NCBI GenBank assembly: GCA_029637525.1
Contig: CP072660.1
Coordinates: 1,017,612-1,081,611 of the forward strand
Direction of reading: 5' to 3'
Origin: Desulfurococcaceae archaeon MEX13E-LK6-19
GTDB taxonomy: Archaea; Thermoproteota; Thermoprotei_A; Sulfolobales; Desulfurococcaceae
Length of the DNA: 64,000 nucleotides
Below are positions 1 through 64,000 of the stretch, piece by piece. Made by a program: the position numbers and the translations under genes. Under the pieces are notes generated by a model. That model ran no database searches and was not told the DNA's origin. It was given only the letters and a program-made list of their open reading frames with translations. Positions within the stretch are counted from its first letter, which is position 1; the number at the start of each line of letters is the position of its first letter.

Positions 1-809
1 TGCTGAATGCTAGTTAGTTCCTCAAGGTTTTTGACAGCAGTTTTATACATTCCATAGAGTATTCTTTCCCATTTCTTTACATCTTCTTCAACTATTTTTT
101 CAGGAGAAAAGAACGGATCATTGCTTTCTGCAATAACGCAATGGAGATCAGCTATTTCAGTGCCAAGAAGGCTTGCAAGACCTATTTTCATACCCTTGCT
201 TCTACCCTTAAGCATGCTGAGTAAAGCATCGTAGAAAGGCTTGCCTCCATCACCAACCCCGTCAATATACTCCATTGCAAGAGATACCGGGTTGCCTTCC
301 CATATATACATTGCATAAAGACTCGGTGCATACTTGTATCCTTTTCTTGTCAACAAGTCTAGGAAAAGAGGCTCTGGATTTTCTTTAGAAAGTCTTCTAT
401 AGCTTTTTACAACAATTTTGTTAAGTCCTTCATGGAGGGAGACAATGTTTGTTGTCTCGAAAGTCAAGGGCTTAACTGTTTTTATTGTTGAGGTAAACTC
501 TCCTGTACCATAGTATCGTTTCTCGATATGATCACTTTTATCTAGTACTCTAAGATACTTTGGCGAAAACTCTGCCTCATAAAATATAGTATTGTCTATA
601 TGGATTATTCTTTCACTTGGGAGAAACTCTGGTGGTTCACCACTAGATAATGGAAGATAGAATTTCTCGCCTCTATAATCAATTATGATGAAGACTAAAT
701 CATCTTCACTCCATTCTCTATGAATCTTGATACCTTCTGCCGTGGGATAAGGCCACCATCTTATTCTTGGCAGCCACGCCTCCAGTTTATCTAATGGTAT
801 TGATGTCAA
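1..809 (-). CDS. Maltokinase-like sugar kinase, C-terminus cut off by the window edge
   Basis: Only the first 269 residues or so are visible; the frame is still open at base 1. The first ~95 residues resemble the N-terminal cap of maltokinases (WLPRIRWWPYP near residue 12). A kinase N-lobe follows with NKIVVKSYRR, whose K135 is the likely ATP-binding lysine, and then TEIADLH (217-223) and FFSPE (233-237), as in the maltokinase/aminoglycoside phosphotransferase core. Known members phosphorylate maltose to maltose 1-phosphate and often sit beside trehalose synthase. The start is a TTG whose TTGA overlaps the stop of the upstream regulator, so the two are probably co-transcribed. The catalytic Asp loop lies outside the window. 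Another kinase of the same fold is possible. Confidence 0.6.
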   Translation of the reverse strand, partial: MTSIPLDKLEAWLPRIRWWPYPTAEGIKIHREWSEDDLVFIIIDYRGEKFYLPLSSGEPPEFLPSERIIHIDNTIFYEAEFSPKYLRVLDKSDHIEKRYYGTGEFTSTIKTVKPLTFETTNIVSLHEGLNKIVVKSYRRLSKENPEPLFLDLLTRKGYKYAPSLYAMYIWEGNPVSLAMEYIDGVGDGGKPFYDALLSMLKGRSKGMKIGLASLLGTEIADLHCVIAESNDPFFSPEKIVEEDVKKWERILYGMYKTAVKNLEELTSIQ

Positions 810-1345
810 ATTTTCTCGGACACCTGGAGACCCTTTATACTATCAATGATCTTTAGTCTCTCCTCTATAATTTTCATAAGCTTATCTTTGTCAATACTAT
901 TCCTAGCTTCATCAATCTTATTTGCAAGCTCTATATCACCTATTGCTTCACGGATCCATTTCGATAAATAGCCTGCTTTAACATGATGTTCAAGGATCTT
1001 CCATTCTATCACATCATACTTTAATAGTGCATAGAGTTGCTTCAAGTTCTTTATTGATAATGGTACTGGTTGTGATGTAGAGGGATCTGTAAAGAAGTAT
1101 GGCGATAGGTCCTTATGGCTCTTTAGATGAGACAACACGCTTTTCTGCAGGAGCTCGCCTGTTTCCGTTAGTGAAAACCTCCCTTCAAAAACCTCAGTTA
1201 CATAACCCAGTTTCACGAGCTCTTTCAAATACCTCTTTGCTGTCGAAGGTAGGACACCAAGTTTCTCTGCTATTTCATCAATACTACACGATTCTCCTGG
1301 AGCTAGTGCAAATAATGCTCTATAGAATGAATGGCGCAAACCCAT
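806..1345 (-). CDS. Winged-helix transcriptional regulator
   Basis: This 179-residue protein has a winged-helix DNA-binding domain at residues ~5-65: an IDEIAEKLG helix, then VLPSTAKRYLKELVKLGYV as recognition helix and wing, of the MarR/ArsR type. The C-terminal half is helical and of unknown role; no effector domain is recognisable. An ideal ribosome site (GGAGG, ~1358-1354 on this strand) lies a few bases before the ATG. It overlaps the maltokinase-like gene by 4 bases, so it may control sugar kinase expression, possibly its own operon. That role is inferred from context only. Confidence 0.7.
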   Translation of the reverse strand: MGLRHSFYRALFALAPGESCSIDEIAEKLGVLPSTAKRYLKELVKLGYVTEVFEGRFSLTETGELLQKSVLSHLKSHKDLSPYFFTDPSTSQPVPLSIKNLKQLYALLKYDVIEWKILEHHVKAGYLSKWIREAIGDIELANKIDEARNSIDKDKLMKIIEERLKIIDSIKGLQVSEKI

Positions 1346-1461
1346 GAGTATTACCTCCGCTAAGTGAGACTAGTGGTTCTTGATTAAAATTTAAGCTTTT
1401 TATTATCAAGTATATACGCGTAGATACAATATATGGACTGAATACAACTACTATATTAACC

Positions 1462-1848
1462 ATGACATTCCTAGATCAAAATAGGGTTTTAGATATGGAA
1501 CGGAATGATAGTATTGAAATAAAACATACAAGCACTGTCATATGGGCTCGTTTACCCGATAACACAAAGGCGTATATAAAGTATGAGATTAGAGAAAACA
1601 GGATGCTAATACTTGAAACATATACACCACCACAACATAGAGGTAAGGGTATAGCTAAGAAGCTCATGGAGTATGCTGTTAAGCTAGCTGAAGAAAAGAA
1701 CCTGTACATAGAACCAATATGTAGTTATTCAATATATTATTTCACGAAAAACCCTGATAAGAAGTATATTTTGGCGCCTGAATATCGTGACGTCGATTTA
1801 GAGCAGTTATGGCGGAGTAAAATCGAAGAGGAAGGTAGGAAAAAATAA
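1462..1848 (+). CDS. GNAT-family N-acetyltransferase, YjdJ-like
   Basis: A 128-residue protein with the short GNAT fold typical of the YjdJ group. The acetyl-CoA pyrophosphate loop is visible as HRGKGIAKKLMEYA (~66-79), followed by the conserved C-terminal stretch PICSYSIYYFTKNP. The acceptor cannot be predicted. The start is the ATG at 1462; an in-frame ATG at 1495 would remove 11 residues ahead of the first strand. An AT-rich promoter-like stretch (ctttttatta) lies near 1396. The gene is divergent from the regulator and convergent with lpdA, only ten bases from its stop. Confidence 0.75.
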   Translation: MTFLDQNRVLDMERNDSIEIKHTSTVIWARLPDNTKAYIKYEIRENRMLILETYTPPQHRGKGIAKKLMEYAVKLAEEKNLYIEPICSYSIYYFTKNPDKKYILAPEYRDVDLEQLWRSKIEEEGRKK

Positions 1849-1858
1849 TCTAAATCAA

Positions 1859-3235
1859 TTATTTCTTCAACACAATGTGTACAGGGTCTCCCAACAGGTA
1901 TTCAGCGAATTCCCTTACCGCCTCGGATAATGTCAAGTGTGGATATGGGATTTCAACGATCTCTCCTAGACTCATTTTATCTAGGTATAATGGTAGGAAT
2001 TGTGCTATAGCTTCGGTTGCATTAGGAGCGACGACGTGTACTCCTAGCACTTCATTATTCTTTCCGAGAAGTATCTTTACGAAACTTAGTTCGCCATCTT
2101 TTATCCTTATTCCTGAAAGAAATGCTAATGGGAGTTTTACTTTCTTGTACTCTATGCCCTTTTCCTTTAGTTCGTCTTCAGTATAGCCTATGGACCCTAT
2201 TTCTAGTCCCGTGAATACAGCAACAGGAATATTGTGTGGCTCTATTTTCTCTAATGGTTTTCCTGTATGGATTGTTTCTGCAACTCTAATACTTTCCACG
2301 AGAGCTTTATGAGCTAGTAATGGTCCACCGATTACATCTCCTGCAGCATATATACGTGGATTACTTGTTCTATACCCTTCACGTGTTATTATGAATCCTT
2401 TGTTATCAGTTTCTACTCCAGCATTCTCTACTCCAGCGTCTCTGGATCTAGGGATCCTGCCGATACTAACTAGGACCTTCTCTATCTGTATGGTTTCACC
2501 ATTTGATAATCGTGCTTCAACGAGCCCTTCAGGTCTTATGTTTATGGATTCTACAACAGTTTTCTTATAGATCTTTACCCCCTTCATTCTAAGGAAACGC
2601 TCTATAGTCCTTGCAGCATCGATATCTATTCCCGGAAGGAGGCGAGGCAGGAGTTCTACAATATATGTTTCAACGCCGAGGCTCGACAACATATAGCCTA
2701 TTTCGCAACCTATAACACCACCGCCTACAATAAGTATACTTGAGGGTATGTCCTCGAGCTCGAAGAAATCCCTATTCGAAATAACATGCTCGCCATCGAA
2801 AGGTATGTTTGGTAACGGACGTGGATCAGTACCAGTAGCTATTATCACGTTTCTTGCTTTTACTACCTCACCGTTACCGAGCTTTACTGTTCCTTCATTA
2901 TCCGCAAGTGTGCCATGAGTATTATAGAGTTTGATGCCATGTTTCTCGATAAGGTACTCTAAACCCTCTCTAGTTGATGAAACAATCTGTTTAACTGACT
3001 CCATGATCTTTTTTGTATCAATACTTATTTCCTTAGAGACTTTTTTTAGAGAATCAAAAGCATGTGCAAACTTATATATTGTTTTAGATGGCACACAACC
3101 ATAATTAGTACATTCGCCGCCAAGAAATCTTTCTTCAACAATAGCGACTTTATACCCTTTACGTGCAAGTTTTATGGCTGCAGGATACCCGCCAAGACCT
3201 CCTCCTAGAACAACTAGGTCATAGGATTCAGTCAA
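1859..3235 (-). CDS. lpdA: Dihydrolipoamide dehydrogenase
   Basis: A 458-residue FAD/NAD disulphide oxidoreductase. It shows the N-terminal FAD motif VVLGGGLGGYPAA, the redox disulphide GGECTNYGCVPSK (C-x4-C, residues ~40-52), a second dinucleotide fold ILIVGGGVIGCEIGYML (~170), the YAAGDVIGG FAD-ribityl motif (~295-303), and a C-terminal interface domain with the active-site His near PYPHLTLSEA. Length is normal. It reoxidises lipoyl groups. No 2-oxoacid dehydrogenase genes are seen here, while gcvPB, gcvPA, gcvT and gcvH lie 17 kb away, so it probably supplies the L protein of glycine cleavage. The TTG start is supported by an AGGTGATT site five bases upstream. Confidence 0.93.
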   Translation of the reverse strand: MTESYDLVVLGGGLGGYPAAIKLARKGYKVAIVEERFLGGECTNYGCVPSKTIYKFAHAFDSLKKVSKEISIDTKKIMESVKQIVSSTREGLEYLIEKHGIKLYNTHGTLADNEGTVKLGNGEVVKARNVIIATGTDPRPLPNIPFDGEHVISNRDFFELEDIPSSILIVGGGVIGCEIGYMLSSLGVETYIVELLPRLLPGIDIDAARTIERFLRMKGVKIYKKTVVESINIRPEGLVEARLSNGETIQIEKVLVSIGRIPRSRDAGVENAGVETDNKGFIITREGYRTSNPRIYAAGDVIGGPLLAHKALVESIRVAETIHTGKPLEKIEPHNIPVAVFTGLEIGSIGYTEDELKEKGIEYKKVKLPLAFLSGIRIKDGELSFVKILLGKNNEVLGVHVVAPNATEAIAQFLPLYLDKMSLGEIVEIPYPHLTLSEAVREFAEYLLGDPVHIVLKK

Positions 3236-3411
3236 GATAGAATCACCTGAGATGGCAGCTATACAGTCTTAATTATTCATTCCGCGAGATAATAATGTTA
3301 CATACATATATTGGGAGGATAAACACTTGATTATTAGTCGAATAATTTATTTACCAAACGCAATTATTCACATAAGTATAGCATAACCAGGTACAAGCAG
3401 GTGAGGCATGT

Positions 3412-3720
3412 TTGTCTAGAGACCAGATAATAGGTGTAGGGCTTCTCATAGTATCAATCATAGTGATTATAGTGTATGGGTGGCTTGTATTCTTTACACA
3501 ATGGTCGTTACTGATCCTCCAGATTACTGGATTTGTTGCTGTTGCTGGTGTGTTCGGGATTTTGGCATGGATAGGTTATACATTAGCGACAACACCGCCA
3601 CCTAAGCCGATTGAGGAGATCGAAAAGGAACTAGAAGAAGAACTAAAGAAACTAGAAAAGGAAATGAAAGAAGAGGAAAAGAAAGAAGAAAAACAGGAAA
3701 AAGAGGAAACCACAAGCTAG
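3412..3720 (+). CDS. Small two-helix membrane protein with charged coiled-coil tail
   Basis: A 102-residue protein with two predicted membrane helices (~5-30 and ~36-60) followed by PPPKP and a long Glu/Lys-rich tail (~65-102) likely to form a cytoplasmic coiled coil. The TTG start is preceded by GTGAGG at 3401; the nearer ATG at 3408 meets a stop after three codons. I do not recognise the family. Its membrane segment resembles the N-terminus of the protein at 11096-11797: both carry VYGWL then four residues later TQ, followed by a Gly/Val-rich helix. Function unknown. Confidence 0.65.
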   Translation: MSRDQIIGVGLLIVSIIVIIVYGWLVFFTQWSLLILQITGFVAVAGVFGILAWIGYTLATTPPPKPIEEIEKELEEELKKLEKEMKEEEKKEEKQEKEETTS

Positions 3721-3880
3721 AGGAAATAACGTCAACAGGGTAACTTTATCGTTTTTAACTTGCGTAAAAACTGCCATACAGTATAGAGTTTTAGGGTTAA
3801 CGAAAATAATACACAACAAATTAAACTATAGTTAAGGTAATATAGAGAAAACGATACACCAACATAATAACTTCGGATTG

Positions 3881-4882
3881 ATGAATATGATAAAAACCAT
3901 GTTATGGATAGTGTTAAGAACTATTACACGATTTCACGAAGCACTGGCTCTTTTAATTGTAGTTATCCTCTATGTTTCAATATCCGCAGCTATGCTATCT
4001 ACAGCAAATTATGTTACTATGGAAGCTGATTACATGAGGAAGCATATTGTAATCGGCGAGGAAAAAACCTGTAACATGGTTAATGGCTTCTACACACTAT
4101 ACAATGTTACAGTTAGGTTTGGAGAAAAGAATATCAGCTTATTGATGATATGTTTACGCGAGATATCTGTACTTGAAGATAATGGTGTAAGATTCCGGGG
4201 GAACCCCGAGCTTATTGGCGGTCTTAATGTTTCGATAGGGAGTATGTTATCACGTGAATACAATATTAATGTTGGAGACTATCTCGATATTATTTATGGG
4301 AACGGAAAAAAGATGGCGTTACATGTCGTAGCGATTCATTATAGTAGAAGCCAGCTAGATCTAATGATTATTTCGAGAGATTGCGTTAATAAAACACATT
4401 CCCCGAGTACATGGAGAATAGAATGGTGTATCAATAGAACAGATATATTCTTGAAAACACTGATAGGGCTTAATAATGAAATAAAGAATATTGTGTACTA
4501 TCTAGTAATACTCTTCATGATTACAGCGTTTGTTTCAGTAACAATAAGTATACATAAGCTCGGTTTGAGTTTAGGAGAGTTCATCAGAGATATGTACTTA
4601 CAAGGATTTACCGAACACAATCTTTTCTCATACTATATACTGTCATCATTCTTTACAGGCATCCTGGGCTGGCTTTTGGGTTCATCACTAGGCTTGGTTG
4701 TTTCACAAATAGCTACATTTATGCTTAGATTCTATGGTATAATTGTTCCTTTTAGACCATTTTTAACAATAAATGACTTGTTGTTTTTGTTCTTTATAGC
4801 GTTTATACCTTCCCTGATTGCGCCGATTGTTCTGTGGAGAACTATCTGGAGGCAACATGTTGAGGAGATTCAATCTAGCTAA
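3881..4882 (+). CDS. FtsX/MacB-type ABC transporter permease (first of a pair)
   Basis: A ~333-residue membrane protein with the architecture of MacB/LolC-type permeases: one N-terminal helix (~12-38), an outer domain of ~150 residues with N-x-S/T sites, then three membrane helices (~207-228, ~253-283, ~293-320). It does not translocate a substrate through a classic channel in known relatives; such permeases couple cytoplasmic ATP hydrolysis to outer-domain movement. It overlaps the next permease by 26 bases and belongs with the ATPase at 7680-8351. The ATG at 3881 was chosen; an in-frame TTG directly precedes it. Sequence divergence is high, so the family call rests mainly on topology and neighbours. 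Confidence 0.7.
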   Translation: MNMIKTMLWIVLRTITRFHEALALLIVVILYVSISAAMLSTANYVTMEADYMRKHIVIGEEKTCNMVNGFYTLYNVTVRFGEKNISLLMICLREISVLEDNGVRFRGNPELIGGLNVSIGSMLSREYNINVGDYLDIIYGNGKKMALHVVAIHYSRSQLDLMIISRDCVNKTHSPSTWRIEWCINRTDIFLKTLIGLNNEIKNIVYYLVILFMITAFVSVTISIHKLGLSLGEFIRDMYLQGFTEHNLFSYYILSSFFTGILGWLLGSSLGLVVSQIATFMLRFYGIIVPFRPFLTINDLLFLFFIAFIPSLIAPIVLWRTIWRQHVEEIQSS

Positions 4883-6059
4883 AATGCATATGAAGATCAT
4901 TGGGAAGAGCGTATTTGCCTTGGTATTCATAGTTGCTATTATTTCTTCTTTTGTTTGCTCCATAATGTACTTCACTATTAATAGTTTTCAAGAAATATTA
5001 GCTGATGTAATTGTTGGTCCGAGACAAGATAGTACAATAATATTCACTTCCCCTTCAACAACACCATTCACAGGCGTGTTTGACACTAGAAGATTCAACG
5101 CGCTCACTAATGCCACTGGTGTGAGAATAGTTTCGTCAGAGCTTTTGGTTCCAGTACTTGTTAACGATAAACCTGTTATAATGCGTGGAGTTGATGAAGG
5201 CTTCATTAAAACTGTTAATATAAAGGTTATTGACGGTAGACAAATAGATCTTGATTGCCTGTATTGTATATGGGTTGGATTCAATGCAGCAAAGTACCTA
5301 GGAGTATCAATAGGTGATAAAGTTAATGTCTCATCTTTCTTCAGTAAAAGCCCTATGTGTCTCCTTGTAGCTGGAATATATAGTACAAACAGTATTTACG
5401 ACGACGAGATCTTAGCTCCGATGCCAATTGCTAGAATACTACGTGGTGTCGGAGAGTACTCTGCCACCATAGTTAAGATAGTATACGACAAAAATGTTAC
5501 TACTGAAGAAAAAATACTCGAATCACTTAATATTGGAAACATTACGAGTCCTGAGTTTATAGAAAGACCACAAACCCGTGCAAGTATGCCTATATATGTC
5601 TTAGAGAAGATTGTTGGAGTACAAGCTAGAATGAATATAATGGTTGCCAATGAACAATACATAGTAAACATGTATCTAAGGCGAATGGGTCTTTCCTCGG
5701 ATGTATTTTATGCAGTCTCTATAGCTGTTCTAGTTATTGCAAACTACAGTATGTTTGTTCTAGGAAAACTCGTTACTGTAATGAAACGAAGGGTATTCTT
5801 CGAACTATATGTTCAGGGTATACATACAAGATTCCTTAAGACAATAACAATACTGTTTTTACTACCAGTCATTGTTTGTGGTACACTCATAGGGATTCTC
5901 TTTGGATTAAATATGGTGAATACTATTAATGTACCGATACTATTCGGATATACCGTAAAACCAGTCATAGATAATGTACTGATTTTATTAATTATATGTG
6001 CAAGTATAATATTATTCTCATCCGGTATCATCCTATCGAGGGTTGATACTGAGAGATGA
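4857..6059 (+). CDS. FtsX/MacB-type ABC transporter permease (second of a pair)
   Basis: About 400 residues with the same layout as its neighbour: an N-terminal helix (~13-37), a large outer domain with MacB periplasmic-core features (FDTRRFNAL, then VPVLVNDKPVIMRGVDEGF), and three C-terminal helices (~290-315, ~335-360, ~375-395). The ATG at 4857 is preferred because a GGAGG site lies a few bases upstream, although an open frame extends to 4818. It overlaps the previous gene by 26 bases and ends in an ATGA junction with the next. Together the two permeases would form a heterodimer with the ATPase at 7680. Confidence 0.78.
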   Translation: MLRRFNLAKMHMKIIGKSVFALVFIVAIISSFVCSIMYFTINSFQEILADVIVGPRQDSTIIFTSPSTTPFTGVFDTRRFNALTNATGVRIVSSELLVPVLVNDKPVIMRGVDEGFIKTVNIKVIDGRQIDLDCLYCIWVGFNAAKYLGVSIGDKVNVSSFFSKSPMCLLVAGIYSTNSIYDDEILAPMPIARILRGVGEYSATIVKIVYDKNVTTEEKILESLNIGNITSPEFIERPQTRASMPIYVLEKIVGVQARMNIMVANEQYIVNMYLRRMGLSSDVFYAVSIAVLVIANYSMFVLGKLVTVMKRRVFFELYVQGIHTRFLKTITILFLLPVIVCGTLIGILFGLNMVNTINVPILFGYTVKPVIDNVLILLIICASIILFSSGIILSRVDTER

Positions 6060-7654
6060 AGCCGAGGAATCTATTGTTTTTAGCATTAATAATAGCTATC
6101 ATGGTAAGGTTAATACCAGTAATAATTTATTCTACACCGTTTTCCACGGACTCATGGCCTTTAATATGCTTGTCGGAGAAATTAATTAGATCACCTACAA
6201 ACCATATCTTTAATGACACATATTATGATGGCTATAATAACCATTGGCCCGGAGTAATATTGTTTTCATCTACAGCATCAATAGTTACCGAGATCAAACC
6301 AATAATACTAATGCCTTTACTTGTACCTACAGTAAATGTTCTTTCCATGATCTTTATAGTTCTCCTAGTAAGTAGGTACAATGGTTCCAGAGAAGCAATA
6401 TTTTCAGCACTGGCGTTGGCCGTCATACCCCCATTGATAGTGTTTACAAGTGCAGCTACCAAGGAGGGGTTTGCACACCCATTGTTTGTAATGCTTATTT
6501 ATTTAGCTCTAAAACCAGTGTGGAGGAAGGCAGAAGTACTAGTATCATTGCTAGCTTCTTTAACTCTTGTTTTATCTCATCATCTAACTACTTTCATGTA
6601 TATATACATTATATTGACAACATTACTAGTGGCAAGTCTTAGCAGTGTGAAAACAAATATCAAGCTGAAAACCAGCGTTTACCCGTTGCTTTTTGTTTTC
6701 GTATTCGCTATAATACATCACTTAGTGATAGGCCCAGGTGTTTTCCGGATAGCAGCTACGCCTAGAGACATACTGACATTATTTCTCTATACAATACTAT
6801 TTACTATGCCTATTGTCTTGTTTGGAAAAGCACCAAATAACGGGCAATCCAGTACACGATTTACGATTCCATACAAGCCGCTCTTTATAGTAGTTATAGT
6901 TTTTGCTGTTGTAGTATATGCTTCAACGTATTCCCCTGCTCCTGGAATACCATCTCTAGGGCAAAGCGTATTGTACTATAGCATACCATACATTATTGTG
7001 CCAATTGCGTTTTGGTATACCTACAGACAATGTTTTATCGAGAAAAGCAAATTGATCGTATTTTTGATTGCATGGACTATGGGGTGCTTTTCCATTATAG
7101 CGTATTTGTTATTTGCGGATAACCCACTGGGTGCAAGCGCAATACATAGAGTCATAGACTTTATGGATTTCCCACTTGCTATATCAATTGGTTTTGTTTC
7201 ATCCCGATTGTTCAATACTGCTAGTACATTATTTCAGAGGATACTGGGGGTTGTACTTGTATTCCTAGCGGTTTTATCGGGAATATCAGTGATGTCCTTG
7301 ATTGTATCGCGTAATGATACTGTATCGTTTTACTGGCTTTACAACAAAGCCGAGTTCTACGCTGGTCTCTATGTTAAAGAATATGTTGGGAATATGAGTA
7401 TAACTGGTGATGCTAAGATAGACTATTTATTCAAATACTTTGAAATCAATGTGTATCCCACACCGTTGATCAGGCTTGTTGTTGATGGCGTGGCCGAAGA
7501 TAACACATTATATATACTATATAGAGAGAACTATTCTAAAGGCATAGTGCAAGCATTAATGATATTTAGTTTAAGTAAACAATGTATTGAAATATTAGAA
7601 AAGGATACAAACAGAGTATACGATAGTTCGATGGTGAATATGTACATTGGATAG
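6056..7654 (+). CDS. Multispanning membrane protein, GT-C glycosyltransferase-like
   Basis: A 532-residue protein with about eleven to thirteen hydrophobic segments. Just after the first helix comes STDSWPL (Asp ~32), the place where GT-C enzymes (oligosaccharyltransferase, protein mannosyltransferase) carry their catalytic acidic residue, and further on NNHWPGVILF, again typical of the first outer loop. A short soluble C-terminal part (~430-532) follows the last helix. Use of a lipid-linked sugar donor is an inference from this layout only. The gene is joined by ATGA to a permease and is followed immediately by the ABC ATPase, so it belongs to the transport operon. It could instead be a non-catalytic membrane partner. 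Confidence 0.5.
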   Translation: MKPRNLLFLALIIAIMVRLIPVIIYSTPFSTDSWPLICLSEKLIRSPTNHIFNDTYYDGYNNHWPGVILFSSTASIVTEIKPIILMPLLVPTVNVLSMIFIVLLVSRYNGSREAIFSALALAVIPPLIVFTSAATKEGFAHPLFVMLIYLALKPVWRKAEVLVSLLASLTLVLSHHLTTFMYIYIILTTLLVASLSSVKTNIKLKTSVYPLLFVFVFAIIHHLVIGPGVFRIAATPRDILTLFLYTILFTMPIVLFGKAPNNGQSSTRFTIPYKPLFIVVIVFAVVVYASTYSPAPGIPSLGQSVLYYSIPYIIVPIAFWYTYRQCFIEKSKLIVFLIAWTMGCFSIIAYLLFADNPLGASAIHRVIDFMDFPLAISIGFVSSRLFNTASTLFQRILGVVLVFLAVLSGISVMSLIVSRNDTVSFYWLYNKAEFYAGLYVKEYVGNMSITGDAKIDYLFKYFEINVYPTPLIRLVVDGVAEDNTLYILYRENYSKGIVQALMIFSLSKQCIEILEKDTNRVYDSSMVNMYIG

Positions 7655-7679
7655 CGTAGCTAAGCACAGAAGAGAGCTA

Positions 7680-8351
7680 ATGAGACTTGAGGGCGTATGT
7701 AAGAGTGTTGCCGGCGAGCTTGTTCTAGAAAATGTTTCTTTAACTATCAATGATGGAGACTTTATTTGTATACGTGGGATAAGCGGTGTAGGAAAGACAA
7801 CTTTATTAAAAATCATAGCTTTGGTAACACGTCCTGATAAAGGTAATGTAATATTTTTAGGGAAGAACACGAAGTCATTAAGTAATAGTACTCTTGCCTT
7901 ATTAAGATTAAAATACATTGGTTATATACCTCAAGAACTCGGTCTTTTAGAGATGTTAAGTGTCGAAGAGAACATACTATTACCGTTGTATACGCTTGGC
8001 ATTAATAAGAAAGACGCTACAAAAATTGTTAATGAAATCCTTAATAAACTTGGCATCATACATAAGAAGGACTATCATCCTAGATCTCTTAGTGGCGGGG
8101 AAAGACAAAGAGTTGCCATAGCTAGAGCCCTTGCGAAGAAACCTTTACTTATAGTGGCGGACGAACCTCTATCTAATTTAGATGACGTAAATGCGGGTAT
8201 AATTCTAGATCTTTTCCGTGAATACGTTATAAAGCAGGGTGGTGCGGTAATAATGTCCACAACAGATCTTTATGCTGACTATCCTTGTACTAAAGACTAC
8301 TTTCTAGCTAAGGGGAAACTGTACTTTAAAAAAGCTAAGACCGCTAGTTAA
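7680..8351 (+). CDS. ABC transporter ATPase, LolD/MacB type
   Basis: A ~223-residue ATPase with all the nucleotide-binding motifs: Walker A GISGVGKTT (~33-41), Q-loop YIPQELGLLEML, signature LSGGERQRVAIARAL (~136-150), Walker B LLIVADEPLSNLD, and a shortened region where the H-loop is expected: MSTTDLYADYPC has Thr-Asp instead of the usual Thr-His. That missing His is unusual and could slow hydrolysis. The ATG at 7680 is preferred because relatives begin a few residues before LEGVCKSV; an upstream TTG at 7647 overlapping the previous stop is also open. It would energise the two FtsX-type permeases upstream. Confidence 0.88.
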   Translation: MRLEGVCKSVAGELVLENVSLTINDGDFICIRGISGVGKTTLLKIIALVTRPDKGNVIFLGKNTKSLSNSTLALLRLKYIGYIPQELGLLEMLSVEENILLPLYTLGINKKDATKIVNEILNKLGIIHKKDYHPRSLSGGERQRVAIARALAKKPLLIVADEPLSNLDDVNAGIILDLFREYVIKQGGAVIMSTTDLYADYPCTKDYFLAKGKLYFKKAKTAS

Positions 8352-8468
8352 TTTATATTATGAAAAATACATAAATACTATATGTGTAATGCCTCTTAAA
8401 CGACCTTAGTAATAGGTACAAGTACAGTGGTAATCACTACTATAGACGATGCTGTACCGGGGGTCAAT

Positions 8469-9410
8469 ATGGATGAAGAACTTAATAAGAAAGTAACAGT
8501 AATTGTACCAACATACAATGAAGAAGAAGGTATAGGAAAAGTTATAGATGAACTCATTGCGGAGGGCTTTTCTAAAGAAAACATTATTGTTGTAGACGGG
8601 CATAGTACCGATAAAACCGTTGAGATAGCCAAGAGTAAGGGTGTAAAGGTAATCTATCAAGAAGGTCATGGCAAAGGAGATGCTATAAGAACAGGTTTAA
8701 AGTATGTTAAAACACCTTATGTTGCAGTTATTGATGGAGACTATACCTACCCGGCTAAACACATTAAAGATCTTCTACATGTAGCTGAAAACGGTGGCTG
8801 GGATGAAGTTATAGGAGCTAGGATTTATGGCAGGAAAAACATACCCCTAATCAATAGGTTGGGTAACTATGTTTTGACTAAACTGTTTAACATTCTCTTT
8901 GGCACAAAACTAAGAGATGTGCTTTCAGGTCTTTACATTATAAGAAAAGAAAAACTCGCCTCAGCAATGTTTGAAACAAAAGGATTCAGTATAGAATCAG
9001 AGATAGCTGCCCATATAGCATCGACTACAGGGAAAATAATAGAACACCCTATATCCTATAGGAGAAGAGTTGGTGAAAAGAAACTTAGGATCCTTGATGG
9101 TATAAGAATCGGTATTGATATGATTAGATTGGCGTGGAGATATAATCCAGCATTTGTATTATTTTCAGCTGGCGCAATTATACTTGTACCAGGGCTTTTA
9201 CTAGGAGGCTATGTAGCATACTATTATTTATTCCATGGCATAAAATATTATGTGAAAGGATTGATTGCATTAATAATGACTCTTGCAGGTTTTCAGAGCC
9301 TATTGATAGCTATACTATCGGTTTATTTAAAGAGAATGGAGTGGAGACTTACCAGTAAGATTGAAACGCTTCAGGAAAGAATAAGTGCACTCGAGAAAAA
9401 ACGTGAGTAG
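8469..9410 (+). CDS. Family 2 glycosyltransferase, dolichol-phosphate sugar synthase-like
   Basis: A ~313-residue protein. The N-terminal GT-A domain has VIVPTYNEEEGIGKVI, IIVVDGHSTDKTVEIA and a VIDGDYTYP stretch holding the DxD metal site, then LRDVLSGLYIIRKE and the GFSIESEI segment common in dolichyl-phosphate mannose/glucose synthases. Two membrane helices (~230-258, ~263-285) and a short C-terminal coiled coil follow. It probably transfers a nucleotide sugar onto a polyprenyl or dolichyl phosphate, making the donor for surface glycosylation. The ATG at 8469 fits the family better than an upstream GTG at 8427. It lies between the ABC operon and the MoxR operon on the same strand. Confidence 0.85.
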   Translation: MDEELNKKVTVIVPTYNEEEGIGKVIDELIAEGFSKENIIVVDGHSTDKTVEIAKSKGVKVIYQEGHGKGDAIRTGLKYVKTPYVAVIDGDYTYPAKHIKDLLHVAENGGWDEVIGARIYGRKNIPLINRLGNYVLTKLFNILFGTKLRDVLSGLYIIRKEKLASAMFETKGFSIESEIAAHIASTTGKIIEHPISYRRRVGEKKLRILDGIRIGIDMIRLAWRYNPAFVLFSAGAIILVPGLLLGGYVAYYYLFHGIKYYVKGLIALIMTLAGFQSLLIAILSVYLKRMEWRLTSKIETLQERISALEKKRE

Positions 9411-9514
9411 CTTTTTCACGATAACTATTTATTCCTTTATTAAGGATTTAGTCTATCTATAGTACTACAGTGATGTATTCCGATCAGAAGTATTAACTTG
9501 GGTGCAGTAAGATC

Positions 9515-10462
9515 ATGGATTTTGATGAGGCATACGAACTTGCATCATCTATGATTAAAGAAATAAAGAAAGTAATTGTAGGTAAAGATTGGGAAATAAT
9601 TGTATCAATATCAGCTCTACTTAGTGAAGGACATGTACTTATTGAAGGTCCTCCAGGAGCAGCTAAAACTCTTCTTGCTAAAAGTATAGCGCGTGTAATT
9701 GGAGGTGAATTTAGGAGAATACAAGGCAATCCAGACATACTACCTAGTGATATAACAGGGTTCCATGTCTATTCTCTTGAAGGGAAACGTGGAGAACTAA
9801 TAAAAGGACCTATATTTGCACACATTGTCTTCTTCGACGAGCTTAACCGTACACCAACACGCTCTCAAGCAGCATTACTTGAGGCAATGCAAGAAGGATA
9901 TGTTACCATCGATGGAATAGACTACGAATTACCTAAACCCTTTATGTTGATAGCTACAGAAATTCCTGAAACAATAAGTCGTGGTACATATCCTCTAACT
10001 TTAACACTTGTTGATAGATTTATGGTGAGATTAAAGACAACATATAATCCCCCTGAAGAAGAATACTTAATCGTTAGCAAATCTGATGAACTAGATGCTA
10101 TTAACCTTAACCCTGTTACCAATATAGATAAAGTTCGTGAGCTCATCAAGTTTATTAAGCAAAACATTCATGTTGACGAGAGGATCGTGAAATATATTGT
10201 CGATTTAATAACCTATATCCGTAGACATAAGGATGTTGCAACGGGATTAAGTCACCGTGCATCGATAAGCTTGTATCGTATAGTACGATCGTATGCATTG
10301 ATTGAGAAAAGAGACTATGTTATACCCGATGACATAAAGAAGTTTGCTAAAGTAGTTCTTGCGCATAGGATTTTACTAAGTCCGGAGGCCGAGGCTGAGG
10401 GACTTACCCCTGAAGATATTGTTGATGAGGCACTTAATAGTGTAAAGGTGCCTAAAGAGTGA
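9515..10462 (+). CDS. MoxR-family AAA+ ATPase
   Basis: A 315-residue MoxR ATPase: Walker A GPPGAAKT (~45-52), the family stretch RIQGNPDILPSDITGF, Walker B IVFFDELNR (~104-112), sensor 1 in MLIATEIPE (the usual Asn is replaced), and the C-terminal lid with SHRASISLYRIVRSYA. Ala replaces the second Gly of the usual Walker A, a change seen in several MoxR proteins. MoxR proteins are chaperone-like and assemble or activate partners encoded beside them, usually with DUF58 proteins. Here it opens a one-directional operon whose next gene overlaps by GTGA. GGTGC lies ~9 bases before the ATG. Confidence 0.92.
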   Translation: MDFDEAYELASSMIKEIKKVIVGKDWEIIVSISALLSEGHVLIEGPPGAAKTLLAKSIARVIGGEFRRIQGNPDILPSDITGFHVYSLEGKRGELIKGPIFAHIVFFDELNRTPTRSQAALLEAMQEGYVTIDGIDYELPKPFMLIATEIPETISRGTYPLTLTLVDRFMVRLKTTYNPPEEEYLIVSKSDELDAINLNPVTNIDKVRELIKFIKQNIHVDERIVKYIVDLITYIRRHKDVATGLSHRASISLYRIVRSYALIEKRDYVIPDDIKKFAKVVLAHRILLSPEAEAEGLTPEDIVDEALNSVKVPKE

Positions 10463-11106
10463 AGTTAACACTAAGTATTGTATCTAAAATATTTACTATA
10501 TTGTTTCTTGTATCATGCTTCTTGTCAACAAATAATTCCATTAATTTGGTTTTGTCGGTAATATTCCTTATAATACTATTCAATACATATATTATAGGTT
10601 ATCATAAGAAACTTGAACTAAATCCTCCGTTATGGGTTATTCCATTATCTTATACAATATATTATGCCTTAATATTGGTTACAAACAATACTGGGTTAAT
10701 CAGTATTACTGTTCTTTCAGCATTATTGTTTACGGTAATGGTTAGACCTGATGATAATGTTATGAGAAAATTGAGTATTCAATCGAGGATCATATTAGCT
10801 ATCATGCTTGTCGAGCTCTTTTTGGTAGCACTCCTTGGACTACAGTTTTATACATTCTTTTTACTAGGACCAGTATTGGAGGCTATGTGGGTCAATATAT
10901 TTTGTGGAAGAAGTGTTTTAGATAAACTTCTTGGAGTAGCGATCATAGCACTATACTATAGTATATATCCTGTCTTTATACCCTATGTGTTTGTAGTAAG
11001 CGTTATCAAGCTTATGATGTTTCATAGAGGTTATTACATACAACCAGTCATCGCCGATTACATTACCAGAGTTGTTTACGGGTGGGTAATAAGCCTTGGA
11101 TATTAG
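10459..11106 (+). CDS. Integral membrane protein, unknown family
   Basis: A 215-residue protein with six or seven predicted membrane helices and no soluble domain. No catalytic or binding motif is visible and I do not recognise the family. The GTG start overlaps the moxR stop (GTGA) and is preceded by AGGTGCC at normal spacing; its own 3' end overlaps the next gene by 11 bases. That coupling means it is made in step with the MoxR ATPase and the downstream membrane proteins. It may be a structural subunit of the same complex. Confidence 0.7.
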   Translation: MKLTLSIVSKIFTILFLVSCFLSTNNSINLVLSVIFLIILFNTYIIGYHKKLELNPPLWVIPLSYTIYYALILVTNNTGLISITVLSALLFTVMVRPDDNVMRKLSIQSRIILAIMLVELFLVALLGLQFYTFFLLGPVLEAMWVNIFCGRSVLDKLLGVAIIALYYSIYPVFIPYVFVVSVIKLMMFHRGYYIQPVIADYITRVVYGWVISLGY

Positions 11107-11797
11107 GTTTGTGCTTGCTGGAATAAACATTATAGCTGTAGCAATAGTAATGGCGGTATACGGATGGTTAACATACTCAACACAGTTGATTGGTATAGCA
11201 GGGTCTATAGGCATTGTGGGCGCAGTATCTGTCGCAGTGGGCTTATCACATGGAGAACCAACGGCTGTTTTTCTCAAAGATTATTATAGGATAATATCAG
11301 GTTTTGTGTTGAAGACACTAGAGGATCTACGTCTAATTAATATTTTGCCTAAAATACTATTTATTAAAGAATCAAATGAATACTACATGGTACTGACACA
11401 ACTTAAATCATTTAGCGGCATTGGCAAAGAAATTACTCCAGGTATAATGATCGTAAATGGCGCTCCATCTTATGTTTTCAAACTCCCTAATATCTACGCA
11501 GAAGCGGTTGAAGAACCCATTACTGACCCTATAGAATTAGAGTCTCGTGTCAAATCTCTCTTGATAGAAACCTATGGTCTATGTACAAGAGTATCAATTA
11601 CCCGTACTAAGGATCTGCTTGACTTAAGTCTTGAAGGTGTTGATAAAAAGCTTTTGGAAGTACTATACGAGCCCTTATCACCTATAGATGTTGTTGTACT
11701 AACCATTCTAGCTCAATTAATGAAGAAAAGCCTCTATATGGAGAGTCGATCTATTGAAGGTGATACGTATACTGCAAAAATAAGGGTGGTATTGTAG
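11096..11797 (+). CDS. Two-helix membrane protein with C-terminal cytoplasmic domain
   Basis: A 233-residue protein with two N-terminal membrane helices (~5-25, ~30-50) and a mixed alpha/beta soluble domain (~65-233). The membrane part resembles the small protein at 3412-3720: VYGWLTYSTQ followed by a Gly-rich helix. The soluble part has no recognisable motif. It starts at a TTG behind GGGTGG and overlaps both neighbours, so it is translationally coupled within the MoxR operon. Function unknown; a membrane scaffold for the MoxR/DUF58 machine is a reasonable guess only. Confidence 0.68.
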   Translation: MDIRFVLAGINIIAVAIVMAVYGWLTYSTQLIGIAGSIGIVGAVSVAVGLSHGEPTAVFLKDYYRIISGFVLKTLEDLRLINILPKILFIKESNEYYMVLTQLKSFSGIGKEITPGIMIVNGAPSYVFKLPNIYAEAVEEPITDPIELESRVKSLLIETYGLCTRVSITRTKDLLDLSLEGVDKKLLEVLYEPLSPIDVVVLTILAQLMKKSLYMESRSIEGDTYTAKIRVVL

Positions 11798-12054
11798 TGA
11801 GAAGAGTAGAAGTATTTATGCTTGTGTTTGCTTTATTTGTAGTCTTAAGTAATATTGCTCTTGTTCTTGTTGGTGAAAATAGATTTGATGTTTATATTGC
11901 TTTAACTATACTTGTGTATTATGTATTGTATGCAGTATTAGATCCATTGCTTGGTAAAACCACAAAGTACTTTCAAGGGTTAAATATAGGTTTGTTCATT
12001 TTATTTATGGTTATAGTGGTCTACAGGATAATGGAGATCCTTGCGACAGTGTAG
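11797..12054 (+). CDS. Small membrane protein with three helices
   Basis: An 85-residue, almost wholly hydrophobic protein with three predicted helices (~6-25, ~32-48, ~60-80) joined by short loops. Its GTG start shares one base with the stop of the gene before it. No family is recognised. The tight coupling to both sides argues that it is a real gene and part of the same membrane complex. Confidence 0.62.
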   Translation: MRRVEVFMLVFALFVVLSNIALVLVGENRFDVYIALTILVYYVLYAVLDPLLGKTTKYFQGLNIGLFILFMVIVVYRIMEILATV

Positions 12055-12072
12055 AAGAGGTAATAAAAAGCA

Positions 12073-14022
12073 ATGTCTTCAACAAAGATTATTGCTGTAC
12101 TGGCAACTATAATGATTATTGTTGGGCAAGGTTTAGCGATACTAGATTCTCAAGAATCAAGTTTTGATGGTGCAATACTTGCAGAAATTTTTACAAAAGT
12201 AATCGACTTAATAATATCCGAGAAATATAATGAAGCTAAAAACATTATAAATGATGTAAAGTTAGCCGAAGTACCATATGATATAGCATATCTTCATAAA
12301 ACTATTTATGAAAAGTTAGACAAGATCGTTAACGACTTAATTATAATAAACAAACTTATGGATAAAATAAACAAGCTTTGGCTTCAAAACTATACCAGTC
12401 AGGAATTGAATGAAAGTATTACAGAACTTAAAAAATACACTATAAAGCTTTATGGCGATAAATTAAGACTTGAAACCGACCTAGATGATTATGTTTCAAG
12501 ACTATTGAAGTACGTTAACACAACACAACGTACATATTATACCAAGCTCTTAAGTACAAAAACATACAATTTACTGAATATCCTTGACGAAAGAATTTAT
12601 GATATAATTGAGTACATTAATAAGATTAGTAGAGTGATTGAAACAGAATATGTTGATATAAAAATAGGCTATATACCAAGACAATTACCTGCAGGATCTA
12701 AACTTATTATTCCTGTACAGATAGTTTCAATCAATGAGTCCGCTGGTATAACAAATTATACGCTCATGTTAAGACTATGGTATGAATACTGGTATCTTGA
12801 GGAATATGAGTTTTCTATTGTAAATACTACTGAATTCAATATTGTTCTTAGACTACTTGATGCAAAGGAGATTATTGATAAGAGTATACCGATAGAACAG
12901 GGCCCTAGTCATGGAGATTATTATGTTGATGTTTATGGTGTTATTTATTGTTTAAAGAATATTGGTAATGAAAGCATCATTGTAGGTAAAAACGTGTTTA
13001 ATTTAACAATCACATTGTATGAGCCACAGATAATGTTTATTGTGCCACAGCTTGTCTATTACGGAGAAAACACTACTATAAAAATATTCTCTGGTATTGA
13101 ATGCCCAGTTAATGTATCAATAATACTTGATGGAGTAAAAATAACTAGAATTACGGTCAGAAAAGGTATAACAAGCTACACATTACCATACTACGTCCTC
13201 GGTAAAGGATATCATACGCTTGTATTTAAGAGTGATCCTACGGGTAAGTATGTTGGTTTAACTCATACTGCTGCATTGGCGGTTGTTGGAAAAAAGATTG
13301 ATGGCGTTATTAAGTATAGTAGAGTATGTATACAGCCATTTATTAGCTATGTAGTTAAGGGGATAGTATACGATAATGGTGATTTAGGTAGTATAAAGCT
13401 TGTTGTTTCCGTAGGTAATGATATCGTCTACAACGACAGTGTTCCATATAGTTTTTCTGCAAAAATATCTCTTCCATACACATTTCTAATATCGGTATAT
13501 GATGTGGTTTTCAAAGTAGTTCCTGAAGATCCTCGTTATGATCCATTGGTTGTTGAGGCTAAAGTTATTGTTGTGAACATCGCTAGTTTAGTGATCTTAT
13601 CAGCTATAATGCTTGCCCTCATGTTTATAGAGACTCCAGGAGATATAACCGCGATATACAGGTTTTTTATAGGAAAAACACAAAGAGCCCTAACAATGAC
13701 CCGTACCTCAGGTAAACTTGGGGTCAAAAGTATTAAGGCAAGAGCGATCGAGTATCTTGTGGTTAAAATAAGAAAGTCTTGGGCGGCCAGTATCTACTGG
13801 AAACTTGTTGGTAAGCTTTCGAGAGTACTACCAAAACCATTGCCCCATGAAACGCTTAGAGAGTATTATAAAAGAAGTAGAGAAAAACTCCCAGAAGATG
13901 CACGTGAGGTATTCGGAAAGCTCACATTGCTTGTAGAAAAAGATCTATACTCTATCAAGAAACCCGATAAACATGTTATTGAAGAGCTCGTGAAGAGGGT
14001 GGAAAATGCCCTGGGTGAGTAA
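12073..14022 (+). CDS. Large single-pass surface protein with DUF4129-like cytoplasmic tail
   Basis: A 649-residue protein. It has an N-terminal signal or anchor (~1-22), a helical outer region (~30-190), a beta-rich outer region with several N-x-S/T sites (~195-495), a membrane helix near 500-518, and a basic cytoplasmic tail. The tail ends in HETLREYYKRSREKLPE (from ~592) followed by an acidic helix and a YSI turn, the pattern of DUF4129 domains found beside MoxR/DUF58 in bacteria. I read it as the archaeal counterpart, with a much larger ectodomain. A GAGGTAAT site precedes the ATG. Its 3' end overlaps the DUF4350-like gene by 17 bases. Confidence 0.68.
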   Translation: MSSTKIIAVLATIMIIVGQGLAILDSQESSFDGAILAEIFTKVIDLIISEKYNEAKNIINDVKLAEVPYDIAYLHKTIYEKLDKIVNDLIIINKLMDKINKLWLQNYTSQELNESITELKKYTIKLYGDKLRLETDLDDYVSRLLKYVNTTQRTYYTKLLSTKTYNLLNILDERIYDIIEYINKISRVIETEYVDIKIGYIPRQLPAGSKLIIPVQIVSINESAGITNYTLMLRLWYEYWYLEEYEFSIVNTTEFNIVLRLLDAKEIIDKSIPIEQGPSHGDYYVDVYGVIYCLKNIGNESIIVGKNVFNLTITLYEPQIMFIVPQLVYYGENTTIKIFSGIECPVNVSIILDGVKITRITVRKGITSYTLPYYVLGKGYHTLVFKSDPTGKYVGLTHTAALAVVGKKIDGVIKYSRVCIQPFISYVVKGIVYDNGDLGSIKLVVSVGNDIVYNDSVPYSFSAKISLPYTFLISVYDVVFKVVPEDPRYDPLVVEAKVIVVNIASLVILSAIMLALMFIETPGDITAIYRFFIGKTQRALTMTRTSGKLGVKSIKARAIEYLVVKIRKSWAASIYWKLVGKLSRVLPKPLPHETLREYYKRSREKLPEDAREVFGKLTLLVEKDLYSIKKPDKHVIEELVKRVENALGE

Positions 14023-14869
14023 AGTAACAATAATGCTTATAATAGTGCTTATTGCAGCAATAACAATGTCTATCATCACTTATGTACCAACTACTACAAG
14101 CTTTAGCCCCTATAATACTTATGGTGATGGTTTATCTGTATTTGTTAACGATATTGGAGTTAAACCTAATATTGTTAATACAGATGATATTGGATGTAAA
14201 GTTCTCATAGTGGTTGCTGAAAAACCTCTTGATGAAGACAAAATAAATATATACGAAAACTTTGTAGCCAAGGGAGGTACCCTAATAGTTTTTGATGACG
14301 CCGGTTATACTAATAATTTGTTTAGTAAATTAGGGCTTGGGATTACTATTGTTAACAAGACTGTGTTGGATGAGGTTTTTAAAGAGGATGACAGATTCCA
14401 TGTTAAGGCAAGATATAGTATAGATAGTTATCATGGCTACGTTATCCTGTATAAGCCTGGTTTCATAGAGATAAGTGATTTAACTAATAAGCGAGTAATA
14501 CTTTATTCATCAAGTTATTCCTATGTTGATATGGATGGTAATGGTTATTACACTGTAGGCGAGCCTATTGGGCAGAAATATCTTGGAGTAGAAGCAGCCA
14601 GCGGTAAAGGAAGAATTATAGTGATCGCTGATAAAGACATTGTCACCAATTCTATTATAGTATTAGAAAACAATACACTGTTTACTAAGGAGCTCATCGG
14701 TCAAGAAGATACTTGTCTGGATTTATCTGAGCTAAAATTAGGGCCTATGGATTACTTGAAGTTCCATGTTAACAAATACACCACTTTCCTTGGCTCAGAT
14801 TACTTGCTGGCTGGATTCTTGATAGCTGTGACTGGTGTTGGTGTTTATGCTAGGAGAAGACATGCGTAA
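14006..14869 (+). CDS. DUF4350-like anchored protein with basic C-terminal tail
   Basis: A 287-residue protein with an N-terminal helix (~5-25), a Rossmann-like outer domain and a second helix near the C-terminus. FSPYNTYGDGLSVFVND directly after the first helix and the GGTLIVFDDAG strand (~93-103) are typical of DUF4350 proteins, which accompany MoxR, DUF58 and DUF4129 in other genomes. The C-terminus is a hydrophobic helix followed at once by ARRRHA, a layout also used by sortase-type sorting signals; a plain membrane anchor is the simpler reading. It overlaps the genes on both sides. Confidence 0.7.
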   Translation: MPWVSKVTIMLIIVLIAAITMSIITYVPTTTSFSPYNTYGDGLSVFVNDIGVKPNIVNTDDIGCKVLIVVAEKPLDEDKINIYENFVAKGGTLIVFDDAGYTNNLFSKLGLGITIVNKTVLDEVFKEDDRFHVKARYSIDSYHGYVILYKPGFIEISDLTNKRVILYSSSYSYVDMDGNGYYTVGEPIGQKYLGVEAASGKGRIIVIADKDIVTNSIIVLENNTLFTKELIGQEDTCLDLSELKLGPMDYLKFHVNKYTTFLGSDYLLAGFLIAVTGVGVYARRRHA

Positions 14870-16487
14870 ATACAGAATATTCATTGCCTCCATGATATAC
14901 TTGTTGATTGTGTCCATAGTTGTCACTCTATATTATGGCGACATGTTACCCATACTATTTATTGGTACAACATTTATCTTGGTACATAAGAAGAGGTATT
15001 ATGCAGGACTACTTTGTCTCACAGCTTTATCCCTTTATATATCGGGTAAAGACTTGTACTCGCTATTGTCTACAATACCATTCATTCTTGTTTTCCCAGT
15101 AAACGTTAAGTCCATAGTTAAACCTGCAATTAAGCCCGCGGGGTTCTTTGGCCCACTTGCACGTTCAATGATAACAATTAGTTCCATGTATCTTCCAGTA
15201 ATATTTCTCCGGCCAATAGTATCGCTGTACTATATTGTAATGTATGTATATATAATTACATTGGTTACTGTAAATTATAGTCGTCTAAGAAACATATCAT
15301 ATAAGGTTGTATATGCACCTAAAACTATTGCTTTGACAGGAAAATCTTCCATAGTTATACTTATTGAGTCTACTGTTAATGCCTTTATTCATGTGGTTAG
15401 TGGTGAAGAGGTGATTGCTGAGCGAATTGTACAAGGGGTTGTACGTCTAGAAATACCTTTACAGGCTAAGAGACTTGGTGTAATGCCCTATAGATTTAGA
15501 ATATATGCTATCGATCTAGATGGGTTTACATCTAGGCTTGTTGGTGTTATTGAGGGCGAGGTAAATGTTGCTCCATACACGAAAATCGCTATAGAAAAGA
15601 TCAGGACTGTTCTTAAAGAAATACTTATCGAAGCCGGTTTTCCTATTGAAATAAAGGTTTACACTATAAGAGGTGTTTTTGGAGGGGGATATGGTGAAGG
15701 CGAGGGCGAGATAGGTGAGGAAATTTCTGAGGAAGGTTATTTGGGCAAGATAGTTGCTAGGATTATTGCAAGAGAACGGGGAAGCCTAACCGGTGCAAGA
15801 AAGTATCGTCGTGGGGAATACATGGGTGCTCGTGAGTTTTTAAGTGGGGATTCTCCACGTGATATTCACTGGAAGAAAACTGTTAGTAAACTAAAACTCT
15901 ATGTAAAGGAGTATAGTGGGCATAGCGGAGGTAGTGGAGGCAACAGGATCCTCGTTATAACAGACTTGCTTTCATCAAATAGCAGAGAACTTGATACAAT
16001 AACTTATACGACATTATCGTTTATAGTTGGAATGCTTACCAGAAACGTTAATGCTGAATTATCATTAGTAGTTATTGCTCCCTCGAATGAAATACTCTAC
16101 GTCAGGGGTTCTCCTTTACAAATACTTGCTTTCTTTACAAGAGTCTACGAAGAAGGACTAGTTAAGTTGTTTTATGAATATGAGAGTTTTGGCAGAGAAT
16201 ATAGTCTCGATAATATCTACAAGCTCTTGACTTTTAAGGATAAGAGCTTAATTATTGAAACTATTAGGCAGTATACAATAATGTTTTCAAAGAAGTTGCT
16301 TAGAATTCTTTCTGAGAAAAGATTGTTGCCACCATTGTTGTTTACTATAATTCATGGAAATCCATCGGCATTACATAATAGTATACTTAAGGAGCTACTG
16401 GTCATGAATGGTTATACCTATATTCCACCTAGGGTAATGCCTTACAGTGAACTAACTAGGGTTATTACAGAAATAGCTGCCGGCTGA
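14862..16487 (+). CDS. DUF58 family protein
   Basis: About 541 residues. Several N-terminal membrane helices (~1-125) are followed by a beta-rich domain and then the DUF58 signature: GEYMGAREFLSGDSPRDIHW with KKTVSK, LYVKEY and a VWA-like RILVITDLLSS. DUF58 proteins are the standard partners of MoxR ATPases and may carry a VWA-type metal site; their biochemical role is poorly known. The ATG at 14862 follows AGGAG at the right distance; the open frame reaches back to 14835. It overlaps the previous gene by eight bases and is followed by the archaeosortase gene two bases after its stop. Confidence 0.88.
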   Translation: MRKYRIFIASMIYLLIVSIVVTLYYGDMLPILFIGTTFILVHKKRYYAGLLCLTALSLYISGKDLYSLLSTIPFILVFPVNVKSIVKPAIKPAGFFGPLARSMITISSMYLPVIFLRPIVSLYYIVMYVYIITLVTVNYSRLRNISYKVVYAPKTIALTGKSSIVILIESTVNAFIHVVSGEEVIAERIVQGVVRLEIPLQAKRLGVMPYRFRIYAIDLDGFTSRLVGVIEGEVNVAPYTKIAIEKIRTVLKEILIEAGFPIEIKVYTIRGVFGGGYGEGEGEIGEEISEEGYLGKIVARIIARERGSLTGARKYRRGEYMGAREFLSGDSPRDIHWKKTVSKLKLYVKEYSGHSGGSGGNRILVITDLLSSNSRELDTITYTTLSFIVGMLTRNVNAELSLVVIAPSNEILYVRGSPLQILAFFTRVYEEGLVKLFYEYESFGREYSLDNIYKLLTFKDKSLIIETIRQYTIMFSKKLLRILSEKRLLPPLLFTIIHGNPSALHNSILKELLVMNGYTYIPPRVMPYSELTRVITEIAAG

Positions 16488-16489
16488 TA

Positions 16490-18157
16490 GTGTTGTATCA
16501 AAGCATGTGCCCAGGATGCAATACTAGGGGTTTTATAATACTTGTCACATTGGTGGGTATCATAGCTTCTTTTATCGAATTAATATATAAAGATGCAATA
16601 CTTGCTTACTTCTTATTGCTTGAAACAAATGAGTATAGCTATCTTGCCGTAATATCCTTCATAGTGCTATTGATAGCTATCATGGAATCATGTAATGTAA
16701 GTGGTGTGAAGAGAATTCATTTTGGTAGAGTATTGGTTGCATCTGTGCTCATTGTACTTTCTTATGTATTGCTCATGTTTTCCTATATAACGAATAAGTA
16801 TATTCTAGAATTCAAAATTGCTTCGATTATCTTCTTAGTATGGGGGTTTTCGGCAATAATTTTTAGTCCTAGAGATTTTCGTGTAATGGGCTTGCCCTTG
16901 CTTGCTTTAGTTTTCCTTATACCTATACCTAGGAGTATTATTGATGAAATCGCATTGTATCTTTCGCAGCATGTTGCATCTGTTGTCTCATTTCTAACTG
17001 GCTCTGAGCTCGTTAAGGATGGTGTTGGCCAGCAGGTTTTCTTAAAAGTAATAGACTCTAGCGGTAACGCTAGGTTGTTTGAAATTGCAGGCGTATGTAG
17101 TGGTATAATAAGTTTGTTGTCGATACTATCGCTAGTAATAATGCTTGCCTATTTTCTTGTAAAAAGCAAGAAATATGATTATAGGAAAATACTTGGTATG
17201 ATAGGTTGTATAACCGTTGGTATAATAGTCGTTTATATTGGGAACATAATTCGTGTTACACTTGTTGTACTAATTACGAAGTACTGGAGTTATGAAGCCG
17301 CCATGTCCTTCTTCCATACAGTACCATCGATAATTTATAGCGCTATTGCAGTGGTAGTAGTTGTTCTTTTAGCACATAAGATTCTCGGTATAAGTAATGT
17401 TTTTGGGAACAAGGAAACAATATTTGTCAATGGGATTAAAGAAGAGCAATTTAATCCCAAAGAAATAGGAGGAGTATTGTTTTCGTTACTCATTATAACA
17501 AGCATATTTACCGGATTGTACGCTAGTTTATATTCAACCAATATTAATGGTAGTGAGAACACGTTTGTTCTGGAATTCCAGGAATTGTTCATGAATGCTA
17601 CGAAAATAGTGTTTAATGGGACAGGGGCAATAGTTCTTGAAGAAATAGATAGGCCAACACTAATCAGAGCACTCGGTTCTAGTCTTGTAAAGGAAATCAT
17701 TGTCAGATATAAGAACGACATCTATACAGGGTACATAGAAGTTGCCGAGACACCGAGCAGGTTCCATAGTTGGAGTGTTTGTTTAACTTTTCAAAGATAC
17801 ATTATAGAAGATGAATGGAGTGTTTATTTGAACAATACAGTAGTTGTTTTCATGCTCTTGAGAAGTGTTACGGGGGAGAAAATAACACTAGCTTACAGCG
17901 TATACGAAGTGCCTGTGTATTTTGGTGGCAAAAAGATTATGGCTTATGTTAGGGTTTCTCTTTTCAAGCATGGTGTTGGCACCAGTGATTTAATTGAATT
18001 ATTCAGTAAAATACAGATAGGAACAAGGCATGTAAGTAGAGTTTATGAGTATCTACTGCTATGGGTTAATATAACTACAATACTACTTGCAATCGTGATT
18101 TTGTATGCATTGATAGTAGTTACTATACATATTAAGACGAAGCTAGAGAGGCGATAA
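16490..18157 (+). CDS. Archaeosortase/exosortase with fused EpsI-like domain
   Basis: A 555-residue membrane protein. Residues ~15-300 form an exosortase-type core of about eight helices with the putative catalytic triad: Cys203 in GVCSGIISL, Arg255 in GNIIRVTLVV and His276 in FFHTVPSIIYS. Known archaeosortases cut C-terminal sorting signals and move proteins to a lipid anchor. A further helix (~330-350), an outer domain and a final helix (~525-548) follow. The outer domain contains HSWSVC (His426, Cys431), which matches the HSPEVC pattern of exosortase-associated EpsI proteins, so this looks like a sortase-EpsI fusion. The start could be GTG 16490, TTG 16493 or ATG 16505. It sits between DUF58 and DUF1616 genes. 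Confidence 0.82.
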   Translation: MLYQSMCPGCNTRGFIILVTLVGIIASFIELIYKDAILAYFLLLETNEYSYLAVISFIVLLIAIMESCNVSGVKRIHFGRVLVASVLIVLSYVLLMFSYITNKYILEFKIASIIFLVWGFSAIIFSPRDFRVMGLPLLALVFLIPIPRSIIDEIALYLSQHVASVVSFLTGSELVKDGVGQQVFLKVIDSSGNARLFEIAGVCSGIISLLSILSLVIMLAYFLVKSKKYDYRKILGMIGCITVGIIVVYIGNIIRVTLVVLITKYWSYEAAMSFFHTVPSIIYSAIAVVVVVLLAHKILGISNVFGNKETIFVNGIKEEQFNPKEIGGVLFSLLIITSIFTGLYASLYSTNINGSENTFVLEFQELFMNATKIVFNGTGAIVLEEIDRPTLIRALGSSLVKEIIVRYKNDIYTGYIEVAETPSRFHSWSVCLTFQRYIIEDEWSVYLNNTVVVFMLLRSVTGEKITLAYSVYEVPVYFGGKKIMAYVRVSLFKHGVGTSDLIELFSKIQIGTRHVSRVYEYLLLWVNITTILLAIVILYALIVVTIHIKTKLERR

Positions 18158-18160
18158 ACA

Positions 18161-18586
18161 GTGTTTAACAGAACACGTATTGTCCTGATAATATTTGTGC
18201 TTACGGCACTTACTATTGGCACCATAATTACTTATGGTGAAGAAACTACTACAATAGATAACAAGATTGTAGAGGCTTATAAGATCGTTTATAAGCTCGG
18301 TAGAATGGGTATTGATGTGAAAAACCTTATAGACAAGCTTAATGAGGCACAAAAGCTTATTGATGAACAACATTATGATGAGGCGGAAAAACTTATTGAT
18401 GAAGTGCTTGAGGATGCGAGGAGACTTGAAGAACAGGCTCCATCTATTGTATTCTGGAGAGATTTCACGAAGGCAATGACAGTTGTCTGTCTTGCCTCAA
18501 TACCTGTCTTAACATACTTGTTCTTACCACGTATCTACCTCGATATGTGGTATAAGCTTAAGAGGAAATGGGTGGTAAAGAAATGA
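18161..18586 (+). CDS. Small anchored helical protein with basic C-terminus
   Basis: A 141-residue protein: an N-terminal hydrophobic signal or anchor (~5-25), a helical outer segment (~30-95), a second hydrophobic helix (~105-125) and a basic tail (KLKRKWVVKK). The helical segment has EQHYDEAEKLIDEV, close in pattern to SEKYNEAKNIINDV in the ectodomain of the DUF4129-like protein at 12073. The GTG start lies three bases after the archaeosortase stop and the 3' end overlaps the next gene by 19 bases. No family is recognised; an accessory or substrate of the sortase complex is possible. Confidence 0.62.
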   Translation: MFNRTRIVLIIFVLTALTIGTIITYGEETTTIDNKIVEAYKIVYKLGRMGIDVKNLIDKLNEAQKLIDEQHYDEAEKLIDEVLEDARRLEEQAPSIVFWRDFTKAMTVVCLASIPVLTYLFLPRIYLDMWYKLKRKWVVKK

Positions 18587-19074
18587 TTCTTGACGAGGAG
18601 GTATTTGCCGTCATTATGGCTATTATTGTTGTAGGAAGTGTGTTTGGTATAGCCCAAGTACTTCGCCCTAGTGTCGTGGAACCATTTACTGCTATTGGTC
18701 TCCTTAATGAGGAGTGTAAAATAGGTGATTATCCAGAAATTGTTGTTGCTGGCGAGAATATTACATTATGTATATTTGTCCATAACTATATGGGCTATCC
18801 TATTTACTACAAAGTCGTGTATAAGATCGGTACTAACGAGACACTGCCTACACAGAATACTTCGTCTCCGGAACCCCCTGTAATGGAGTGGAAAGGCTTT
18901 CTCGATCATAATGAGAACACTACCTTCAAGGTAACTATCACTGTTGATAGACCTGGGAAAAAGATAGCATTAATCTTTGAGTTATGGCTTTATGACCCCG
19001 ATAAAGATGCATGGGTTTACTCAGGTAGATGGGTACACTTATATGTAGATGTACTGGAGGCGCCTGTCACATGA
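18568..19074 (+). CDS. DUF1616-type outer domain protein (C-terminal half of a split DUF1616)
   Basis: A 168-residue protein with one N-terminal membrane helix (~10-30) and a beta-sandwich outer domain. GDYPEIVVAGENITLCIFVHN and the following YKV strands match the second half of DUF1616 proteins, where a YP...V.G...V.V.V.NHE pattern is found. N-x-S/T sites are present. The next gene encodes the matching membrane half, with an ATGA junction, so the two products probably re-associate. The ATG at 18568 overlaps the previous gene. The assignment is by remembered family pattern and should be tested by profile search. Confidence 0.6.
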   Translation: MGGKEMILDEEVFAVIMAIIVVGSVFGIAQVLRPSVVEPFTAIGLLNEECKIGDYPEIVVAGENITLCIFVHNYMGYPIYYKVVYKIGTNETLPTQNTSSPEPPVMEWKGFLDHNENTTFKVTITVDRPGKKIALIFELWLYDPDKDAWVYSGRWVHLYVDVLEAPVT

Positions 19075-19622
19075 AGAAAAACAGTGTTACAACAATAGAG
19101 GAACTTGTAGCCAAATACGTTAGAAGAGGCATGGATAGACGTAAAGCTATCGAGAAAATCTATAGGGAATGGGCTGAAGGAAAGATCGAGATATACGACC
19201 CTAACCCACCCAGGGACTTCATAGAGTATCTCCTAAGACTTGACCACAGCTTATGGTTCTGGTTCTCAATTATAGTCCTCGGATTAACCTTGTTCACAGT
19301 CTACTTCTCATGGATAAACCCGTTTATCCTCTACTTGAGATATATCCTAGGATCAATAATGGTTCTCTACCTACCCGGGATGGCCCTGATAGAGGCATTG
19401 TACCCTGGTGAAAGAGAGCTATCTCCATTGGAGAGACTAGCGTTATCCATAGGGTTATCATTAGCAGTAGTCCCATTAATTGGGCTTATACTAAACTACA
19501 CGCCATGGGGCATAAGACTAAACCCTATATTGGTATCGTTGACAGTATACACTTTAGGATTACTTGTATTAGCGGCTTATAGAAAGTATATGCTTGTCCT
19601 TAAGATACATACGAAAGGATAA
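19071..19622 (+). CDS. DUF1616 membrane domain protein
   Basis: About 183 residues. A basic helical N-terminus (~1-55, with ELVAKYVRRGMDRRKAIEKI) precedes four membrane helices. YLPGMALIEALYPGERELSP then LERLALSIGLSLAVVPLIGL is the DUF1616 signature. DUF1616 proteins are common archaeal membrane proteins of unknown function and normally carry an outer domain on the same chain, which here is encoded by the preceding gene. The ATG at 19071 overlaps the preceding stop (ATGA) and follows GGAGG at 19055; the open frame reaches back to 19029. This is the last gene of the operon. Confidence 0.75.
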   Translation: MKKNSVTTIEELVAKYVRRGMDRRKAIEKIYREWAEGKIEIYDPNPPRDFIEYLLRLDHSLWFWFSIIVLGLTLFTVYFSWINPFILYLRYILGSIMVLYLPGMALIEALYPGERELSPLERLALSIGLSLAVVPLIGLILNYTPWGIRLNPILVSLTVYTLGLLVLAAYRKYMLVLKIHTKG

Positions 19623-19720
19623 TCGGTCATAATTTTTACAGTAAATAGAAGTCTCTTAAGTTCTTTTTTGTATTATATAAACTGTTGATATTTATATATT
19701 AAAAAATATTTGTTAATGCT
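19623..19720. terminator. T/A-rich convergent termination region
   Basis: The 98 bases between the DUF1616 gene and gcvPB, which face each other, hold several T runs (for example tttttt at 19664-19669) on the top strand and A runs (aaaaaatatt near 19700) that read as T runs on the other strand. Archaeal transcription commonly ends at such tracts without a hairpin. Confidence 0.45.
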
Positions 19721-21292
19721 TTACTTTAGTAGTCCTAGTTTTCCTTCTTTTCTAAGTCTGTAGACTCTCCAAGTAGGTGTGACGTGGCGTGGGTGGTTTG
19801 CTTTTACTGCATCTATTCTTCCTACAGCTGTGTTCTTAGGCCACTTCTTTGGTTCCTCGGGGTTCTCATAGGCTATTCTAGCGATCTCTTTTAGTCTTTC
19901 AGCGTATCTCTCGATGTTTTCTTTTGTCTCTGTGTCGGTGAATTCTATCATTAGTGCTTCTGGTACTATTAGTGGGAAGTATATTGTTGGTGCATAGAAT
20001 CCTGCGTCTAGTAGGCCTTTAGCCACGTCTTCGGCGTTGACTCCTGTTTCGTCAGCCAGAGGCTTTGCGCTGTATACGATCTCGTGTTTCCTCCATCTCT
20101 CTGGGCCATAGTATAGTGTGTAGCCTTTAACTCCCTCCATTAGCTTCTTGAAGTAATTGGTGTTGATTACTGCTTGTTCTGTTGCTTCTTTGAGTCCCTG
20201 TGGACCCATTGCCATTATGTATGTGAAGCCCCATACAAGAGGTATGACGTTGCCGAAGAATGCTTTCAGCATACCAACGCTGTATGGGCCAGGCCACTTG
20301 AGTTTGTACTTCTTCTCTTTCTCATCGTAGACTACTCTTGGTCCTGGCAAGAGGTCTGATAACTTGATTCCCTTGTCAGGGTCTACTATACGGTCTTTTA
20401 CACAAACAGGGCCTGCTCCAGGACCGCCTCCGCCGTGGGGTGATGAGAATGTCTTGTGTATGTTTATGTGGGCTATATCGAAGCCCATGTCGCCTGGTCT
20501 TGTATAGCCCATTATGCCGTTGAGGTTCGCTCCATCGTAATAGAGTAGTCCGTCTACTTCATGTATGATCTTTGCTATCTCTACGATGTTCTCCTCGAAC
20601 ATGCCAAGAGTACTCGGGTTGGTGATCATGAGTCCTGCTGTGGCTTCCGATACAGCTGCTTTAAGTGCTTCAATGTCCACGTTGCCTCGTTCATCACTCT
20701 TCACTTCTATTACTTTGAAGCCGGCCATGCTTGAGCTAGCAGGGTTTGTGCCGTGTGCGGAGTCGGGTATTATTATCTCCTTTTTCTTGTCGATCTGTCC
20801 TTTTAGCTCATGGTACTTCCTTATTATTAATACGCCTGCTAGTTCACCATGTGCACCTGCTGCTGGATGTAGTGTACATGCATCCATTCCAACGATATTG
20901 GCTAGCCATCGTTCTAGAAGATACATCATCTCGAGGAGTCCTTGTACTGTTCGCTCGTCTTGTAGTGGATGCAACATAGTGACTCTTGGATCAAACGCGG
21001 CTTCCATAGCTATCTTCGGGTTATACTTCATAGTACAAGAGCCGAGTGGTACAGGACCGTTATCAACACCATAAGTCATTTGTGTCAAGTTAACGAAGTG
21101 TCTTAACACCTCTACTTCGCTGAGCTCGGGTAGTTCAGGAGGACTGGATCTTTTTATCTTGTCGGGAAGCTTTATCTCACCAACATACTTCTTTATTTCC
21201 TCCTCAATTTCAGGTACAAGGAATCCTATTCTACCAGGAGCACCAAGCTCGTATATTATGGGCTCAGGCCATTTTGCCTGTCTCCACGCCAT
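19721..21292 (-). CDS. gcvPB: Glycine dehydrogenase (decarboxylating) subunit 2
   Basis: A ~523-residue PLP enzyme, normal length for the archaeal split P protein. Visible landmarks are NGPVPLGSCTMKYNPK near the N-terminus, GAHGELAG, and the PLP lysine motif INIHKTFSSPHGGGGPGAGP. With GcvPA it decarboxylates glycine and passes the aminomethyl group to lipoylated GcvH. It is translationally coupled to gcvPA (GTGA). The ATG at 21292 is preferred because GGGAGGTGA sits at ideal spacing before it, rather than the GTG at 21301. Confidence 0.95.
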   Translation of the reverse strand: MAWRQAKWPEPIIYELGAPGRIGFLVPEIEEEIKKYVGEIKLPDKIKRSSPPELPELSEVEVLRHFVNLTQMTYGVDNGPVPLGSCTMKYNPKIAMEAAFDPRVTMLHPLQDERTVQGLLEMMYLLERWLANIVGMDACTLHPAAGAHGELAGVLIIRKYHELKGQIDKKKEIIIPDSAHGTNPASSSMAGFKVIEVKSDERGNVDIEALKAAVSEATAGLMITNPSTLGMFEENIVEIAKIIHEVDGLLYYDGANLNGIMGYTRPGDMGFDIAHINIHKTFSSPHGGGGPGAGPVCVKDRIVDPDKGIKLSDLLPGPRVVYDEKEKKYKLKWPGPYSVGMLKAFFGNVIPLVWGFTYIMAMGPQGLKEATEQAVINTNYFKKLMEGVKGYTLYYGPERWRKHEIVYSAKPLADETGVNAEDVAKGLLDAGFYAPTIYFPLIVPEALMIEFTDTETKENIERYAERLKEIARIAYENPEEPKKWPKNTAVGRIDAVKANHPRHVTPTWRVYRLRKEGKLGLLK

Positions 21293-21297
21293 ATTAC

Positions 21298-22707
21298 TCA
21301 CCTCCCAAGGATCTCCTTGATCGATTCAACCAAGAAATCAATGTCTTGTTTTGTATGAACTTCAGTTACACAATAGAGAGCTGATTCACCGAGCTCAGGA
21401 TAGTATGGCTTGAGATACAGTCCTCCATGTATCCCCCTCTTGAGTAGTTCTTCGTGTATTGTCTTGTAGTCTACTCCTGCTTCATTGAAGTCCACTACGA
21501 ACTCCTTGAAGAACTCTGACTTGAATCTCGGTGCTTTAACGCCCGTTATTTCATTGAGCTTCTTTGCGGCATAATGCGACCTGTATAGTATTAGCTCTCC
21601 TATCTTCTTGAATCCTTCCTTGCCGAGTAAAGCCATGTAGACAGCTGCTGCTACAGCACATAGTGCCTCGTTGGTACAAATGTTTGATGTAGCTTTTTCT
21701 CTACGGATGTGTTGTTCTCTAGTCTGTAGTATCATCGCGAAGGCTCTTTGGTCACCTGTTTTCGTGGTCGTGAGACCCATGATCCTACCGGGCATTTGTC
21801 TTATAAACTTCATGTTCCATTTTGTCGCGAAAATACCTAGGTATGGTCCGCCGAAGTTAAGGCCCAGGCCAAGCGGCTGTCCTTCGCCAACAGCTATATC
21901 TGCACCAAGTTTACCCGGTGACTCGAGGACACCAAGGCTCATCGGGTCTACTCCAATAATATACAGTGCACCAGCATCATGAGCTATCTCACCTATGTCC
22001 TTCGCGTTCTCCTCTATGAACCCGAGGAAGCTGGGGTTCTCAATGTATACGGCTGCAGCCTTTTTGTCGCTTAGCTTGTTCTTCAAATCCTCTAGATCCA
22101 TTAGCCCTGTTTCCGGGTCATGTTTCACTTTCTCAATCTTGTAGCCATGGGGCCATAGGTAGGAGTTGATTACTTTCTCGTGGAAGGGATTCATAGTTGA
22201 TGGAACAATTACTTTCTCTTTACCACGATTTACACGGAATGACATGAGGAATGCTTCAGCAGCAGCACTAGCCCAATCATACATTGAGGCGTTGACTACC
22301 TCCATATCGAGGAGCTCGGCTATCATGCTCTGGTATTCAAACAATGCTTGCATAAGACCATACGCGATCTCGGGTTGGTACGGTGTGTAAGTGGTCATGA
22401 ACTCTCCACGTGTTATAATATATCTCACGACAGCTGGTACATAGTGAGGCCACGCCCCGCCTCCGAGGAATGGCGGGGGATTCTTGAAGATCTTGTTTTT
22501 ATCCAAATACTCCTCAATCTTCCTCTTGACCTCGATCTCGGATAAAGGTCTTCCGAAACCTATCTCTAGTTTATTCCAGTCAACTTTTATCCTCGCCTCC
22601 TCGGGTATGTCACTGAAAAGCTCCGAGACATCTTTAACACCAATAGTCTCCAGCATCTTCTTCTTGATTTCATCGGGAGAATTGGGTAACCAGGGATGTT
22701 TAACCAA
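21298..22707 (-). CDS. gcvPA: Glycine dehydrogenase (decarboxylating) subunit 1
   Basis: A 469-residue subunit of the split P protein. FLGGGAWPHYVPAVV, FMTTYTPYQPEIAYGLMQ and the GLTTTKTGDQRAFAMILQTREQHIRREKA region (seen in parts) are hallmarks of GcvPA. It lacks the PLP lysine and forms the dimer with GcvPB. The start is a TTG preceded by GGGGGTCC. The promoter is likely the aatataaga stretch near 22755-22745 on this strand. It is divergent from gcvT across a 215-base spacer. Confidence 0.95.
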   Translation of the reverse strand: MVKHPWLPNSPDEIKKKMLETIGVKDVSELFSDIPEEARIKVDWNKLEIGFGRPLSEIEVKRKIEEYLDKNKIFKNPPPFLGGGAWPHYVPAVVRYIITRGEFMTTYTPYQPEIAYGLMQALFEYQSMIAELLDMEVVNASMYDWASAAAEAFLMSFRVNRGKEKVIVPSTMNPFHEKVINSYLWPHGYKIEKVKHDPETGLMDLEDLKNKLSDKKAAAVYIENPSFLGFIEENAKDIGEIAHDAGALYIIGVDPMSLGVLESPGKLGADIAVGEGQPLGLGLNFGGPYLGIFATKWNMKFIRQMPGRIMGLTTTKTGDQRAFAMILQTREQHIRREKATSNICTNEALCAVAAAVYMALLGKEGFKKIGELILYRSHYAAKKLNEITGVKAPRFKSEFFKEFVVDFNEAGVDYKTIHEELLKRGIHGGLYLKPYYPELGESALYCVTEVHTKQDIDFLVESIKEILGR

Positions 22708-22922
22708 GGATAAGGACCCCCGCGTATACTTACAAATGTATTCTTATATTGGCGAAGCAAAAAGGTGTATCGCTTTATCTCAAGATCCCTAGATAAAACA
22801 CTTAGACAAGCTAGTATTATAGAATACATTTAATTTCTCTGCAGATAACTATAGTATTGTCAGCCAGAGATAAGGAAGTTCTCTCATGCACTTGTACCTC
22901 AAGCTATCAGGTGACCGACACA

Positions 22923-24053
22923 ATGGCTCGTAAAACCCTCTTGTATGATTTTCATGTAGAGAAACTTGGAGCTACCATGGGCGAGTTTGGCGGCTGGGAA
23001 GTACCAATGCTCTATAAGAGTGCTATTGAAGAACATATGATCGTTAGAACTGATGTGGGAATATTTGATGTAAGTCATATGGGTAGAATAAGGTTCCGTG
23101 GACCTGATGTAATGGAGCTTATACAGTATCTTTACACGAAAGACATGAAGAAAGTCAAGGAAGGATGGATGAGTGGTCCAACACTAGCTCTCAATCAATG
23201 GGCTCGTGTTAAAGACGATGAAATGCTCTACAAGATCAGTGATGAGGAGTGGCTTGTAGTAGCCAATGCCCCCTATAGGGAGAAGATGATAAATTACTTC
23301 AAGAAGGTTATCGAGGAGAAGAAGCTGAAAGTCGAAGTAGAGGATCTAACGTTTAACCTCGCTATGATAGCTATTCAGGGGCCCAAGGTAGAAGAGGTCT
23401 TCGAAAAAGTTGGAGCAAAAGAATTCAACGACCTACACACACTCGAGTTCCGTTACAACACAGTTTTCGCTGGCGAGAAAATATTCTTGATAAGCAGGAG
23501 CGGATGGACTGGTGAAGACGGCTTCGAGATCTGGGCGGAACCCCCAGCAATGATAAGGATATACGAGAAGCTCTTGGAGGCAGGAGCAAAACCCGTTGGT
23601 ACAATAGCTAGAGACACTTTGAGGATAGAAATGGGTTTCGTACTAGGAGAACACGAGTACGGTGAAGACCCAACAAGATTCCCCAACGCGATCTCGCTCA
23701 GGTACGGACTAGGAGCTATAGACTGGCATAAACACGGTTTCGCGGGAGAAGAAGCGTTAAGAGCATATCGTAGAGAAGGCGTTAAATGGATCAGGGTAGG
23801 ATTGAGGTTCAGAAAGAAAGACGGTAGAGTTGTCCCGAGAACAGGGTATAAGATCTATATCGATGACGTTGAAGTAGGCTGGATAACAAGTGGAACATAC
23901 TCGCCATACCTTAAGAGAGGTGTGGCACAGGCATACATTGAAGCACCGTATGCGGTCTTCGGAGAGACCGTAGAAGTACAGATCAGGAATAAGAGGTATG
24001 AAGCGAAAATAGTAGACTTCCCATTGGTTCCAGGCAGGCCAGTTGTTAAATAA
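22923..24053 (+). CDS. gcvT: Aminomethyltransferase (glycine cleavage T protein)
   Basis: A 376-residue folate-dependent enzyme of normal length. MGEFGGWEVPMLY, IFDVSHMGRIRFRG with the catalytic Asp, and SRSGWTGEDGFEIW are conserved T-protein blocks; a C-terminal barrel domain ends at GRPVVK. It takes the aminomethyl group from GcvH and releases ammonia and methylene-folate (or an archaeal pterin). The ATG at 22923 is chosen because the family starts there; an open frame extends 22 codons further but has no conserved sequence. gcvH follows 62 bases later. Confidence 0.95.
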   Translation: MARKTLLYDFHVEKLGATMGEFGGWEVPMLYKSAIEEHMIVRTDVGIFDVSHMGRIRFRGPDVMELIQYLYTKDMKKVKEGWMSGPTLALNQWARVKDDEMLYKISDEEWLVVANAPYREKMINYFKKVIEEKKLKVEVEDLTFNLAMIAIQGPKVEEVFEKVGAKEFNDLHTLEFRYNTVFAGEKIFLISRSGWTGEDGFEIWAEPPAMIRIYEKLLEAGAKPVGTIARDTLRIEMGFVLGEHEYGEDPTRFPNAISLRYGLGAIDWHKHGFAGEEALRAYRREGVKWIRVGLRFRKKDGRVVPRTGYKIYIDDVEVGWITSGTYSPYLKRGVAQAYIEAPYAVFGETVEVQIRNKRYEAKIVDFPLVPGRPVVK

Positions 24054-24115
24054 CAAATAAATTTTTACAATGATAAAATTAACTATGTGTCCCCGTGTCC
24101 TTGGGGGTGATGTAT

Positions 24116-24550
24116 GTGTCCGAGATAGTCGTTGAAGTTAAGAAAAAGAAGTATATCATCAAAACCGATCGTAAATACACAAAAACAGATGAATGGGCTA
24201 AACTCGAGGACGGCAAGATTCGTGAAGGAATAACTGATTACGCTCAAAAAGAGCTCAAGGATATTGTAGGTATTGAGTTACCTGAAGTCGGGAAAGAGGT
24301 TAAGAAAGGAGAAGTCATAGGTGTGATCGAGTCAATCAAGGCTACAGCAGATCTATACGCTGCTGTCTCCGGTAAAGTAGTTGAAGTAAACGAGAAACTT
24401 CTTGATCAGCCGGAGTTACTGAACACAGACCCCTATGGTGAAGGATGGATCCTGATTATAGAGCCCAGTGACCCCAAAGAATACGATGAACTTATGACTC
24501 CAGAACAATACGCCGAACATATTAAGAAACACGCTGAAGAAGGTCATTAG
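24116..24550 (+). CDS. gcvH: Glycine cleavage H protein
   Basis: A 144-residue lipoyl carrier. The lipoyl lysine is K75 in GVIESIKATADLYA, within the usual hammerhead fold, and WAKLEDGKIREGITDYAQ precedes it. It shuttles the aminomethyl group between P, T and L proteins. Several starts are in frame (GTG 24095, ATG 24110, GTG 24116). GGGGGTGAT at 24103-24111 is an almost perfect ribosome site and its spacing favours GTG 24116. No lipoate ligase or synthase is seen in this window, so lipoylation must be supplied elsewhere. Confidence 0.93.
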   Translation: MSEIVVEVKKKKYIIKTDRKYTKTDEWAKLEDGKIREGITDYAQKELKDIVGIELPEVGKEVKKGEVIGVIESIKATADLYAAVSGKVVEVNEKLLDQPELLNTDPYGEGWILIIEPSDPKEYDELMTPEQYAEHIKKHAEEGH

Positions 24551-24619
24551 ATCTTTTCTTAATTTCAGATCTTTTTTATTACAAAAATATCTTAAGAAAA
24601 CGTATAACTATGTTTCATT
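24551..24619. terminator. Bidirectional T-rich terminator between gcvH and NAD kinase
   Basis: Sixty-nine bases separate two convergent genes. The top strand has tctttttta-like T runs at ~24553-24581 (cttttctt, then cttttttatt), and aaaaatatcttaagaaaac at ~24584-24602 gives T runs on the other strand. This fits T-tract termination from both sides. Confidence 0.5.
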
Positions 24620-25738
24620 TCATACTACTTTCATCATAACTATGTTATTGTAATCGACTACCACACGGATGTAACTCCTTAACATATTGTCGACAACAGG
24701 ATCTCCAGTATCTACACGGAGAACCTTTAGGTTCTGGAGTTTCCTGCGGGTAGCCACAACAATGATATTCTTTTTACCCCCGATTCGTTTGATTACTTCT
24801 GGAGAGATCTGTTGGTTTCCTCTACCAAATATGAATCCCTGGCCACCTATTGGTGTCACAATTATTTTTGCCTTGGGATACTCGTCTAAAAGCTTAAGGA
24901 TGCTTTTTTCATCAAGGTCTTTTCCAACGAGTTTACCGTTGTATACAGCATCTACTCCAAGTACAGTTTTCTCGACTCCAAGCACGTCAGCTATTGCTTT
25001 AACCGTCGTCCCAGGGCCAAGAATATACAATGTATCCGGCTCCATTTCCTCTACAATAGCTCTTGCTATCGCCTTCTTGTTGTCTTCCTCGTCAGCAGTA
25101 TCAATGCTGGGCTGTTTACCTGGTTGAACTAGATCCCTTACGACAGGTGTCTTCATGTAACCATATAGTCTTATTCGTAGTTCATCTCTTCTAAAAGCCT
25201 CTTCATCAATATCAAGTACTTCCTCCTCTACAACAGTGGCTTCACCACGTGCAAAAGCCTCAACTATCTTGGCGGCAGCGACAGGATTGACAGCAAAAAC
25301 ACCACTATATACTTTAACACCACTAGGGACGCCCAGGACAGGAATCTTTTGGTCAATAGCATCCATTACATCACGAGCAGTACCATCACCACCAACAAAA
25401 ACAAGTAGGTCAATACCCTTGTCAAGCATTTCCCTAGAGATCCTCTTAGTATCCTCAGCAGAAGTCTCGCTACCAGTTATACTCCCGACAACCTCTACCA
25501 CTTTATCTCTATGCCTAGTCTTCGACACAATATCCCAGCCCATAGGCCCAGGCGCAACATACAAAGCTATATCATCCAGCGTTAGACTCTCAAGAAACAC
25601 ACGTGCTCTCTCTGGAGAAACAGGTTTAGCACCCTTCTTCAAAGCAATCCTATATGCCTCACCATCAGTACCCTTAAGCCCTACACGACCCCCCATACCA
25701 GCAATAGGATTAACAATAAAACCAAGCCTAATACCCAT
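24620..25738 (-). CDS. ATP-NAD kinase-like protein (NADK/AcoX group)
   Basis: A ~372-residue protein with the NAD kinase/AcoX layout: LGFIVNPIAGMGGRVGLKGTDG at the N-terminus (seen in parts), DLLVFVGGDGTARDVMDA (~110-127, the GGDGT motif), then IPVLGVPSGVKVYS. A C-terminal domain includes LYILGPGTTVKAIADVLG and ATRRKLQNLKVLRVDTGDP. It is longer than bacterial NADK (~290) but fits the archaeal COG3199 branch. It probably phosphorylates NAD with ATP, though the AcoX branch includes proteins of uncertain substrate. The ATG at 25738 follows AGGTGCT; a GTG at 25756 is the upstream alternative. Confidence 0.82.
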   Translation of the reverse strand: MGIRLGFIVNPIAGMGGRVGLKGTDGEAYRIALKKGAKPVSPERARVFLESLTLDDIALYVAPGPMGWDIVSKTRHRDKVVEVVGSITGSETSAEDTKRISREMLDKGIDLLVFVGGDGTARDVMDAIDQKIPVLGVPSGVKVYSGVFAVNPVAAAKIVEAFARGEATVVEEEVLDIDEEAFRRDELRIRLYGYMKTPVVRDLVQPGKQPSIDTADEEDNKKAIARAIVEEMEPDTLYILGPGTTVKAIADVLGVEKTVLGVDAVYNGKLVGKDLDEKSILKLLDEYPKAKIIVTPIGGQGFIFGRGNQQISPEVIKRIGGKKNIIVVATRRKLQNLKVLRVDTGDPVVDNMLRSYIRVVVDYNNIVMMKVV

Positions 25739-25756
25739 TAAACAGCACCTAAACAC

Positions 25757-26023
25757 TTATCCAGACAAATTAAATAATAAAAGAACTAATTTTAGCTATT
25801 CTATCTTCATTGTATAGTCACCTTATCAGTAATTAGACAAAAGTGATCAATATTAATAATTAATAATGATTCAATTATTACGTTAATCAGCACCGATTGT
25901 CTTCTTCACCTTGTCCGCATAGGACGCCTTCATCATCGTGTTCTACTATCTATTAGCATTATTTTAATACTTGCTTGCATTATAGTGTATATGTGTAGTC
26001 TAAATCCTGTTTACTAGGGTGCT
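25757..26023. promoter_or_regulatory. Divergent spacer with promoters for NAD kinase and aminotransferase genes
   Basis: This 267-base spacer separates two divergent genes. It is very AT-rich around 25850-25880 (runs of taataatta). No strong palindrome was seen. Candidate promoter elements exist on both strands but none stands out, so individual boxes are not assigned. Confidence 0.3.
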
Positions 26024-27253
26024 ATGGAGTTGGCTCGCCCTGATTTCTATAAATTCTTTGCTAGCCGTGTAAACTATATGAATCCCTCACCGATCAGAGA
26101 AGCCGTGTCGAAGATAGCGATTAAGTCACGTACCACACAGGTTATCTCTTTTGCTGCAGGTGAGCCTGATCCAGACGTGTTGCCTAGGGATCTCTATGCT
26201 AAGTTGTCGAGCGAGATCTTCTTAAAGGTCAGAAAGATCGTTAATTATTCTCCTAGTGAAGGTATTATCGAGCTTCGTGAAGAAATAGCGAAGTTCATGA
26301 AGGAGTATGAGAGTGTTGACACGAGTATGGATAGAATAGTAGTGACTATTGGTGGTAGCCAGGCTCTCGATATTGTTGCACGTATAATGCTTGAGCCCGG
26401 AGACATTGTGGTTACCGAGAACCCGAGCTACGTTAACACCTTGTTGTGTTGGAGCCACTATGGTGTTAAGATAGTTGGTGTACCTATGGACGACAACGGT
26501 ATGATCACTGAGAAACTAGAGGAGACACTGAAGAAGCTCAAGGAGACTGGTAGGAAAGTAAAACTCGTCTACACTATACCCACAGGACAAAACCCCAGCG
26601 GCATAACGATGAGTATGGATAGAAGAAAGCATCTCCTCGAAATAGCCTCTAAATACGATGTACTAGTTGTAGAGGATACTGCTTACAACCACTTGGTATA
26701 CGAGCCTATTGATGTGAAGCCTTTGCGTTCACTAGACAAAGAAGATCGTGTAATATATGCTGGTAGCTTCAGTAAAGTACTTGGGACAGGCTTGAGAATA
26801 GGCTGGCTTGAAGCACCGCAAGAGATCATAGAGAAAATAAGGTACTCCAAGCAGCCAATGGACATGTGTGCTCCTGTGCCAAGCCAGTACCTTGTGACAG
26901 AGGTACTGAAGAGAGGATTGTTCCCTGAGATCAAGAAGAAAGCAATCGAGGCCTACAAGAAGAAGAGAGACATCATGCTAGAAATGCTCGACAAGTATCT
27001 CCCGGGACTCAAGCACACGAAACCAGTGGCAGGAATGTTTATACTACTATGGCTGCCCGAGAAACTGGATGCATGGGAGTTTGCTGATAAACTACTAGAC
27101 AAGTACAATGTGGCAGTAATACCGGCAACACCATTCTTCACCGATGGAAGCGGCAAGAATGTTATAAGAATGAACTTCTCAATGGCAAACCCAGAGCTAA
27201 TAGAAGAAGGAGTATCGAGAATAGCCAAGTTGGTAAAAGAATTAACTCAATAA
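26024..27253 (+). CDS. PLP-dependent aminotransferase, class I/II (LysN/2-aminoadipate-like)
   Basis: A 409-residue fold-type I aminotransferase. VISFAAGEPDPDVLP, NYSPSEGIIELREEIAKF, VTIGGSQALDIVARIML, the Asn/Pro segment IPTGQNPSGITMS and the PLP lysine K251 in GSFSKVLGTGLRIGW are all present. This branch covers 2-aminoadipate/N2-acetyl-lysine, branched-chain and aromatic aminotransferases, and the substrate cannot be told from motifs. The ATG at 26024 lies only two bases after a GGGTG site, so a TTG at 26030 or a leaderless ATG is possible. It stands alone. Confidence 0.85.
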   Translation: MELARPDFYKFFASRVNYMNPSPIREAVSKIAIKSRTTQVISFAAGEPDPDVLPRDLYAKLSSEIFLKVRKIVNYSPSEGIIELREEIAKFMKEYESVDTSMDRIVVTIGGSQALDIVARIMLEPGDIVVTENPSYVNTLLCWSHYGVKIVGVPMDDNGMITEKLEETLKKLKETGRKVKLVYTIPTGQNPSGITMSMDRRKHLLEIASKYDVLVVEDTAYNHLVYEPIDVKPLRSLDKEDRVIYAGSFSKVLGTGLRIGWLEAPQEIIEKIRYSKQPMDMCAPVPSQYLVTEVLKRGLFPEIKKKAIEAYKKKRDIMLEMLDKYLPGLKHTKPVAGMFILLWLPEKLDAWEFADKLLDKYNVAVIPATPFFTDGSGKNVIRMNFSMANPELIEEGVSRIAKLVKELTQ

Positions 27254-27345
27254 CACTAGTTCTAGGCTAATGAATACTATTTTCTAAAACCCTGTTTTTA
27301 CACAACCTATACTCTGGTACAAAAGCATCTACATGATGGTGTCTT

Positions 27346-27999
27346 ATGTCTAGTAGAATAGATCCCGAGAAGAAGCTTAAGGCGGCTGGTATAGGGAGAT
27401 TCCAGGTAATGGCGTTATTGCAAGCAGCGAGACATTATGTTCTCTATGGTGACAAAGAGAAAGCGAAGAGCTTTGGCCTCAATAGAGCGATATTCTATGC
27501 GTGGGCCAAGCACTATGGGCCCCATAAAATGCCTTATAGGAACATAAGACTAGAAGAGATCGAGAAACTCTACAGGAAACAACTAGTGAAAGGAAAAGAG
27601 AAGACGAAGTGTCCTGAGGGGTTTATTGAAGTAGCTGGTGAATGCGTCCAAGTAGGTCCACGGGGCTATTACATGATAGGAGACCAGGAGCAAGAGCCAA
27701 TAGATTATGACCGACAGGTAACATCAAAACTAAGAATATTCTTCGATCCAGACAAGGTATGGGAGACAGCTGTTGAGTACGTGAAACAGTTCCCTAGGAA
27801 AATACTGGAAGACCCCCAAAAATTCTACAAGCTAGTATACGAGCCTGTTAGAGACACCTTCTTCAAACAAATACTCCTTGGAGAAAAACCAAAACCAAAG
27901 AAAGAACTCATAGAAAAACTAACCTCACTTGAGAAAATGGTTGAGAAAACAAAAACAAAACAAAAAAGCCTACTAGACTTCAGCCACAAGAATCAATAA
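27346..27999 (+). CDS. Unknown protein with C-terminal PCNA-binding-like peptide
   Basis: A 217-residue soluble protein of no recognised family. The N-terminal half is helical and basic (KLKAAGIGRFQVMALLQAARHY), followed by a short Cys pair (CPEGFIEVAGECVQVG, ~86-101) and a helical C-terminal half. The last residues, KQKSLLDFSHKNQ, fit a PCNA-interacting peptide (Q-x-x-L-x-x-F) with Ser in place of the last aromatic. That would point to a role at the replication clamp, but it is an inference from a short motif. GGTG lies upstream of the ATG. Its last 20 bases overlap the 3' end of the gene on the opposite strand. Confidence 0.65.
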   Translation: MSSRIDPEKKLKAAGIGRFQVMALLQAARHYVLYGDKEKAKSFGLNRAIFYAWAKHYGPHKMPYRNIRLEEIEKLYRKQLVKGKEKTKCPEGFIEVAGECVQVGPRGYYMIGDQEQEPIDYDRQVTSKLRIFFDPDKVWETAVEYVKQFPRKILEDPQKFYKLVYEPVRDTFFKQILLGEKPKPKKELIEKLTSLEKMVEKTKTKQKSLLDFSHKNQ

Positions 28000-29251
28000 A
28001 ACAGGCTAACCCTTTATCAAGTGGTAATGGTACATAATCGCTTATACCATAGTCCAAGAGCATACGTGTATAATAAGCAAAATCGGTATAATTAGCAACA
28101 TATAATCCATGCTCCCGCGCATACCTTATAACAACATCACGCCAGAAATCCCTACACAAATTCAACGCATACTCTGAAACAGCTTCTCCGCAAACATGCC
28201 ACTTATCACCACGAATATAAACACCATATAAACCAATAGGTATACGGTGAACACTACCATTAATAGTAATAGTAACATTCAAAAGCTTCTCAACACCATC
28301 ATCAACAACAACCCTATAAGAGTTATACCAATAGTGGTTAGACCTAAGCTTTCCACAATGTTCTTTACAGAAATAATGAATACGCTTACTAGGATGATCA
28401 GCAAGATAGGGATAAAGATAAGAATAGAACTTCTTAAAATCATTTTCAGAAACAGTAAATAAAGCAAATCCCAGACCTCTGTTAATACAAAACCAAAAAC
28501 AAGGCAAACCAGTAACCTTATTTAACCCCACAACATACTCTCCCATTCCATTTGCAGTCCAAAGCGGGTGTAAAAGAAAATGAATAATAAGCGGCTCAGT
28601 TGCTCCATGAATAATACTGCGTCCCGGGTAAAAATCAATAGCCGAAGCAATAAATATTCTCGTCTTATCAATATAGAACATAGATACCATAAATGATTGA
28701 TAACATCCTTCTATAGTGTACTCATCAATAATAGGTAAACTAAGGAATAGAATAAGTCTATCCGAGGAATTGTCATAGTATGCGTCAATAAACGTCCTAT
28801 TATTGATAAACTCTATTGCTTCAGGAGTGTTACGGTAAAAATGCAGTATCTTCGGGGCAATTACTTCATAAGTATATATAATCAAGTCAATAACTCTGGA
28901 TATAGAAGCTAAAGTATTGTTAGAAATATATGAACGTACATTCATATAAGTATTAACACTTAAGTTTTTTACATAGATGTTTAAAACTGAATAACTGTAT
29001 ACTACTTCTATTGCATATGTTGTTAAGTTCTTTGACTCCCAGTAGTTTTTATAGTGAAGAAGTATGCTTTTAATAATAGTCCAGTTATTGGTTCTACCAT
29101 TGATGTTTCTTATATCAACTATAGGGGTTTCCGTGAATGTGTTCTTAGTAACATCTGTTTGTTCATTTATGTAGCTGTTTATTACATAGTATAGTGATAC
29201 TGATAAAACTATTATACCGATCAGTATTAAAGAGAAATATTTCTTTCGCAT
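27980..29251 (-). CDS. Secreted or membrane-anchored protein of unknown function
   Basis: A 423-residue protein with an N-terminal signal anchor (KKYFSLILIGIIVLSVSLYY) and a long outer domain containing several N-x-S/T sites and scattered cysteines (CFWFCINRG, HYFCKEHCGKL, and the C-terminal ACFIDSCG), which could form disulphides outside the cell. HPLWTANGMGEYVVG near the middle is distinctive but matches no family I know. No HExxH or other protease motif was found. It converges on and overlaps the gene at 27346 by 20 bases. Confidence 0.65.
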   Translation of the reverse strand: MRKKYFSLILIGIIVLSVSLYYVINSYINEQTDVTKNTFTETPIVDIRNINGRTNNWTIIKSILLHYKNYWESKNLTTYAIEVVYSYSVLNIYVKNLSVNTYMNVRSYISNNTLASISRVIDLIIYTYEVIAPKILHFYRNTPEAIEFINNRTFIDAYYDNSSDRLILFLSLPIIDEYTIEGCYQSFMVSMFYIDKTRIFIASAIDFYPGRSIIHGATEPLIIHFLLHPLWTANGMGEYVVGLNKVTGLPCFWFCINRGLGFALFTVSENDFKKFYSYLYPYLADHPSKRIHYFCKEHCGKLRSNHYWYNSYRVVVDDGVEKLLNVTITINGSVHRIPIGLYGVYIRGDKWHVCGEAVSEYALNLCRDFWRDVVIRYAREHGLYVANYTDFAYYTRMLLDYGISDYVPLPLDKGLACFIDSCG

Positions 29252-29369
29252 TAATTCATATCCTCTCTATTTAACTAGTTACTATTGATATTCTCGAATT
29301 TTGAATTTAAAACTGTTTTGATGTATACAACTATTTTTGATACCATATATGGATGAGCGATATCGGCAG

Positions 29370-29411
29370 TCTAGATTATAATGTTTTGAATATTGAACAT
29401 AATATGCTAGA
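29370..29411. repeat. Imperfect inverted repeat, 16 bases with 10-base spacer
   Basis: tctagattataatgtt (29370-29385) and aacataatatgctaga (29396-29411) are inverted copies matching at 13 of 16 positions. It lies in the 413-base spacer between the secreted protein gene and the YhfC-type gene, far from both starts. Operator, terminator stem or chance are all possible. Confidence 0.4.
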
Positions 29412-29585
29412 CCTTTTGATGTAGATAATAAGTAAACTTCTAGCGTTGGTACTGGTTTAGATTATGTACAGACAGCCGAGACGTCTATATAAAATACTGG
29501 AAATGTAGTTAACAGTTTTATGTCTTGGGAAGTACATAATATAGAAACACTTTTGATTGACTTCCTGTAGATATATTATCTCTTG

Positions 29586-29638
29586 TTTCGATATCTTGTT
29601 ATCGAAGTAATATCGAAATAATTAAATTCTTATAAAAT
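29586..29638 (+). promoter_or_regulatory. Promoter with flanking inverted repeat for the YhfC-type gene
   Basis: The inverted repeat tttcgatat (29586-29594) / atatcgaaa (29610-29618) is perfect over nine bases with a 15-base spacer. It ends about ten bases before a TATA-like ttcttataaaatt (29627-29639), whose expected start of transcription is just before the GTG at 29665. The position fits an operator next to the BRE/TATA. The rest of the 29252-29664 spacer shows a second TATA-like ctatataaaata near 29482 but no convincing gene. Confidence 0.42.
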
Positions 29639-29664
29639 TAATGACTACATGGTGAGTGTTCTTA

Positions 29665-30327
29665 GTGTCGCTTGAGGTACCTGGTGTAGTCGCTTCATTG
29701 GTTATTGCTGTTGTTCCTGGGTTTGTTGTGTTGTGTTGGATGGCTGGACGTAATGGTTTTAAGTGGCTTGCTGCTTTGGTTGGTGGTTTTGGCTGGTTTC
29801 TTGCACTACTTCTTCGTTATCCAGTGTTTATTCCTATGGTTATCTATATGGGTGCTACCAGTGTTGTCGGATATATTCAGGCTGGGTTGGCTGGTGTTTT
29901 CGAGGAGCCTGTCCGGTATTTTGTTATCAAGTATTTTTATCGTGAAACCGGGGAGAAGAGGATTGTTTATTGTATTGGTCTTGGATGGGGTCTTATGGAG
30001 GCTCTTGTTCTCTATGTTCTTAACGTCCTTGTGGCTTACATGATGGGTACTAGTCTTATTCTAGAGAATCTCGTTGCGGGTGCTATTGAGAGGAATATAG
30101 CGTTGCTATTCCACGTCTCGGCAGCAATGATCATATTTGTGGGTATCAAGAGTGGTGATGTCATCAAATATTTGTTGCTAGCAATAATATTACATGGATT
30201 ATTGAATATAGCAGCTGTTTACTTACTTTATGTTATCGCTAATCCTCTACTAATAGAGGCTGTATTAGGGCTTATTGTCGTGACCGTTTACATGTTGGCC
30301 TACTTCTTGATGCATAGAATGGATTAA
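29665..30327 (+). CDS. YhfC-family intramembrane metalloprotease
   Basis: A ~220-residue protein with about seven membrane helices. AGVFEEPVRYFVIKY holds the EExxR-type motif, GLGWGLMEALVLYV provides a second acidic residue, and LLFHVSAAMI and LHGLLNIAAV provide the two histidines; this is the YhfC (DUF2324) arrangement of the PrsW/CPBP metalloprotease clan. The substrate is unknown. GGTGAG at 29651 supports the GTG at 29665. The large permease, its ATPase and a rhomboid protease follow on the same strand, so it may belong to an envelope stress or protein turnover set. Confidence 0.78.
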   Translation: MSLEVPGVVASLVIAVVPGFVVLCWMAGRNGFKWLAALVGGFGWFLALLLRYPVFIPMVIYMGATSVVGYIQAGLAGVFEEPVRYFVIKYFYRETGEKRIVYCIGLGWGLMEALVLYVLNVLVAYMMGTSLILENLVAGAIERNIALLFHVSAAMIIFVGIKSGDVIKYLLLAIILHGLLNIAAVYLLYVIANPLLIEAVLGLIVVTVYMLAYFLMHRMD

Positions 30328-30448
30328 TTCAAAACACGGTTATACTAGGTGATTACTTTTATGTACAAATAGTATGATTTATATAGTAGAGAACACAATG
30401 TTTTCGGGAGAGACATTGATGACGTCTTGGTGACGAGGGAGAACCTCA

Positions 30449-33400
30449 TTGACATCTTTATCTAGAGTGTTCATTGGAAACAAATTCATGGCTATAGTGT
30501 TTGCAGTAGGTCTCGCTGTATCAATATTATTTACATCGACAATAACGCTTTCAACAATATACTTGGAGGAGAGTATTGAACGTGCACTAGGTACTCTAGA
30601 TAGGCATATGGTTCTCAGCTTTATTAGCGGTAAAAACGAGACACCAATGGACATGCTTTCTAATGTAAAGAAGATACTGGAAAACACTGATGAAATAGAG
30701 GATATAGGATGCCTTATTTATGCGGCAAAATATCAGTTGAAAGATGAGATCAATGTATCTATATCAACTTATAATGCTAGTCTCACGTTACCAAAAGATA
30801 CAATGTTTATAATAATTACAATAGATAAAAGCCCTATAACACTACAGCCAGTACTATACGTGTCTACAAGGATTATTGAATATAATATGAATATGAATAA
30901 GAACTTCACGGTAAGTCCCAATGCGCTAGAAGAGTCTGTTGTTTATGGTGAACTATTCAATAAAACTATTCAAGTTACACTGTATAAAGAATTCTATAGA
31001 TCGCCTTTTGCCGAGTTATGGCGTGACTACACATCTTATATCGATCCTGATGGTCTCTTCCAAGCGCCATATACTAGTGAGTACTATGTTGTACTCCTTA
31101 CACCTATAAATGACCTAGAAAGCATCTGGAATGATATTAATAGTCACGTTGAAATAATAACTGGGCTATATTTTGGCGGCTATTGGATTGAAGAAAGATT
31201 CTATAACATAGGACTGGAACCAAGAGAAGCTGATGAACTCATATCAGCTTATAGGTATGCAAAAGACAATGGTTACGCGGTTGTGTTTGTTGGCTATAGG
31301 TATGAGTTGAAGAAGGTTGTTTTTGGCTACAGTATTGATGCTTCTATAAGAAAGATTGGTGAAACAATATACAATATTGGCATGGATGCTATCGGCCATG
31401 GTTATGCCATATTGATTATGAATTATGAATTAGTTTCTGCGCTTCAGCAAGCAAGGTTTCAGGAAATGTTTATGAGGTTCTCGACAATAATCGGGATGTT
31501 ACCAAGCTTTATAGTAGTATGGATTATTGCATCAAGACTGCCGCCAGTAGTGATATCTGTTATGAGGAAAATAATTGCCTTGATAAGAATACGTGGTGTA
31601 AGCATAGGCTCGTTGAAGAGAGCTTTTGCGGTATCTGTTGTTGTATGGAGTATAGTTGGCTTGGCTATAGGTATTGTGGTTGGCCCTATATATGCACTAG
31701 TACTGAAGAAGATAAGTTTAATGGAAGCACCAAGGTATATAGAGTGCGTCATTCAAGATATCTATACTCTGATAGGTCTTGGAGTAATCGCGATAATAGC
31801 TATAGTGTTGTCTATTAGGAAAAGCTTTTCAGTGTTATCAAGAGTTGCACCAAGAGAATTCACTAGACCTACAATACTAGCGGAACTTCCCATGATCGAG
31901 AAGGGTATGGGTACTGGCAGCTGGATCATACTTGTTCTAGGTATATATTATGTTGTAAAGACTGCGATAGGTTTCTCGCCAATGCTATATATGATGACTC
32001 ACCATCCGGAATCACCAGTACTAGTAATACTCTTAATAATACTAGCTATACTTGACCCCATAGTATCGTTCCTCGGACCAATATTCTTCATTTATGGCGT
32101 GGCGAAGCTTCTCGTAGCATATCCCGGTAAGATGACGAAAATAGTTAATGCAATAGTAGCACCGTTTGTAGGAGAACTAAAGAACCTAGTATCAAGGCTT
32201 CTTGAAGTAAAGCCTGCACGTATAACAGTTGCTATAATGATGATAGGTTTTGCTGTCGGTGTGCTTATGCAAGGAATAATAGGAGCATATTCTACAGAGC
32301 AAACAATGAATACGATAAGAGATGTCGCTTATGGTACAGACTATTATATCTACAAGGGCTTTAATACAACGTACTTCCTAGAACACAAAGACAGCATTGT
32401 TGAGAACGCTACTAAATTTGTTGAGGGAGAATACTCGTTAATATACATCGTTGGCGTGAGAGTAGGCGATCTCTACGTTGGAGACCAGAAGATCAACTAC
32501 ATTATATTCATAGACAAGAATAGTTTCACAAAAATATTTAGAACCCCGAATGTACTAGGAGTTGATGCTAATGCTATTGATCTACTGAGTTCTCTTGACA
32601 GTGGTAAAGCGATCTTTATTGTTGGTACTCAAGGAAAGAGCATTGAGGATAGTAACTACAAGATAGTATATAAGAAATCAGTTTGGGATGTAGGCGAAGA
32701 AATATGCAGTATTAAAATCATTGGTAACATGTACAACCTCCCCGGATCACTAGTGTTCAACAGTTTGTCTGCAGCTGCAAAATGGGGGTATGCAATGGTT
32801 AGTGAAACAAAATTCGGGATAATGCCTGGAGCATACATACCAACGCCCACAATTGAGCCATTCCTTGTCATGAGTATTAATGATGTAGATAAAGTAGTTA
32901 ATAAAATCAATTCTACGGTAAGAGAAGAAACTGTTTATGCTGAAGGAGCAAAAGAAAAAATGCCCTGGGCCGCAGGAGTCGCAGTAATTGTTGCAACAAA
33001 CCATATTGATGATGAAGAGAAGATAAAGAATGCTGGATGGAGAATTTATGATGCTACAGCTAGGAAGAAAGGTGTAGAGAACGCCAAGGAGTTCTTCATG
33101 CTTGGAGTCAGGCAAAGTGTTTCCGCGGGATTAGCGTTGTACACAACAAGCTTGATAGCTATAGCTATATTAGCTTACTCGAGTATCTATGAGAACCTCT
33201 ATGCTTTCACATTACTTAGGGCTAGAGGTGTTAAATCAAGTAGAGTAATGAAAATGGCTCTAGCCGAAGGGCTTACTATATCAATGCTTGGTGTAATACC
33301 AGGTATTATACTAGGTGTAGTCCTAGGCTACAACGCCGTTAGATCATTCCTATACTTATCGGCGCTCCCAGAACTACAGAACATAAACAAGATGTATGGA

Positions 33401-33550
33401 ATAGGCTTCCTCGTAGAACCTACTCTAGAGATACTGTTGCCGACAATAGGTATTCCCTTGTTCATAATAGTTCTCTCTCTGGTGATCTCTTATGTAACTT
33501 ACAAGAAGGTTTTGAGGGAGGCCCTTGTTGTACTCGGAAGTCACATATAA
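30449..33550 (+). CDS. Large FtsX/MacB-type ABC permease with two FtsX modules
   Basis: A 1033-residue permease. It has an N-terminal helix (~12-35), a first outer domain (~40-335), several central helices (~345-470 and ~490-560), a second anchor helix (~600-620), a second outer domain (~625-890) and three C-terminal helices (~895-1025). This is a tandem of two MacB-like units in one chain, as in large FtsX-type permeases of archaea and Firmicutes. It pairs with the ATPase that begins 25 bases after its stop. The TTG start has GAGG upstream. The substrate is unknown; outer-surface lipoprotein or peptide handling is typical for the family. Confidence 0.85.
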   Translation: MTSLSRVFIGNKFMAIVFAVGLAVSILFTSTITLSTIYLEESIERALGTLDRHMVLSFISGKNETPMDMLSNVKKILENTDEIEDIGCLIYAAKYQLKDEINVSISTYNASLTLPKDTMFIIITIDKSPITLQPVLYVSTRIIEYNMNMNKNFTVSPNALEESVVYGELFNKTIQVTLYKEFYRSPFAELWRDYTSYIDPDGLFQAPYTSEYYVVLLTPINDLESIWNDINSHVEIITGLYFGGYWIEERFYNIGLEPREADELISAYRYAKDNGYAVVFVGYRYELKKVVFGYSIDASIRKIGETIYNIGMDAIGHGYAILIMNYELVSALQQARFQEMFMRFSTIIGMLPSFIVVWIIASRLPPVVISVMRKIIALIRIRGVSIGSLKRAFAVSVVVWSIVGLAIGIVVGPIYALVLKKISLMEAPRYIECVIQDIYTLIGLGVIAIIAIVLSIRKSFSVLSRVAPREFTRPTILAELPMIEKGMGTGSWIILVLGIYYVVKTAIGFSPMLYMMTHHPESPVLVILLIILAILDPIVSFLGPIFFIYGVAKLLVAYPGKMTKIVNAIVAPFVGELKNLVSRLLEVKPARITVAIMMIGFAVGVLMQGIIGAYSTEQTMNTIRDVAYGTDYYIYKGFNTTYFLEHKDSIVENATKFVEGEYSLIYIVGVRVGDLYVGDQKINYIIFIDKNSFTKIFRTPNVLGVDANAIDLLSSLDSGKAIFIVGTQGKSIEDSNYKIVYKKSVWDVGEEICSIKIIGNMYNLPGSLVFNSLSAAAKWGYAMVSETKFGIMPGAYIPTPTIEPFLVMSINDVDKVVNKINSTVREETVYAEGAKEKMPWAAGVAVIVATNHIDDEEKIKNAGWRIYDATARKKGVENAKEFFMLGVRQSVSAGLALYTTSLIAIAILAYSSIYENLYAFTLLRARGVKSSRVMKMALAEGLTISMLGVIPGIILGVVLGYNAVRSFLYLSALPELQNINKMYGIGFLVEPTLEILLPTIGIPLFIIVLSLVISYVTYKKVLREALVVLGSHI

Positions 33551-33574
33551 TAGTTCCCCTCCTGGGTGGTATGT

Positions 33575-34519
33575 ATGGTAAAAACTCCTCGTGAAATACC
33601 TGTTGAAGGCTTTGCCACCAAGGGAGTAGACGTTGAGATCAAGGAACTAGTCAAAGTATACAAGATGGGTAGGGGTATTGAGGTACAGGCTCTACGTGGG
33701 CTGTCAATGAGTGTGAAGGCAGGTGAGGCAGTCACTATAATGGGTCCGAGCGGCTCTGGTAAAACAACGTTGCTCAACATTATTGGTGGAGTTGATGTAC
33801 CGACGGCTGGGAGCGTAATAGTTGGAGGCATAAGAGTTCATGAGCTTGGTGAAAGCGAGCTTGAGAAATACAGGCTTAGTATGGTGGGATACGTATTCCA
33901 GGCATTTAACCTCATTCCTGTTCTCACAAGCCTAGAGAATGTTGAACTTCCAATGATAGCGCTTGGTATACCTAGGGAGAAAAGGGTAAAGAGGGCACGT
34001 TGGCTTCTTGAACTAGTTGGTCTAGGCCATAGATTACATCACAAGCCAACAGAACTCAGTGGTGGAGAACAACAACGTGTTGCTATAGCTGTTGCGCTAG
34101 CCAACGATCCACCACTTATTCTAGCTGACGAGCCAACAGCTGAGCTTGATACAGAGAATGCAATGAAGATCATAGATTTGCTAACAAAGCTGTCTAAAGA
34201 GTACGGTAAAACAGTCATAGTATCAACTCATGACCCAAGAATAGCTCTGAGGACAAACAGGATTCTCAGGATAGAAGACGGCGTCATAAAGAGCGAGCAT
34301 ACACCAATAGAGCTTGAGAGAGAGCCACATCTAGTAAAATTGACTGATCTCGCAGAGATCATTAAGACACGTATAGCTAAACTTGAACAGCAAATGGACG
34401 AACTTGTAGCTAAGTTTGCAAGAAAGGAAATAAGTAGAGACGAGTTTGATAAAGAGTATAATAGGTTGAAAATATTAATAGAAGGCTATAAAGAACTTCT
34501 AGCGAGTATAGGCCATTAG
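33575..34519 (+). CDS. ABC transporter ATPase, LolD/MacB type, with C-terminal coiled coil
   Basis: A 314-residue ATPase: Walker A GPSGSGKTT, Q-loop FQAFNLIPVLT, signature LSGGEQQRVAIAVALAN, Walker B LILADEPTAELD and H-loop VSTHDP are all intact. The LolD/MacB-type insert GYVFQAFNLIP is clear. About 80 residues extend beyond the usual end (TDLAEIIKTRIAKLEQQMDEL onward, seen in parts) and look like a coiled-coil hairpin. It drives the permease at 30449. The ATG at 33575 lies behind GGGTGGT. Confidence 0.92.
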   Translation: MVKTPREIPVEGFATKGVDVEIKELVKVYKMGRGIEVQALRGLSMSVKAGEAVTIMGPSGSGKTTLLNIIGGVDVPTAGSVIVGGIRVHELGESELEKYRLSMVGYVFQAFNLIPVLTSLENVELPMIALGIPREKRVKRARWLLELVGLGHRLHHKPTELSGGEQQRVAIAVALANDPPLILADEPTAELDTENAMKIIDLLTKLSKEYGKTVIVSTHDPRIALRTNRILRIEDGVIKSEHTPIELEREPHLVKLTDLAEIIKTRIAKLEQQMDELVAKFARKEISRDEFDKEYNRLKILIEGYKELLASIGH

Positions 34520-34688
34520 ATTATAAGATCATATATTTTTGTTCTAATTGGAACAGTTTTTTCCTTGTTCTTGTTTTTCGGTAAATCACGAAGCAGATAA
34601 TATGCGATAAAGTTTATGTTATACCATAGTATTTATTTAGTAACGAGAGCCATTTGGATCACAGTTTTGACTGTGGGGCTGGTATGTA
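34520..34688. other. Intergenic spacer with T-rich stretch
   Basis: After the ATPase stop the top strand has ttttttccttgttcttgttttt (seen in parts, ~34557-34578), a likely T-tract terminator. The following AT-rich stretch around 34620-34640 (tttatgttataccat) may carry the promoter of the rhomboid gene. No gene was found. Confidence 0.35.
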
Positions 34689-36068
34689 GTGGGTGTAATA
34701 CCTATTGGAGGTTCTGGTTACGATTATGGTGGTAGACCTAAGGTTACATATGCTATAATACTAATTAATGTTGCTGTATACTTGTTGACTAGCTACGAGA
34801 ACTCGTTTATACAGACAAGTGAGTACTGGATTGAGAAGGCGGCTTTGATGCCTGTTTTGCTTCTCGAGTATGGGCAATGGTATAGAATTATAACGAGTAT
34901 GTTCCTCCATGCCGACATATTCCATATATTCTTCAACATGTATTTCCTATACATATTTGGTAAAGAAGTCGAGAAAGTACTTGGCTCCGGGAAATACTTT
35001 ATACTATATTTCGCTTCAGGTCTAGCAGCAATAGCTTTCCACACGGCTTTCACACCGATAACGGGTATCTACACTGTATTTATACCAGCTCTTGGTGCAT
35101 CGGGTGCTATAAGTGGAGTTCTTGGAGCATATCTACTGTTATTCCCCAATAGGAGAATGAGTGTGTGCTGGTTTCTATGGATAATACCATGGTGTTTTAC
35201 AACGACAGCAGCGACATTCCTGATTTTCTGGTTTGCAATGCAAGTTCTCTACGGTTACGCCCGTCTTGGAAGTGTAGCTTTCTTCGCCCATGCAGGAGGT
35301 TTCGTCATGGGATTGGCTGCTCTTCTTGCACTGAAACCACGTAAAGAAGTCCTTATGAGACCCATATACTTCTATCCATGGACGAGCTACATGACTATCT
35401 ACCACTACTATGAAGACTATCCTGATGACTACTATGGTTTTGGTGGAGAACACTATATCATAAAACGCGGGCTAGGCGGTACATCAAAAACAATACTAGC
35501 AATACTCTTAGTAGCACTCATGGCTGGAGGATTCTACTCACTTCTTGCAAGCCAGGAAATGGAATCTGGCGTATACCTATACACTATAACAGCTGGGTAT
35601 CCTGGTGGTGAAGAAAAAACTGATGTAGCGGTGTATACGCTGTCTCAAGGAGTGGTACTGTCTCCTGTTGAAGATGAGCCGAGGATTGTACTTAATAGAC
35701 TTGATTGGGCTGGGCTCTTGACAGATGATCCAAATACGGTACTTGAAGACTACACTTTCGAGGGATACATTAGGACACCATTTAAGGGCATAAGAGTTAG
35801 TCTTGAGCTTACAGCAAATATGGAGTATGATGAATATGGTGTGCTTATTCATTCCAAGGGCGAGATGGTTACGGATGTACTCCAGATTGTTGGAACTAGA
35901 GTATTTATTGTAAAGAACCAGGTATTTACATTCACGATAGAAGCTATGGGGCCTGTAAAAGATATTGATGACAAACTAATAATACCAACAGTTGTCCCAT
36001 CTATACTGATTTCATTGGCGGCACTCTATGCTGTATCCAAAAAAGATACCGAAATAGTAATTGAGTGA
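34689..36068 (+). CDS. Rhomboid serine protease with extra outer domain
   Basis: A 459-residue protein. Residues ~20-215 form the rhomboid core: WYRIITSMFLHADIFHIFFNM, catalytic Ser138 in GASGAISG and His201 in FAHAGGFVMG. A loop rich in Tyr/Asp follows, then a helix (~262-282), a ~145-residue beta-rich outer domain and a final helix (~430-450). The appended module is not part of ordinary rhomboids and may bind a substrate. Rhomboids cut transmembrane substrates inside the membrane. The start is a GTG behind GGGGCTGGT. Confidence 0.88.
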   Translation: MGVIPIGGSGYDYGGRPKVTYAIILINVAVYLLTSYENSFIQTSEYWIEKAALMPVLLLEYGQWYRIITSMFLHADIFHIFFNMYFLYIFGKEVEKVLGSGKYFILYFASGLAAIAFHTAFTPITGIYTVFIPALGASGAISGVLGAYLLLFPNRRMSVCWFLWIIPWCFTTTAATFLIFWFAMQVLYGYARLGSVAFFAHAGGFVMGLAALLALKPRKEVLMRPIYFYPWTSYMTIYHYYEDYPDDYYGFGGEHYIIKRGLGGTSKTILAILLVALMAGGFYSLLASQEMESGVYLYTITAGYPGGEEKTDVAVYTLSQGVVLSPVEDEPRIVLNRLDWAGLLTDDPNTVLEDYTFEGYIRTPFKGIRVSLELTANMEYDEYGVLIHSKGEMVTDVLQIVGTRVFIVKNQVFTFTIEAMGPVKDIDDKLIIPTVVPSILISLAALYAVSKKDTEIVIE

Positions 36069-36152
36069 TTAAAGGAGTTTTTGTATATAATCCATTTATA
36101 TACAATGAAATACCATATCTTATAGTAGTTGAGAATAAGTGAGGTCAAGGTA

Positions 36153-37376
36153 ATGGTTTCAAAAACAATACTTCTCCTAGCTATAATACCTGCTGTTATA
36201 CTGGCAGCAGGTATCGGCGGGTACGTGTACTATGAGGGTACAAAGATCTCGGATGTTCTGCAGAATGTGGAGGTTATTGATGCTAGAATAGATTATATGG
36301 ATCCTGTTGGAACGCCTGTTATGAAGAGGCTTGATTTATTGCTTGTAGTTGATGTGCGTAATAATGCTGATGAACCAGCTTATATTAAGGCGATTAAGAT
36401 TAATGTCTATGTTGATGGAGTGTATGCTGGTTCTACCGAGGCAACAGATATAGATATTGCTGGCAAGGGAATCGAGACTGTCTCGACACTACTTCACGTT
36501 GAGAACAAGGAGGCCATTAGAGTGATCCTGGAAGCTCTAACAAATAACGAGACAATAAACGTTATTGTCAACGGAACCATAGTGACTCCCATTAAGCTAC
36601 TTGATTTAGCGGAAGTCCATGAAACATACAGGGATTTCGGTGTTAGTTTTTCACAGAAGCTACCCTGGCCTCTTGATAAGGAGTATTTGAGTATAGTTGA
36701 TATAGGTTTTGAGCCTCAGGAGACTATTGTTGATAGACCTGTAGATATTCATGTAGGCTTATTTAGTGTAGCTTCAAAAGAGGTTAAAGTGGATGTTTAT
36801 ATTAAGAAAGATCTTGTTTCACGACCTGATCAAGTAGTTTACGAGTATAGTACCACTATTCCATTGAAAGGATATGGCGTAATAGACTTCTCCTGGACGC
36901 CAACAGAAACAAGCAGTGATACATTAAGAGGATACTATCTTGAAGTATACATCAATGGAGAGAAATACTATACCATGCAGGATAGTTATCCACCTCGGCT
37001 AAAAGTATTGAGTAGAGCCAGTATAGTAAAGGTCGTTGATGCTTACTGGATTATAAATGGAGAACGTAACTACACAGCCAGGGTAGGCGATACCGTTGAA
37101 GGCGTAGTTGTTCTCCGTCCAACAGAGGAAATAACGGCAACAATAAAAATAGTTATCAAGAAGGATCTAGTTTTAAGGCCTGATCAAGTTGTGAAAGAGC
37201 AGAGCTACAGTATGACCTTGAAACCATATGAAAACGTCACGGTCTCTATAACATTTACGCCAACAGAAGCCTCTTCAACACTGTTTAAGGGATATTTCAT
37301 AGAAGTCTATGTTGATGGAGAAAAAGTGTATTCAATGCCTCCAGAGTACCCACCGCGTTTAAGAGTAGAAGGCTAG
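36153..37376 (+). CDS. Anchored surface protein with LEA14-like domain and tandem repeat
   Basis: About 407 residues: an N-terminal membrane anchor (~3-25), a beta-sandwich (~35-150, LLLVVDVRNNADEPAYIKAI, LEA14/WHy-like), and two copies of a ~75-residue domain in the C-terminal half. Both copies carry IKKDLV, RPDQVV, a TPTE turn, then a GYY/GYF strand, VYINGEK or VYVDGEK and YPPRL. No enzymatic motif is present, so a structural or binding role is likely. GAGGT before the ATG at 36153 supports this start over the TTG at 36129. Confidence 0.7.
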   Translation: MVSKTILLLAIIPAVILAAGIGGYVYYEGTKISDVLQNVEVIDARIDYMDPVGTPVMKRLDLLLVVDVRNNADEPAYIKAIKINVYVDGVYAGSTEATDIDIAGKGIETVSTLLHVENKEAIRVILEALTNNETINVIVNGTIVTPIKLLDLAEVHETYRDFGVSFSQKLPWPLDKEYLSIVDIGFEPQETIVDRPVDIHVGLFSVASKEVKVDVYIKKDLVSRPDQVVYEYSTTIPLKGYGVIDFSWTPTETSSDTLRGYYLEVYINGEKYYTMQDSYPPRLKVLSRASIVKVVDAYWIINGERNYTARVGDTVEGVVVLRPTEEITATIKIVIKKDLVLRPDQVVKEQSYSMTLKPYENVTVSITFTPTEASSTLFKGYFIEVYVDGEKVYSMPPEYPPRLRVEG

Positions 37377-37383
37377 CATTTAT

Positions 37384-37989
37384 TCAATATATTTTTGTTC
37401 CGAAACCATTCTTTTTCACGGAATTATCATAGATTTCTTTGATTGTAAACAAGTATGCTGGATACGTTGATCTTTTCGTGGAGCGATGGAATATGTCATG
37501 TAGTGCATTAAGATATCTTGTATATGGGTCGTCGGGATCTTCATGTATTTTAACATCACACCGTACTTCATAGGATTCTATTGGCGGTGTATAGAAAAGC
37601 AATGTGGCTTTGCCTGTGGCTCTTATGTTTATCCAGCTATGTTTGAAGCCCATTTCGAGTCCTCCAAGCTTGGTGAAATCAATAACTTCTTCCCTATAAA
37701 ATTCCTCTAAGAGTACTCGTGCAATATCCTTCATGTCACGGATATCTTCTTCATAAGCATAGTGTTCAGCTTTCTTGGCCAGGTTGTCAATGTATTCTTG
37801 TTTTGGTACAAATCCAACCATTTTAATGCTTCCACTAAGACCAGCTGGTCCATCAGTTATGACTGCAGGAGTTGTTCTAGTAAATTCTATCATCATACTT
37901 GGGCCGAGAGGCTCTCCTTTGCTCATCTTCTTCAGTACTTCAATGCGTTTATAGAAGATGTATTCAAGAAATTTTTTAGGTAATTGCAA
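37384..37989 (-). CDS. Conserved-looking hypothetical protein
   Basis: A 201-residue soluble protein of unknown family. It has a basic N-terminal helix (KKFLEYIFYKRIEVLKKMSKG), a Gly/Pro-rich segment (TTPAVITDGPAGLSGSIK) and a mixed alpha/beta C-terminal half with RCDVKIHEDPDDPYTRYLNA. No membrane helix or known motif was found. It converges on the anchored surface protein gene seven bases away, and 22 bases separate it from the membrane protein gene upstream on the same strand, suggesting an operon with it. Confidence 0.6.
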   Translation of the reverse strand: MQLPKKFLEYIFYKRIEVLKKMSKGEPLGPSMMIEFTRTTPAVITDGPAGLSGSIKMVGFVPKQEYIDNLAKKAEHYAYEEDIRDMKDIARVLLEEFYREEVIDFTKLGGLEMGFKHSWINIRATGKATLLFYTPPIESYEVRCDVKIHEDPDDPYTRYLNALHDIFHRSTKRSTYPAYLFTIKEIYDNSVKKNGFGTKIY

Positions 37990-38011
37990 ATCGTTTTCAC
38001 CACATAGCTGG

Positions 38012-38371
38012 TTATTTCTTGGCTTCGATCTTTAGTCCGGTTATAATTATGGCTATGCCTATGAGGATCATTATTAGTGCGCCGATGTAATGGTAAAGCT
38101 TCTCAGGGATCATGAGTATACCTAATATTTGCAACCCCCCTACAATAAATCCTAAACCGATTAATATTATCGTTACAGACGCTATGCTCCGCGGAATAAT
38201 TATGGTGTATCTACGCTCTATCTTCTTAACAAGTGAAGCCACGATAAACCCTAACCCCATTCCTATAAGAGCACCTGCACCTGCTGCATCAAATATCATG
38301 CCAACCCCTATTCCTATGAACATTAGTGCTATGAAAAGCTCCCATGCCCACCCTTCATCTTCTTCAGCCAT
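38012..38371 (-). CDS. Small membrane protein with four helices
   Basis: A 119-residue protein with four Gly/Ile-rich membrane helices (~12-30, ~32-48, ~58-80, ~90-112) and an acidic N-terminus (MAEEDEGW). No family is recognised. The ATG lies behind GGTGTTACG. It appears to be first in a two-gene operon with 37384-37989 and is divergent from the gene at 38486. Confidence 0.6.
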   Translation of the reverse strand: MAEEDEGWAWELFIALMFIGIGVGMIFDAAGAGALIGMGLGFIVASLVKKIERRYTIIIPRSIASVTIILIGLGFIVGGLQILGILMIPEKLYHYIGALIMILIGIAIIITGLKIEAKK

Positions 38372-38485
38372 CGTAACACCTACAGTAGTGGTATTCTGTT
38401 AATATAAATAAACTTTGTTTCTTTTGTAGGCAAGCTTTTTAAACCAATCTAGACAAGGGGACATAATGAGGAAGACATGTAGGTT

Positions 38486-38950
38486 ATGAGGGCTGGGAAT
38501 AAAAATATGTTTCGTCGCCGCCGTGATCCAGAGAAAGTGATCTCGTCGATAATACATCGCGTTAAACTAGCTGAGATGAAGCTTAAGGTTGCAGACAATA
38601 TTCGCAAAGAAAACAAGGGTAAGCCCCTAAACGAGCTAGTTATGGTGTCTGCTCTCTCGGGTGTACCTATTCTACCCGAATTCCTTGAACGTGTCTACAT
38701 TAACGCTGCTATTAATGACTTTGACAGAGCCCGTCGTGAACTGGTTAAGTTTAGAAAAGACTATGTTGATAAAATGAAGTATAGTGTATCAATGGCTCTT
38801 ATAAAAGAGAAAATCGATGAAGCAATAAACATTCTTAGTGAGCTTAAAGACAAAAATATTGCTAGTGCTGATGATGTAGAACAGTATGTTAAAAAATGTA
38901 CTAACTCTCTTCAAGAAGCATTAAGCGTTATCGAGAAACATAAACAATAG
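38486..38950 (+). CDS. Helical cytoplasmic protein of unknown function
   Basis: A 154-residue, almost wholly helical, highly charged protein with a basic start (FRRRRDP) and long amphipathic helices (VISSIIHRVKLAEMKLKVAD and ALIKEKIDEAINILSEL). This arrangement resembles coiled-coil adaptor or ESCRT-III-like proteins, but no diagnostic motif was seen. A TATA-like cttttta at 38433 is correctly placed for a short leader. An in-frame ATG at 38507 is an alternative start. Confidence 0.58.
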   Translation: MRAGNKNMFRRRRDPEKVISSIIHRVKLAEMKLKVADNIRKENKGKPLNELVMVSALSGVPILPEFLERVYINAAINDFDRARRELVKFRKDYVDKMKYSVSMALIKEKIDEAINILSELKDKNIASADDVEQYVKKCTNSLQEALSVIEKHKQ

Positions 38951-39015
38951 CTACACTTAGACTAAAACCATATTTGACTACTTCTTTTTCCCTCACTAAT
39001 AAAATTATAGATAGC

Positions 39016-39804
39016 CTAAAAGACTGTTGCAAGCATCCTAATACCAGCTATCAACAGTATTATTCCAACGATAAACCTCAAATGCTGTGGTTTTAGTGAT
39101 AATGCTATTCTCGGCCCTATATTAGCGCCTATCATAGCGCCTATGGTGAATGGTAGAGCTATAGCGTAATTTATTTCGTTGTCTATCATGTGACGTATTG
39201 TCGCCACTATAGATGATGGAAATATTATGAATGTTGATGTAGCTATAGCGTAGTGTATTGGCATTCGTAGTACCGAAAGAAATAATGGCATGTTTACTAC
39301 GCCGCCTCCAGTCCCAGTAAGGCCTGCTATAAGACCTGAGAAACACCCTGTTGCTACGACAATATACCATTTAGACTTTGTATCATAGTTCTTCGGCGGA
39401 TTCAAGTCTTGTTGTATTTGCTGTTTTTTACTGAAATATTTCCTCTTAATATATGAGTACAATAGCCTTAGTCCATAATAGATTATGAAAACCGATACAA
39501 TAAGTTTAAGCGTAGTCTTATCAAGAGCACTAGACAAATACGCCCCAATATACGAGAAGGGGATCATTCCAACCAATACCATCATGCTAATTCTAAATAG
39601 TACTTTCCGTGACCTAATGTAATTTATAGCGCCAATCAATGAGAGAAAAACTATAACAAATTTACTTGTACCAACAGCTTTACTTATGTCTAGTCCAAGG
39701 AAGTAGAAGAGAGGTACCATGAAAACCCCGCCGCCTATGCCAGCAATAGTCGATAATACCCCGATCACGAGACCTAGTGCTATAAAAACCATAATCTCCA
39801 ACAC
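39016..39804 (-). CDS. TauE/SafE-family sulphite/organosulphonate exporter
   Basis: A 262-residue TSUP-family membrane protein with about eight helices. The duplicated family motif is seen as IGVLSTIAGIGGGVFMVPLFY (in parts, ~15-35) and LIAGLTGTGGGVVNMPLFLS in the second half. Known members export sulphite, sulphoacetate or related anions, or take them up; the substrate here is open. It stands alone with T-rich sequence on its 3' side. Confidence 0.88.
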   Translation of the reverse strand: MLEIMVFIALGLVIGVLSTIAGIGGGVFMVPLFYFLGLDISKAVGTSKFVIVFLSLIGAINYIRSRKVLFRISMMVLVGMIPFSYIGAYLSSALDKTTLKLIVSVFIIYYGLRLLYSYIKRKYFSKKQQIQQDLNPPKNYDTKSKWYIVVATGCFSGLIAGLTGTGGGVVNMPLFLSVLRMPIHYAIATSTFIIFPSSIVATIRHMIDNEINYAIALPFTIGAMIGANIGPRIALSLKPQHLRFIVGIILLIAGIRMLATVF

Positions 39805-39962
39805 ATCATTACACCGTTTTCAGCTATTTCTCATAGGTAACTATACATCATAAAAGCTTTGAGTTGAAGTATTAAAGCATTATCTTCAAGGATATTGATA
39901 TCAATACATTAGGTGTTTATGGTTAATATATTATTAAAGTCTATACGGTAATATAGTTACTA

Positions 39963-40060
39963 GAGGCGATGAGGTAGCCTACACCCGTGGGTAGGCCGTA
40001 GTCTTATGCGGCTCAGAGGCCGCGTACCGAGCCGTCTTCACTGTGATATCCTCCGCTAAG
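39963..40060 (+). ncRNA. Candidate structured RNA or 5' leader, GC-rich
   Basis: This stretch is far richer in G+C than its surroundings and folds into a closed structure. An outer stem pairs gcg-gagg (39966-39974, with a two-base AT bulge) with cctccgc (40050-40056). Inside are a six-base stem gcctac/gtaggc (39977-39982 with 39991-39996) and an eight-base stem tatgcggc/gccgcgta (40005-40012 with 40019-40026). A TATA-like ttaatatattatt at ~39922 would start transcription just before the structure. It ends 50 bases before the GT4 gene, so it is either a leader element or a separate small RNA. No known RNA family was recognised. Confidence 0.42.
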
Positions 40061-40108
40061 TATTTTGCCTAGATATTCTAATCTACTACCTTTGGAGTTG
40101 ATATGTAA

Positions 40109-41254
40109 ATGATTAGAATAAGTTTTGTTTCAACATATCCGCCTACACATTGTGGTGTAGCAGAGTACACACGTATGCTCGCAATGTCTTTGAAGTCTAT
40201 TGCTCCGGATTCTATTATTCATGTTTTTGGAGATGTTAATTGTGGTGAGGAGCGTTTTGATGAGGAGGCAAGGGTTTGTGTCTATCCCGTCTTTGAGAAG
40301 CAATCTAAAAACTATAGTGTAGTCCTCGATTATTTATCCCGTATTAATGGCGTAGACGTGTTGCACATACAACACGAGTATGGTATTTACGGGGATTATA
40401 ATGGTATTCTCGAAGCAGCTATAGAGGCTCGTAGAGAAGGTCTTGCCAAGAAAATAGTTTTCACAATGCATACAGTATATCATCCCTTGTCTAGAAGACA
40501 AGGTGCTCTTGTTTTCCAGAAAAACTTGAATAATGTTGATGCAGTAATCGTACATAGTTTTGTCCAAGAATTTGAGCTACAGTACCAGGGGGTAGACCCG
40601 ATTATAATACACCGGATACCACATGGCACTCTCCTTAACCCCTATCTTGGCATGCCAAGACATAGACTGATGAGCGACCTTGGTATCCGTGAAGACAATA
40701 TAAAGGGTTTGATTATAGTACTGCCCGGGTTTTTACGTAAAGATAAAGGTCTTGATATATTACTTGAATCACTAAGTCATGGAGACTGGCCTAGTAAGAC
40801 AACCTTTATTGTAGCGGGCGAGGTAAGGGATCCTGAAGTTAAGGATCTCGTGGGGAAGATCTCTAGTAGGATCAATACGGTATTTCTTGAAAAGTATTTG
40901 ACGAAAAACGAGATATTGAAACTCATAGCGCTTGCAGATACAGTCATACTTCCATATAGAGATAAACCTGGTGCTTATTCTGTTAGCGGCATACTTCACT
41001 TATCTATGGGTAGTTTGAAACCAATTATAGGCACTAGGGTTCCAAGACTTCTTGAGTTATACCAGTTTGTGCCAAGACTAACAGTGTCTACGAGAAACCC
41101 GCTTGGTCTTGCAAAGAAGATCAAGTGGCTTTACGAAAACTACGACTATGCTGTAGCATACATGACTAATCTATATGGATACGCTATTAGAACTCATTGG
41201 CTTAGAATGGCCCGCCGTCATTTAAGTCTATATTACAACATACTCGCGTCATAA
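40109..41254 (+). CDS. Family 4 glycosyltransferase
   Basis: A 381-residue GT-B enzyme. The N-terminal domain begins IRISFVSTYPPTHCGVAEYT, with VLHIQHEYGIYGDY and TMHTVYHP; the C-terminal domain has LPGFLRKDKGLDILLESL and the donor-binding stretch ADTVILPYRDKPGAYSVSGIL, where the usual E-x7-E is changed. It transfers an activated sugar to an unknown acceptor. GGAGTTGAT lies ahead of the ATG. The GC-rich structure at 39963-40060 precedes it in the same direction. Confidence 0.85.
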   Translation: MIRISFVSTYPPTHCGVAEYTRMLAMSLKSIAPDSIIHVFGDVNCGEERFDEEARVCVYPVFEKQSKNYSVVLDYLSRINGVDVLHIQHEYGIYGDYNGILEAAIEARREGLAKKIVFTMHTVYHPLSRRQGALVFQKNLNNVDAVIVHSFVQEFELQYQGVDPIIIHRIPHGTLLNPYLGMPRHRLMSDLGIREDNIKGLIIVLPGFLRKDKGLDILLESLSHGDWPSKTTFIVAGEVRDPEVKDLVGKISSRINTVFLEKYLTKNEILKLIALADTVILPYRDKPGAYSVSGILHLSMGSLKPIIGTRVPRLLELYQFVPRLTVSTRNPLGLAKKIKWLYENYDYAVAYMTNLYGYAIRTHWLRMARRHLSLYYNILAS

Positions 41255-41355
41255 CGGTTTTTACACGAATATATTGGAAGACAGAATAGTTTTAAAAACC
41301 GTTTTTACACTATAGGGGTCTATGGTATAATAGGACTCTATGGTGCACGAAAACC

Positions 41356-41607
41356 TTGATAATAGAGGGGTTTAGGTATATAGAAGTCGATCCGAATAAA
41401 TACTCGGGGAAACCCGTGATAAAGAATACGCGTGTAACAGTAGAAGCCTTGCTTGAAAGCCTTGGCTACGGCTGGAATGTCGAGGAGGTCTCAAGGGAAT
41501 ACAATGTCCCTGTTGAAGCTGTCCGTGAAGCAGTTCGTTTTGCTCTTGATCTCTTAAGAAAAGTTGTATTCATGGGTCTCGAAGATGTTTCAAGCTCCCC
41601 CGCCTAG
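41356..41607 (+). CDS. DUF433 antitoxin
   Basis: An 83-residue protein with the DUF433 pattern: YIEVDPNKYSGKPVIKNTRV then VEALLESLGYGWNVEEVSREY, a beta-hairpin followed by a helix-turn-helix. DUF433 proteins are VapB-like antitoxins paired with PIN-like toxins. The start is TTG with GGTG at 41342. It overlaps the DUF5615 gene by 23 bases and probably represses the operon. Confidence 0.85.
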   Translation: MIIEGFRYIEVDPNKYSGKPVIKNTRVTVEALLESLGYGWNVEEVSREYNVPVEAVREAVRFALDLLRKVVFMGLEDVSSSPA

Positions 41608-41950
41608 AAAAATCCTGGCTAACGAGAATATACCCAAGTCACTTGTAAAAAAGCTCGAGGAAATAGGTATCGATATTGTGTGGCTTGGCGATAGCGAGGA
41701 GAGGGGTCTCAGCGACGCCCAAGTCATAACACGTGCCAACAAGGAGAACCGCATAATACTAACAAGAGACAAAGACTTCATGAGACGTGCATTAATAGAG
41801 AAGATAGCGACCGGAGTAATATTCCTAGCAGCTCCTATAACCAAGGACAATATACCAAAACTAGCTAGAACAATAGCGAAGCTATTAGCTGTAACAAAAA
41901 GCAAACTAGCAGTAATATATAATGATCACATAGAATTGTATAGTATCTAG
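41585..41950 (+). CDS. DUF5615 PIN-like toxin
   Basis: A 121-residue protein with the DUF5615/Mut7-C-like PIN fold: ILANENIPKSLVKKLEEIG, GLSDAQVITRANKENRIILT and RDKDFMRRAL hold the conserved acidic residues (Asn-Glu at the first strand, Asp in LSDAQV, Asp-Lys-Asp). Such proteins are predicted RNases and act as toxins beside DUF433. The ATG at 41585 follows GGGTC; an upstream ATG at 41564 lies within the antitoxin gene. Confidence 0.85.
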   Translation: MFQAPPPRKILANENIPKSLVKKLEEIGIDIVWLGDSEERGLSDAQVITRANKENRIILTRDKDFMRRALIEKIATGVIFLAAPITKDNIPKLARTIAKLLAVTKSKLAVIYNDHIELYSI

Positions 41951-42164
41951 AATTTAATGGCTCAAGATAATTAGCTCAGACTAGTCAGTAATGCGGGCAA
42001 AAGCATTTCTTCAAAACTTACCAACATGCATACTTATACATTAATGCTCCGGTACGTGTCAGAGTTTCTTTAAGAATGTTTTTGCGGCAATCCTTATATT
42101 TAGGGAGAAGAGGTTGTTCTAGTTTTTTACCAAAGCATTAATGTCAGTCTTGGTCAAGAACATG
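41951..42164. other. Intergenic spacer between convergent genes
   Basis: This 214-base spacer separates the toxin gene from the DUF134 gene on the opposite strand. T-rich (42122-42127) and A-rich stretches could end transcription in both directions. No gene or repeat was recognised. Confidence 0.3.
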
Positions 42165-42512
42165 TTATTTTTCTTCTTTTACTGTTTCTATTTCTATTGG
42201 CTGGAGATTTACTAGCGCGCTGATTAGCTTCTTCCTCCCGCTTTCTAGTAGTCTCCATATAGTTCCTCTTGATACACCCATTCTCTGTGCTGCCTCCTCT
42301 TGGGTCATGTCCTCCAAGTATACGAGGCGCAGTGCTTCTAGTTCATCTGGCATGAGGGTTACTGGTGGTCCACGGCTTAGGTCGTTTCCTTGGTGATCTC
42401 TTGGTATAAACACTATTTTTGATGGTGGTATGAAGTCTATATACCTTGGCTTAGGCATTCTGCCTACTTGTCCCCGTCTATGGCGCCATCTCATGGGTAC
42501 CATTGTCTTCAA
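42165..42512 (-). CDS. DUF134 family helix-turn-helix protein
   Basis: A 115-residue protein matching DUF134: GRMPKPRYIDFIPPS near the N-terminus, LMPDELEALRLVYLEDMTQE and then EAAQRMGVSRGTIWRLLESG, a sigma-like helix-turn-helix. The usual C-terminal cysteine-rich part of some relatives is absent. The family is predicted to bind DNA; targets are unknown, although it is often found near iron-sulphur/NifX-type genes. It is divergent from the thiamine operon across a 197-base spacer, so it could bind the palindromes there, but that is only proximity. Confidence 0.82.
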   Translation of the reverse strand: MKTMVPMRWRHRRGQVGRMPKPRYIDFIPPSKIVFIPRDHQGNDLSRGPPVTLMPDELEALRLVYLEDMTQEEAAQRMGVSRGTIWRLLESGRKKLISALVNLQPIEIETVKEEK

Positions 42513-42599
42513 CCATTTATTGAAGACTGTTTTATCAAGTAAAAAACCTTATTGTAATGGCTTAATATCGTGGTAGCGAAGCTAGCGTGATTTAATTCA

Positions 42600-42614
42600 T
42601 ATAACCAGGTTATA
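42600..42614. promoter_or_regulatory. Operator-like palindrome 1 upstream of thiamine operon
   Basis: tataaccaggttata is a perfect palindrome around a central A (42607). The second copy lies 45 bases downstream, centre to centre, close to four helical turns, which fits co-operative binding by a dimeric regulator. The archaeal regulator ThiR, related to ThiN, is known to bind palindromes ahead of thiamine genes. Confidence 0.6.
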
Positions 42615-42643
42615 AATAAACTAATGTATTATACTTGATCTAT

Positions 42644-42658
42644 TTATAACTTGGTTAT
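42644..42658. promoter_or_regulatory. Operator-like palindrome 2 overlapping the TATA box of the thiamine operon
   Basis: ataacttggttat (42646-42658) repeats the first palindrome with one changed base in the left arm. Its left half overlaps tttataa (42644-42650), the best TATA candidate, with expected transcription start near 42675 and the TTG start of the transporter at 42710. A protein bound here would block TBP, so repression is the likely mode. Confidence 0.6.
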
Positions 42659-42709
42659 TTATATGCTTATTAATCGAATAGTTCATGACACATTTCACGG
42701 TGTAATGGG

Positions 42710-44014
42710 TTGAGCTACGGGTATGATATAAAGCCCATACCCTCTTCTCAAAGAAAATACGACTTTATAGATAATTTCGCAATATGGTTTGGTGCTGGAA
42801 TAAGTATTGCTGAGTTCTGGGCTGGGGCAATACTTGTTGCATCACCTATATCTCTTGACTTAAAGCTAGCGTTGATAGCCATTATAGTCGGCCATATTAT
42901 AGGCAACCTACTATTGTCGATGGTCGGTGTTATTGGTGTTGAAACTGGTTTACCGACCATGGTTATATCAAGGAAGCCTCTTGGTTTAAGGGGATCATAT
43001 CTTGTATCAATACTTAATTACTTACAGTTGATTGGCTGGACTGCTGTAATGCTTATTGTAGGAGCTCTTGCGATGAATAATGTATCAATGAGTCTTGCGG
43101 GAATCAATCTATATGGTCTATGGGTTATCCTGCTGGGAATACTAGTGACTCTATGGAGCCTAATAGGCCCTGAGAAATGGAGGCTTCTCGAGAAAATAGC
43201 TGCTATACTACTTCTTGTATTATCGGTGTGGCTTGCCTATGTAGTACTAGAGAGTTATGCAGTCAGTGATTTATTGAGCGGGCCGTTAGTGCTTACACCA
43301 AGTTTCTGGCTGGGACTAGACCTCGTCATAGCTATGCCTGTTTCATGGGCGCCGTTAATAGCTGACTACACTAGGTTCTCTAGGAGAGTAAGCGATGGCT
43401 TCTGGGGTAGCTACATAGGATACTTTGTTTCAAGCTCTCTATTCTACTTCCTTGGAGCAGTTAGTAATATCGTGGCCGGCGAGATGGATCCAATAAGTAT
43501 CATAGCGTTCTATGGGCTTGGAGTACCAGCAATGCTCATAATAGTATTCTCCACAGTCACGACGACATTTCTTGACGTATACAGTGCTGCTATTACATTC
43601 AAGAATATAAGACCTCAAGCTGATGCACGTAAACAAATAACGTTCGTCGGCATCCTAGGAACATTGATCGCACTGGTATTCCCCATACACGAGTACGAGT
43701 GGTTCCTAATACTTATAGGTGGTGCTTTCGTTAGCTTGACGGCTCTGATGATAACAGACTTCATTATTGACAAGAAGAGCTACGATCCCCAGAAGATACT
43801 TGATCCAGGTATTCTTGTTGACTGGGGCTCCATAATAGTATGGGCTATAGGTTTTACAGTATACATACTATTAGCAGCCCCCGGGCTAATACCAGGTCTA
43901 TACATCCCATTCTTCAGCGAGCTAGGCGCTGTCGTAGGTAGTTCTATTCCAACGCTCATCATTGTATCAATAATCTATACATTATACCGCTTGTATAGGG
44001 GGCGAACACCATGA
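42710..44014 (+). CDS. NCS1-family transporter, probable hydroxymethylpyrimidine permease
   Basis: A 434-residue permease with about twelve helices. FAIWFGAGISIAEFWAGAIL, GVETGLPTMVISRKPLG and MPVSWAPLIADYTRFSR are NCS1 (CodB/CytX) landmarks. The gene lies in an operon with the ThiD-ThiN fusion, which makes import of the thiamine pyrimidine HMP (CytX type) more likely than cytosine or allantoin; this is a context inference. The TTG start follows GGTG at 42699; the ATG at 42705 meets a stop at once. It joins the next gene by ATGA. Confidence 0.82.
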   Translation: MSYGYDIKPIPSSQRKYDFIDNFAIWFGAGISIAEFWAGAILVASPISLDLKLALIAIIVGHIIGNLLLSMVGVIGVETGLPTMVISRKPLGLRGSYLVSILNYLQLIGWTAVMLIVGALAMNNVSMSLAGINLYGLWVILLGILVTLWSLIGPEKWRLLEKIAAILLLVLSVWLAYVVLESYAVSDLLSGPLVLTPSFWLGLDLVIAMPVSWAPLIADYTRFSRRVSDGFWGSYIGYFVSSSLFYFLGAVSNIVAGEMDPISIIAFYGLGVPAMLIIVFSTVTTTFLDVYSAAITFKNIRPQADARKQITFVGILGTLIALVFPIHEYEWFLILIGGAFVSLTALMITDFIIDKKSYDPQKILDPGILVDWGSIIVWAIGFTVYILLAAPGLIPGLYIPFFSELGAVVGSSIPTLIIVSIIYTLYRLYRGRTP

Positions 44015-45099
44015 CTATGGATAGACTTGTTATCGGAAAGGTTAGTAGAGAAGTTTTTAGAGATATAATCCTGCCTAATCTAGGCAAGAAAGATTCATCC
44101 ATAATAGTTGGGCCAAGGTTCGGCGTAGACTTCAGCGTCATAGATCTTGGAGAAAAAGTGCTTATAGTCGAGGTTGACCCGGTTTTCGTTGTACCAGAGT
44201 ATGGTTGGGATAGGAGTGCATGGTTTGCCGTACATATTCTCGCCAGCGATGTAGCTGTATCAGGTGTCCCACCAAGATACTTGTTCATAGATCTTAATTT
44301 ACCACTTAATATGAGCGATGAGGAATTCAGAGAACTATGGATCAGGATCCATAGGGAATGCGAGAAACTAGGTATAGCCATTGCTGCCGGCCATACCGGT
44401 AGGTATGGTGGAGTTGATTACCCGATGATAGGTGGTGCTACAATGATTGGTGTGACTACTAGAGACAACTATGTCACACCAGAAATGGCTAGGCCCGGCG
44501 ACCTGGTTATAATGACCAAGGGTCCAGCTGTGGAAACAGCTGGCATACTATCAACAATGTTCCCCGAGGTACTTGTAAAGACTTATGGCAGTGAGTTTGC
44601 TGAGAAAGCCAAGGAGATCTTTTGGCTTCAGTCTGTTGTAGACGATGCATTAACTATAGCTAAGGTTGGGCTTAGGACCGGTGTAACAGCAATGCATGAT
44701 GCAACAGAATATGGTGTCTGGGGTGCACTACACGATATTGCTGAGGCCAGCGGGGTTGGTATACGTGTCTATGAGGACAAGTTGTTTATTAGAGATGATG
44801 TAGCAAAAGTCGTTAAAGCATTTAGCGAATTTACGGGGATACAAGTAGATCCTTATGCCGCTATTAGTGAGGGTACATTGATTGCCACTGTAAAACCGGA
44901 TAAAGCCAGTCTAGCCATAGAGTTGTTGAAGGAAAAAGGCATTGACGCTGCTATTATTGGTGAAGTAACTAAGGATGAAAGAGTCGTTCTGGTTAAAAAG
45001 AATGGTGACGAGGAGGAAGTACCTGTTCCTAAACAGGATCCGTTCTGGCTACTTTTCTTCAAGACTCTTGATATACTTCGTAAAGGTGGGCAAGAGTGA
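44011..45099 (+). CDS. AIR-synthase-family kinase (HypE/ThiL-like)
   Basis: A 362-residue protein of the PurM/AIR synthase superfamily, closest in pattern to Hyp[59 protein letters not shown] and [20 protein letters not shown] are visible. HypE needs a C-terminal cysteine (PRIC); here the protein ends ILRKGGQE with none, so it is not an ordinary HypE. The GDDAAV motif of ThiL is also absent. Being placed by ATGA and GTGA junctions between the HMP transporter and ThiD-ThiN suggests it may phosphorylate thiamine monophosphate or another thiamine intermediate. Confidence 0.72.
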
Positions 45100-46475
45100 A
45101 GAATAAGGCATGTATACCTAGGGCATTAACTATAGCTGGAAGCGATAGTGGCGGCGGAGCGGGTATACAAGCAGACCTGAAGACATTTGCTGCCCTAGGA
45201 GTACATGGGATGTCGGCTATAACGAGCATTACTGCACAGAATACACGTGAAGTCAGAGCTATACATGATATTCCTCCCGAGATCGTTGTTGCGCAGATCG
45301 AGGCCGTAGCTGACGATATAGGTGTTGACGCTGCCAAGACGGGTATGCTTAGCAACAAGGATATAATCAAGGCTGTGGCGAAAACAGTTGATAAATATGG
45401 GTTCCCGCTAGTCGTAGACCCTGTTATGATAGCCAAGTCTGGGGCGAAACTACTTAGAGACGATGCTATAGATGCATTGATAAAGGAACTTATTCCTCGA
45501 GCATGGGTTGTTACACCCAATAAAATGGAAGCCGAGGTAATAACAGGCGTCAAGATAGAGAGTCTAGAAGATGCACGTGAAGCAGCCAGGATTATTGTAG
45601 AAGAACATGGAGCTAGAGCAGCTGTTGTTAAAGGCGGTCATCTAAGTGGTGACTATTCCATCGATATACTATACTATAATGGCAGGTACTATGAGTACAA
45701 AGCCCCGAGGATAAACAAGAACACAACCCATGGAACGGGATGCTCGTTCTCAGCAGCAATAGCAGCTGGATTAGCCAAGGGCAGGAGTATACCGGAGGCA
45801 GTTGATGTAGCCAAGAAATTCATAACCATCGCGATCGATTATGGACTAGAGATCGGTGGAGGGCATGGGCCCGTTAACCCTGTTTCCTGGATGGCTATAC
45901 CAGCAGAAAGATACCGTGTCCTAGAAGAACTAGAGAAAGCGATAGAACTACTAAAAGAGCATGGCAAGACAGTAAACAAGGTTATACCGGAGGTATTCAT
46001 GAACATAGGAATGGCCCTACCAAAACCATACGCTAGGTCAATCCTAGACGTAGCAGCCATACCGGGCCGTATAGGAAAGTACAAGGATACAATCATTATC
46101 CCTGCCAAGCCAGAATTCGGCGTATCAAGACATATCGCTAGAGCAATCTTGACAATAATGGAGTTTGATCCAGAGACAAGATCGGCTGCAAACATAGCCT
46201 ACAACAAGGACATTGAAGAAGCTGTAAACCAACTAGGTCTCTTGGCAAGTAGTTTTGATAGAAAAGAAGAGCCACCAGAAGTAAAGAAAGTCGAAGGAGC
46301 CACAACACCATGGGGTATAAAAACAGCTGTAGAAAAAATCGGTGGCAAAATACCTGATGTAGTCTATGACTATGGAGAACACGGCAAAGAACCTCTAACA
46401 ATAGTATTCGGTAAAACGCCAACAGAAGTAGCTAAGAAGATCATTGATATATCCAGAATTGTGGCAAGAAAGTAA
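45096..46475 (+). CDS. thiDN: Hydroxymethylpyrimidine-phosphate kinase/thiamine-phosphate synthase fusion (ThiD-ThiN)
   Basis: A 459-residue bifunctional enzyme. The ThiD part (~1-265) has [30 protein letters not shown] and [19 protein letters not shown]. The ThiN part (~280-455) has [39 protein letters not shown] and RSAANIAYN. ThiD phosphorylates HMP twice and ThiN couples HMP-PP with thiazole phosphate to make thiamine phosphate. This fusion is typical of archaea lacking ThiE. The start is a GTG overlapping the preceding stop. Confidence 0.93.
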
Positions 46476-46667
46476 TATTATTACGTAAAATAAATATTTT
46501 TTACACTAGTTCACGTATTGATATTATCGATTCAATTTAGTTCATGAATATAATGTATAGTAGCATTATTGTCGAGTCCTGGAAGCATATCTTTGATAGT
46601 AGCGAGTTTCTCTACTCTATGTTGACATATAGTTACCTTGTCTTGATCCTGTTTGTTTGTAAATAGT

Positions 46668-47063
46668 TTAGAAGCCTATGATTCTTGTTCTTGGCATTCT
46701 TATTTCTGGATACAATCCTTTTAACAGTATTATTATCTTCTTGTGTGCCTCCGGAGTCGTCATGTTTGTTATTGCTGTACCTGACTCCCTATAGATCTCT
46801 AGTATGTATTCCTCGTTGTCGATAGTGTTTACACGTAGGTATGCCATGTCTAGTAGCTGGTTTTCGTACAATAGTTTTCCTGTAGCAACACTTAGTTCTC
46901 TTATTTCTGTGCCTAGAGTTTTCGAAATTATTTCTTTTAGATCATTTATTGGTGTGTTCTTGAGTTTTTCTACTATAACACCTATTTCTTGGTCTTCGAA
47001 CTGGATTACACTATAAGTGCGTGCAAGATCCTTAAAGCCATAGGTACTAAGCTTCATGTTCAA
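46668..47063 (-). CDS. Hypothetical protein
   Basis: A 131-residue mixed alpha/beta protein with no known motif. Features include FEDQEIGVIVEKLKNTP, LKEIISKTLGTEIRELSV and a C-terminal basic stretch MPRTRIIGF. The TTG at 47063 gives the longest form; an ATG at 47057 with GTGG eight bases ahead is a good alternative. It follows the ABC-class ATPase gene only in the opposite sense: the ATPase stop is at 47123, so transcripts may run from the ATPase into this gene. Confidence 0.55.
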   Translation of the reverse strand: MNMKLSTYGFKDLARTYSVIQFEDQEIGVIVEKLKNTPINDLKEIISKTLGTEIRELSVATGKLLYENQLLDMAYLRVNTIDNEEYILEIYRESGTAITNMTTPEAHKKIIILLKGLYPEIRMPRTRIIGF

Positions 47064-47122
47064 ACCACACTCTTAGAATGGTACTTGTGTTTAGCAATGT
47101 AAAAACTTATCGTACAACTTTT

Positions 47123-48796
47123 CTATTGTTTAAATACTGCTCTTGGGATTCTGTTTAGAACCCAGTATACATCAAACCCACTTACCATCGTTAAATCAGG
47201 TGGTATAGGTCTCGTAAATGCTTTGAACCCTTTCTCTTCAAGAGTCTTATCTATGTACTCTATGAGTTCTCTGGAAGAATATTTGACATTATTCTTCGCG
47301 AAATACTCTATTATCTGTGCTATCATCTTTACTTGTCCTGTTTCCACAATGCGGTCATAACCATTCAGATCTAGTTCAAATTGTTCACCATTAACATAGG
47401 TTATTTTTATCTTGTATCCGCGTGCTTTTACTTTCTTTACTCCCTTGATACCGTGGAATACACGTCTTCTAGGAGGGTTATAGCCGGCTTCAATGCTTGT
47501 TTCTTGGAAGAATTTCTTGGCCTCCATGGTTATGTCTCTGGGCTCAAAATTCTCCATCACAATTATTTTGTCGGCAGCTGGTATGAATGCTGATGAAGCA
47601 CTAGCTATTACCACGAGACTGCATTTTGTTTTGTTGTAGAAACTCTTTGCCTGGACAGATAATGGTTTAATTGGCTCAAGCCTTATTATCTTGGCCATGA
47701 CATGGTCTTTGAACAGCAGGTTTGTAGCACTAGTATCCTCATCGATCAGTATTGCCTCGCACCCGGCTTCAACAGCCTCACTTATTGATGAAGCCATACT
47801 TGTCGATCCGCTAGCATCGAGACTAGAATAGCAAGTGGTGTCCCTACCCCCGGGTAGCTTATCGAGAAAACTAGTTATATCGACACAATGTACAATCCTT
47901 CCATCCTCGGCTTTTACGATAATAGTGTTCTTCCTTGTTACAACAAACTCTCTGCCGTCGCCCTTAATGTGGCTATAGATCCCATCTTGTATTGCCTCGA
48001 GAAGAGTTGTTTTGCCGTGGTAACCTCCTCCAGTAATGAGGAAGACGCCTTCGGGTATAGCCATGCCACTTATTCTTCTACCACTTGGCAACGTGATTGT
48101 TTTTCGTAGACTTTCTGGAGTCTTGAATCTCACGGCATTAAGCATTGGTTTCTCGGATAAACTAGATTCTCTAGGCAATATACTGTCATCGGCGACGAAG
48201 GCAATATAACCGTTCTTCTTAAGCCAGTCTCTCAAGTATTCCTGGTCAATAAATATACTGATGTGTTCTTTGATCTCATTTAAACGGTTTTTCAAGGAAA
48301 CAATGCTTCTGAGGACAAGCTCTATCTTATCAATAATTAAGTCTATGGCTTCTCCTCCAAGAATCTTCCTGCCACGAGCAGGTAAGCCAACGTGGAACCT
48401 CAGGATAAGAGACCCATTATCGTCTATTTCAACACATGAGCGCTTAAGTATCCTTGGGCTAGGCTTGGGTACACCCAGATAACAACTATTTCCAGTGCCA
48501 CATTTACGTCTATGGCTTTTGAGTATGGCATAGAGTTTCCTTGCAATATAATCAGACAAAGCTATGGATTCTCTTCCATGAAGCCACCTGCTTGGAAACC
48601 CATGTACACTCTTTGGTATAACGACTTCAAACCATGAAGGAGGAGCGAAAGGATCCCCCTGAATTCTAGTAAAGTAACCCGTGGCAAGCCCATAATCAAT
48701 TATAAGACCCTTGAGTCTTTTGTAAGCCTTATAGCCCCTCCAATTAATCTTACTAATAATGTCGTAAAGCTCGCCGATAGTAACTTTCGTAACCAT
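47123..48796 (-). CDS. Predicted ATPase of the ABC class (COG3044)
   Basis: A 557-residue protein of the COG3044 family. The N-terminal ~200 residues are family-specific (SWFEVVIPKSVHGFPSRWLH); then ITGGGYHGKTTLLEAIQDGI supplies Walker A, CYSSLDASGSTSMASSISEA replaces the normal signature, and CEAILIDEDTSATNLL supplies Walker B. A C-terminal part includes VKKVKARGYKIKITY. The unusual signature and lack of membrane partner are normal for this family, whose role is unknown (nucleic acid or ribosome association has been suggested for related ABC proteins). It is read divergently from the MATE gene. Confidence 0.85.
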   Translation of the reverse strand: MVTKVTIGELYDIISKINWRGYKAYKRLKGLIIDYGLATGYFTRIQGDPFAPPSWFEVVIPKSVHGFPSRWLHGRESIALSDYIARKLYAILKSHRRKCGTGNSCYLGVPKPSPRILKRSCVEIDDNGSLILRFHVGLPARGRKILGGEAIDLIIDKIELVLRSIVSLKNRLNEIKEHISIFIDQEYLRDWLKKNGYIAFVADDSILPRESSLSEKPMLNAVRFKTPESLRKTITLPSGRRISGMAIPEGVFLITGGGYHGKTTLLEAIQDGIYSHIKGDGREFVVTRKNTIIVKAEDGRIVHCVDITSFLDKLPGGRDTTCYSSLDASGSTSMASSISEAVEAGCEAILIDEDTSATNLLFKDHVMAKIIRLEPIKPLSVQAKSFYNKTKCSLVVIASASSAFIPAADKIIVMENFEPRDITMEAKKFFQETSIEAGYNPPRRRVFHGIKGVKKVKARGYKIKITYVNGEQFELDLNGYDRIVETGQVKMIAQIIEYFAKNNVKYSSRELIEYIDKTLEEKGFKAFTRPIPPDLTMVSGFDVYWVLNRIPRAVFKQ

Positions 48797-48896
48797 ATGT
48801 CTCTTCCTCTACTGAACTATAGTACCGTACATAGAATACCATATTGGGGAACAAGTTAATATTGAGTAAATGAACAGCAATAACTCTTATTTAATG

Positions 48897-48962
48897 CTCG
48901 GCTAAGCAGGTTGGTTCATGGAAACTGGTCGGTTTCCAGTGAAATCACTGCTAAACCAATTG
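48897..48962. other. Candidate structured element with nested stems
   Basis: An outer stem ttggtt (48911-48916)/aaccaa (48954-48959) encloses two hairpins: ggaaac/gtttcc (48920-48925 with 48932-48937) and cagtg/cactg (48937-48941 with 48946-48950), which share one base. GC content is higher than around it. It lies between divergent genes, about 100 bases before the MATE promoter. It could be a small RNA or a leader of the ATPase gene on the other strand; the strand is not known. Confidence 0.3.
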
Positions 48963-49015
48963 ATTTTGCAAGAAAAATACTTGTACTATAGCACGCCATC
49001 GCGTATATTCGTGAG

Positions 49016-49027
49016 AATATATTTATA
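49016..49027 (+). promoter_or_regulatory. TATA box of the MATE transporter gene
   Basis: aatatatttata is a strong archaeal TATA match. A start of transcription ~25 bases downstream falls at ~49047-49052, right at the TTG (49052) of the MATE gene, which suggests a leaderless or near-leaderless messenger. Confidence 0.55.
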
Positions 49028-49051
49028 CCCAATATATTCTTTGTAAATATA

Positions 49052-50506
49052 TTGTGTGAACGTGGAATGAAAATAGCTGGTACCAGAGGCTATAGCGAGT
49101 ATCGTGAGAGGATCCTTAATGGCCCTATTCTTCGTACGATGTTATGGCTAGCTTGGCCTATTATTGTCGCTAATATTATTGGTATATCGTATAATCTTAT
49201 CGATGCTTTCTGGCTTGGTAAGATTGGTAAAGAGGCTTTTGGTGCGCCCACGGTTTCTTGGCCTATGATAATGCTTTTCTATTCACTAGGATTCGGCTAT
49301 GTGTCAGCTGGTATTGCTCTTGTCACACAGTATCTTGGTGCCGGAGACAAGGATATGGCTGAAAAGAGTGCTAGTATGCTTATGTTCTTTGCTCTAATCA
49401 TGGCGTTAGTTATGAGTATTGCTGGTATAGTAGCTTCCCCCGTGATATTAATGCTTATGGGTGTTCCCGAGGACATTTATCCTCTTGCTGTAAGCTATGC
49501 TTTCGTCATATTTGCTGGTATACCAGCTACTTTTACTGGTTTCGTATTCAACATTATAGCTAATTCTATAGGTGATACAAGGACTCCAACTTTCTTCAAC
49601 ATAATATCTGTTATAGCGAATATTGTTCTTGACCCGATAATGATTTTTGGATGGTTTGGTTTCCCAAGGCTAGGCGTTGTTGGTGCAGCTCTTGCGACAG
49701 TGCTATCGAGAATGATTGTGGCTGGAGCTGGTGTATACTACTTATTCTACAAGGGGTTTCATGGCATAAAGATAAAGAGAGAGTACATGGGTATTGAGAA
49801 GTGGTGGCTTAAGAAAATATTTCATATAGGAACGCCCTTGGCGATCCAGAGATCCGGTAACTCGCTCGGCTTTACTGTGATGACGTCATTTGTATCACAA
49901 TTTGGGTCAGTGGTTGTAGCAGCATATGGTCTAGCTATAAGAGTTATAGACGTAATCCAAGCCTTCACATGGGGTCTTATGAGGGCAACATCGATTATGA
50001 TTGGACAGAATATTGGCGCAGAAAACTATGGTAGAGCGAGAGAGATCGCTAGAATAGCGATCACGTATACTTTCCTTGTACTATTCATAGGAGCAGTATT
50101 CATATACATTGGTCGTGCTCAATTAATATCGTTCTTTATAGAAGACCCTAATGTAATCGCGGAAGGCTCGAGACTCATAGAGATTTTCATATGGTCAATA
50201 CCGTTCTTCGGCGTATTCTTTATAGGAAGCGCTATAGCCAGCGGATCGGGTCATACTAAAGTATTTGCGGTAATAGCGATACTAAGGCTATGGGGTCTCC
50301 GTATAGGATTCTCGATACTATTGGCATTCATTATGGGTATGGGGCCTATTGGAATATGGATAGCTATGACAATAAGCAATATTGTTGCAGGTATTCTCTC
50401 GCTCTACTGGATGTCGAGAGGAACATGGCTTAAGAGAGTAATACAAGTACCTGTCCAACCAGCTACAACAACAGGAGGGTTTATGGGGGAGAAGCGGGAA
50501 AAATAA
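49052..50506 (+). CDS. MATE-family multidrug/cation antiporter
   Basis: A 484-residue MATE protein with twelve helices in two bundles. MLWLAWPIIVANIIGISYNL, IDAFWLGKIGKEAFGAPTVS and, in the second half, GTPLAIQRSGNSLGFTVMTS and IGQNIGAENYGRAREIAR are typical. Members export drugs or metabolites in exchange for H+ or Na+. The TTG at 49052 would be nearly leaderless; an ATG at 49067 is an alternative. The radical SAM gene follows 94 bases later on the same strand. Confidence 0.92.
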   Translation: MCERGMKIAGTRGYSEYRERILNGPILRTMLWLAWPIIVANIIGISYNLIDAFWLGKIGKEAFGAPTVSWPMIMLFYSLGFGYVSAGIALVTQYLGAGDKDMAEKSASMLMFFALIMALVMSIAGIVASPVILMLMGVPEDIYPLAVSYAFVIFAGIPATFTGFVFNIIANSIGDTRTPTFFNIISVIANIVLDPIMIFGWFGFPRLGVVGAALATVLSRMIVAGAGVYYLFYKGFHGIKIKREYMGIEKWWLKKIFHIGTPLAIQRSGNSLGFTVMTSFVSQFGSVVVAAYGLAIRVIDVIQAFTWGLMRATSIMIGQNIGAENYGRAREIARIAITYTFLVLFIGAVFIYIGRAQLISFFIEDPNVIAEGSRLIEIFIWSIPFFGVFFIGSAIASGSGHTKVFAVIAILRLWGLRIGFSILLAFIMGMGPIGIWIAMTISNIVAGILSLYWMSRGTWLKRVIQVPVQPATTTGGFMGEKREK

Positions 50507-50600
50507 ACGCTCTTTTCTCACTCCAAGGGCCATGATGTTGCTATAATATGGGTTATACATACATTATCTTCTAGGATAAGGGTGTGGAGCGGTGGATGTG

Positions 50601-51596
50601 ATGGCTATCAAGATGCCGTCAACGATCATATGGATCTTTACCACGAGGTGCAACTTGTCTTGCAGGCATTGTTATGCATATAGACTTGGAGTCCATGGCG
50701 AGCTTAGTAGAGACGAGAAACTGCGTCTCGTTGATGTCTTTGCTGATAATGGTGTAAAATACATTGGTTTATCAGGTGGCGAGCCATTGATTCATCCTGA
50801 TACGAGAAGCATTATTGAGAGGATAGGGTTCCATGGGATCGAAGCGGGAATGGTGACTAACGGTATTGTATGGAACAACCATGTCATTGAGGCTATTAAG
50901 AGACATGATGTTTTCCTGTACGTGAGCCTTGATGGGCCGAAAGAACTTCATGAAGCTGTTAGGGGGAACGGTACTTTTGATCGTATTCTAGAGTTTATTA
51001 AGAGACTCCAAGACAATGGTATTGATTACGCTCTTGTCATGGCGATTAATAACATGAATTACAAGTATGCCGATTATATTGTGGAACTTGGAGTGAAATA
51101 TGGAGCAAATCATGTAGCCATAATACCAGTGATGCCCTCTGGTAAAGCACGTGTAAACAAGATGTATGTTACTAGAGAAAACTACATTAATGCGATAGAG
51201 ATCGTTGACAAGAAGTCGGATGAGCTAGGCTATCCAGTAGCTCTTTGGTGTACACCATTCGCACCATTGATAACTAAGTCGAAGTATGTACATAGCTATT
51301 ACTGTAGAACATATGATGTGCTAGACATAGATCCGGCCGGGAACATGCTTGCATGTGATGTAATAGACTATAGGGCTGGGAATCTAAGAAATAAAGACTT
51401 TAAGGAGGCATGGAGAGAGTACACATTAGACCCCGTAATAAAATCAATTGTTGAACCCCAAAGCCTTCCTCAAGCATGCAGGAAATGTCCTTTGGTGACA
51501 CAATGTAGGGGAGGATGTTTTGCGAGATCATATCTGGTCTACGGAGATTACAACAAAGGAGATCCATTATGTCCTCGCATGAAAAGAATATTGTAA
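50601..51596 (+). CDS. Radical SAM/SPASM domain protein
   Basis: A 331-residue radical SAM enzyme. The SAM cluster motif is C17-x3-C21-x2-C24 (TTRCNLSCRHCYAY), followed by GGEPLIHPD. The C-terminal SPASM-like part binds extra clusters: YYCRTYDVLDI, then CDVIDYRAGNL, and CRKCPLVTQCRGGCFARS, with a last Cys in DPLCPRMK. Such proteins modify peptides or take part in haem/cofactor synthesis (AhbD/NirJ and PqqE types). No small precursor peptide was found next to it, so the substrate is open. GGTGGA precedes the ATG at 50601; a GTG at 50592 is also in frame. Confidence 0.85.
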   Translation: MAIKMPSTIIWIFTTRCNLSCRHCYAYRLGVHGELSRDEKLRLVDVFADNGVKYIGLSGGEPLIHPDTRSIIERIGFHGIEAGMVTNGIVWNNHVIEAIKRHDVFLYVSLDGPKELHEAVRGNGTFDRILEFIKRLQDNGIDYALVMAINNMNYKYADYIVELGVKYGANHVAIIPVMPSGKARVNKMYVTRENYINAIEIVDKKSDELGYPVALWCTPFAPLITKSKYVHSYYCRTYDVLDIDPAGNMLACDVIDYRAGNLRNKDFKEAWREYTLDPVIKSIVEPQSLPQACRKCPLVTQCRGGCFARSYLVYGDYNKGDPLCPRMKRIL

Positions 51597-51808
51597 GTAA
51601 TGGTTTTACACTAGAGGCCTAGACGTGAAGAGATCTTGACTACTTATAAACAATTTTATTAGATTTATGGTCGCACCTAGGGAGTTCCACCTCGCCCATA
51701 ACCCTCTATATTGCATAGCATGTACTCTCAAAATTTAATAGTAATATAGTTCCATGTAATATAATAACTGAATAAATATTGAAACATATAGTCTTAGGGT
51801 GGCAAATA
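51597..51808. other. Intergenic spacer
   Basis: About 210 bases with ggttttacac just after the radical SAM stop (51602-51611) and a moderately GC-rich patch (cacctagggagttccacc at ~51675). The AT-rich 51735-51780 section probably carries the promoter of the next gene. No gene was seen. Confidence 0.3.
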
Positions 51809-52507
51809 GTGCATCAGCGACAATTTTGTTCCTCACGTGCTATCTTGGTTATTATGGTATGGATTTGGATGTTCTTAGGTAGTATGGTGACCATCTTATT
51901 GATAGCTTACATCAAGGGTGTATCAATGAACTTCAATGAAATCATTAACATGCTTAATAATGAGCCTTACTTAGCATCTTACGCTGAAGTTGTTGGTATG
52001 GGAGGTTTACCCTTGGTTTTCACGTTGTTTTGTAAAGATGAACCTCAGATATATGGTTTAAGGAGGGAAGGTATGTTAATGAGCCTAGCATTATCTCTTC
52101 CATTAATAGCTATTAATATTCTCGCAAGAATACTCTATGGGAGCCCAAGGTTTGAGAGCTTTAATCTCTTATTCCCGTATAATATCTGGTATGCTTTCTT
52201 GGGAGTTTTTGCATACGGCCCCTTGGAGGTATTCTTTGTTATATGGCTTATTGTTAATACTGATCTTGTATTTAAAAGTATAGGGAAAGTCTTTTCGCCA
52301 GGATTACTAATTACAGTACTTGTTTTTGGTTTATCACATATAGTTCTTTCACCTCAAGGAGGAATAGTAAATGCTATTAGTGTAACAATTACGTGGCTGA
52401 TCTTAGGTCTAGTATTTAAGTATACAAAGAACTCTATAGGACCTATGATTGCATGGACGCTTATTAACGGGCAGGTATTTTATCTTTTAATTGGTTGTCT
52501 AAGTTAA
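51809..52507 (+). CDS. CPBP-like membrane protein, probably catalytically degenerate
   Basis: A ~232-residue protein with six or seven helices. The region YGPLEVFFVIWLIV sits where CPBP (Abi) proteases have EExxxR, but only one Glu and no Arg remain; FGLSHIVLSPQGGIVNAI matches the second motif with its His; IGPMIAWTLINGQV stands for the last motif with Thr-Leu-Ile-Asn instead of a His. So the fold is likely CPBP but activity is doubtful. GGGTGG at 51797 supports the GTG at 51809 over the TTG at 51779. Neighbours give no function. Confidence 0.6.
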   Translation: MHQRQFCSSRAILVIMVWIWMFLGSMVTILLIAYIKGVSMNFNEIINMLNNEPYLASYAEVVGMGGLPLVFTLFCKDEPQIYGLRREGMLMSLALSLPLIAINILARILYGSPRFESFNLLFPYNIWYAFLGVFAYGPLEVFFVIWLIVNTDLVFKSIGKVFSPGLLITVLVFGLSHIVLSPQGGIVNAISVTITWLILGLVFKYTKNSIGPMIAWTLINGQVFYLLIGCLS

Positions 52508-52685
52508 GTGTACATTATCTTTCAATACTTCTTGTATTCTCGAGTTGATGTCGTTTATACTATTCGTTGATATGTTATTTTACTTCGGCAAATTTAATTA
52601 TATAATAAGATAATGCTAATAGACTTGAGGCACGTAAAATCCGTAGTTGCTTACATAAGTTTTTGCCTATTGTGTGGTGTTATGT

Positions 52686-53768
52686 ATGAGTAAAGGTATT
52701 GAAATCGGGAAACATTATTACATGAGGGCAACCGATAAGAAGCTACTTGAGTCATCTTGTTGTGGTGGAGTGGTTTCTGCTGTATTAAAGTATTTACTTG
52801 AGAAACATATTGTGGACACTGTTATAAGCATTAAGAGAGACAGGATTCTTGGCGGAGAACCTGTTTTCATAAGTGATCCCTATAGGGTCTATGATGTAGC
52901 AGGGGCTTTTACTATAGCTCCGATAAACATGGCTAAACTCCTTAGAGACTATATTAAGCCTGGTGAGCGTGTTGCATTAACTCTTAAGCCTTGTGAAGCT
53001 AAAGCCGTAGAATATCTTGTTTCACGTGGGTTGTTTAAGAGAGATGACATGGTGTTAATAGGGCTTAACTGTGGTGGATTATTTGACCCGTTTTCTTTGA
53101 GAGAGAGCTTGCTTGGAATGAATATTGATCCTAAAGAGCTTGTCTCTATAAAGTATATGGAGGATCATATAGAGTTTATTCTCACTGGTAATAGGAAGAT
53201 CAAGGTTAACTACGTTGAAGGTGCAAGGATTCTCGGGTATAGAGAGGCTTGTAGGAGATGTGGTAGCCCAGTACCAGAGAATGTTGACATAATATGTGGG
53301 TACTGGGGTTTACTGCCGGGCTACGAGAAATATACTTATACTATTCCTTCGACGAGCAGGGGTGCGGAAATTCTTGACTCAATGGCTAGAGAAGGCTTAC
53401 TGGAGGTAATAGAGGCTCCCAGGAAGGGTGTTGAGCTTAGAAACAAGCTTATTGAAGTAATTAAGAAATCTGCTATGGTTACGAGAGAGGAGGAGTTTAA
53501 GGAGCTTGATAGGATTGGTTTAGAGAATATCTTATCGAAATGCCTCTTGTGTCTTGAGTGTTGGCATGCATGCCCTATTAGGTCTGAGAAAGAAGTACTT
53601 GTATGGAAGAAGAGTGTTGGACCTGTTCTCTGGCAGGTAAGCATCATCACGTACATGTACGATAAATGTGTTGAATGTGGTTCTTGTGAAGACGTGTGTC
53701 CTATGAAGATCCCGTTCTCCTTGATCATACAGAGGATCAAGAGTCTTAGAGAGGAGCTGGGTGTGTAG
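52686..53768 (+). CDS. FrhB/FdhB-type iron-sulphur flavoprotein, formate dehydrogenase partner
   Basis: A 360-residue protein of the F420 hydrogenase/dehydrogenase beta-subunit family: SCCGGVVSAVLKYLLEKHIV, ALTLKPCEAKAVEYL and REACRRCGSPVPENVDI are typical. Two C-terminal 4Fe-4S sites, CLLCLECWHACP and CVECGSCEDVCP, are clear. In methanogens FdhB passes electrons from FdhA to F420; the partner here is unknown and could be ferredoxin or the hydrogenase. It is followed three bases later by fdhA. Its ATG lies behind GGTGTTATGT; the longer frame from 52674 is less likely. Confidence 0.82.
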   Translation: MSKGIEIGKHYYMRATDKKLLESSCCGGVVSAVLKYLLEKHIVDTVISIKRDRILGGEPVFISDPYRVYDVAGAFTIAPINMAKLLRDYIKPGERVALTLKPCEAKAVEYLVSRGLFKRDDMVLIGLNCGGLFDPFSLRESLLGMNIDPKELVSIKYMEDHIEFILTGNRKIKVNYVEGARILGYREACRRCGSPVPENVDIICGYWGLLPGYEKYTYTIPSTSRGAEILDSMAREGLLEVIEAPRKGVELRNKLIEVIKKSAMVTREEEFKELDRIGLENILSKCLLCLECWHACPIRSEKEVLVWKKSVGPVLWQVSIITYMYDKCVECGSCEDVCPMKIPFSLIIQRIKSLREELGV

Positions 53769-53771
53769 ACT

Positions 53772-55871
53772 ATGGAGTCCAAACTAAGAATGGTGCCAAC
53801 AATATGCCCGTTCTGTGGAGCAGGATGTGGACTATACTTAGTCGTCAGAGACGGTGTTGTCGTTGGTGCTGAAAGAATATTCGAACACCCTGTTTCAGCC
53901 GGCGTACTCTGTCCCAAGGGAGTCTATGCATGGAAAATAATAGGCCACCCCGATAGGCTCAAAACACCTTTAATGAGGACGGGCAGGGGCTTCAGGCCTG
54001 TAAGCTGGAAGGAGGCAATAAGAGTCATTGCGGAGAGGCTCAAGGAGATCGCTAAGGATGACCCGATGCAAGTATACTTCCTGGCCTCAGCCAAGTGCAC
54101 TAATGAAGAAAACTATTTGCTCCAGAAAATAGCTAGGACAATAGTTAAGACAAACAATATAGACCATTGTGCCAGGTTATGTCATTCGCCAACCGTTGCT
54201 GCTCTAGCAAGATCTCTTGGCTCGGCAGCAATGACTAATCCTATAAGCGATGTATCCAACGCTAGAACATTATTTATAATAGGTTATAACCCGGCCGAGA
54301 CACACCCAGCTATATTCAGGTTTATAGCCGAGGCTAAGCGGAAGTATGCTCCTGCATTAACCAGAGTACTTGCTTCAAGGTATGCTCTAGGATTCATAGA
54401 GACTAGGTTCAAGATGATTGTTGCCGACCCAAGGAAGACTATGACGGCGAGACAAGCTGATATACATTTGCAGCACAAGCCTGGCACCGATCTATACTTA
54501 ATTAACGCAATGATAAAGACGATTATAGATCATGACCTCGTTGACAAGGAGTTCATAGAGAAGAGAACCAAGGGCTATGAAGAACTAGTTGAGAGCCTTA
54601 AGGATTTTGATGTAGAGTATGCCTCCAGAATAACGGGTGTACCCAAGGATCTTATCGAGAAAGCAGCGATAATCTATGCTACAAACAAGCCATCCACAAT
54701 ATACTATGGAATGGGTGTTACACAGCACCGTAATGGTACAGCAATAGTGCAAGCACTAGTCAACTTGGCGTTGATAACAGGTAATATAGGAAAACCTGGC
54801 GCCGGGATATGTCCTGCCCGTGGTCAGAACAATGTCCAAGGAGCATGTGATATGGGTGCGCTACCAGACTTCTTCCCTGGATACAGGCGTGTCAATGAAG
54901 AGAATGCTAGGGAGCTAGAGAAGCTATGGGGTACTGAGGTACCTGGGTGGAAAGGGCTTTTCTCTACAGAGATGTGGAATGAGGCTTTACTCGGTAAAAT
55001 AAGGATGCTTTATATCATGGGAGAAAACCCGCTGTTAGCTGAGCCAGGGTACTACAGAGTATTAAGGGCTATAAAGAAAATAGAGTTTATTGTAGTACAA
55101 GACATTTTCTTAACGGAAACAGCCGAGCATGCCGATATAGTTCTTCCAGCAGGATTGTGGGCGGAGAAAACTGGTACAATGACTAACACGGAGAGAAGAG
55201 TACAATTAATAAAGAAAATTGTTGAGCCGCCGGGTGAGGCTAAGCCTGACCTAGAGATACTGTTTATGCTCCTCAAAGAATTAGGCTACGAGGTACCTTA
55301 TAGTGGTCCAGAGGATGTATTCGAGGAGATACGTAGAGTAGTGCCAACATATCGTGGAATAAGTTATGCTAGACTCAAAGAGAGTAAATATGGTATCCAG
55401 TGGCCTTGCCCCAGCGAAGATCATCCAGGTACCCCGATCCTGCATACAGAGAAGTTCCCAACACCAGATGGGAGAGCTAAGATAATACCTACTAGACCCG
55501 AGATAACAGTTAGGACAACCGAAGACTACCCGTTCATCCTTATAAATGGTAGGTTGATAACACACTACAATACAGGGACTATGACACGAAGGATCTTGGA
55601 GTTAATGCTTAAAGACGGCTCAAGTCTACTCTACGTATCACCCGAAGATGCTGAAGAACTTGGTCTATCTGATGAAGATATTGTTGAACTTGAAACACCG
55701 TATGGTAGAGAGAAAATAATGGTAAAGATCTCGGTTGAAGTACCTAAAGGAGTACTGTTCATACCAAACCACTTCACGAACCCGCCAGTGAACACTCTTG
55801 CAGGAGACATCATAGATCCTGAGTCGGGTATACCGGAGTACAAGGGGATACCTGCAAGAATAAACAAGTAA
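53772..55871 (+). CDS. fdhA: Formate dehydrogenase catalytic subunit (molybdopterin)
   Basis: A 699-residue molybdopterin oxidoreductase. The N-terminal 4Fe-4S site uses C12, C15, C19 and C47 (ICPFCGAGCG and VLCPKG). NIDHCARLCHSPTVAAL puts Cys137-His138 at the position of the Sec-His pair of bacterial FdhF, so Cys is the Mo/W ligand. YYGMGVTQHRNGTAIVQALV and GARGQNNVQGACDMGALPDF-type stretches (here PARGQNNVQGACDMGALPDF) are typical of formate dehydrogenase. There is no Tat signal, so it works in the cytoplasm. It is co-transcribed with the FrhB-like subunit and lies near focA, mobA and the hydrogenase genes. Confidence 0.93.
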   Translation: MESKLRMVPTICPFCGAGCGLYLVVRDGVVVGAERIFEHPVSAGVLCPKGVYAWKIIGHPDRLKTPLMRTGRGFRPVSWKEAIRVIAERLKEIAKDDPMQVYFLASAKCTNEENYLLQKIARTIVKTNNIDHCARLCHSPTVAALARSLGSAAMTNPISDVSNARTLFIIGYNPAETHPAIFRFIAEAKRKYAPALTRVLASRYALGFIETRFKMIVADPRKTMTARQADIHLQHKPGTDLYLINAMIKTIIDHDLVDKEFIEKRTKGYEELVESLKDFDVEYASRITGVPKDLIEKAAIIYATNKPSTIYYGMGVTQHRNGTAIVQALVNLALITGNIGKPGAGICPARGQNNVQGACDMGALPDFFPGYRRVNEENARELEKLWGTEVPGWKGLFSTEMWNEALLGKIRMLYIMGENPLLAEPGYYRVLRAIKKIEFIVVQDIFLTETAEHADIVLPAGLWAEKTGTMTNTERRVQLIKKIVEPPGEAKPDLEILFMLLKELGYEVPYSGPEDVFEEIRRVVPTYRGISYARLKESKYGIQWPCPSEDHPGTPILHTEKFPTPDGRAKIIPTRPEITVRTTEDYPFILINGRLITHYNTGTMTRRILELMLKDGSSLLYVSPEDAEELGLSDEDIVELETPYGREKIMVKISVEVPKGVLFIPNHFTNPPVNTLAGDIIDPESGIPEYKGIPARINK

Positions 55872-55959
55872 AGAAACAATTGTTGAGAATAACGCTGGCG
55901 GTATTTTTATTAAAAAATATTTTGTTATTTAGACACCAGCAACTATTGCATCTATTGTT
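55872..55959. terminator. Bidirectional terminator between fdhA and focA
   Basis: The convergent spacer contains tatttttattaaaaaatatttt (in parts, ~55903-55924), with T runs on both strands and some dyad symmetry. It should stop transcription from either side. Confidence 0.5.
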
Positions 55960-56952
55960 TTACCACTTATACGTTAAATATGCTAGTATTATACCATAGA
56001 TACCATATACAACTGGGAATAACCATAGGGCAGCGCCTTGTACAAGAGTTTCTATGGCGTATGCTATGCCTAGTGGTATTAGAAGCATTAGGACGACGAA
56101 TATTAGCAGTAATACTGTGTAATCTATTATCTCTTTTGCAGGGTTCTCGCTGTATCCAAGGTACCAGTAATAGAATGCTACAAAGAGCCAGCCTCCTATA
56201 GCGTTTCCTATGGATACCGGGATTATGTTGTTGAAGTAGTCTATCCATGTAATACCATGGTTGCTGAGGAATATCCCTGTCGGTATAGCCCACATATTAG
56301 CTACACTGTGTTCGAACCCTATTGCTACGAAAGCGAATATGGGGAACCAGATTGCAAGGATTTTGCCGGCGGAATCTTTTGTCCTCACTGCAAGCCATAT
56401 GGCTACGTTTACAAGCCAGTTACAGCCTACACCTAGCCAGAATGCTTTCCATGGCGTCAACCCTACTTTGTACTTGGCAATAGCTTCTGTGACTTGGCCA
56501 AAGATGTTTTCTGGAGTAAACAATCCTGTAGCATATGTTGCTAGGAATGCCAGGAAGACACTGCCTATGAAACATCCTGTGTATGATGTAACCCAGTTGT
56601 ATAGTACCCTCTTAAAACTGATCTTGTTGAGCATCTTTGCAAGTGGCACGATCTGGCAGTTGCCGGTCCAGAGATCGGCTCCTCCGATTACTACTGCTAT
56701 TAGGCCCACTGGGAATACTGCTCCAAGAAGTATCTTGAAGATTGTTAGGTACCACTGTTGTCCATCATGGAACATTGGATGGAATCCTGCTGAAGCAGTA
56801 ATTGCTAACATGAAACCGAAAGCAATGTATGCTCCTGCCGCAAAGCCTGCTAATAGAAGCTTTGAAGGACGAACACTACCCTTGGCCTTTCCGACGTTGC
56901 TGAGAGCCTCTATAGTATCCTTTACCCCGTAGAGTACTGGTTCTTCTTTCAA
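55960..56952 (-). CDS. focA: Formate/nitrite transporter family channel
   Basis: About 330 residues with six helices. LLLAGFAAGAYIAFGFMLAI, GGADLWTGNCQIVPLA and FVAIGFEHSVANMWAIPTGI (the FEHSVANM motif) identify the FNT family. The neighbouring fdhA and hydrogenase genes favour formate over nitrite as substrate, probably for uptake. The start is set by GAGGTG eight bases ahead of the TTG at 56952; an open frame reaches 56994. The N-terminal cytoplasmic part is normal length. Confidence 0.88.
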   Translation of the reverse strand: MKEEPVLYGVKDTIEALSNVGKAKGSVRPSKLLLAGFAAGAYIAFGFMLAITASAGFHPMFHDGQQWYLTIFKILLGAVFPVGLIAVVIGGADLWTGNCQIVPLAKMLNKISFKRVLYNWVTSYTGCFIGSVFLAFLATYATGLFTPENIFGQVTEAIAKYKVGLTPWKAFWLGVGCNWLVNVAIWLAVRTKDSAGKILAIWFPIFAFVAIGFEHSVANMWAIPTGIFLSNHGITWIDYFNNIIPVSIGNAIGGWLFVAFYYWYLGYSENPAKEIIDYTVLLLIFVVLMLLIPLGIAYAIETLVQGAALWLFPVVYGIYGIILAYLTYKW

Positions 56953-57083
56953 ACAGATAACACCTCGATCAACTTTTTTGAGGTTATTTAACACGTTAAT
57001 TATATTTTTTCATAATCTTTTAAGAGACTCGAATAATTTATGTCATAAAATACAATGTCATATATACAATAACTCGGCAGACA

Positions 57084-57710
57084 CTATTTCTGGAAACCAT
57101 GAGGCAATTCTGACAAGATTATATTGATTATACGCTCTAAGTCACTCCTAGTATTCACGTTGTAAACACTTGATTTATATTCGGAAGGCTTGTCGTCAAG
57201 AACTATCTTATACACCTTGTTGCCCAATAGTCTGAGGATTTGTTGTATTGAAAAAATATTGTTGTTAATACAGTCTCTGATAGGGCCAAGTATATCTCTC
57301 GTATAAACTGCATGTAAGGGCTCTAAGTATCCGTTCCTCCAAGCTGGTACGTAGGCTAGATACTTATGTCTATGTAGCTTATAGAGCTCTATAATATGAT
57401 CTATGAATGTTGGGTTGAGGAGAGGCATATCAGCAGCTACAATAAATACGTCGCCCAGCTTTTCCAGAGAAATAAGGATTCCTCCTATGGGCCCGATCAA
57501 TAAATGGTCTACAATAACGTTTTTAACACCAAGAAAATGAAGAAGATGAACTCTGTCAGGTGAAGTTATAACATGGACTTCCTCAATAAGTCTTGATCTC
57601 GATAGCTTATCTAATACATAAAGTATCATTGGCTTGCCGTTGATTCTATAGAATATTTTGTCTCCTTTAAAACGCCTTGATGGACCCCCTGCCAAGACAA
57701 CAGCTCTCAA
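57084..57710 (-). CDS. mobA: Molybdenum cofactor guanylyltransferase
   Basis: A 208-residue nucleotidyltransferase. VVLAGGPSRRFKGDKIFYRI holds the GTP-binding LAGG-x-S-R-R-x-G-like loop (second Gly replaced), then INGKPMILYVLDKLSR, IGPIGGILISLEKLGDVFIV and AADMPLLNPTFID (Asp for Mg2+). It would attach GMP to molybdopterin to make the MGD cofactor used by FdhA. The TTG start overlaps the stop of the gene before it by four bases, so it is the last gene of the hydrogenase operon, which ties cofactor supply to enzyme synthesis. Confidence 0.87.
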   Translation of the reverse strand: MRAVVLAGGPSRRFKGDKIFYRINGKPMILYVLDKLSRSRLIEEVHVITSPDRVHLLHFLGVKNVIVDHLLIGPIGGILISLEKLGDVFIVAADMPLLNPTFIDHIIELYKLHRHKYLAYVPAWRNGYLEPLHAVYTRDILGPIRDCINNNIFSIQQILRLLGNKVYKIVLDDKPSEYKSSVYNVNTRSDLERIINIILSELPHGFQK

Positions 57711-58018
57711 CTTCTTTCATCCACACATTCCTTTATTACAATAAAGGTATCGTCATTTATTTTGTCAAGGATTTTCTCTAGAACCAAGCGGTCTTCTTCG
57801 CGGATGTCTTCTAGAGGAATAAGAGGGATCTTCTTGTAGTCTATGACTAGCTCCTCGTCTCGACTATAGTTTAATGCTTGACGTATCAGCTCTACGGTGT
57901 CCTCGCTAATCCTACCTACTTCTTCTAATGCAGCAACTTCACCTAAAAAATGATCTAGTACGTATGCTTGGTAGGGTACTTCAAGCAATGTTAATTTTAG
58001 AAGGCACCATTTCTTCAT
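57707..58018 (-). CDS. Small protein of the hydrogenase operon, possible HycH-like factor
   Basis: About 103 residues, helical. It has PYQAYVLDHFLGEVAALEEV and, in the middle, EELVIDYKKIPLIPLED, similar in pattern to EIVIDINHVPML in the bacterial formate hydrogenlyase maturation protein HycH. The resemblance is short and I rate it tentative. It overlaps the hydrogenase small subunit gene by 38 bases and mobA by four. The ATG at 58018 is chosen because GGAGGG lies ~12 bases upstream; a frame open to 58051 exists. Confidence 0.5.
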   Translation of the reverse strand: MKKWCLLKLTLLEVPYQAYVLDHFLGEVAALEEVGRISEDTVELIRQALNYSRDEELVIDYKKIPLIPLEDIREEDRLVLEKILDKINDDTFIVIKECVDERS

Positions 58019-58763
58019 AACGTCTTCTAACCCTCCAATACTCTTTTTCAAGAAACCTAATACAGAATCTTATTCTTGAATCGCTTACCTTTCTACAATA
58101 TTCTTCAACAAGATTATGGAGTACAGCTTCTTCATTATCTGTATCCTTCGCTTTTTCAACAAGCTTCATGAAATCCTCTAGGATAGCATCTCTATCAAAG
58201 TAGCCAACGATTTTTCTTAGGGAACAACGGAGATCTAGCTTTATCCTCTCCTCTATTGTTATGTTCTCTGGTAATGTAATTGATTCTTCTTCCTCTCTCT
58301 GATACTCTTGTTTGACACGTTTTTCAACAATGCCTTTTAGTAGAGCTAAACCATAGAGTATTTCCTCTGGTCTCGGTGGACAGCCTGGGATGTATATGTC
58401 CACTGGAAGAATTTCTTCAATACCACCTCTCCTAGGATACTCCAGTGTATCCCTCGGCGATACACGATATATTGAGTAGCTATCATAGAATATTCCTCCA
58501 CTACAAGCACATGTGCCAACAGCTATTACTATTCTTGGGCTAGGAGGCATTGCTTCATACGCTCTCTTAGCAGCGTAAACACATTGTCTTGTTAGAGGCC
58601 CTGTTACCAAGAGGGCATGTGCATGCCTGGGAGAGCCAACGAGTTTCACACCTAGGCGCTCGACATCATAATATGGTGTGAATATGTCGAGAACCTCTAT
58701 GTCGCATCCATTACATGCTCCTGTATTGAGGTGGAATACCCATATAGACTTCAGCTTACTCAT
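57981..58763 (-). CDS. hycG: Group 4 [NiFe] hydrogenase small subunit (HycG/NuoB-like) with extra C-terminal domain
   Basis: A 260-residue protein. Residues ~1-150 are the NuoB-like subunit that holds the cluster next to the active site: LNTGACNGCDIEVLD (Cys17, Cys20), GTCACSGGIFYD and IPGCPPRPEEILYGL supply the four Cys ligands. After ~155 there is a ~100-residue charged helical extension (EYQREEEES onward, ending YWRVRRRYEEMVPSKIN) that ordinary HycG/NuoB lacks. GGAGGTG eight bases ahead supports the ATG at 58763; it overlaps the ferredoxin gene by eight bases. Confidence 0.88.
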   Translation of the reverse strand: MSKLKSIWVFHLNTGACNGCDIEVLDIFTPYYDVERLGVKLVGSPRHAHALLVTGPLTRQCVYAAKRAYEAMPPSPRIVIAVGTCACSGGIFYDSYSIYRVSPRDTLEYPRRGGIEEILPVDIYIPGCPPRPEEILYGLALLKGIVEKRVKQEYQREEEESITLPENITIEERIKLDLRCSLRKIVGYFDRDAILEDFMKLVEKAKDTDNEEAVLHNLVEEYCRKVSDSRIRFCIRFLEKEYWRVRRRYEEMVPSKINIA

Positions 58764-59256
58764 ATGGTAAGACACCTCCTTGTTCAACAATTTTGTTTAT
58801 AGTAGCTTTCTTCCTACACTCTTTGCATAGTAAAATCTGCTCGAGAACAGATTCCCTATCAAGGATCGTGCTGGGGAGTATTGTTAGTGCCTTGTTTACC
58901 TGTCTTACAGTATAGTCGCAGTATCTTCCACATACACTACATTTAGCCAGTCTTAGTTCAACTACTTGTAGTAGATCATTTTTGTCGTTGGTAGCAAGCT
59001 CGTATTCTTGTGTAAGCTTTATGGCTCCTGTAGGGCATACTTCCTCGCATCTAGCACATCTTATACATCTTGATACATCCAATATGATCTTCCGGTAGCC
59101 CTTGACTGTATCATCTATGACAAGTATAGCGTCTGGAGGGCAAACACGTGAGCATGCTCCGCATCCTATACATAAGCTTGGGTCAATCCTTGGTTTTCCT
59201 CTATATTCTTTGGGTGCAGGACTAGGTTCATAGGGGTATCTTAATGTGACACTCAC
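58756..59256 (-). CDS. hycF: Polyferredoxin subunit of membrane hydrogenase (HycF/NuoI-like)
   Basis: A ~166-residue electron carrier with two 4Fe-4S sites, CIGCGACSRVCPPDAI and CIRCARCEEVCPTGAI, as in NuoI/HycF. A C-terminal part adds CSVCGRYC and CKECRKK, which may bind an extra metal or cluster. It would link the formate-oxidising side to HycG. GGAGGTG suggests the GTG at 59256; a GTG at 59265 shares GTGA with the stop of the large subunit gene but is too close to the ribosome site. Confidence 0.9.
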   Translation of the reverse strand: MSVTLRYPYEPSPAPKEYRGKPRIDPSLCIGCGACSRVCPPDAILVIDDTVKGYRKIILDVSRCIRCARCEEVCPTGAIKLTQEYELATNDKNDLLQVVELRLAKCSVCGRYCDYTVRQVNKALTILPSTILDRESVLEQILLCKECRKKATINKIVEQGGVLPYE

Positions 59257-59261
59257 TATAC

Positions 59262-60944
59262 TCACACCTCCATGCTTTTTCTTCTTGACATGTAAACGAG
59301 TTCTTTTTCACTATACACTCTCTTGCTCTTGTCACGAACATCTATGACAATGACTCTCTCTGTGCAAGAATAGCATGGGTCTATGCTCGCGATTATGAGG
59401 GGTGCATCAGCAACAGTATAGCCTATAAGCATGTCCCGTGCAGCAGGGAGATTATTGTATGTTGCAGCTCTGATCCTGTACCTGTATACTCTATTACCGG
59501 GGCCTGACATCACATAGTGTACATTCTCTCCACGTGGTGCCTCTGTGTAGCCTAGAGCCTCCTTGTAGGCAGGTATCTCGTCGGGTTCTTCTAGTATCGG
59601 GCCTTTGGGTAGCTTGTCTAGTGCTTGTTCTATTATCCATATGCTCTCATAGACTTCTTCTATTCTAACCATGGCACGAGCTAGTACGTCGCCCTCGGTG
59701 TAGACTGGTACTTTGAAGTCAAGCTCCTTATAGGCGGCATACGGATGATCTTTCCTAACATCGATTTTCCTACCAGAACCCCTAGCTAATGGGCCTACTG
59801 TACACCATTTCCTAGCTAGGTCAAGGGGTAGGATGCCTACGTCCTTACATCTTTTTATAAACGATCTTGTTGAAGTGATTAAGTTGACTAGGTTCTTGAA
59901 CTCTTTCTTGAGCTCGGTGATACACTTGTTGATTTCTTCTATCCTGTAGTCGAGGAAGTCTCTTCTCACACCACCAACAAGGTTTATACCATAAGTCTTT
60001 CTGTTGCCTGTGAGTTTTTCTGCCAGCCACATTACTTTCTCACGGATCCTCCAGGAGTGCATGAACCCGAGGTCGAATCCTAGTAGGTGGCATGCAACAC
60101 CAATCCATAGTAAGTGACTGTGGAGTCTCTCTATTTCGAGCATTATAGTTCTTATGTACTCTGCTCTCTCGGGAACAGTTACTCCAGCTATGGCTTCCAC
60201 TGCCTGGCAATACGCTGTACTGTGAGTGCATCCACATATACCGCATACCCTTTCCGCTATGAAGCATACCTGGTTGTAGGTGAGTCTTGTCTCGCTAAGC
60301 TTCTCTATGCCGCGATGCGAGTAGAATCCACGATAATCCACATCAACTATCTCCTCTCCCTTCACAAACAACCTAAAGTGCGCGGGCTCATCTAGGGAGA
60401 CGTGGTAGGGGCCAAAGGGGACGATTAGGTAGTCTTTCTTCTCCTTATAGGGGTACTTTCTCTCGGAGATAGGGCTCTTGTTGTAGGGGAAGTCTTTCCT
60501 CAATGGATACACGTCGTCGGGCCAGTCGTCAGGTAACACAAGTCTCCTTGGGTCAGGGTGGCCCACAGGCTTCAAGCCAAGGAGGTCAAGTACTTCTCTC
60601 TCATACCACTCTGCTCCCTTGAGGTATGGTGTTATAGACGGGAATGAAGGATCTTTCTCGTCTACACGGGTTCTAAGCCCTATGAAGAGGTCTTCCTCGC
60701 CAGCATTAACGCTGAACCAGTATGTTATACTGAAGCCCCGTCCTAGAGGACGTTCATCATTACCCACCATTATTGACAATTGTGGTTCACTGCCACCTAG
60801 TTCTTCAACAAATAACTTCACGGCTTTGGGGAGGATGGTTTTGTCGATAACGATGACGAACTGATTCGGTGTTACCTGCTTAACCTCCTTGACGTTTTCT
60901 CCAAGAGCTTTAACCAGTTTGTCTACACGACTTGTCCACTGCAT
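59262..60944 (-). CDS. hycE: Group 4 [NiFe] hydrogenase large subunit (HycE, fused NuoC-NuoD-like)
   Basis: A 560-residue fusion: a NuoC-like N-terminal domain (~1-160; EREVLDLLGLKPVGHPDPRR and LPDDWP) and a NuoD/hydrogenase domain. Both nickel-binding pairs are present, ERVCGICGCTHS (C234, C237) and DPCYSCTERV (C524, C527), so this is a true hydrogenase and not a Mbx/NADH-dehydrogenase relative. The tail after Arg530 is about 30 residues and may be cleaved on maturation as in HycE. It should reduce protons to H2 with electrons from formate. GGGGTGG precedes the ATG. Confidence 0.93.
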   Translation of the reverse strand: MQWTSRVDKLVKALGENVKEVKQVTPNQFVIVIDKTILPKAVKLFVEELGGSEPQLSIMVGNDERPLGRGFSITYWFSVNAGEEDLFIGLRTRVDEKDPSFPSITPYLKGAEWYEREVLDLLGLKPVGHPDPRRLVLPDDWPDDVYPLRKDFPYNKSPISERKYPYKEKKDYLIVPFGPYHVSLDEPAHFRLFVKGEEIVDVDYRGFYSHRGIEKLSETRLTYNQVCFIAERVCGICGCTHSTAYCQAVEAIAGVTVPERAEYIRTIMLEIERLHSHLLWIGVACHLLGFDLGFMHSWRIREKVMWLAEKLTGNRKTYGINLVGGVRRDFLDYRIEEINKCITELKKEFKNLVNLITSTRSFIKRCKDVGILPLDLARKWCTVGPLARGSGRKIDVRKDHPYAAYKELDFKVPVYTEGDVLARAMVRIEEVYESIWIIEQALDKLPKGPILEEPDEIPAYKEALGYTEAPRGENVHYVMSGPGNRVYRYRIRAATYNNLPAARDMLIGYTVADAPLIIASIDPCYSCTERVIVIDVRDKSKRVYSEKELVYMSRRKSMEV

Positions 60945-60947
60945 CTT

Positions 60948-61865
60948 CTACCACCCCGTTGCGGCTATGGCGAGTATAACGAGTCCTGCAATAAACACCT
61001 TGGAGTTAAGCTTGATCACATCTCTTATTCTGCTTCTAGCCGAGTATGCTTCGAGCATTGTGTAGATCGTGTAGATGAGTAGTATAGAAGCAAACTGCAT
61101 CAGCAGTACTATAGCCCATGTGGCCAGGCCTGCTTGTACTGCAAAGAATCTCGTGAACGGGAGTACTATGGTGCTTGACAGAAACCATAGGAGAGTAAAT
61201 TTCTTAATCAATAACGCGTACTTGAAGAGCCCTAGTAGAGCACCATTATACTCTACAAGAGGTCCTTCAAGGATCTCTGTTTCAGCTTCAGCTATATCGA
61301 AGGGTATGAACCCTGATTCTACGTAGATAACATATGCTAGTATAGGATATATGAGTAGTAGTGATGGTTTTAGGGTTAGGTTGCTGAGTATACCATAAAT
61401 GTTGAGCGACATAGTGTTTAGTGCAAGGACGCCGAAGACAACACCTATTATAGGCTCGGTTGTCAGGATGAGCATCATTTCTCTATTAGCGCCAATGTTT
61501 GCATATGGGTTATTGACGCTGAAACCAGCGATCATTAGTGATATAGATACCATGGCTAAAGTATAGATGAAGACGAATACATCGGCTGTGAAACTCAGTA
61601 TGCTTGTTGTTCCATATGGTAGTATAAGGGCTGCTGTTACAGCTGATGCAAAGGCTATACATGGAGCTAGTGTAAAGGCAAGTCTTTGTCCAACAATCAC
61701 GGGCTTTATCTTTAACAGCGAGACAAGATCGTACCATGTCTGCATTATCGATGGACCGACCCTATAGTGTAGCGACGCCTTGATCTTTCTACCGAGACCA
61801 TCTATTAGTGGTGGCACAGTGAAAATCATTACAAGCGGTATTAGTGCCAGGAAATACGTGTACAT
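60948..61865 (-). CDS. hycD: Membrane hydrogenase subunit, NuoH/HycD-like
   Basis: A 305-residue NuoH-family protein with about eight helices. GLGRKIKASLHYRVGPSIMQ, FSVNNPYANIGANREMMLIL and ESGFIPFDIAEAETEILEGP are the family's conserved cytoplasmic loops. It links the hydrogenase module to the ion-pumping subunits. It lies between the large subunit and the NuoL-like gene with spacers of three and nine bases. GGTGGGTGATGGAG precedes the ATG. Confidence 0.92.
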   Translation of the reverse strand: MYTYFLALIPLVMIFTVPPLIDGLGRKIKASLHYRVGPSIMQTWYDLVSLLKIKPVIVGQRLAFTLAPCIAFASAVTAALILPYGTTSILSFTADVFVFIYTLAMVSISLMIAGFSVNNPYANIGANREMMLILTTEPIIGVVFGVLALNTMSLNIYGILSNLTLKPSLLLIYPILAYVIYVESGFIPFDIAEAETEILEGPLVEYNGALLGLFKYALLIKKFTLLWFLSSTIVLPFTRFFAVQAGLATWAIVLLMQFASILLIYTIYTMLEAYSARSRIRDVIKLNSKVFIAGLVILAIAATGW

Positions 61866-61874
61866 GACTCTCCA

Positions 61875-64000
61875 TCACCCACCCCATTTGATTATTACTA
61901 ATAATGCTATTAGCGCCAACAAGAAGATCATGAAAGCCGATAAAATACAGTAAAATACCAAATTATACTTCCTACCCCTGAATATAACCAGGGATTTCCT
62001 GATGAAGTCTACTAGAGGCATCCAAAGCATTTCATCGATGTATATATCGCCTTTAACCAGTCTATGGTAAATCCTTGGTATAAAGTAAATGGTTCCACTA
62101 ATCCTTTCAGAGAACTTGTGTAATGCACATAGGATCCTTCTATAGCCAACACATATCCTAGGAGCACGCTTTAGCTTATCTGCTTCAGCAAGCAGCACTC
62201 TAAGAGACTCCTCGTATCCACCAAACAGTGTGTTCTTAGCCTTGGACAAACCATTATGTAGTTCTTCACCGAAAGCATAGAGAGGCTCGATAGACTCCTC
62301 GAAATCACCATAGTAATACTTTGCCTTAAGCTTGGTTTGTGCAACAGGAGCCTCGACACCACATAGCCATGAACCAGTGGTTCCCGGCACTCTTAGTGAT
62401 GCTACATATACTACTGTAATAGTGGTTAAGACAAGTATCGTTATGGCCAATGTTATTGGCGAGAAGAATGATGGATACAACGGGCTACTCCACGGTGGTA
62501 TGAACTGTATCACCAAGTAACTATAGGACACATAGTCGACTAGACTTGCTAGATCTAATCCTATTGACGAAGCACCTATACCTAATAGTACTGGAAGCAC
62601 TATTGATGGAGTAACTCCTAGTACTACACATAGGATTGACAGGAAGTTTTGTGCAAAATTCATAGTCAACGGGACTTCCCTAGCCTCCTTTGTTACCTCA
62701 TTTAGTTCGCCGCCGAAGGCGGTTGTATAGAACTTTATGAATGATGCCAATGTTGCAGCACTTATAAAGAGGGCCATGATACCACAGAATATTATGTACG
62801 CGTTGTTTGAAAGGAATGTAGCTTGGTAAATCATCCACTTCGATATAAACCCGTTTAGAGGAGGAACACCTGCTATAGCGAGCGCGGCAATGATTGTTGC
62901 TAGTGCTGTAAACGGCATGTTCTTGGCTAGACCACCGAGTCTATTGAGGTCACGTGTATGCACTCTATAAAGAATAGATCCAGCTGCAAGGAAGAGCGCT
63001 CCTTTGAATAACGCGTGGTTCAGGAGATGGAATAAACCTGCTGCAAGAGCTATTACGCCGAAGACTCTATACGGATCGCCTAGTGACAAGAATATTATGC
63101 CTACGCCAACACCCAGCCATATATAACCCATTTGTCCCACGCTATGGTATGCAAGCAGTCGTTTTCCATCCGTTTGTTTGAGCGCATATAATGTACCTAC
63201 TGTAAGCGTTATAGTACCCATGGTAGCGATTATGTAGCCGTACAAGGTGTTATAGGGCATCATGAAACATGTTGTCCTGATGAGACCATAGACCGCTACC
63301 TTGATCATTGCTCCCGAGAGGAGGGCTGATGCATTGCTTGGTGCAGCTGGATGGGCGTCGGGTAGCCAGAAGTGGAATGGTACTACACCAGCTTTACTAC
63401 CAAACCCCAGTAGGAACAGGAAGTAGAGAACAGGGTTGACTCCGGCAATACTACGTAGCACTACTATGTCTAGTGTCCTATAGGTGTCATAGACAGTTAT
63501 TACCGCTAGCAATAATGGTAGTGTGCTGAGTATGTGCATTGTGATGAAGTACTTTCTGCCAGTCTCTCTAACGCTATCGTTATCGTACTCCCATGTTATC
63601 AACAAGTAAGATGCTAGTGTCATAACTTCCCAGAAGAATATGAAGTACAGAAGATTCCTAGAGATAACTACTAGCACCATGGATAAGATGAACGTGTTAT
63701 GAATAGCGCCATAAAGCCAGTTGATGCTAAGTCTCCTATAGTGCTCCATGTACTGTGGAGTATAGACCAGCGTAGCAAAGCCGAGTAAGCTTAGCACTAT
63801 TAGTAATAGTATTGACAGGAAGTCTATGTAGATAGGTATATTGAATACAATGGCTTCAATAACCGTGTTATTGGCGGCGACTAGTATACAAAAAACTAGG
63901 AGAAATATTGATGCTATAGCGCCGAGCATACTAGATACTATGAGTGCTTTCTTTGATGATTTGTAGAGTATGAAACCAGCTAGTATACCAGCTACGAATA
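61875..64000 (-). CDS. hyfB: Membrane hydrogenase antiporter-like subunit (HyfB/NuoL-like), N-terminus cut off by the window edge
   Basis: At least 708 codons; the frame remains open from the ATG at 63929 to base 64000, giving FVAGILAGFILYKSSKKALI before that Met, so the true start lies outside. The proton-pumping NuoL/MrpA core is clear: FFWEVMTLASYLLITWE (key Glu), GFGSKAGVVPFHFWLPDAHP (key Lys) and LNHALFKGALFLAAGSI (Lys). The last ~130 residues (IYIDEMLWMPLVDF and a final helix) are the HyfB-type extension. It should translocate H+ or Na+ as H2 is made. More subunits may lie beyond the edge. Confidence 0.9.
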   Translation of the reverse strand, partial: FVAGILAGFILYKSSKKALIVSSMLGAIASIFLLVFCILVAANNTVIEAIVFNIPIYIDFLSILLLIVLSLLGFATLVYTPQYMEHYRRLSINWLYGAIHNTFILSMVLVVISRNLLYFIFFWEVMTLASYLLITWEYDNDSVRETGRKYFITMHILSTLPLLLAVITVYDTYRTLDIVVLRSIAGVNPVLYFLFLLGFGSKAGVVPFHFWLPDAHPAAPSNASALLSGAMIKVAVYGLIRTTCFMMPYNTLYGYIIATMGTITLTVGTLYALKQTDGKRLLAYHSVGQMGYIWLGVGVGIIFLSLGDPYRVFGVIALAAGLFHLLNHALFKGALFLAAGSILYRVHTRDLNRLGGLAKNMPFTALATIIAALAIAGVPPLNGFISKWMIYQATFLSNNAYIIFCGIMALFISAATLASFIKFYTTAFGGELNEVTKEAREVPLTMNFAQNFLSILCVVLGVTPSIVLPVLLGIGASSIGLDLASLVDYVSYSYLVIQFIPPWSSPLYPSFFSPITLAITILVLTTITVVYVASLRVPGTTGSWLCGVEAPVAQTKLKAKYYYGDFEESIEPLYAFGEELHNGLSKAKNTLFGGYEESLRVLLAEADKLKRAPRICVGYRRILCALHKFSERISGTIYFIPRIYHRLVKGDIYIDEMLWMPLVDFIRKSLVIFRGRKYNLVFYCILSAFMIFLLALIALLVIIKWGG

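Follow-up and report, generated by a model that had tools for sequence, protein, structure and literature searches.

Archaeal gene neighbourhoods containing DUF4350, MoxR, vWA and DUF1616 (arCOG02884/pfam07760) proteins were described by Makarova, Galperin & Koonin in 2015 as a predicted secretion system, the arCOG01314 system; secretion is a prediction in that paper too, and no sortase appears in its main text or tables (PMC5898192). ArtA of Haloferax is an exosortase-family membrane protein with a Cys-Arg-His triad which acts on surface proteins (PMC7157517, PMC5744192), and the Haloferax genes hvo_2160-2173, among them those for a DUF1616 glycoprotein and for a giant protein predicted to be an ArtA substrate, lie in a region that matters for cell shape (PMC8241124, PMC10869688).

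The locus studied here lies in a 64,000-nt window of contig CP072660.1 (GCA_029637525.1) from the heat-loving archaeon Desulfurococcaceae archaeon MEX13E-LK6-19. It shares with the arCOG01314 system DUF4350, MoxR, vWA/DUF58 and DUF1616, which were all found, and several small membrane proteins, but differs from it by an archaeosortase within the operon, by a split and swapped DUF1616, and by ORF3, ORF4 and a coiled protein as constant partners. The initial annotation knew this gene set as a conserved neighbourhood of unknown role; its prediction as a secretion system was already in print (PMC5898192). The archaeosortase has the exosortase family membership and Cys-Arg-His residues of ArtA, and by analogy may also act on surface proteins, but it is about twice as long, has an extra extracytoplasmic H-x4-C domain and is set in a MoxR operon, and a search of this genome for PGF-CTERM, the sole signal type searched, gave no convincing match (best E 0.6, below cut-off). 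The Haloferax stretch hvo_2160-hvo_2176 has DUF1616 in common with the window, clustered there with an ABC transporter and the giant predicted substrate, but belongs to a distant archaeon in which ArtA is encoded elsewhere.

Gene content and layout of the block

The block of 11 tightly packed genes at 9515-19622 and the genes flanking it are as follows:

3878-4882 and 4818-6059, +: two FtsX/MacB-type permease-like membrane proteins, labelled by eye, no Pfam match
6056-7654, +: GT-C glycosyltransferase-like multi-TM protein, labelled by eye, no Pfam match
7647-8351, +: ABC ATPase (ABC_tran, 109.6 bits)
8427-9410, +: AglJ-like family 2 glycosyltransferase (TIGR04182 AglJ, 228 bits, cut-off 325; Glycos_transf_2, 97 bits)
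9515-10462, +: MoxR AAA+ ATPase (AAA_3, 148 bits, and AAA_lid_2)
10459-11106, +: ORF2, fast-evolving multi-TM membrane protein, no Pfam family
11096-11797, +: ORF3, the operon marker, two N-terminal TM helices and an alpha/beta domain, no Pfam family over cut-off
11797-12054, +: ORF4, small membrane protein, position after ORF3 kept in 22 loci
12073-14022, +: DUF4129-like membrane protein with large ectodomain (DUF4129, 15.2 bits, under Pfam cut-off)
14006-14869, +: membrane-anchored DUF4350 protein, arCOG01314-type (PF14258, 39.1 bits, cut-off 30.4)
14835-16487, +: DUF58 protein (PF01882, 11.1 bits, under Pfam cut-off)
16490-18157, +: archaeosortase, exosortase core at about 43-296 and C-terminal extracytoplasmic domain
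18161-18586, +: small coiled membrane protein with signal peptide, helical ectodomain, TM helix and basic tail (LPRxYxxxWxKxRRKWxV)
18568-19074, +: C-terminal half of DUF1616, TM and ectodomain (PF07760 positions 157-306, 43.5 bits, cut-off 31.6)
19029-19622, +: N-terminal half of DUF1616, membrane domain (PF07760 positions 5-120, 100.8 bits, cut-off 31.6)

All eleven ORFs of the block, including the three unnamed membrane proteins ORF2 to ORF4, are present on one strand as first annotated, with neighbours overlapping by 1-46 bases or separated by 2-18 bases, as computed from the longest ORF starts, several of which may really lie a few codons further 3'. The archaeosortase start at 16490 follows the end of the DUF58 gene by 2 bases, and a promoter scan (such scans are weak) gave no archaeal promoter-like site directly upstream of it, and hence no sign of the separate promoter that the initial annotation had named as an argument against a single operon. 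The block recurs in the Desulfurococcaceae and related families, and because it is kept across families, a chance arrangement is excluded. Outside the block, the trio at 4818-8351 recurs close to the operon in approximately 12 relatives, including copies of the operon which lack the archaeosortase.

Of the domains originally assigned, MoxR, DUF4350, the archaeosortase and DUF1616 were recovered with Pfam, while the predicted DUF58 and DUF4129-like proteins could be confirmed indirectly: profiles built from relatives link 14835-16487, in which the signature GEYxGxREYxxGDxxRxIHWKK is recognisable, to the canonical DUF58 protein of the same genome, and 12073-14022 has profile homology to canonical DUF4129 proteins (L071:7026 and L072:6323). 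MoxR is invariant at its Walker A residues and at the Walker B Asp in 22 operon copies, and many relatives have a similar-sized gap between MoxR and ORF3, where ORF2 sits. ORF3 is present in 43/197 genomes, and its structure model (pLDDT 87) had no meaningful or informative match in a fold search against the PDB. The small coiled protein has 20 homologues and is retained in operons without the archaeosortase.

The split of DUF1616 was borne out, as both ORFs score over the PF07760 cut-off. The C-terminal half precedes the N-terminal half, and this swapped order is found in nearly all relatives, which speaks against a local frameshift; a sequencing error was rejected because relatives have the same split. 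The real start of the N-terminal half is probably near 19071.

An archaeosortase with an EpsI-like domain

The archaeosortase matches Exosortase_EpsH (PF09721, 66.5 bits, cut-off 25.7) and TIGR04178 (40.4, cut-off 23), and has an intact Cys-Arg-His triad (C203, R255, H276). None of the named models ArtA-ArtE scored over cut-off (ArtC 16.4 bits vs 100), and among the archaeosortases of 28 relatives only single members matched ArtC or ArtE at E <=0.001. The C-terminal domain carries the motif H426-x4-C431 (H-x-W-x-x-C), which we take to be the EpsI motif, and is hence called EpsI-like. The bacterial exosortases XrtD and XrtW are fused to EpsI, and have the same order of an exosortase core and an extracytoplasmic H-x4-C domain; however, a Pfam search of 28 members found no DUF3485 (PF11984) at E <=0.5, and the XrtD and XrtW models match only the exosortase core, far under cut-off. 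The structure model (pLDDT 81, pTM 0.83) gave only weak C-terminal-domain matches in a fold search (TM-scores about 0.1-0.3), and the structure search found no homologous solved structure.

With regard to substrates, neighbours of the operon that carry no label were screened for products ending in one TM helix and a basic tail, and no recurring family emerged. DUF4350 has such a tail, yet it was rejected as a general substrate, as several archaeosortase-bearing relatives have a fusion of it to DUF58.

Co-occurrence, inactivation and loss of the archaeosortase

In 197 genomes, ORF3 and the archaeosortase occur together in 33, the operon alone in 10, the archaeosortase alone in six and neither in 148 (Fisher p ~1e-22), and the association persists at genus level (22 both, 5 operon only, 3 archaeosortase only, 51 neither; p ~4e-12), consistent with the co-occurrence with moxR expected from the first annotation. 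The archaeosortase directly adjoins moxR or DUF58 in most contigs, usually within a few bases and often overlapping, and does so in at least four placements: immediately 5' of moxR, following DUF58, in divergent orientation to moxR, and with moxR on one side and ORF3 on the other. A separation from moxR and DUF58 throughout the relatives, named at the outset as evidence against a link, was thus not observed. Evolutionary distances of the archaeosortase also correlate with those of ORF3, the DUF4129-like protein and DUF58 (r 0.87-0.91).

The enzyme itself is less well preserved than this association. In loci with data the triad is intact in 29 and broken in 13, and 11 of these 13 still adjoin operon genes. 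The broken copies have open frames of ~370-575 residues, shorter where the contig ends, and evolve faster than neighbouring genes; one lacks the entire C-terminal domain, another genome (G029) has a remnant with an internal stop, and in G048 an inactive copy lies ~300 kb from the core. An archaeosortase of this kind is absent from G002, G030, G079 and G147, which have the core operon with intact MoxR (core without archaeosortase at loci L082-L085), and the MoxR catalytic residues are conserved throughout, also where the archaeosortase is broken or absent. As the core persists without the enzyme or with a dead copy, it must have some function for which archaeosortase catalysis is dispensable, and the archaeosortase is best seen as an optional module for processing in a predicted machine for surface proteins. 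The initial proposal that the job of the machine is MoxR-driven assembly or release of sortase substrates is therefore unsupported as stated, given the four genomes above and at least 11 loci with a dead archaeosortase. The Cys of the H-x4-C motif is kept in 29/29 loci with intact triad vs 3/10 broken-triad loci with data (p ~1e-5), and this joint loss suggests that the EpsI-like domain acts with the sortase core.

The genome collection was searched with DUF1616C. In other classes, archaeosortases with the second motif present as HxWExC adjoin DUF1616 without MoxR or DUF58, and Polysacc_synt flippase genes are found beside these loci. MoxR is missing from these loci and hence may not be the partner with which their archaeosortases work. 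No annotated archaeosortase was found in the DUF1616 neighbourhoods of a Methanohalobium and a haloarchaeal plasmid, one of which has DUF58 and glycosyltransferases close by.

Possible roles of the locus

On balance, the locus is probably a Thermoproteia variant of the predicted DUF4350-MoxR-vWA/DUF58-DUF1616 envelope system, with the unnamed EpsI-like-fused archaeosortase as its optional processing module. Sec-exported surface proteins with a C-terminal membrane tail would reach a membrane complex of DUF1616, DUF4350, the DUF4129-like protein, ORF3 and the coiled protein, which a MoxR hexamer with DUF58 as adaptor may load or remodel using ATP. By analogy with ArtA, the archaeosortase would cut the tail via Cys203/Arg255/His276 and transfer the C-terminal end thus formed onto an acceptor, a reaction in which the extracytoplasmic His426-x4-Cys431 site would participate. 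Where a lineage has no working archaeosortase, this machine may act on proteins that stay anchored through a membrane helix of their own.

Co-location with moxR would also fit a common gene island for the envelope with no physical coupling, in which archaeosortase and MoxR/DUF58 machine are co-inherited and both serve the surface, but work independently. The persistence of the core without the archaeosortase, the distant inactive copy in G048, the clustering of glycosyltransferase and ABC genes at the locus, and the MoxR-free loci of other classes with DUF1616 and flippase genes all favour this; we nevertheless consider it rather unlikely, as the archaeosortase gene directly contacts or overlaps moxR or DUF58 in several rearranged layouts and its co-occurrence with the operon is very strong. 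It is likewise doubtful, though conceivable, that the archaeosortase works within a surface-assembly machine powered by ATP, as a two-site sortase coupled to a MoxR motor in which the H-x-W-x-x-C site would partner the triad, for example as acceptor or hand-off site, and dead copies would be structural in some lineages. That the archaeosortase serves the MoxR machine as a membrane subunit without enzymatic activity, or comes to do so, with catalysis secondary, would fit the open frames of the 13 loci without full triad and the 11 still at operon genes, but this is improbable, since fast evolution, the lost C-terminal domain, the G029 stop and the absent copies look like decay, and most archaeosortases, including that of the window, are intact. 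Finally, a locus for polysaccharide or glycan export, whose exosortase EpsH/EpsI-type proteins, glycosyltransferases and ABC transporter would together synthesise a surface polymer and move it out of the cell, is very unlikely despite the EpsI-like domain, the nearby AglJ-like, GT-C-like and ABC genes and the flippases of other classes, as the eleven-gene block contains no recognisable glycosyltransferase or flippase, and for its named members DUF4350 and DUF1616 a role in secretion or the S-layer has been predicted (PMC5898192).

Returning to the predicted envelope system with its optional module, the MoxR/DUF58/DUF4350/DUF1616 core was already known as a predicted secretion system (PMC5898192). 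New are the unnamed, predicted EpsI-like-fused archaeosortase as a frequent operon member, its broken triad in 13 loci and absence from four genomes while the core and an intact MoxR stay, the coupling of H-x-W-x-x-C loss to triad loss, and the archaeosortase-DUF1616 adjacency without MoxR in other classes. The system is widespread in archaea, and since its prediction in 2015 the literature searched holds no tested function; an archaeosortase as frequent member provides a biochemical handle on it, through a possible C-terminal cut and the genes on which this would depend. The coupling of triad and H-x4-C motif bears on the poorly understood EpsI-like domain and may also be relevant to bacterial exosortases, and the repeated inactivation of the archaeosortase is a natural experiment on the role of the core without sorting.

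The operon and its archaeosortase

The initial annotation had described a block of eleven genes combining MoxR, DUF58, DUF4129-like and DUF4350-like proteins with an archaeosortase and a split DUF1616, and this block is present in the 1.91 Mb genome as 11 overlapping or almost touching ORFs on one strand.

9515-19622, + strand: MoxR; ORF2; ORF3; ORF4; DUF4129-like; DUF4350; DUF58; archaeosortase; coiled membrane protein; DUF1616 C-terminal half; DUF1616 N-terminal half
19721-24053: gcvPB- and gcvPA-like genes (- strand) and a gcvT-like gene (+ strand)

The genes directly 3' of the operon, identified by eye, are glycine-cleavage genes of ordinary metabolism. DUF58 and DUF4129 of the operon score under the Pfam cut-offs, and were assigned via relatives and the conserved DUF58 signature. 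The first DUF1616 ORF matches profile positions 157-306 and the second 5-120; the gene is therefore split with its halves swapped, an arrangement common to relatives. Eight relatives (L035, L036, L038, L051, L055, L062, L066 and L085) encode DUF4350 and DUF58 as a single fusion protein of ~790-850 residues, which is direct evidence that the two work together.

The single archaeosortase of this genome exceeds the cut-offs of the exosortase/archaeosortase models, and matched none of the named archaeosortase types over cut-off. A membrane core with the catalytic triad (C203, R255, H276) is followed by a linker, an extracytoplasmic domain of ~170 residues whose R-x-H-x-W-x-x-C motif includes H426 and C431, and a final helix. 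The H-x4-C spacing of this domain recalls that of EpsI; as Pfam DUF3485 gave no match, membership of the EpsI/DUF3485 family is not claimed.

Conservation and decay in the Thermoproteia

Profiles of the operon marker ORF3 and of the archaeosortase, run on 197 genomes of the class, matched 43 and 39 genomes respectively, with both in 33 (Fisher p ~1e-22); by genus, the counts for both, ORF3 only, archaeosortase only and neither were 22/5/3/51 (p ~4e-12). The association of archaeosortase with moxR thus holds in related genomes, and in most 20-kb contexts the archaeosortase immediately precedes moxR, with -61 to +84 bases between the two. Other contexts, including the window, place it between DUF58 and the coiled protein, two have a divergent archaeosortase/moxR pair, and one has it between moxR and ORF3. 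Named operon loci include those in MAGs of Desulfurococcaceae, Staphylothermus, Thermosphaera, Zestosphaera, Ignisphaera, Acidilobaceae, Fervidicoccus and Thermofilum, with no archaeosortase seen in the last two. Archaeosortase distances correlate with those of ORF3, DUF4129-like and DUF58 (r 0.87-0.91), which could be explained by shared species history alone.

Four genomes (L082-L085) keep the core without an operon archaeosortase, G029 has only a fragment containing an internal stop, and G048 an inactive copy ~300 kb away from the core. At 13 loci the triad has one or more substitutions or its region is missing, yet the frames stay open over ~370-575 residues (less where they run into a contig end), and 11 of these 13 still adjoin operon genes. 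The replacements vary (Cys to Tyr, Ser or Arg; Arg to Glu, Lys or Tyr; His to Gln or Ser), and therefore point to repeated inactivation events. All 29 intact copies with data carry the second-site Cys, against 3/10 broken ones (p ~1e-5, computed with 27 intact copies, 29 on recount, the copies not being independent), and in L094 the catalytic Cys, the His and the entire second domain have gone together. Broken copies evolve on average faster than neighbouring genes (p 0.0008-0.05 by gene), with no acceleration relative to neighbours in L041, L039, L058 and L059. Since the core persists, and MoxR catalytic residues are kept in all aligned operons, even where the archaeosortase is dead or missing, archaeosortase catalysis cannot be required for core function.

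Related loci and a proposed role

A wider survey covered 299 genomes of the phylum. Outside the class, strong archaeosortases have ~700 residues, the same triad and an HxWExC motif, and a DUF1616 gene lies within 13 kb in 8 of 23 such cases (0.9 expected). These archaeosortase/DUF1616 loci include polysaccharide flippases and a neighbour that weakly resembles ORF3 (hhalign E 5e-4, probability 33%); no MoxR or DUF58 was seen at them, so the archaeosortase/DUF1616 association is broader than that of archaeosortase with MoxR.

A second archaeosortase subfamily with intact triad occurs away from the MoxR operon (L064:8452-15953, L065:6900-12562), next to type-IV-pilin-like ORFs (start AISPVIATLILIAIAVIAGVFVL) and to a set of vWA, FHA-like and Ser/Thr-kinase-like genes, these neighbours being labelled by eye.

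The window's own genome has two more MoxR/DUF58/DUF4129 clusters (L071:6269-10997, L072:6323-11307), with canonical DUF58 and DUF4129 and without archaeosortase; the window operon thus makes a third cluster of this kind, and a diverged one. It is also real and conserved, a variant of the putative secretion system of DUF4350, MoxR, vWA, DUF1616 and small membrane proteins that Makarova et al. (2015, PMC5898192) described in a main text without mention of sortases. In Haloferax, the hvo_2160-2173 cluster, part of a region linked to cell shape, contains a DUF1616 glycoprotein and the organism's largest protein, a predicted ArtA substrate (PMC8241124, PMC10869688). That an archaeosortase belongs to the system, and that the two Cys sites are lost in a linked way, both appear new within the literature searched, which covered subscription papers only in part.

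The analysis establishes which genes the locus holds, that they adjoin and co-occur, that the active site is intact, and how the enzyme decays; the mechanism is a proposal. A DUF1616/DUF4350 complex would handle exported proteins, the archaeosortase may cut back their C-terminal tails, and MoxR with DUF58 would remodel the complex using ATP. The initial annotation made a stronger suggestion, in which MoxR would work on the sortase substrates themselves. In other systems MoxR/vWA pairs serve as chaperones, as with NorQ/NorD (PMC9976466).
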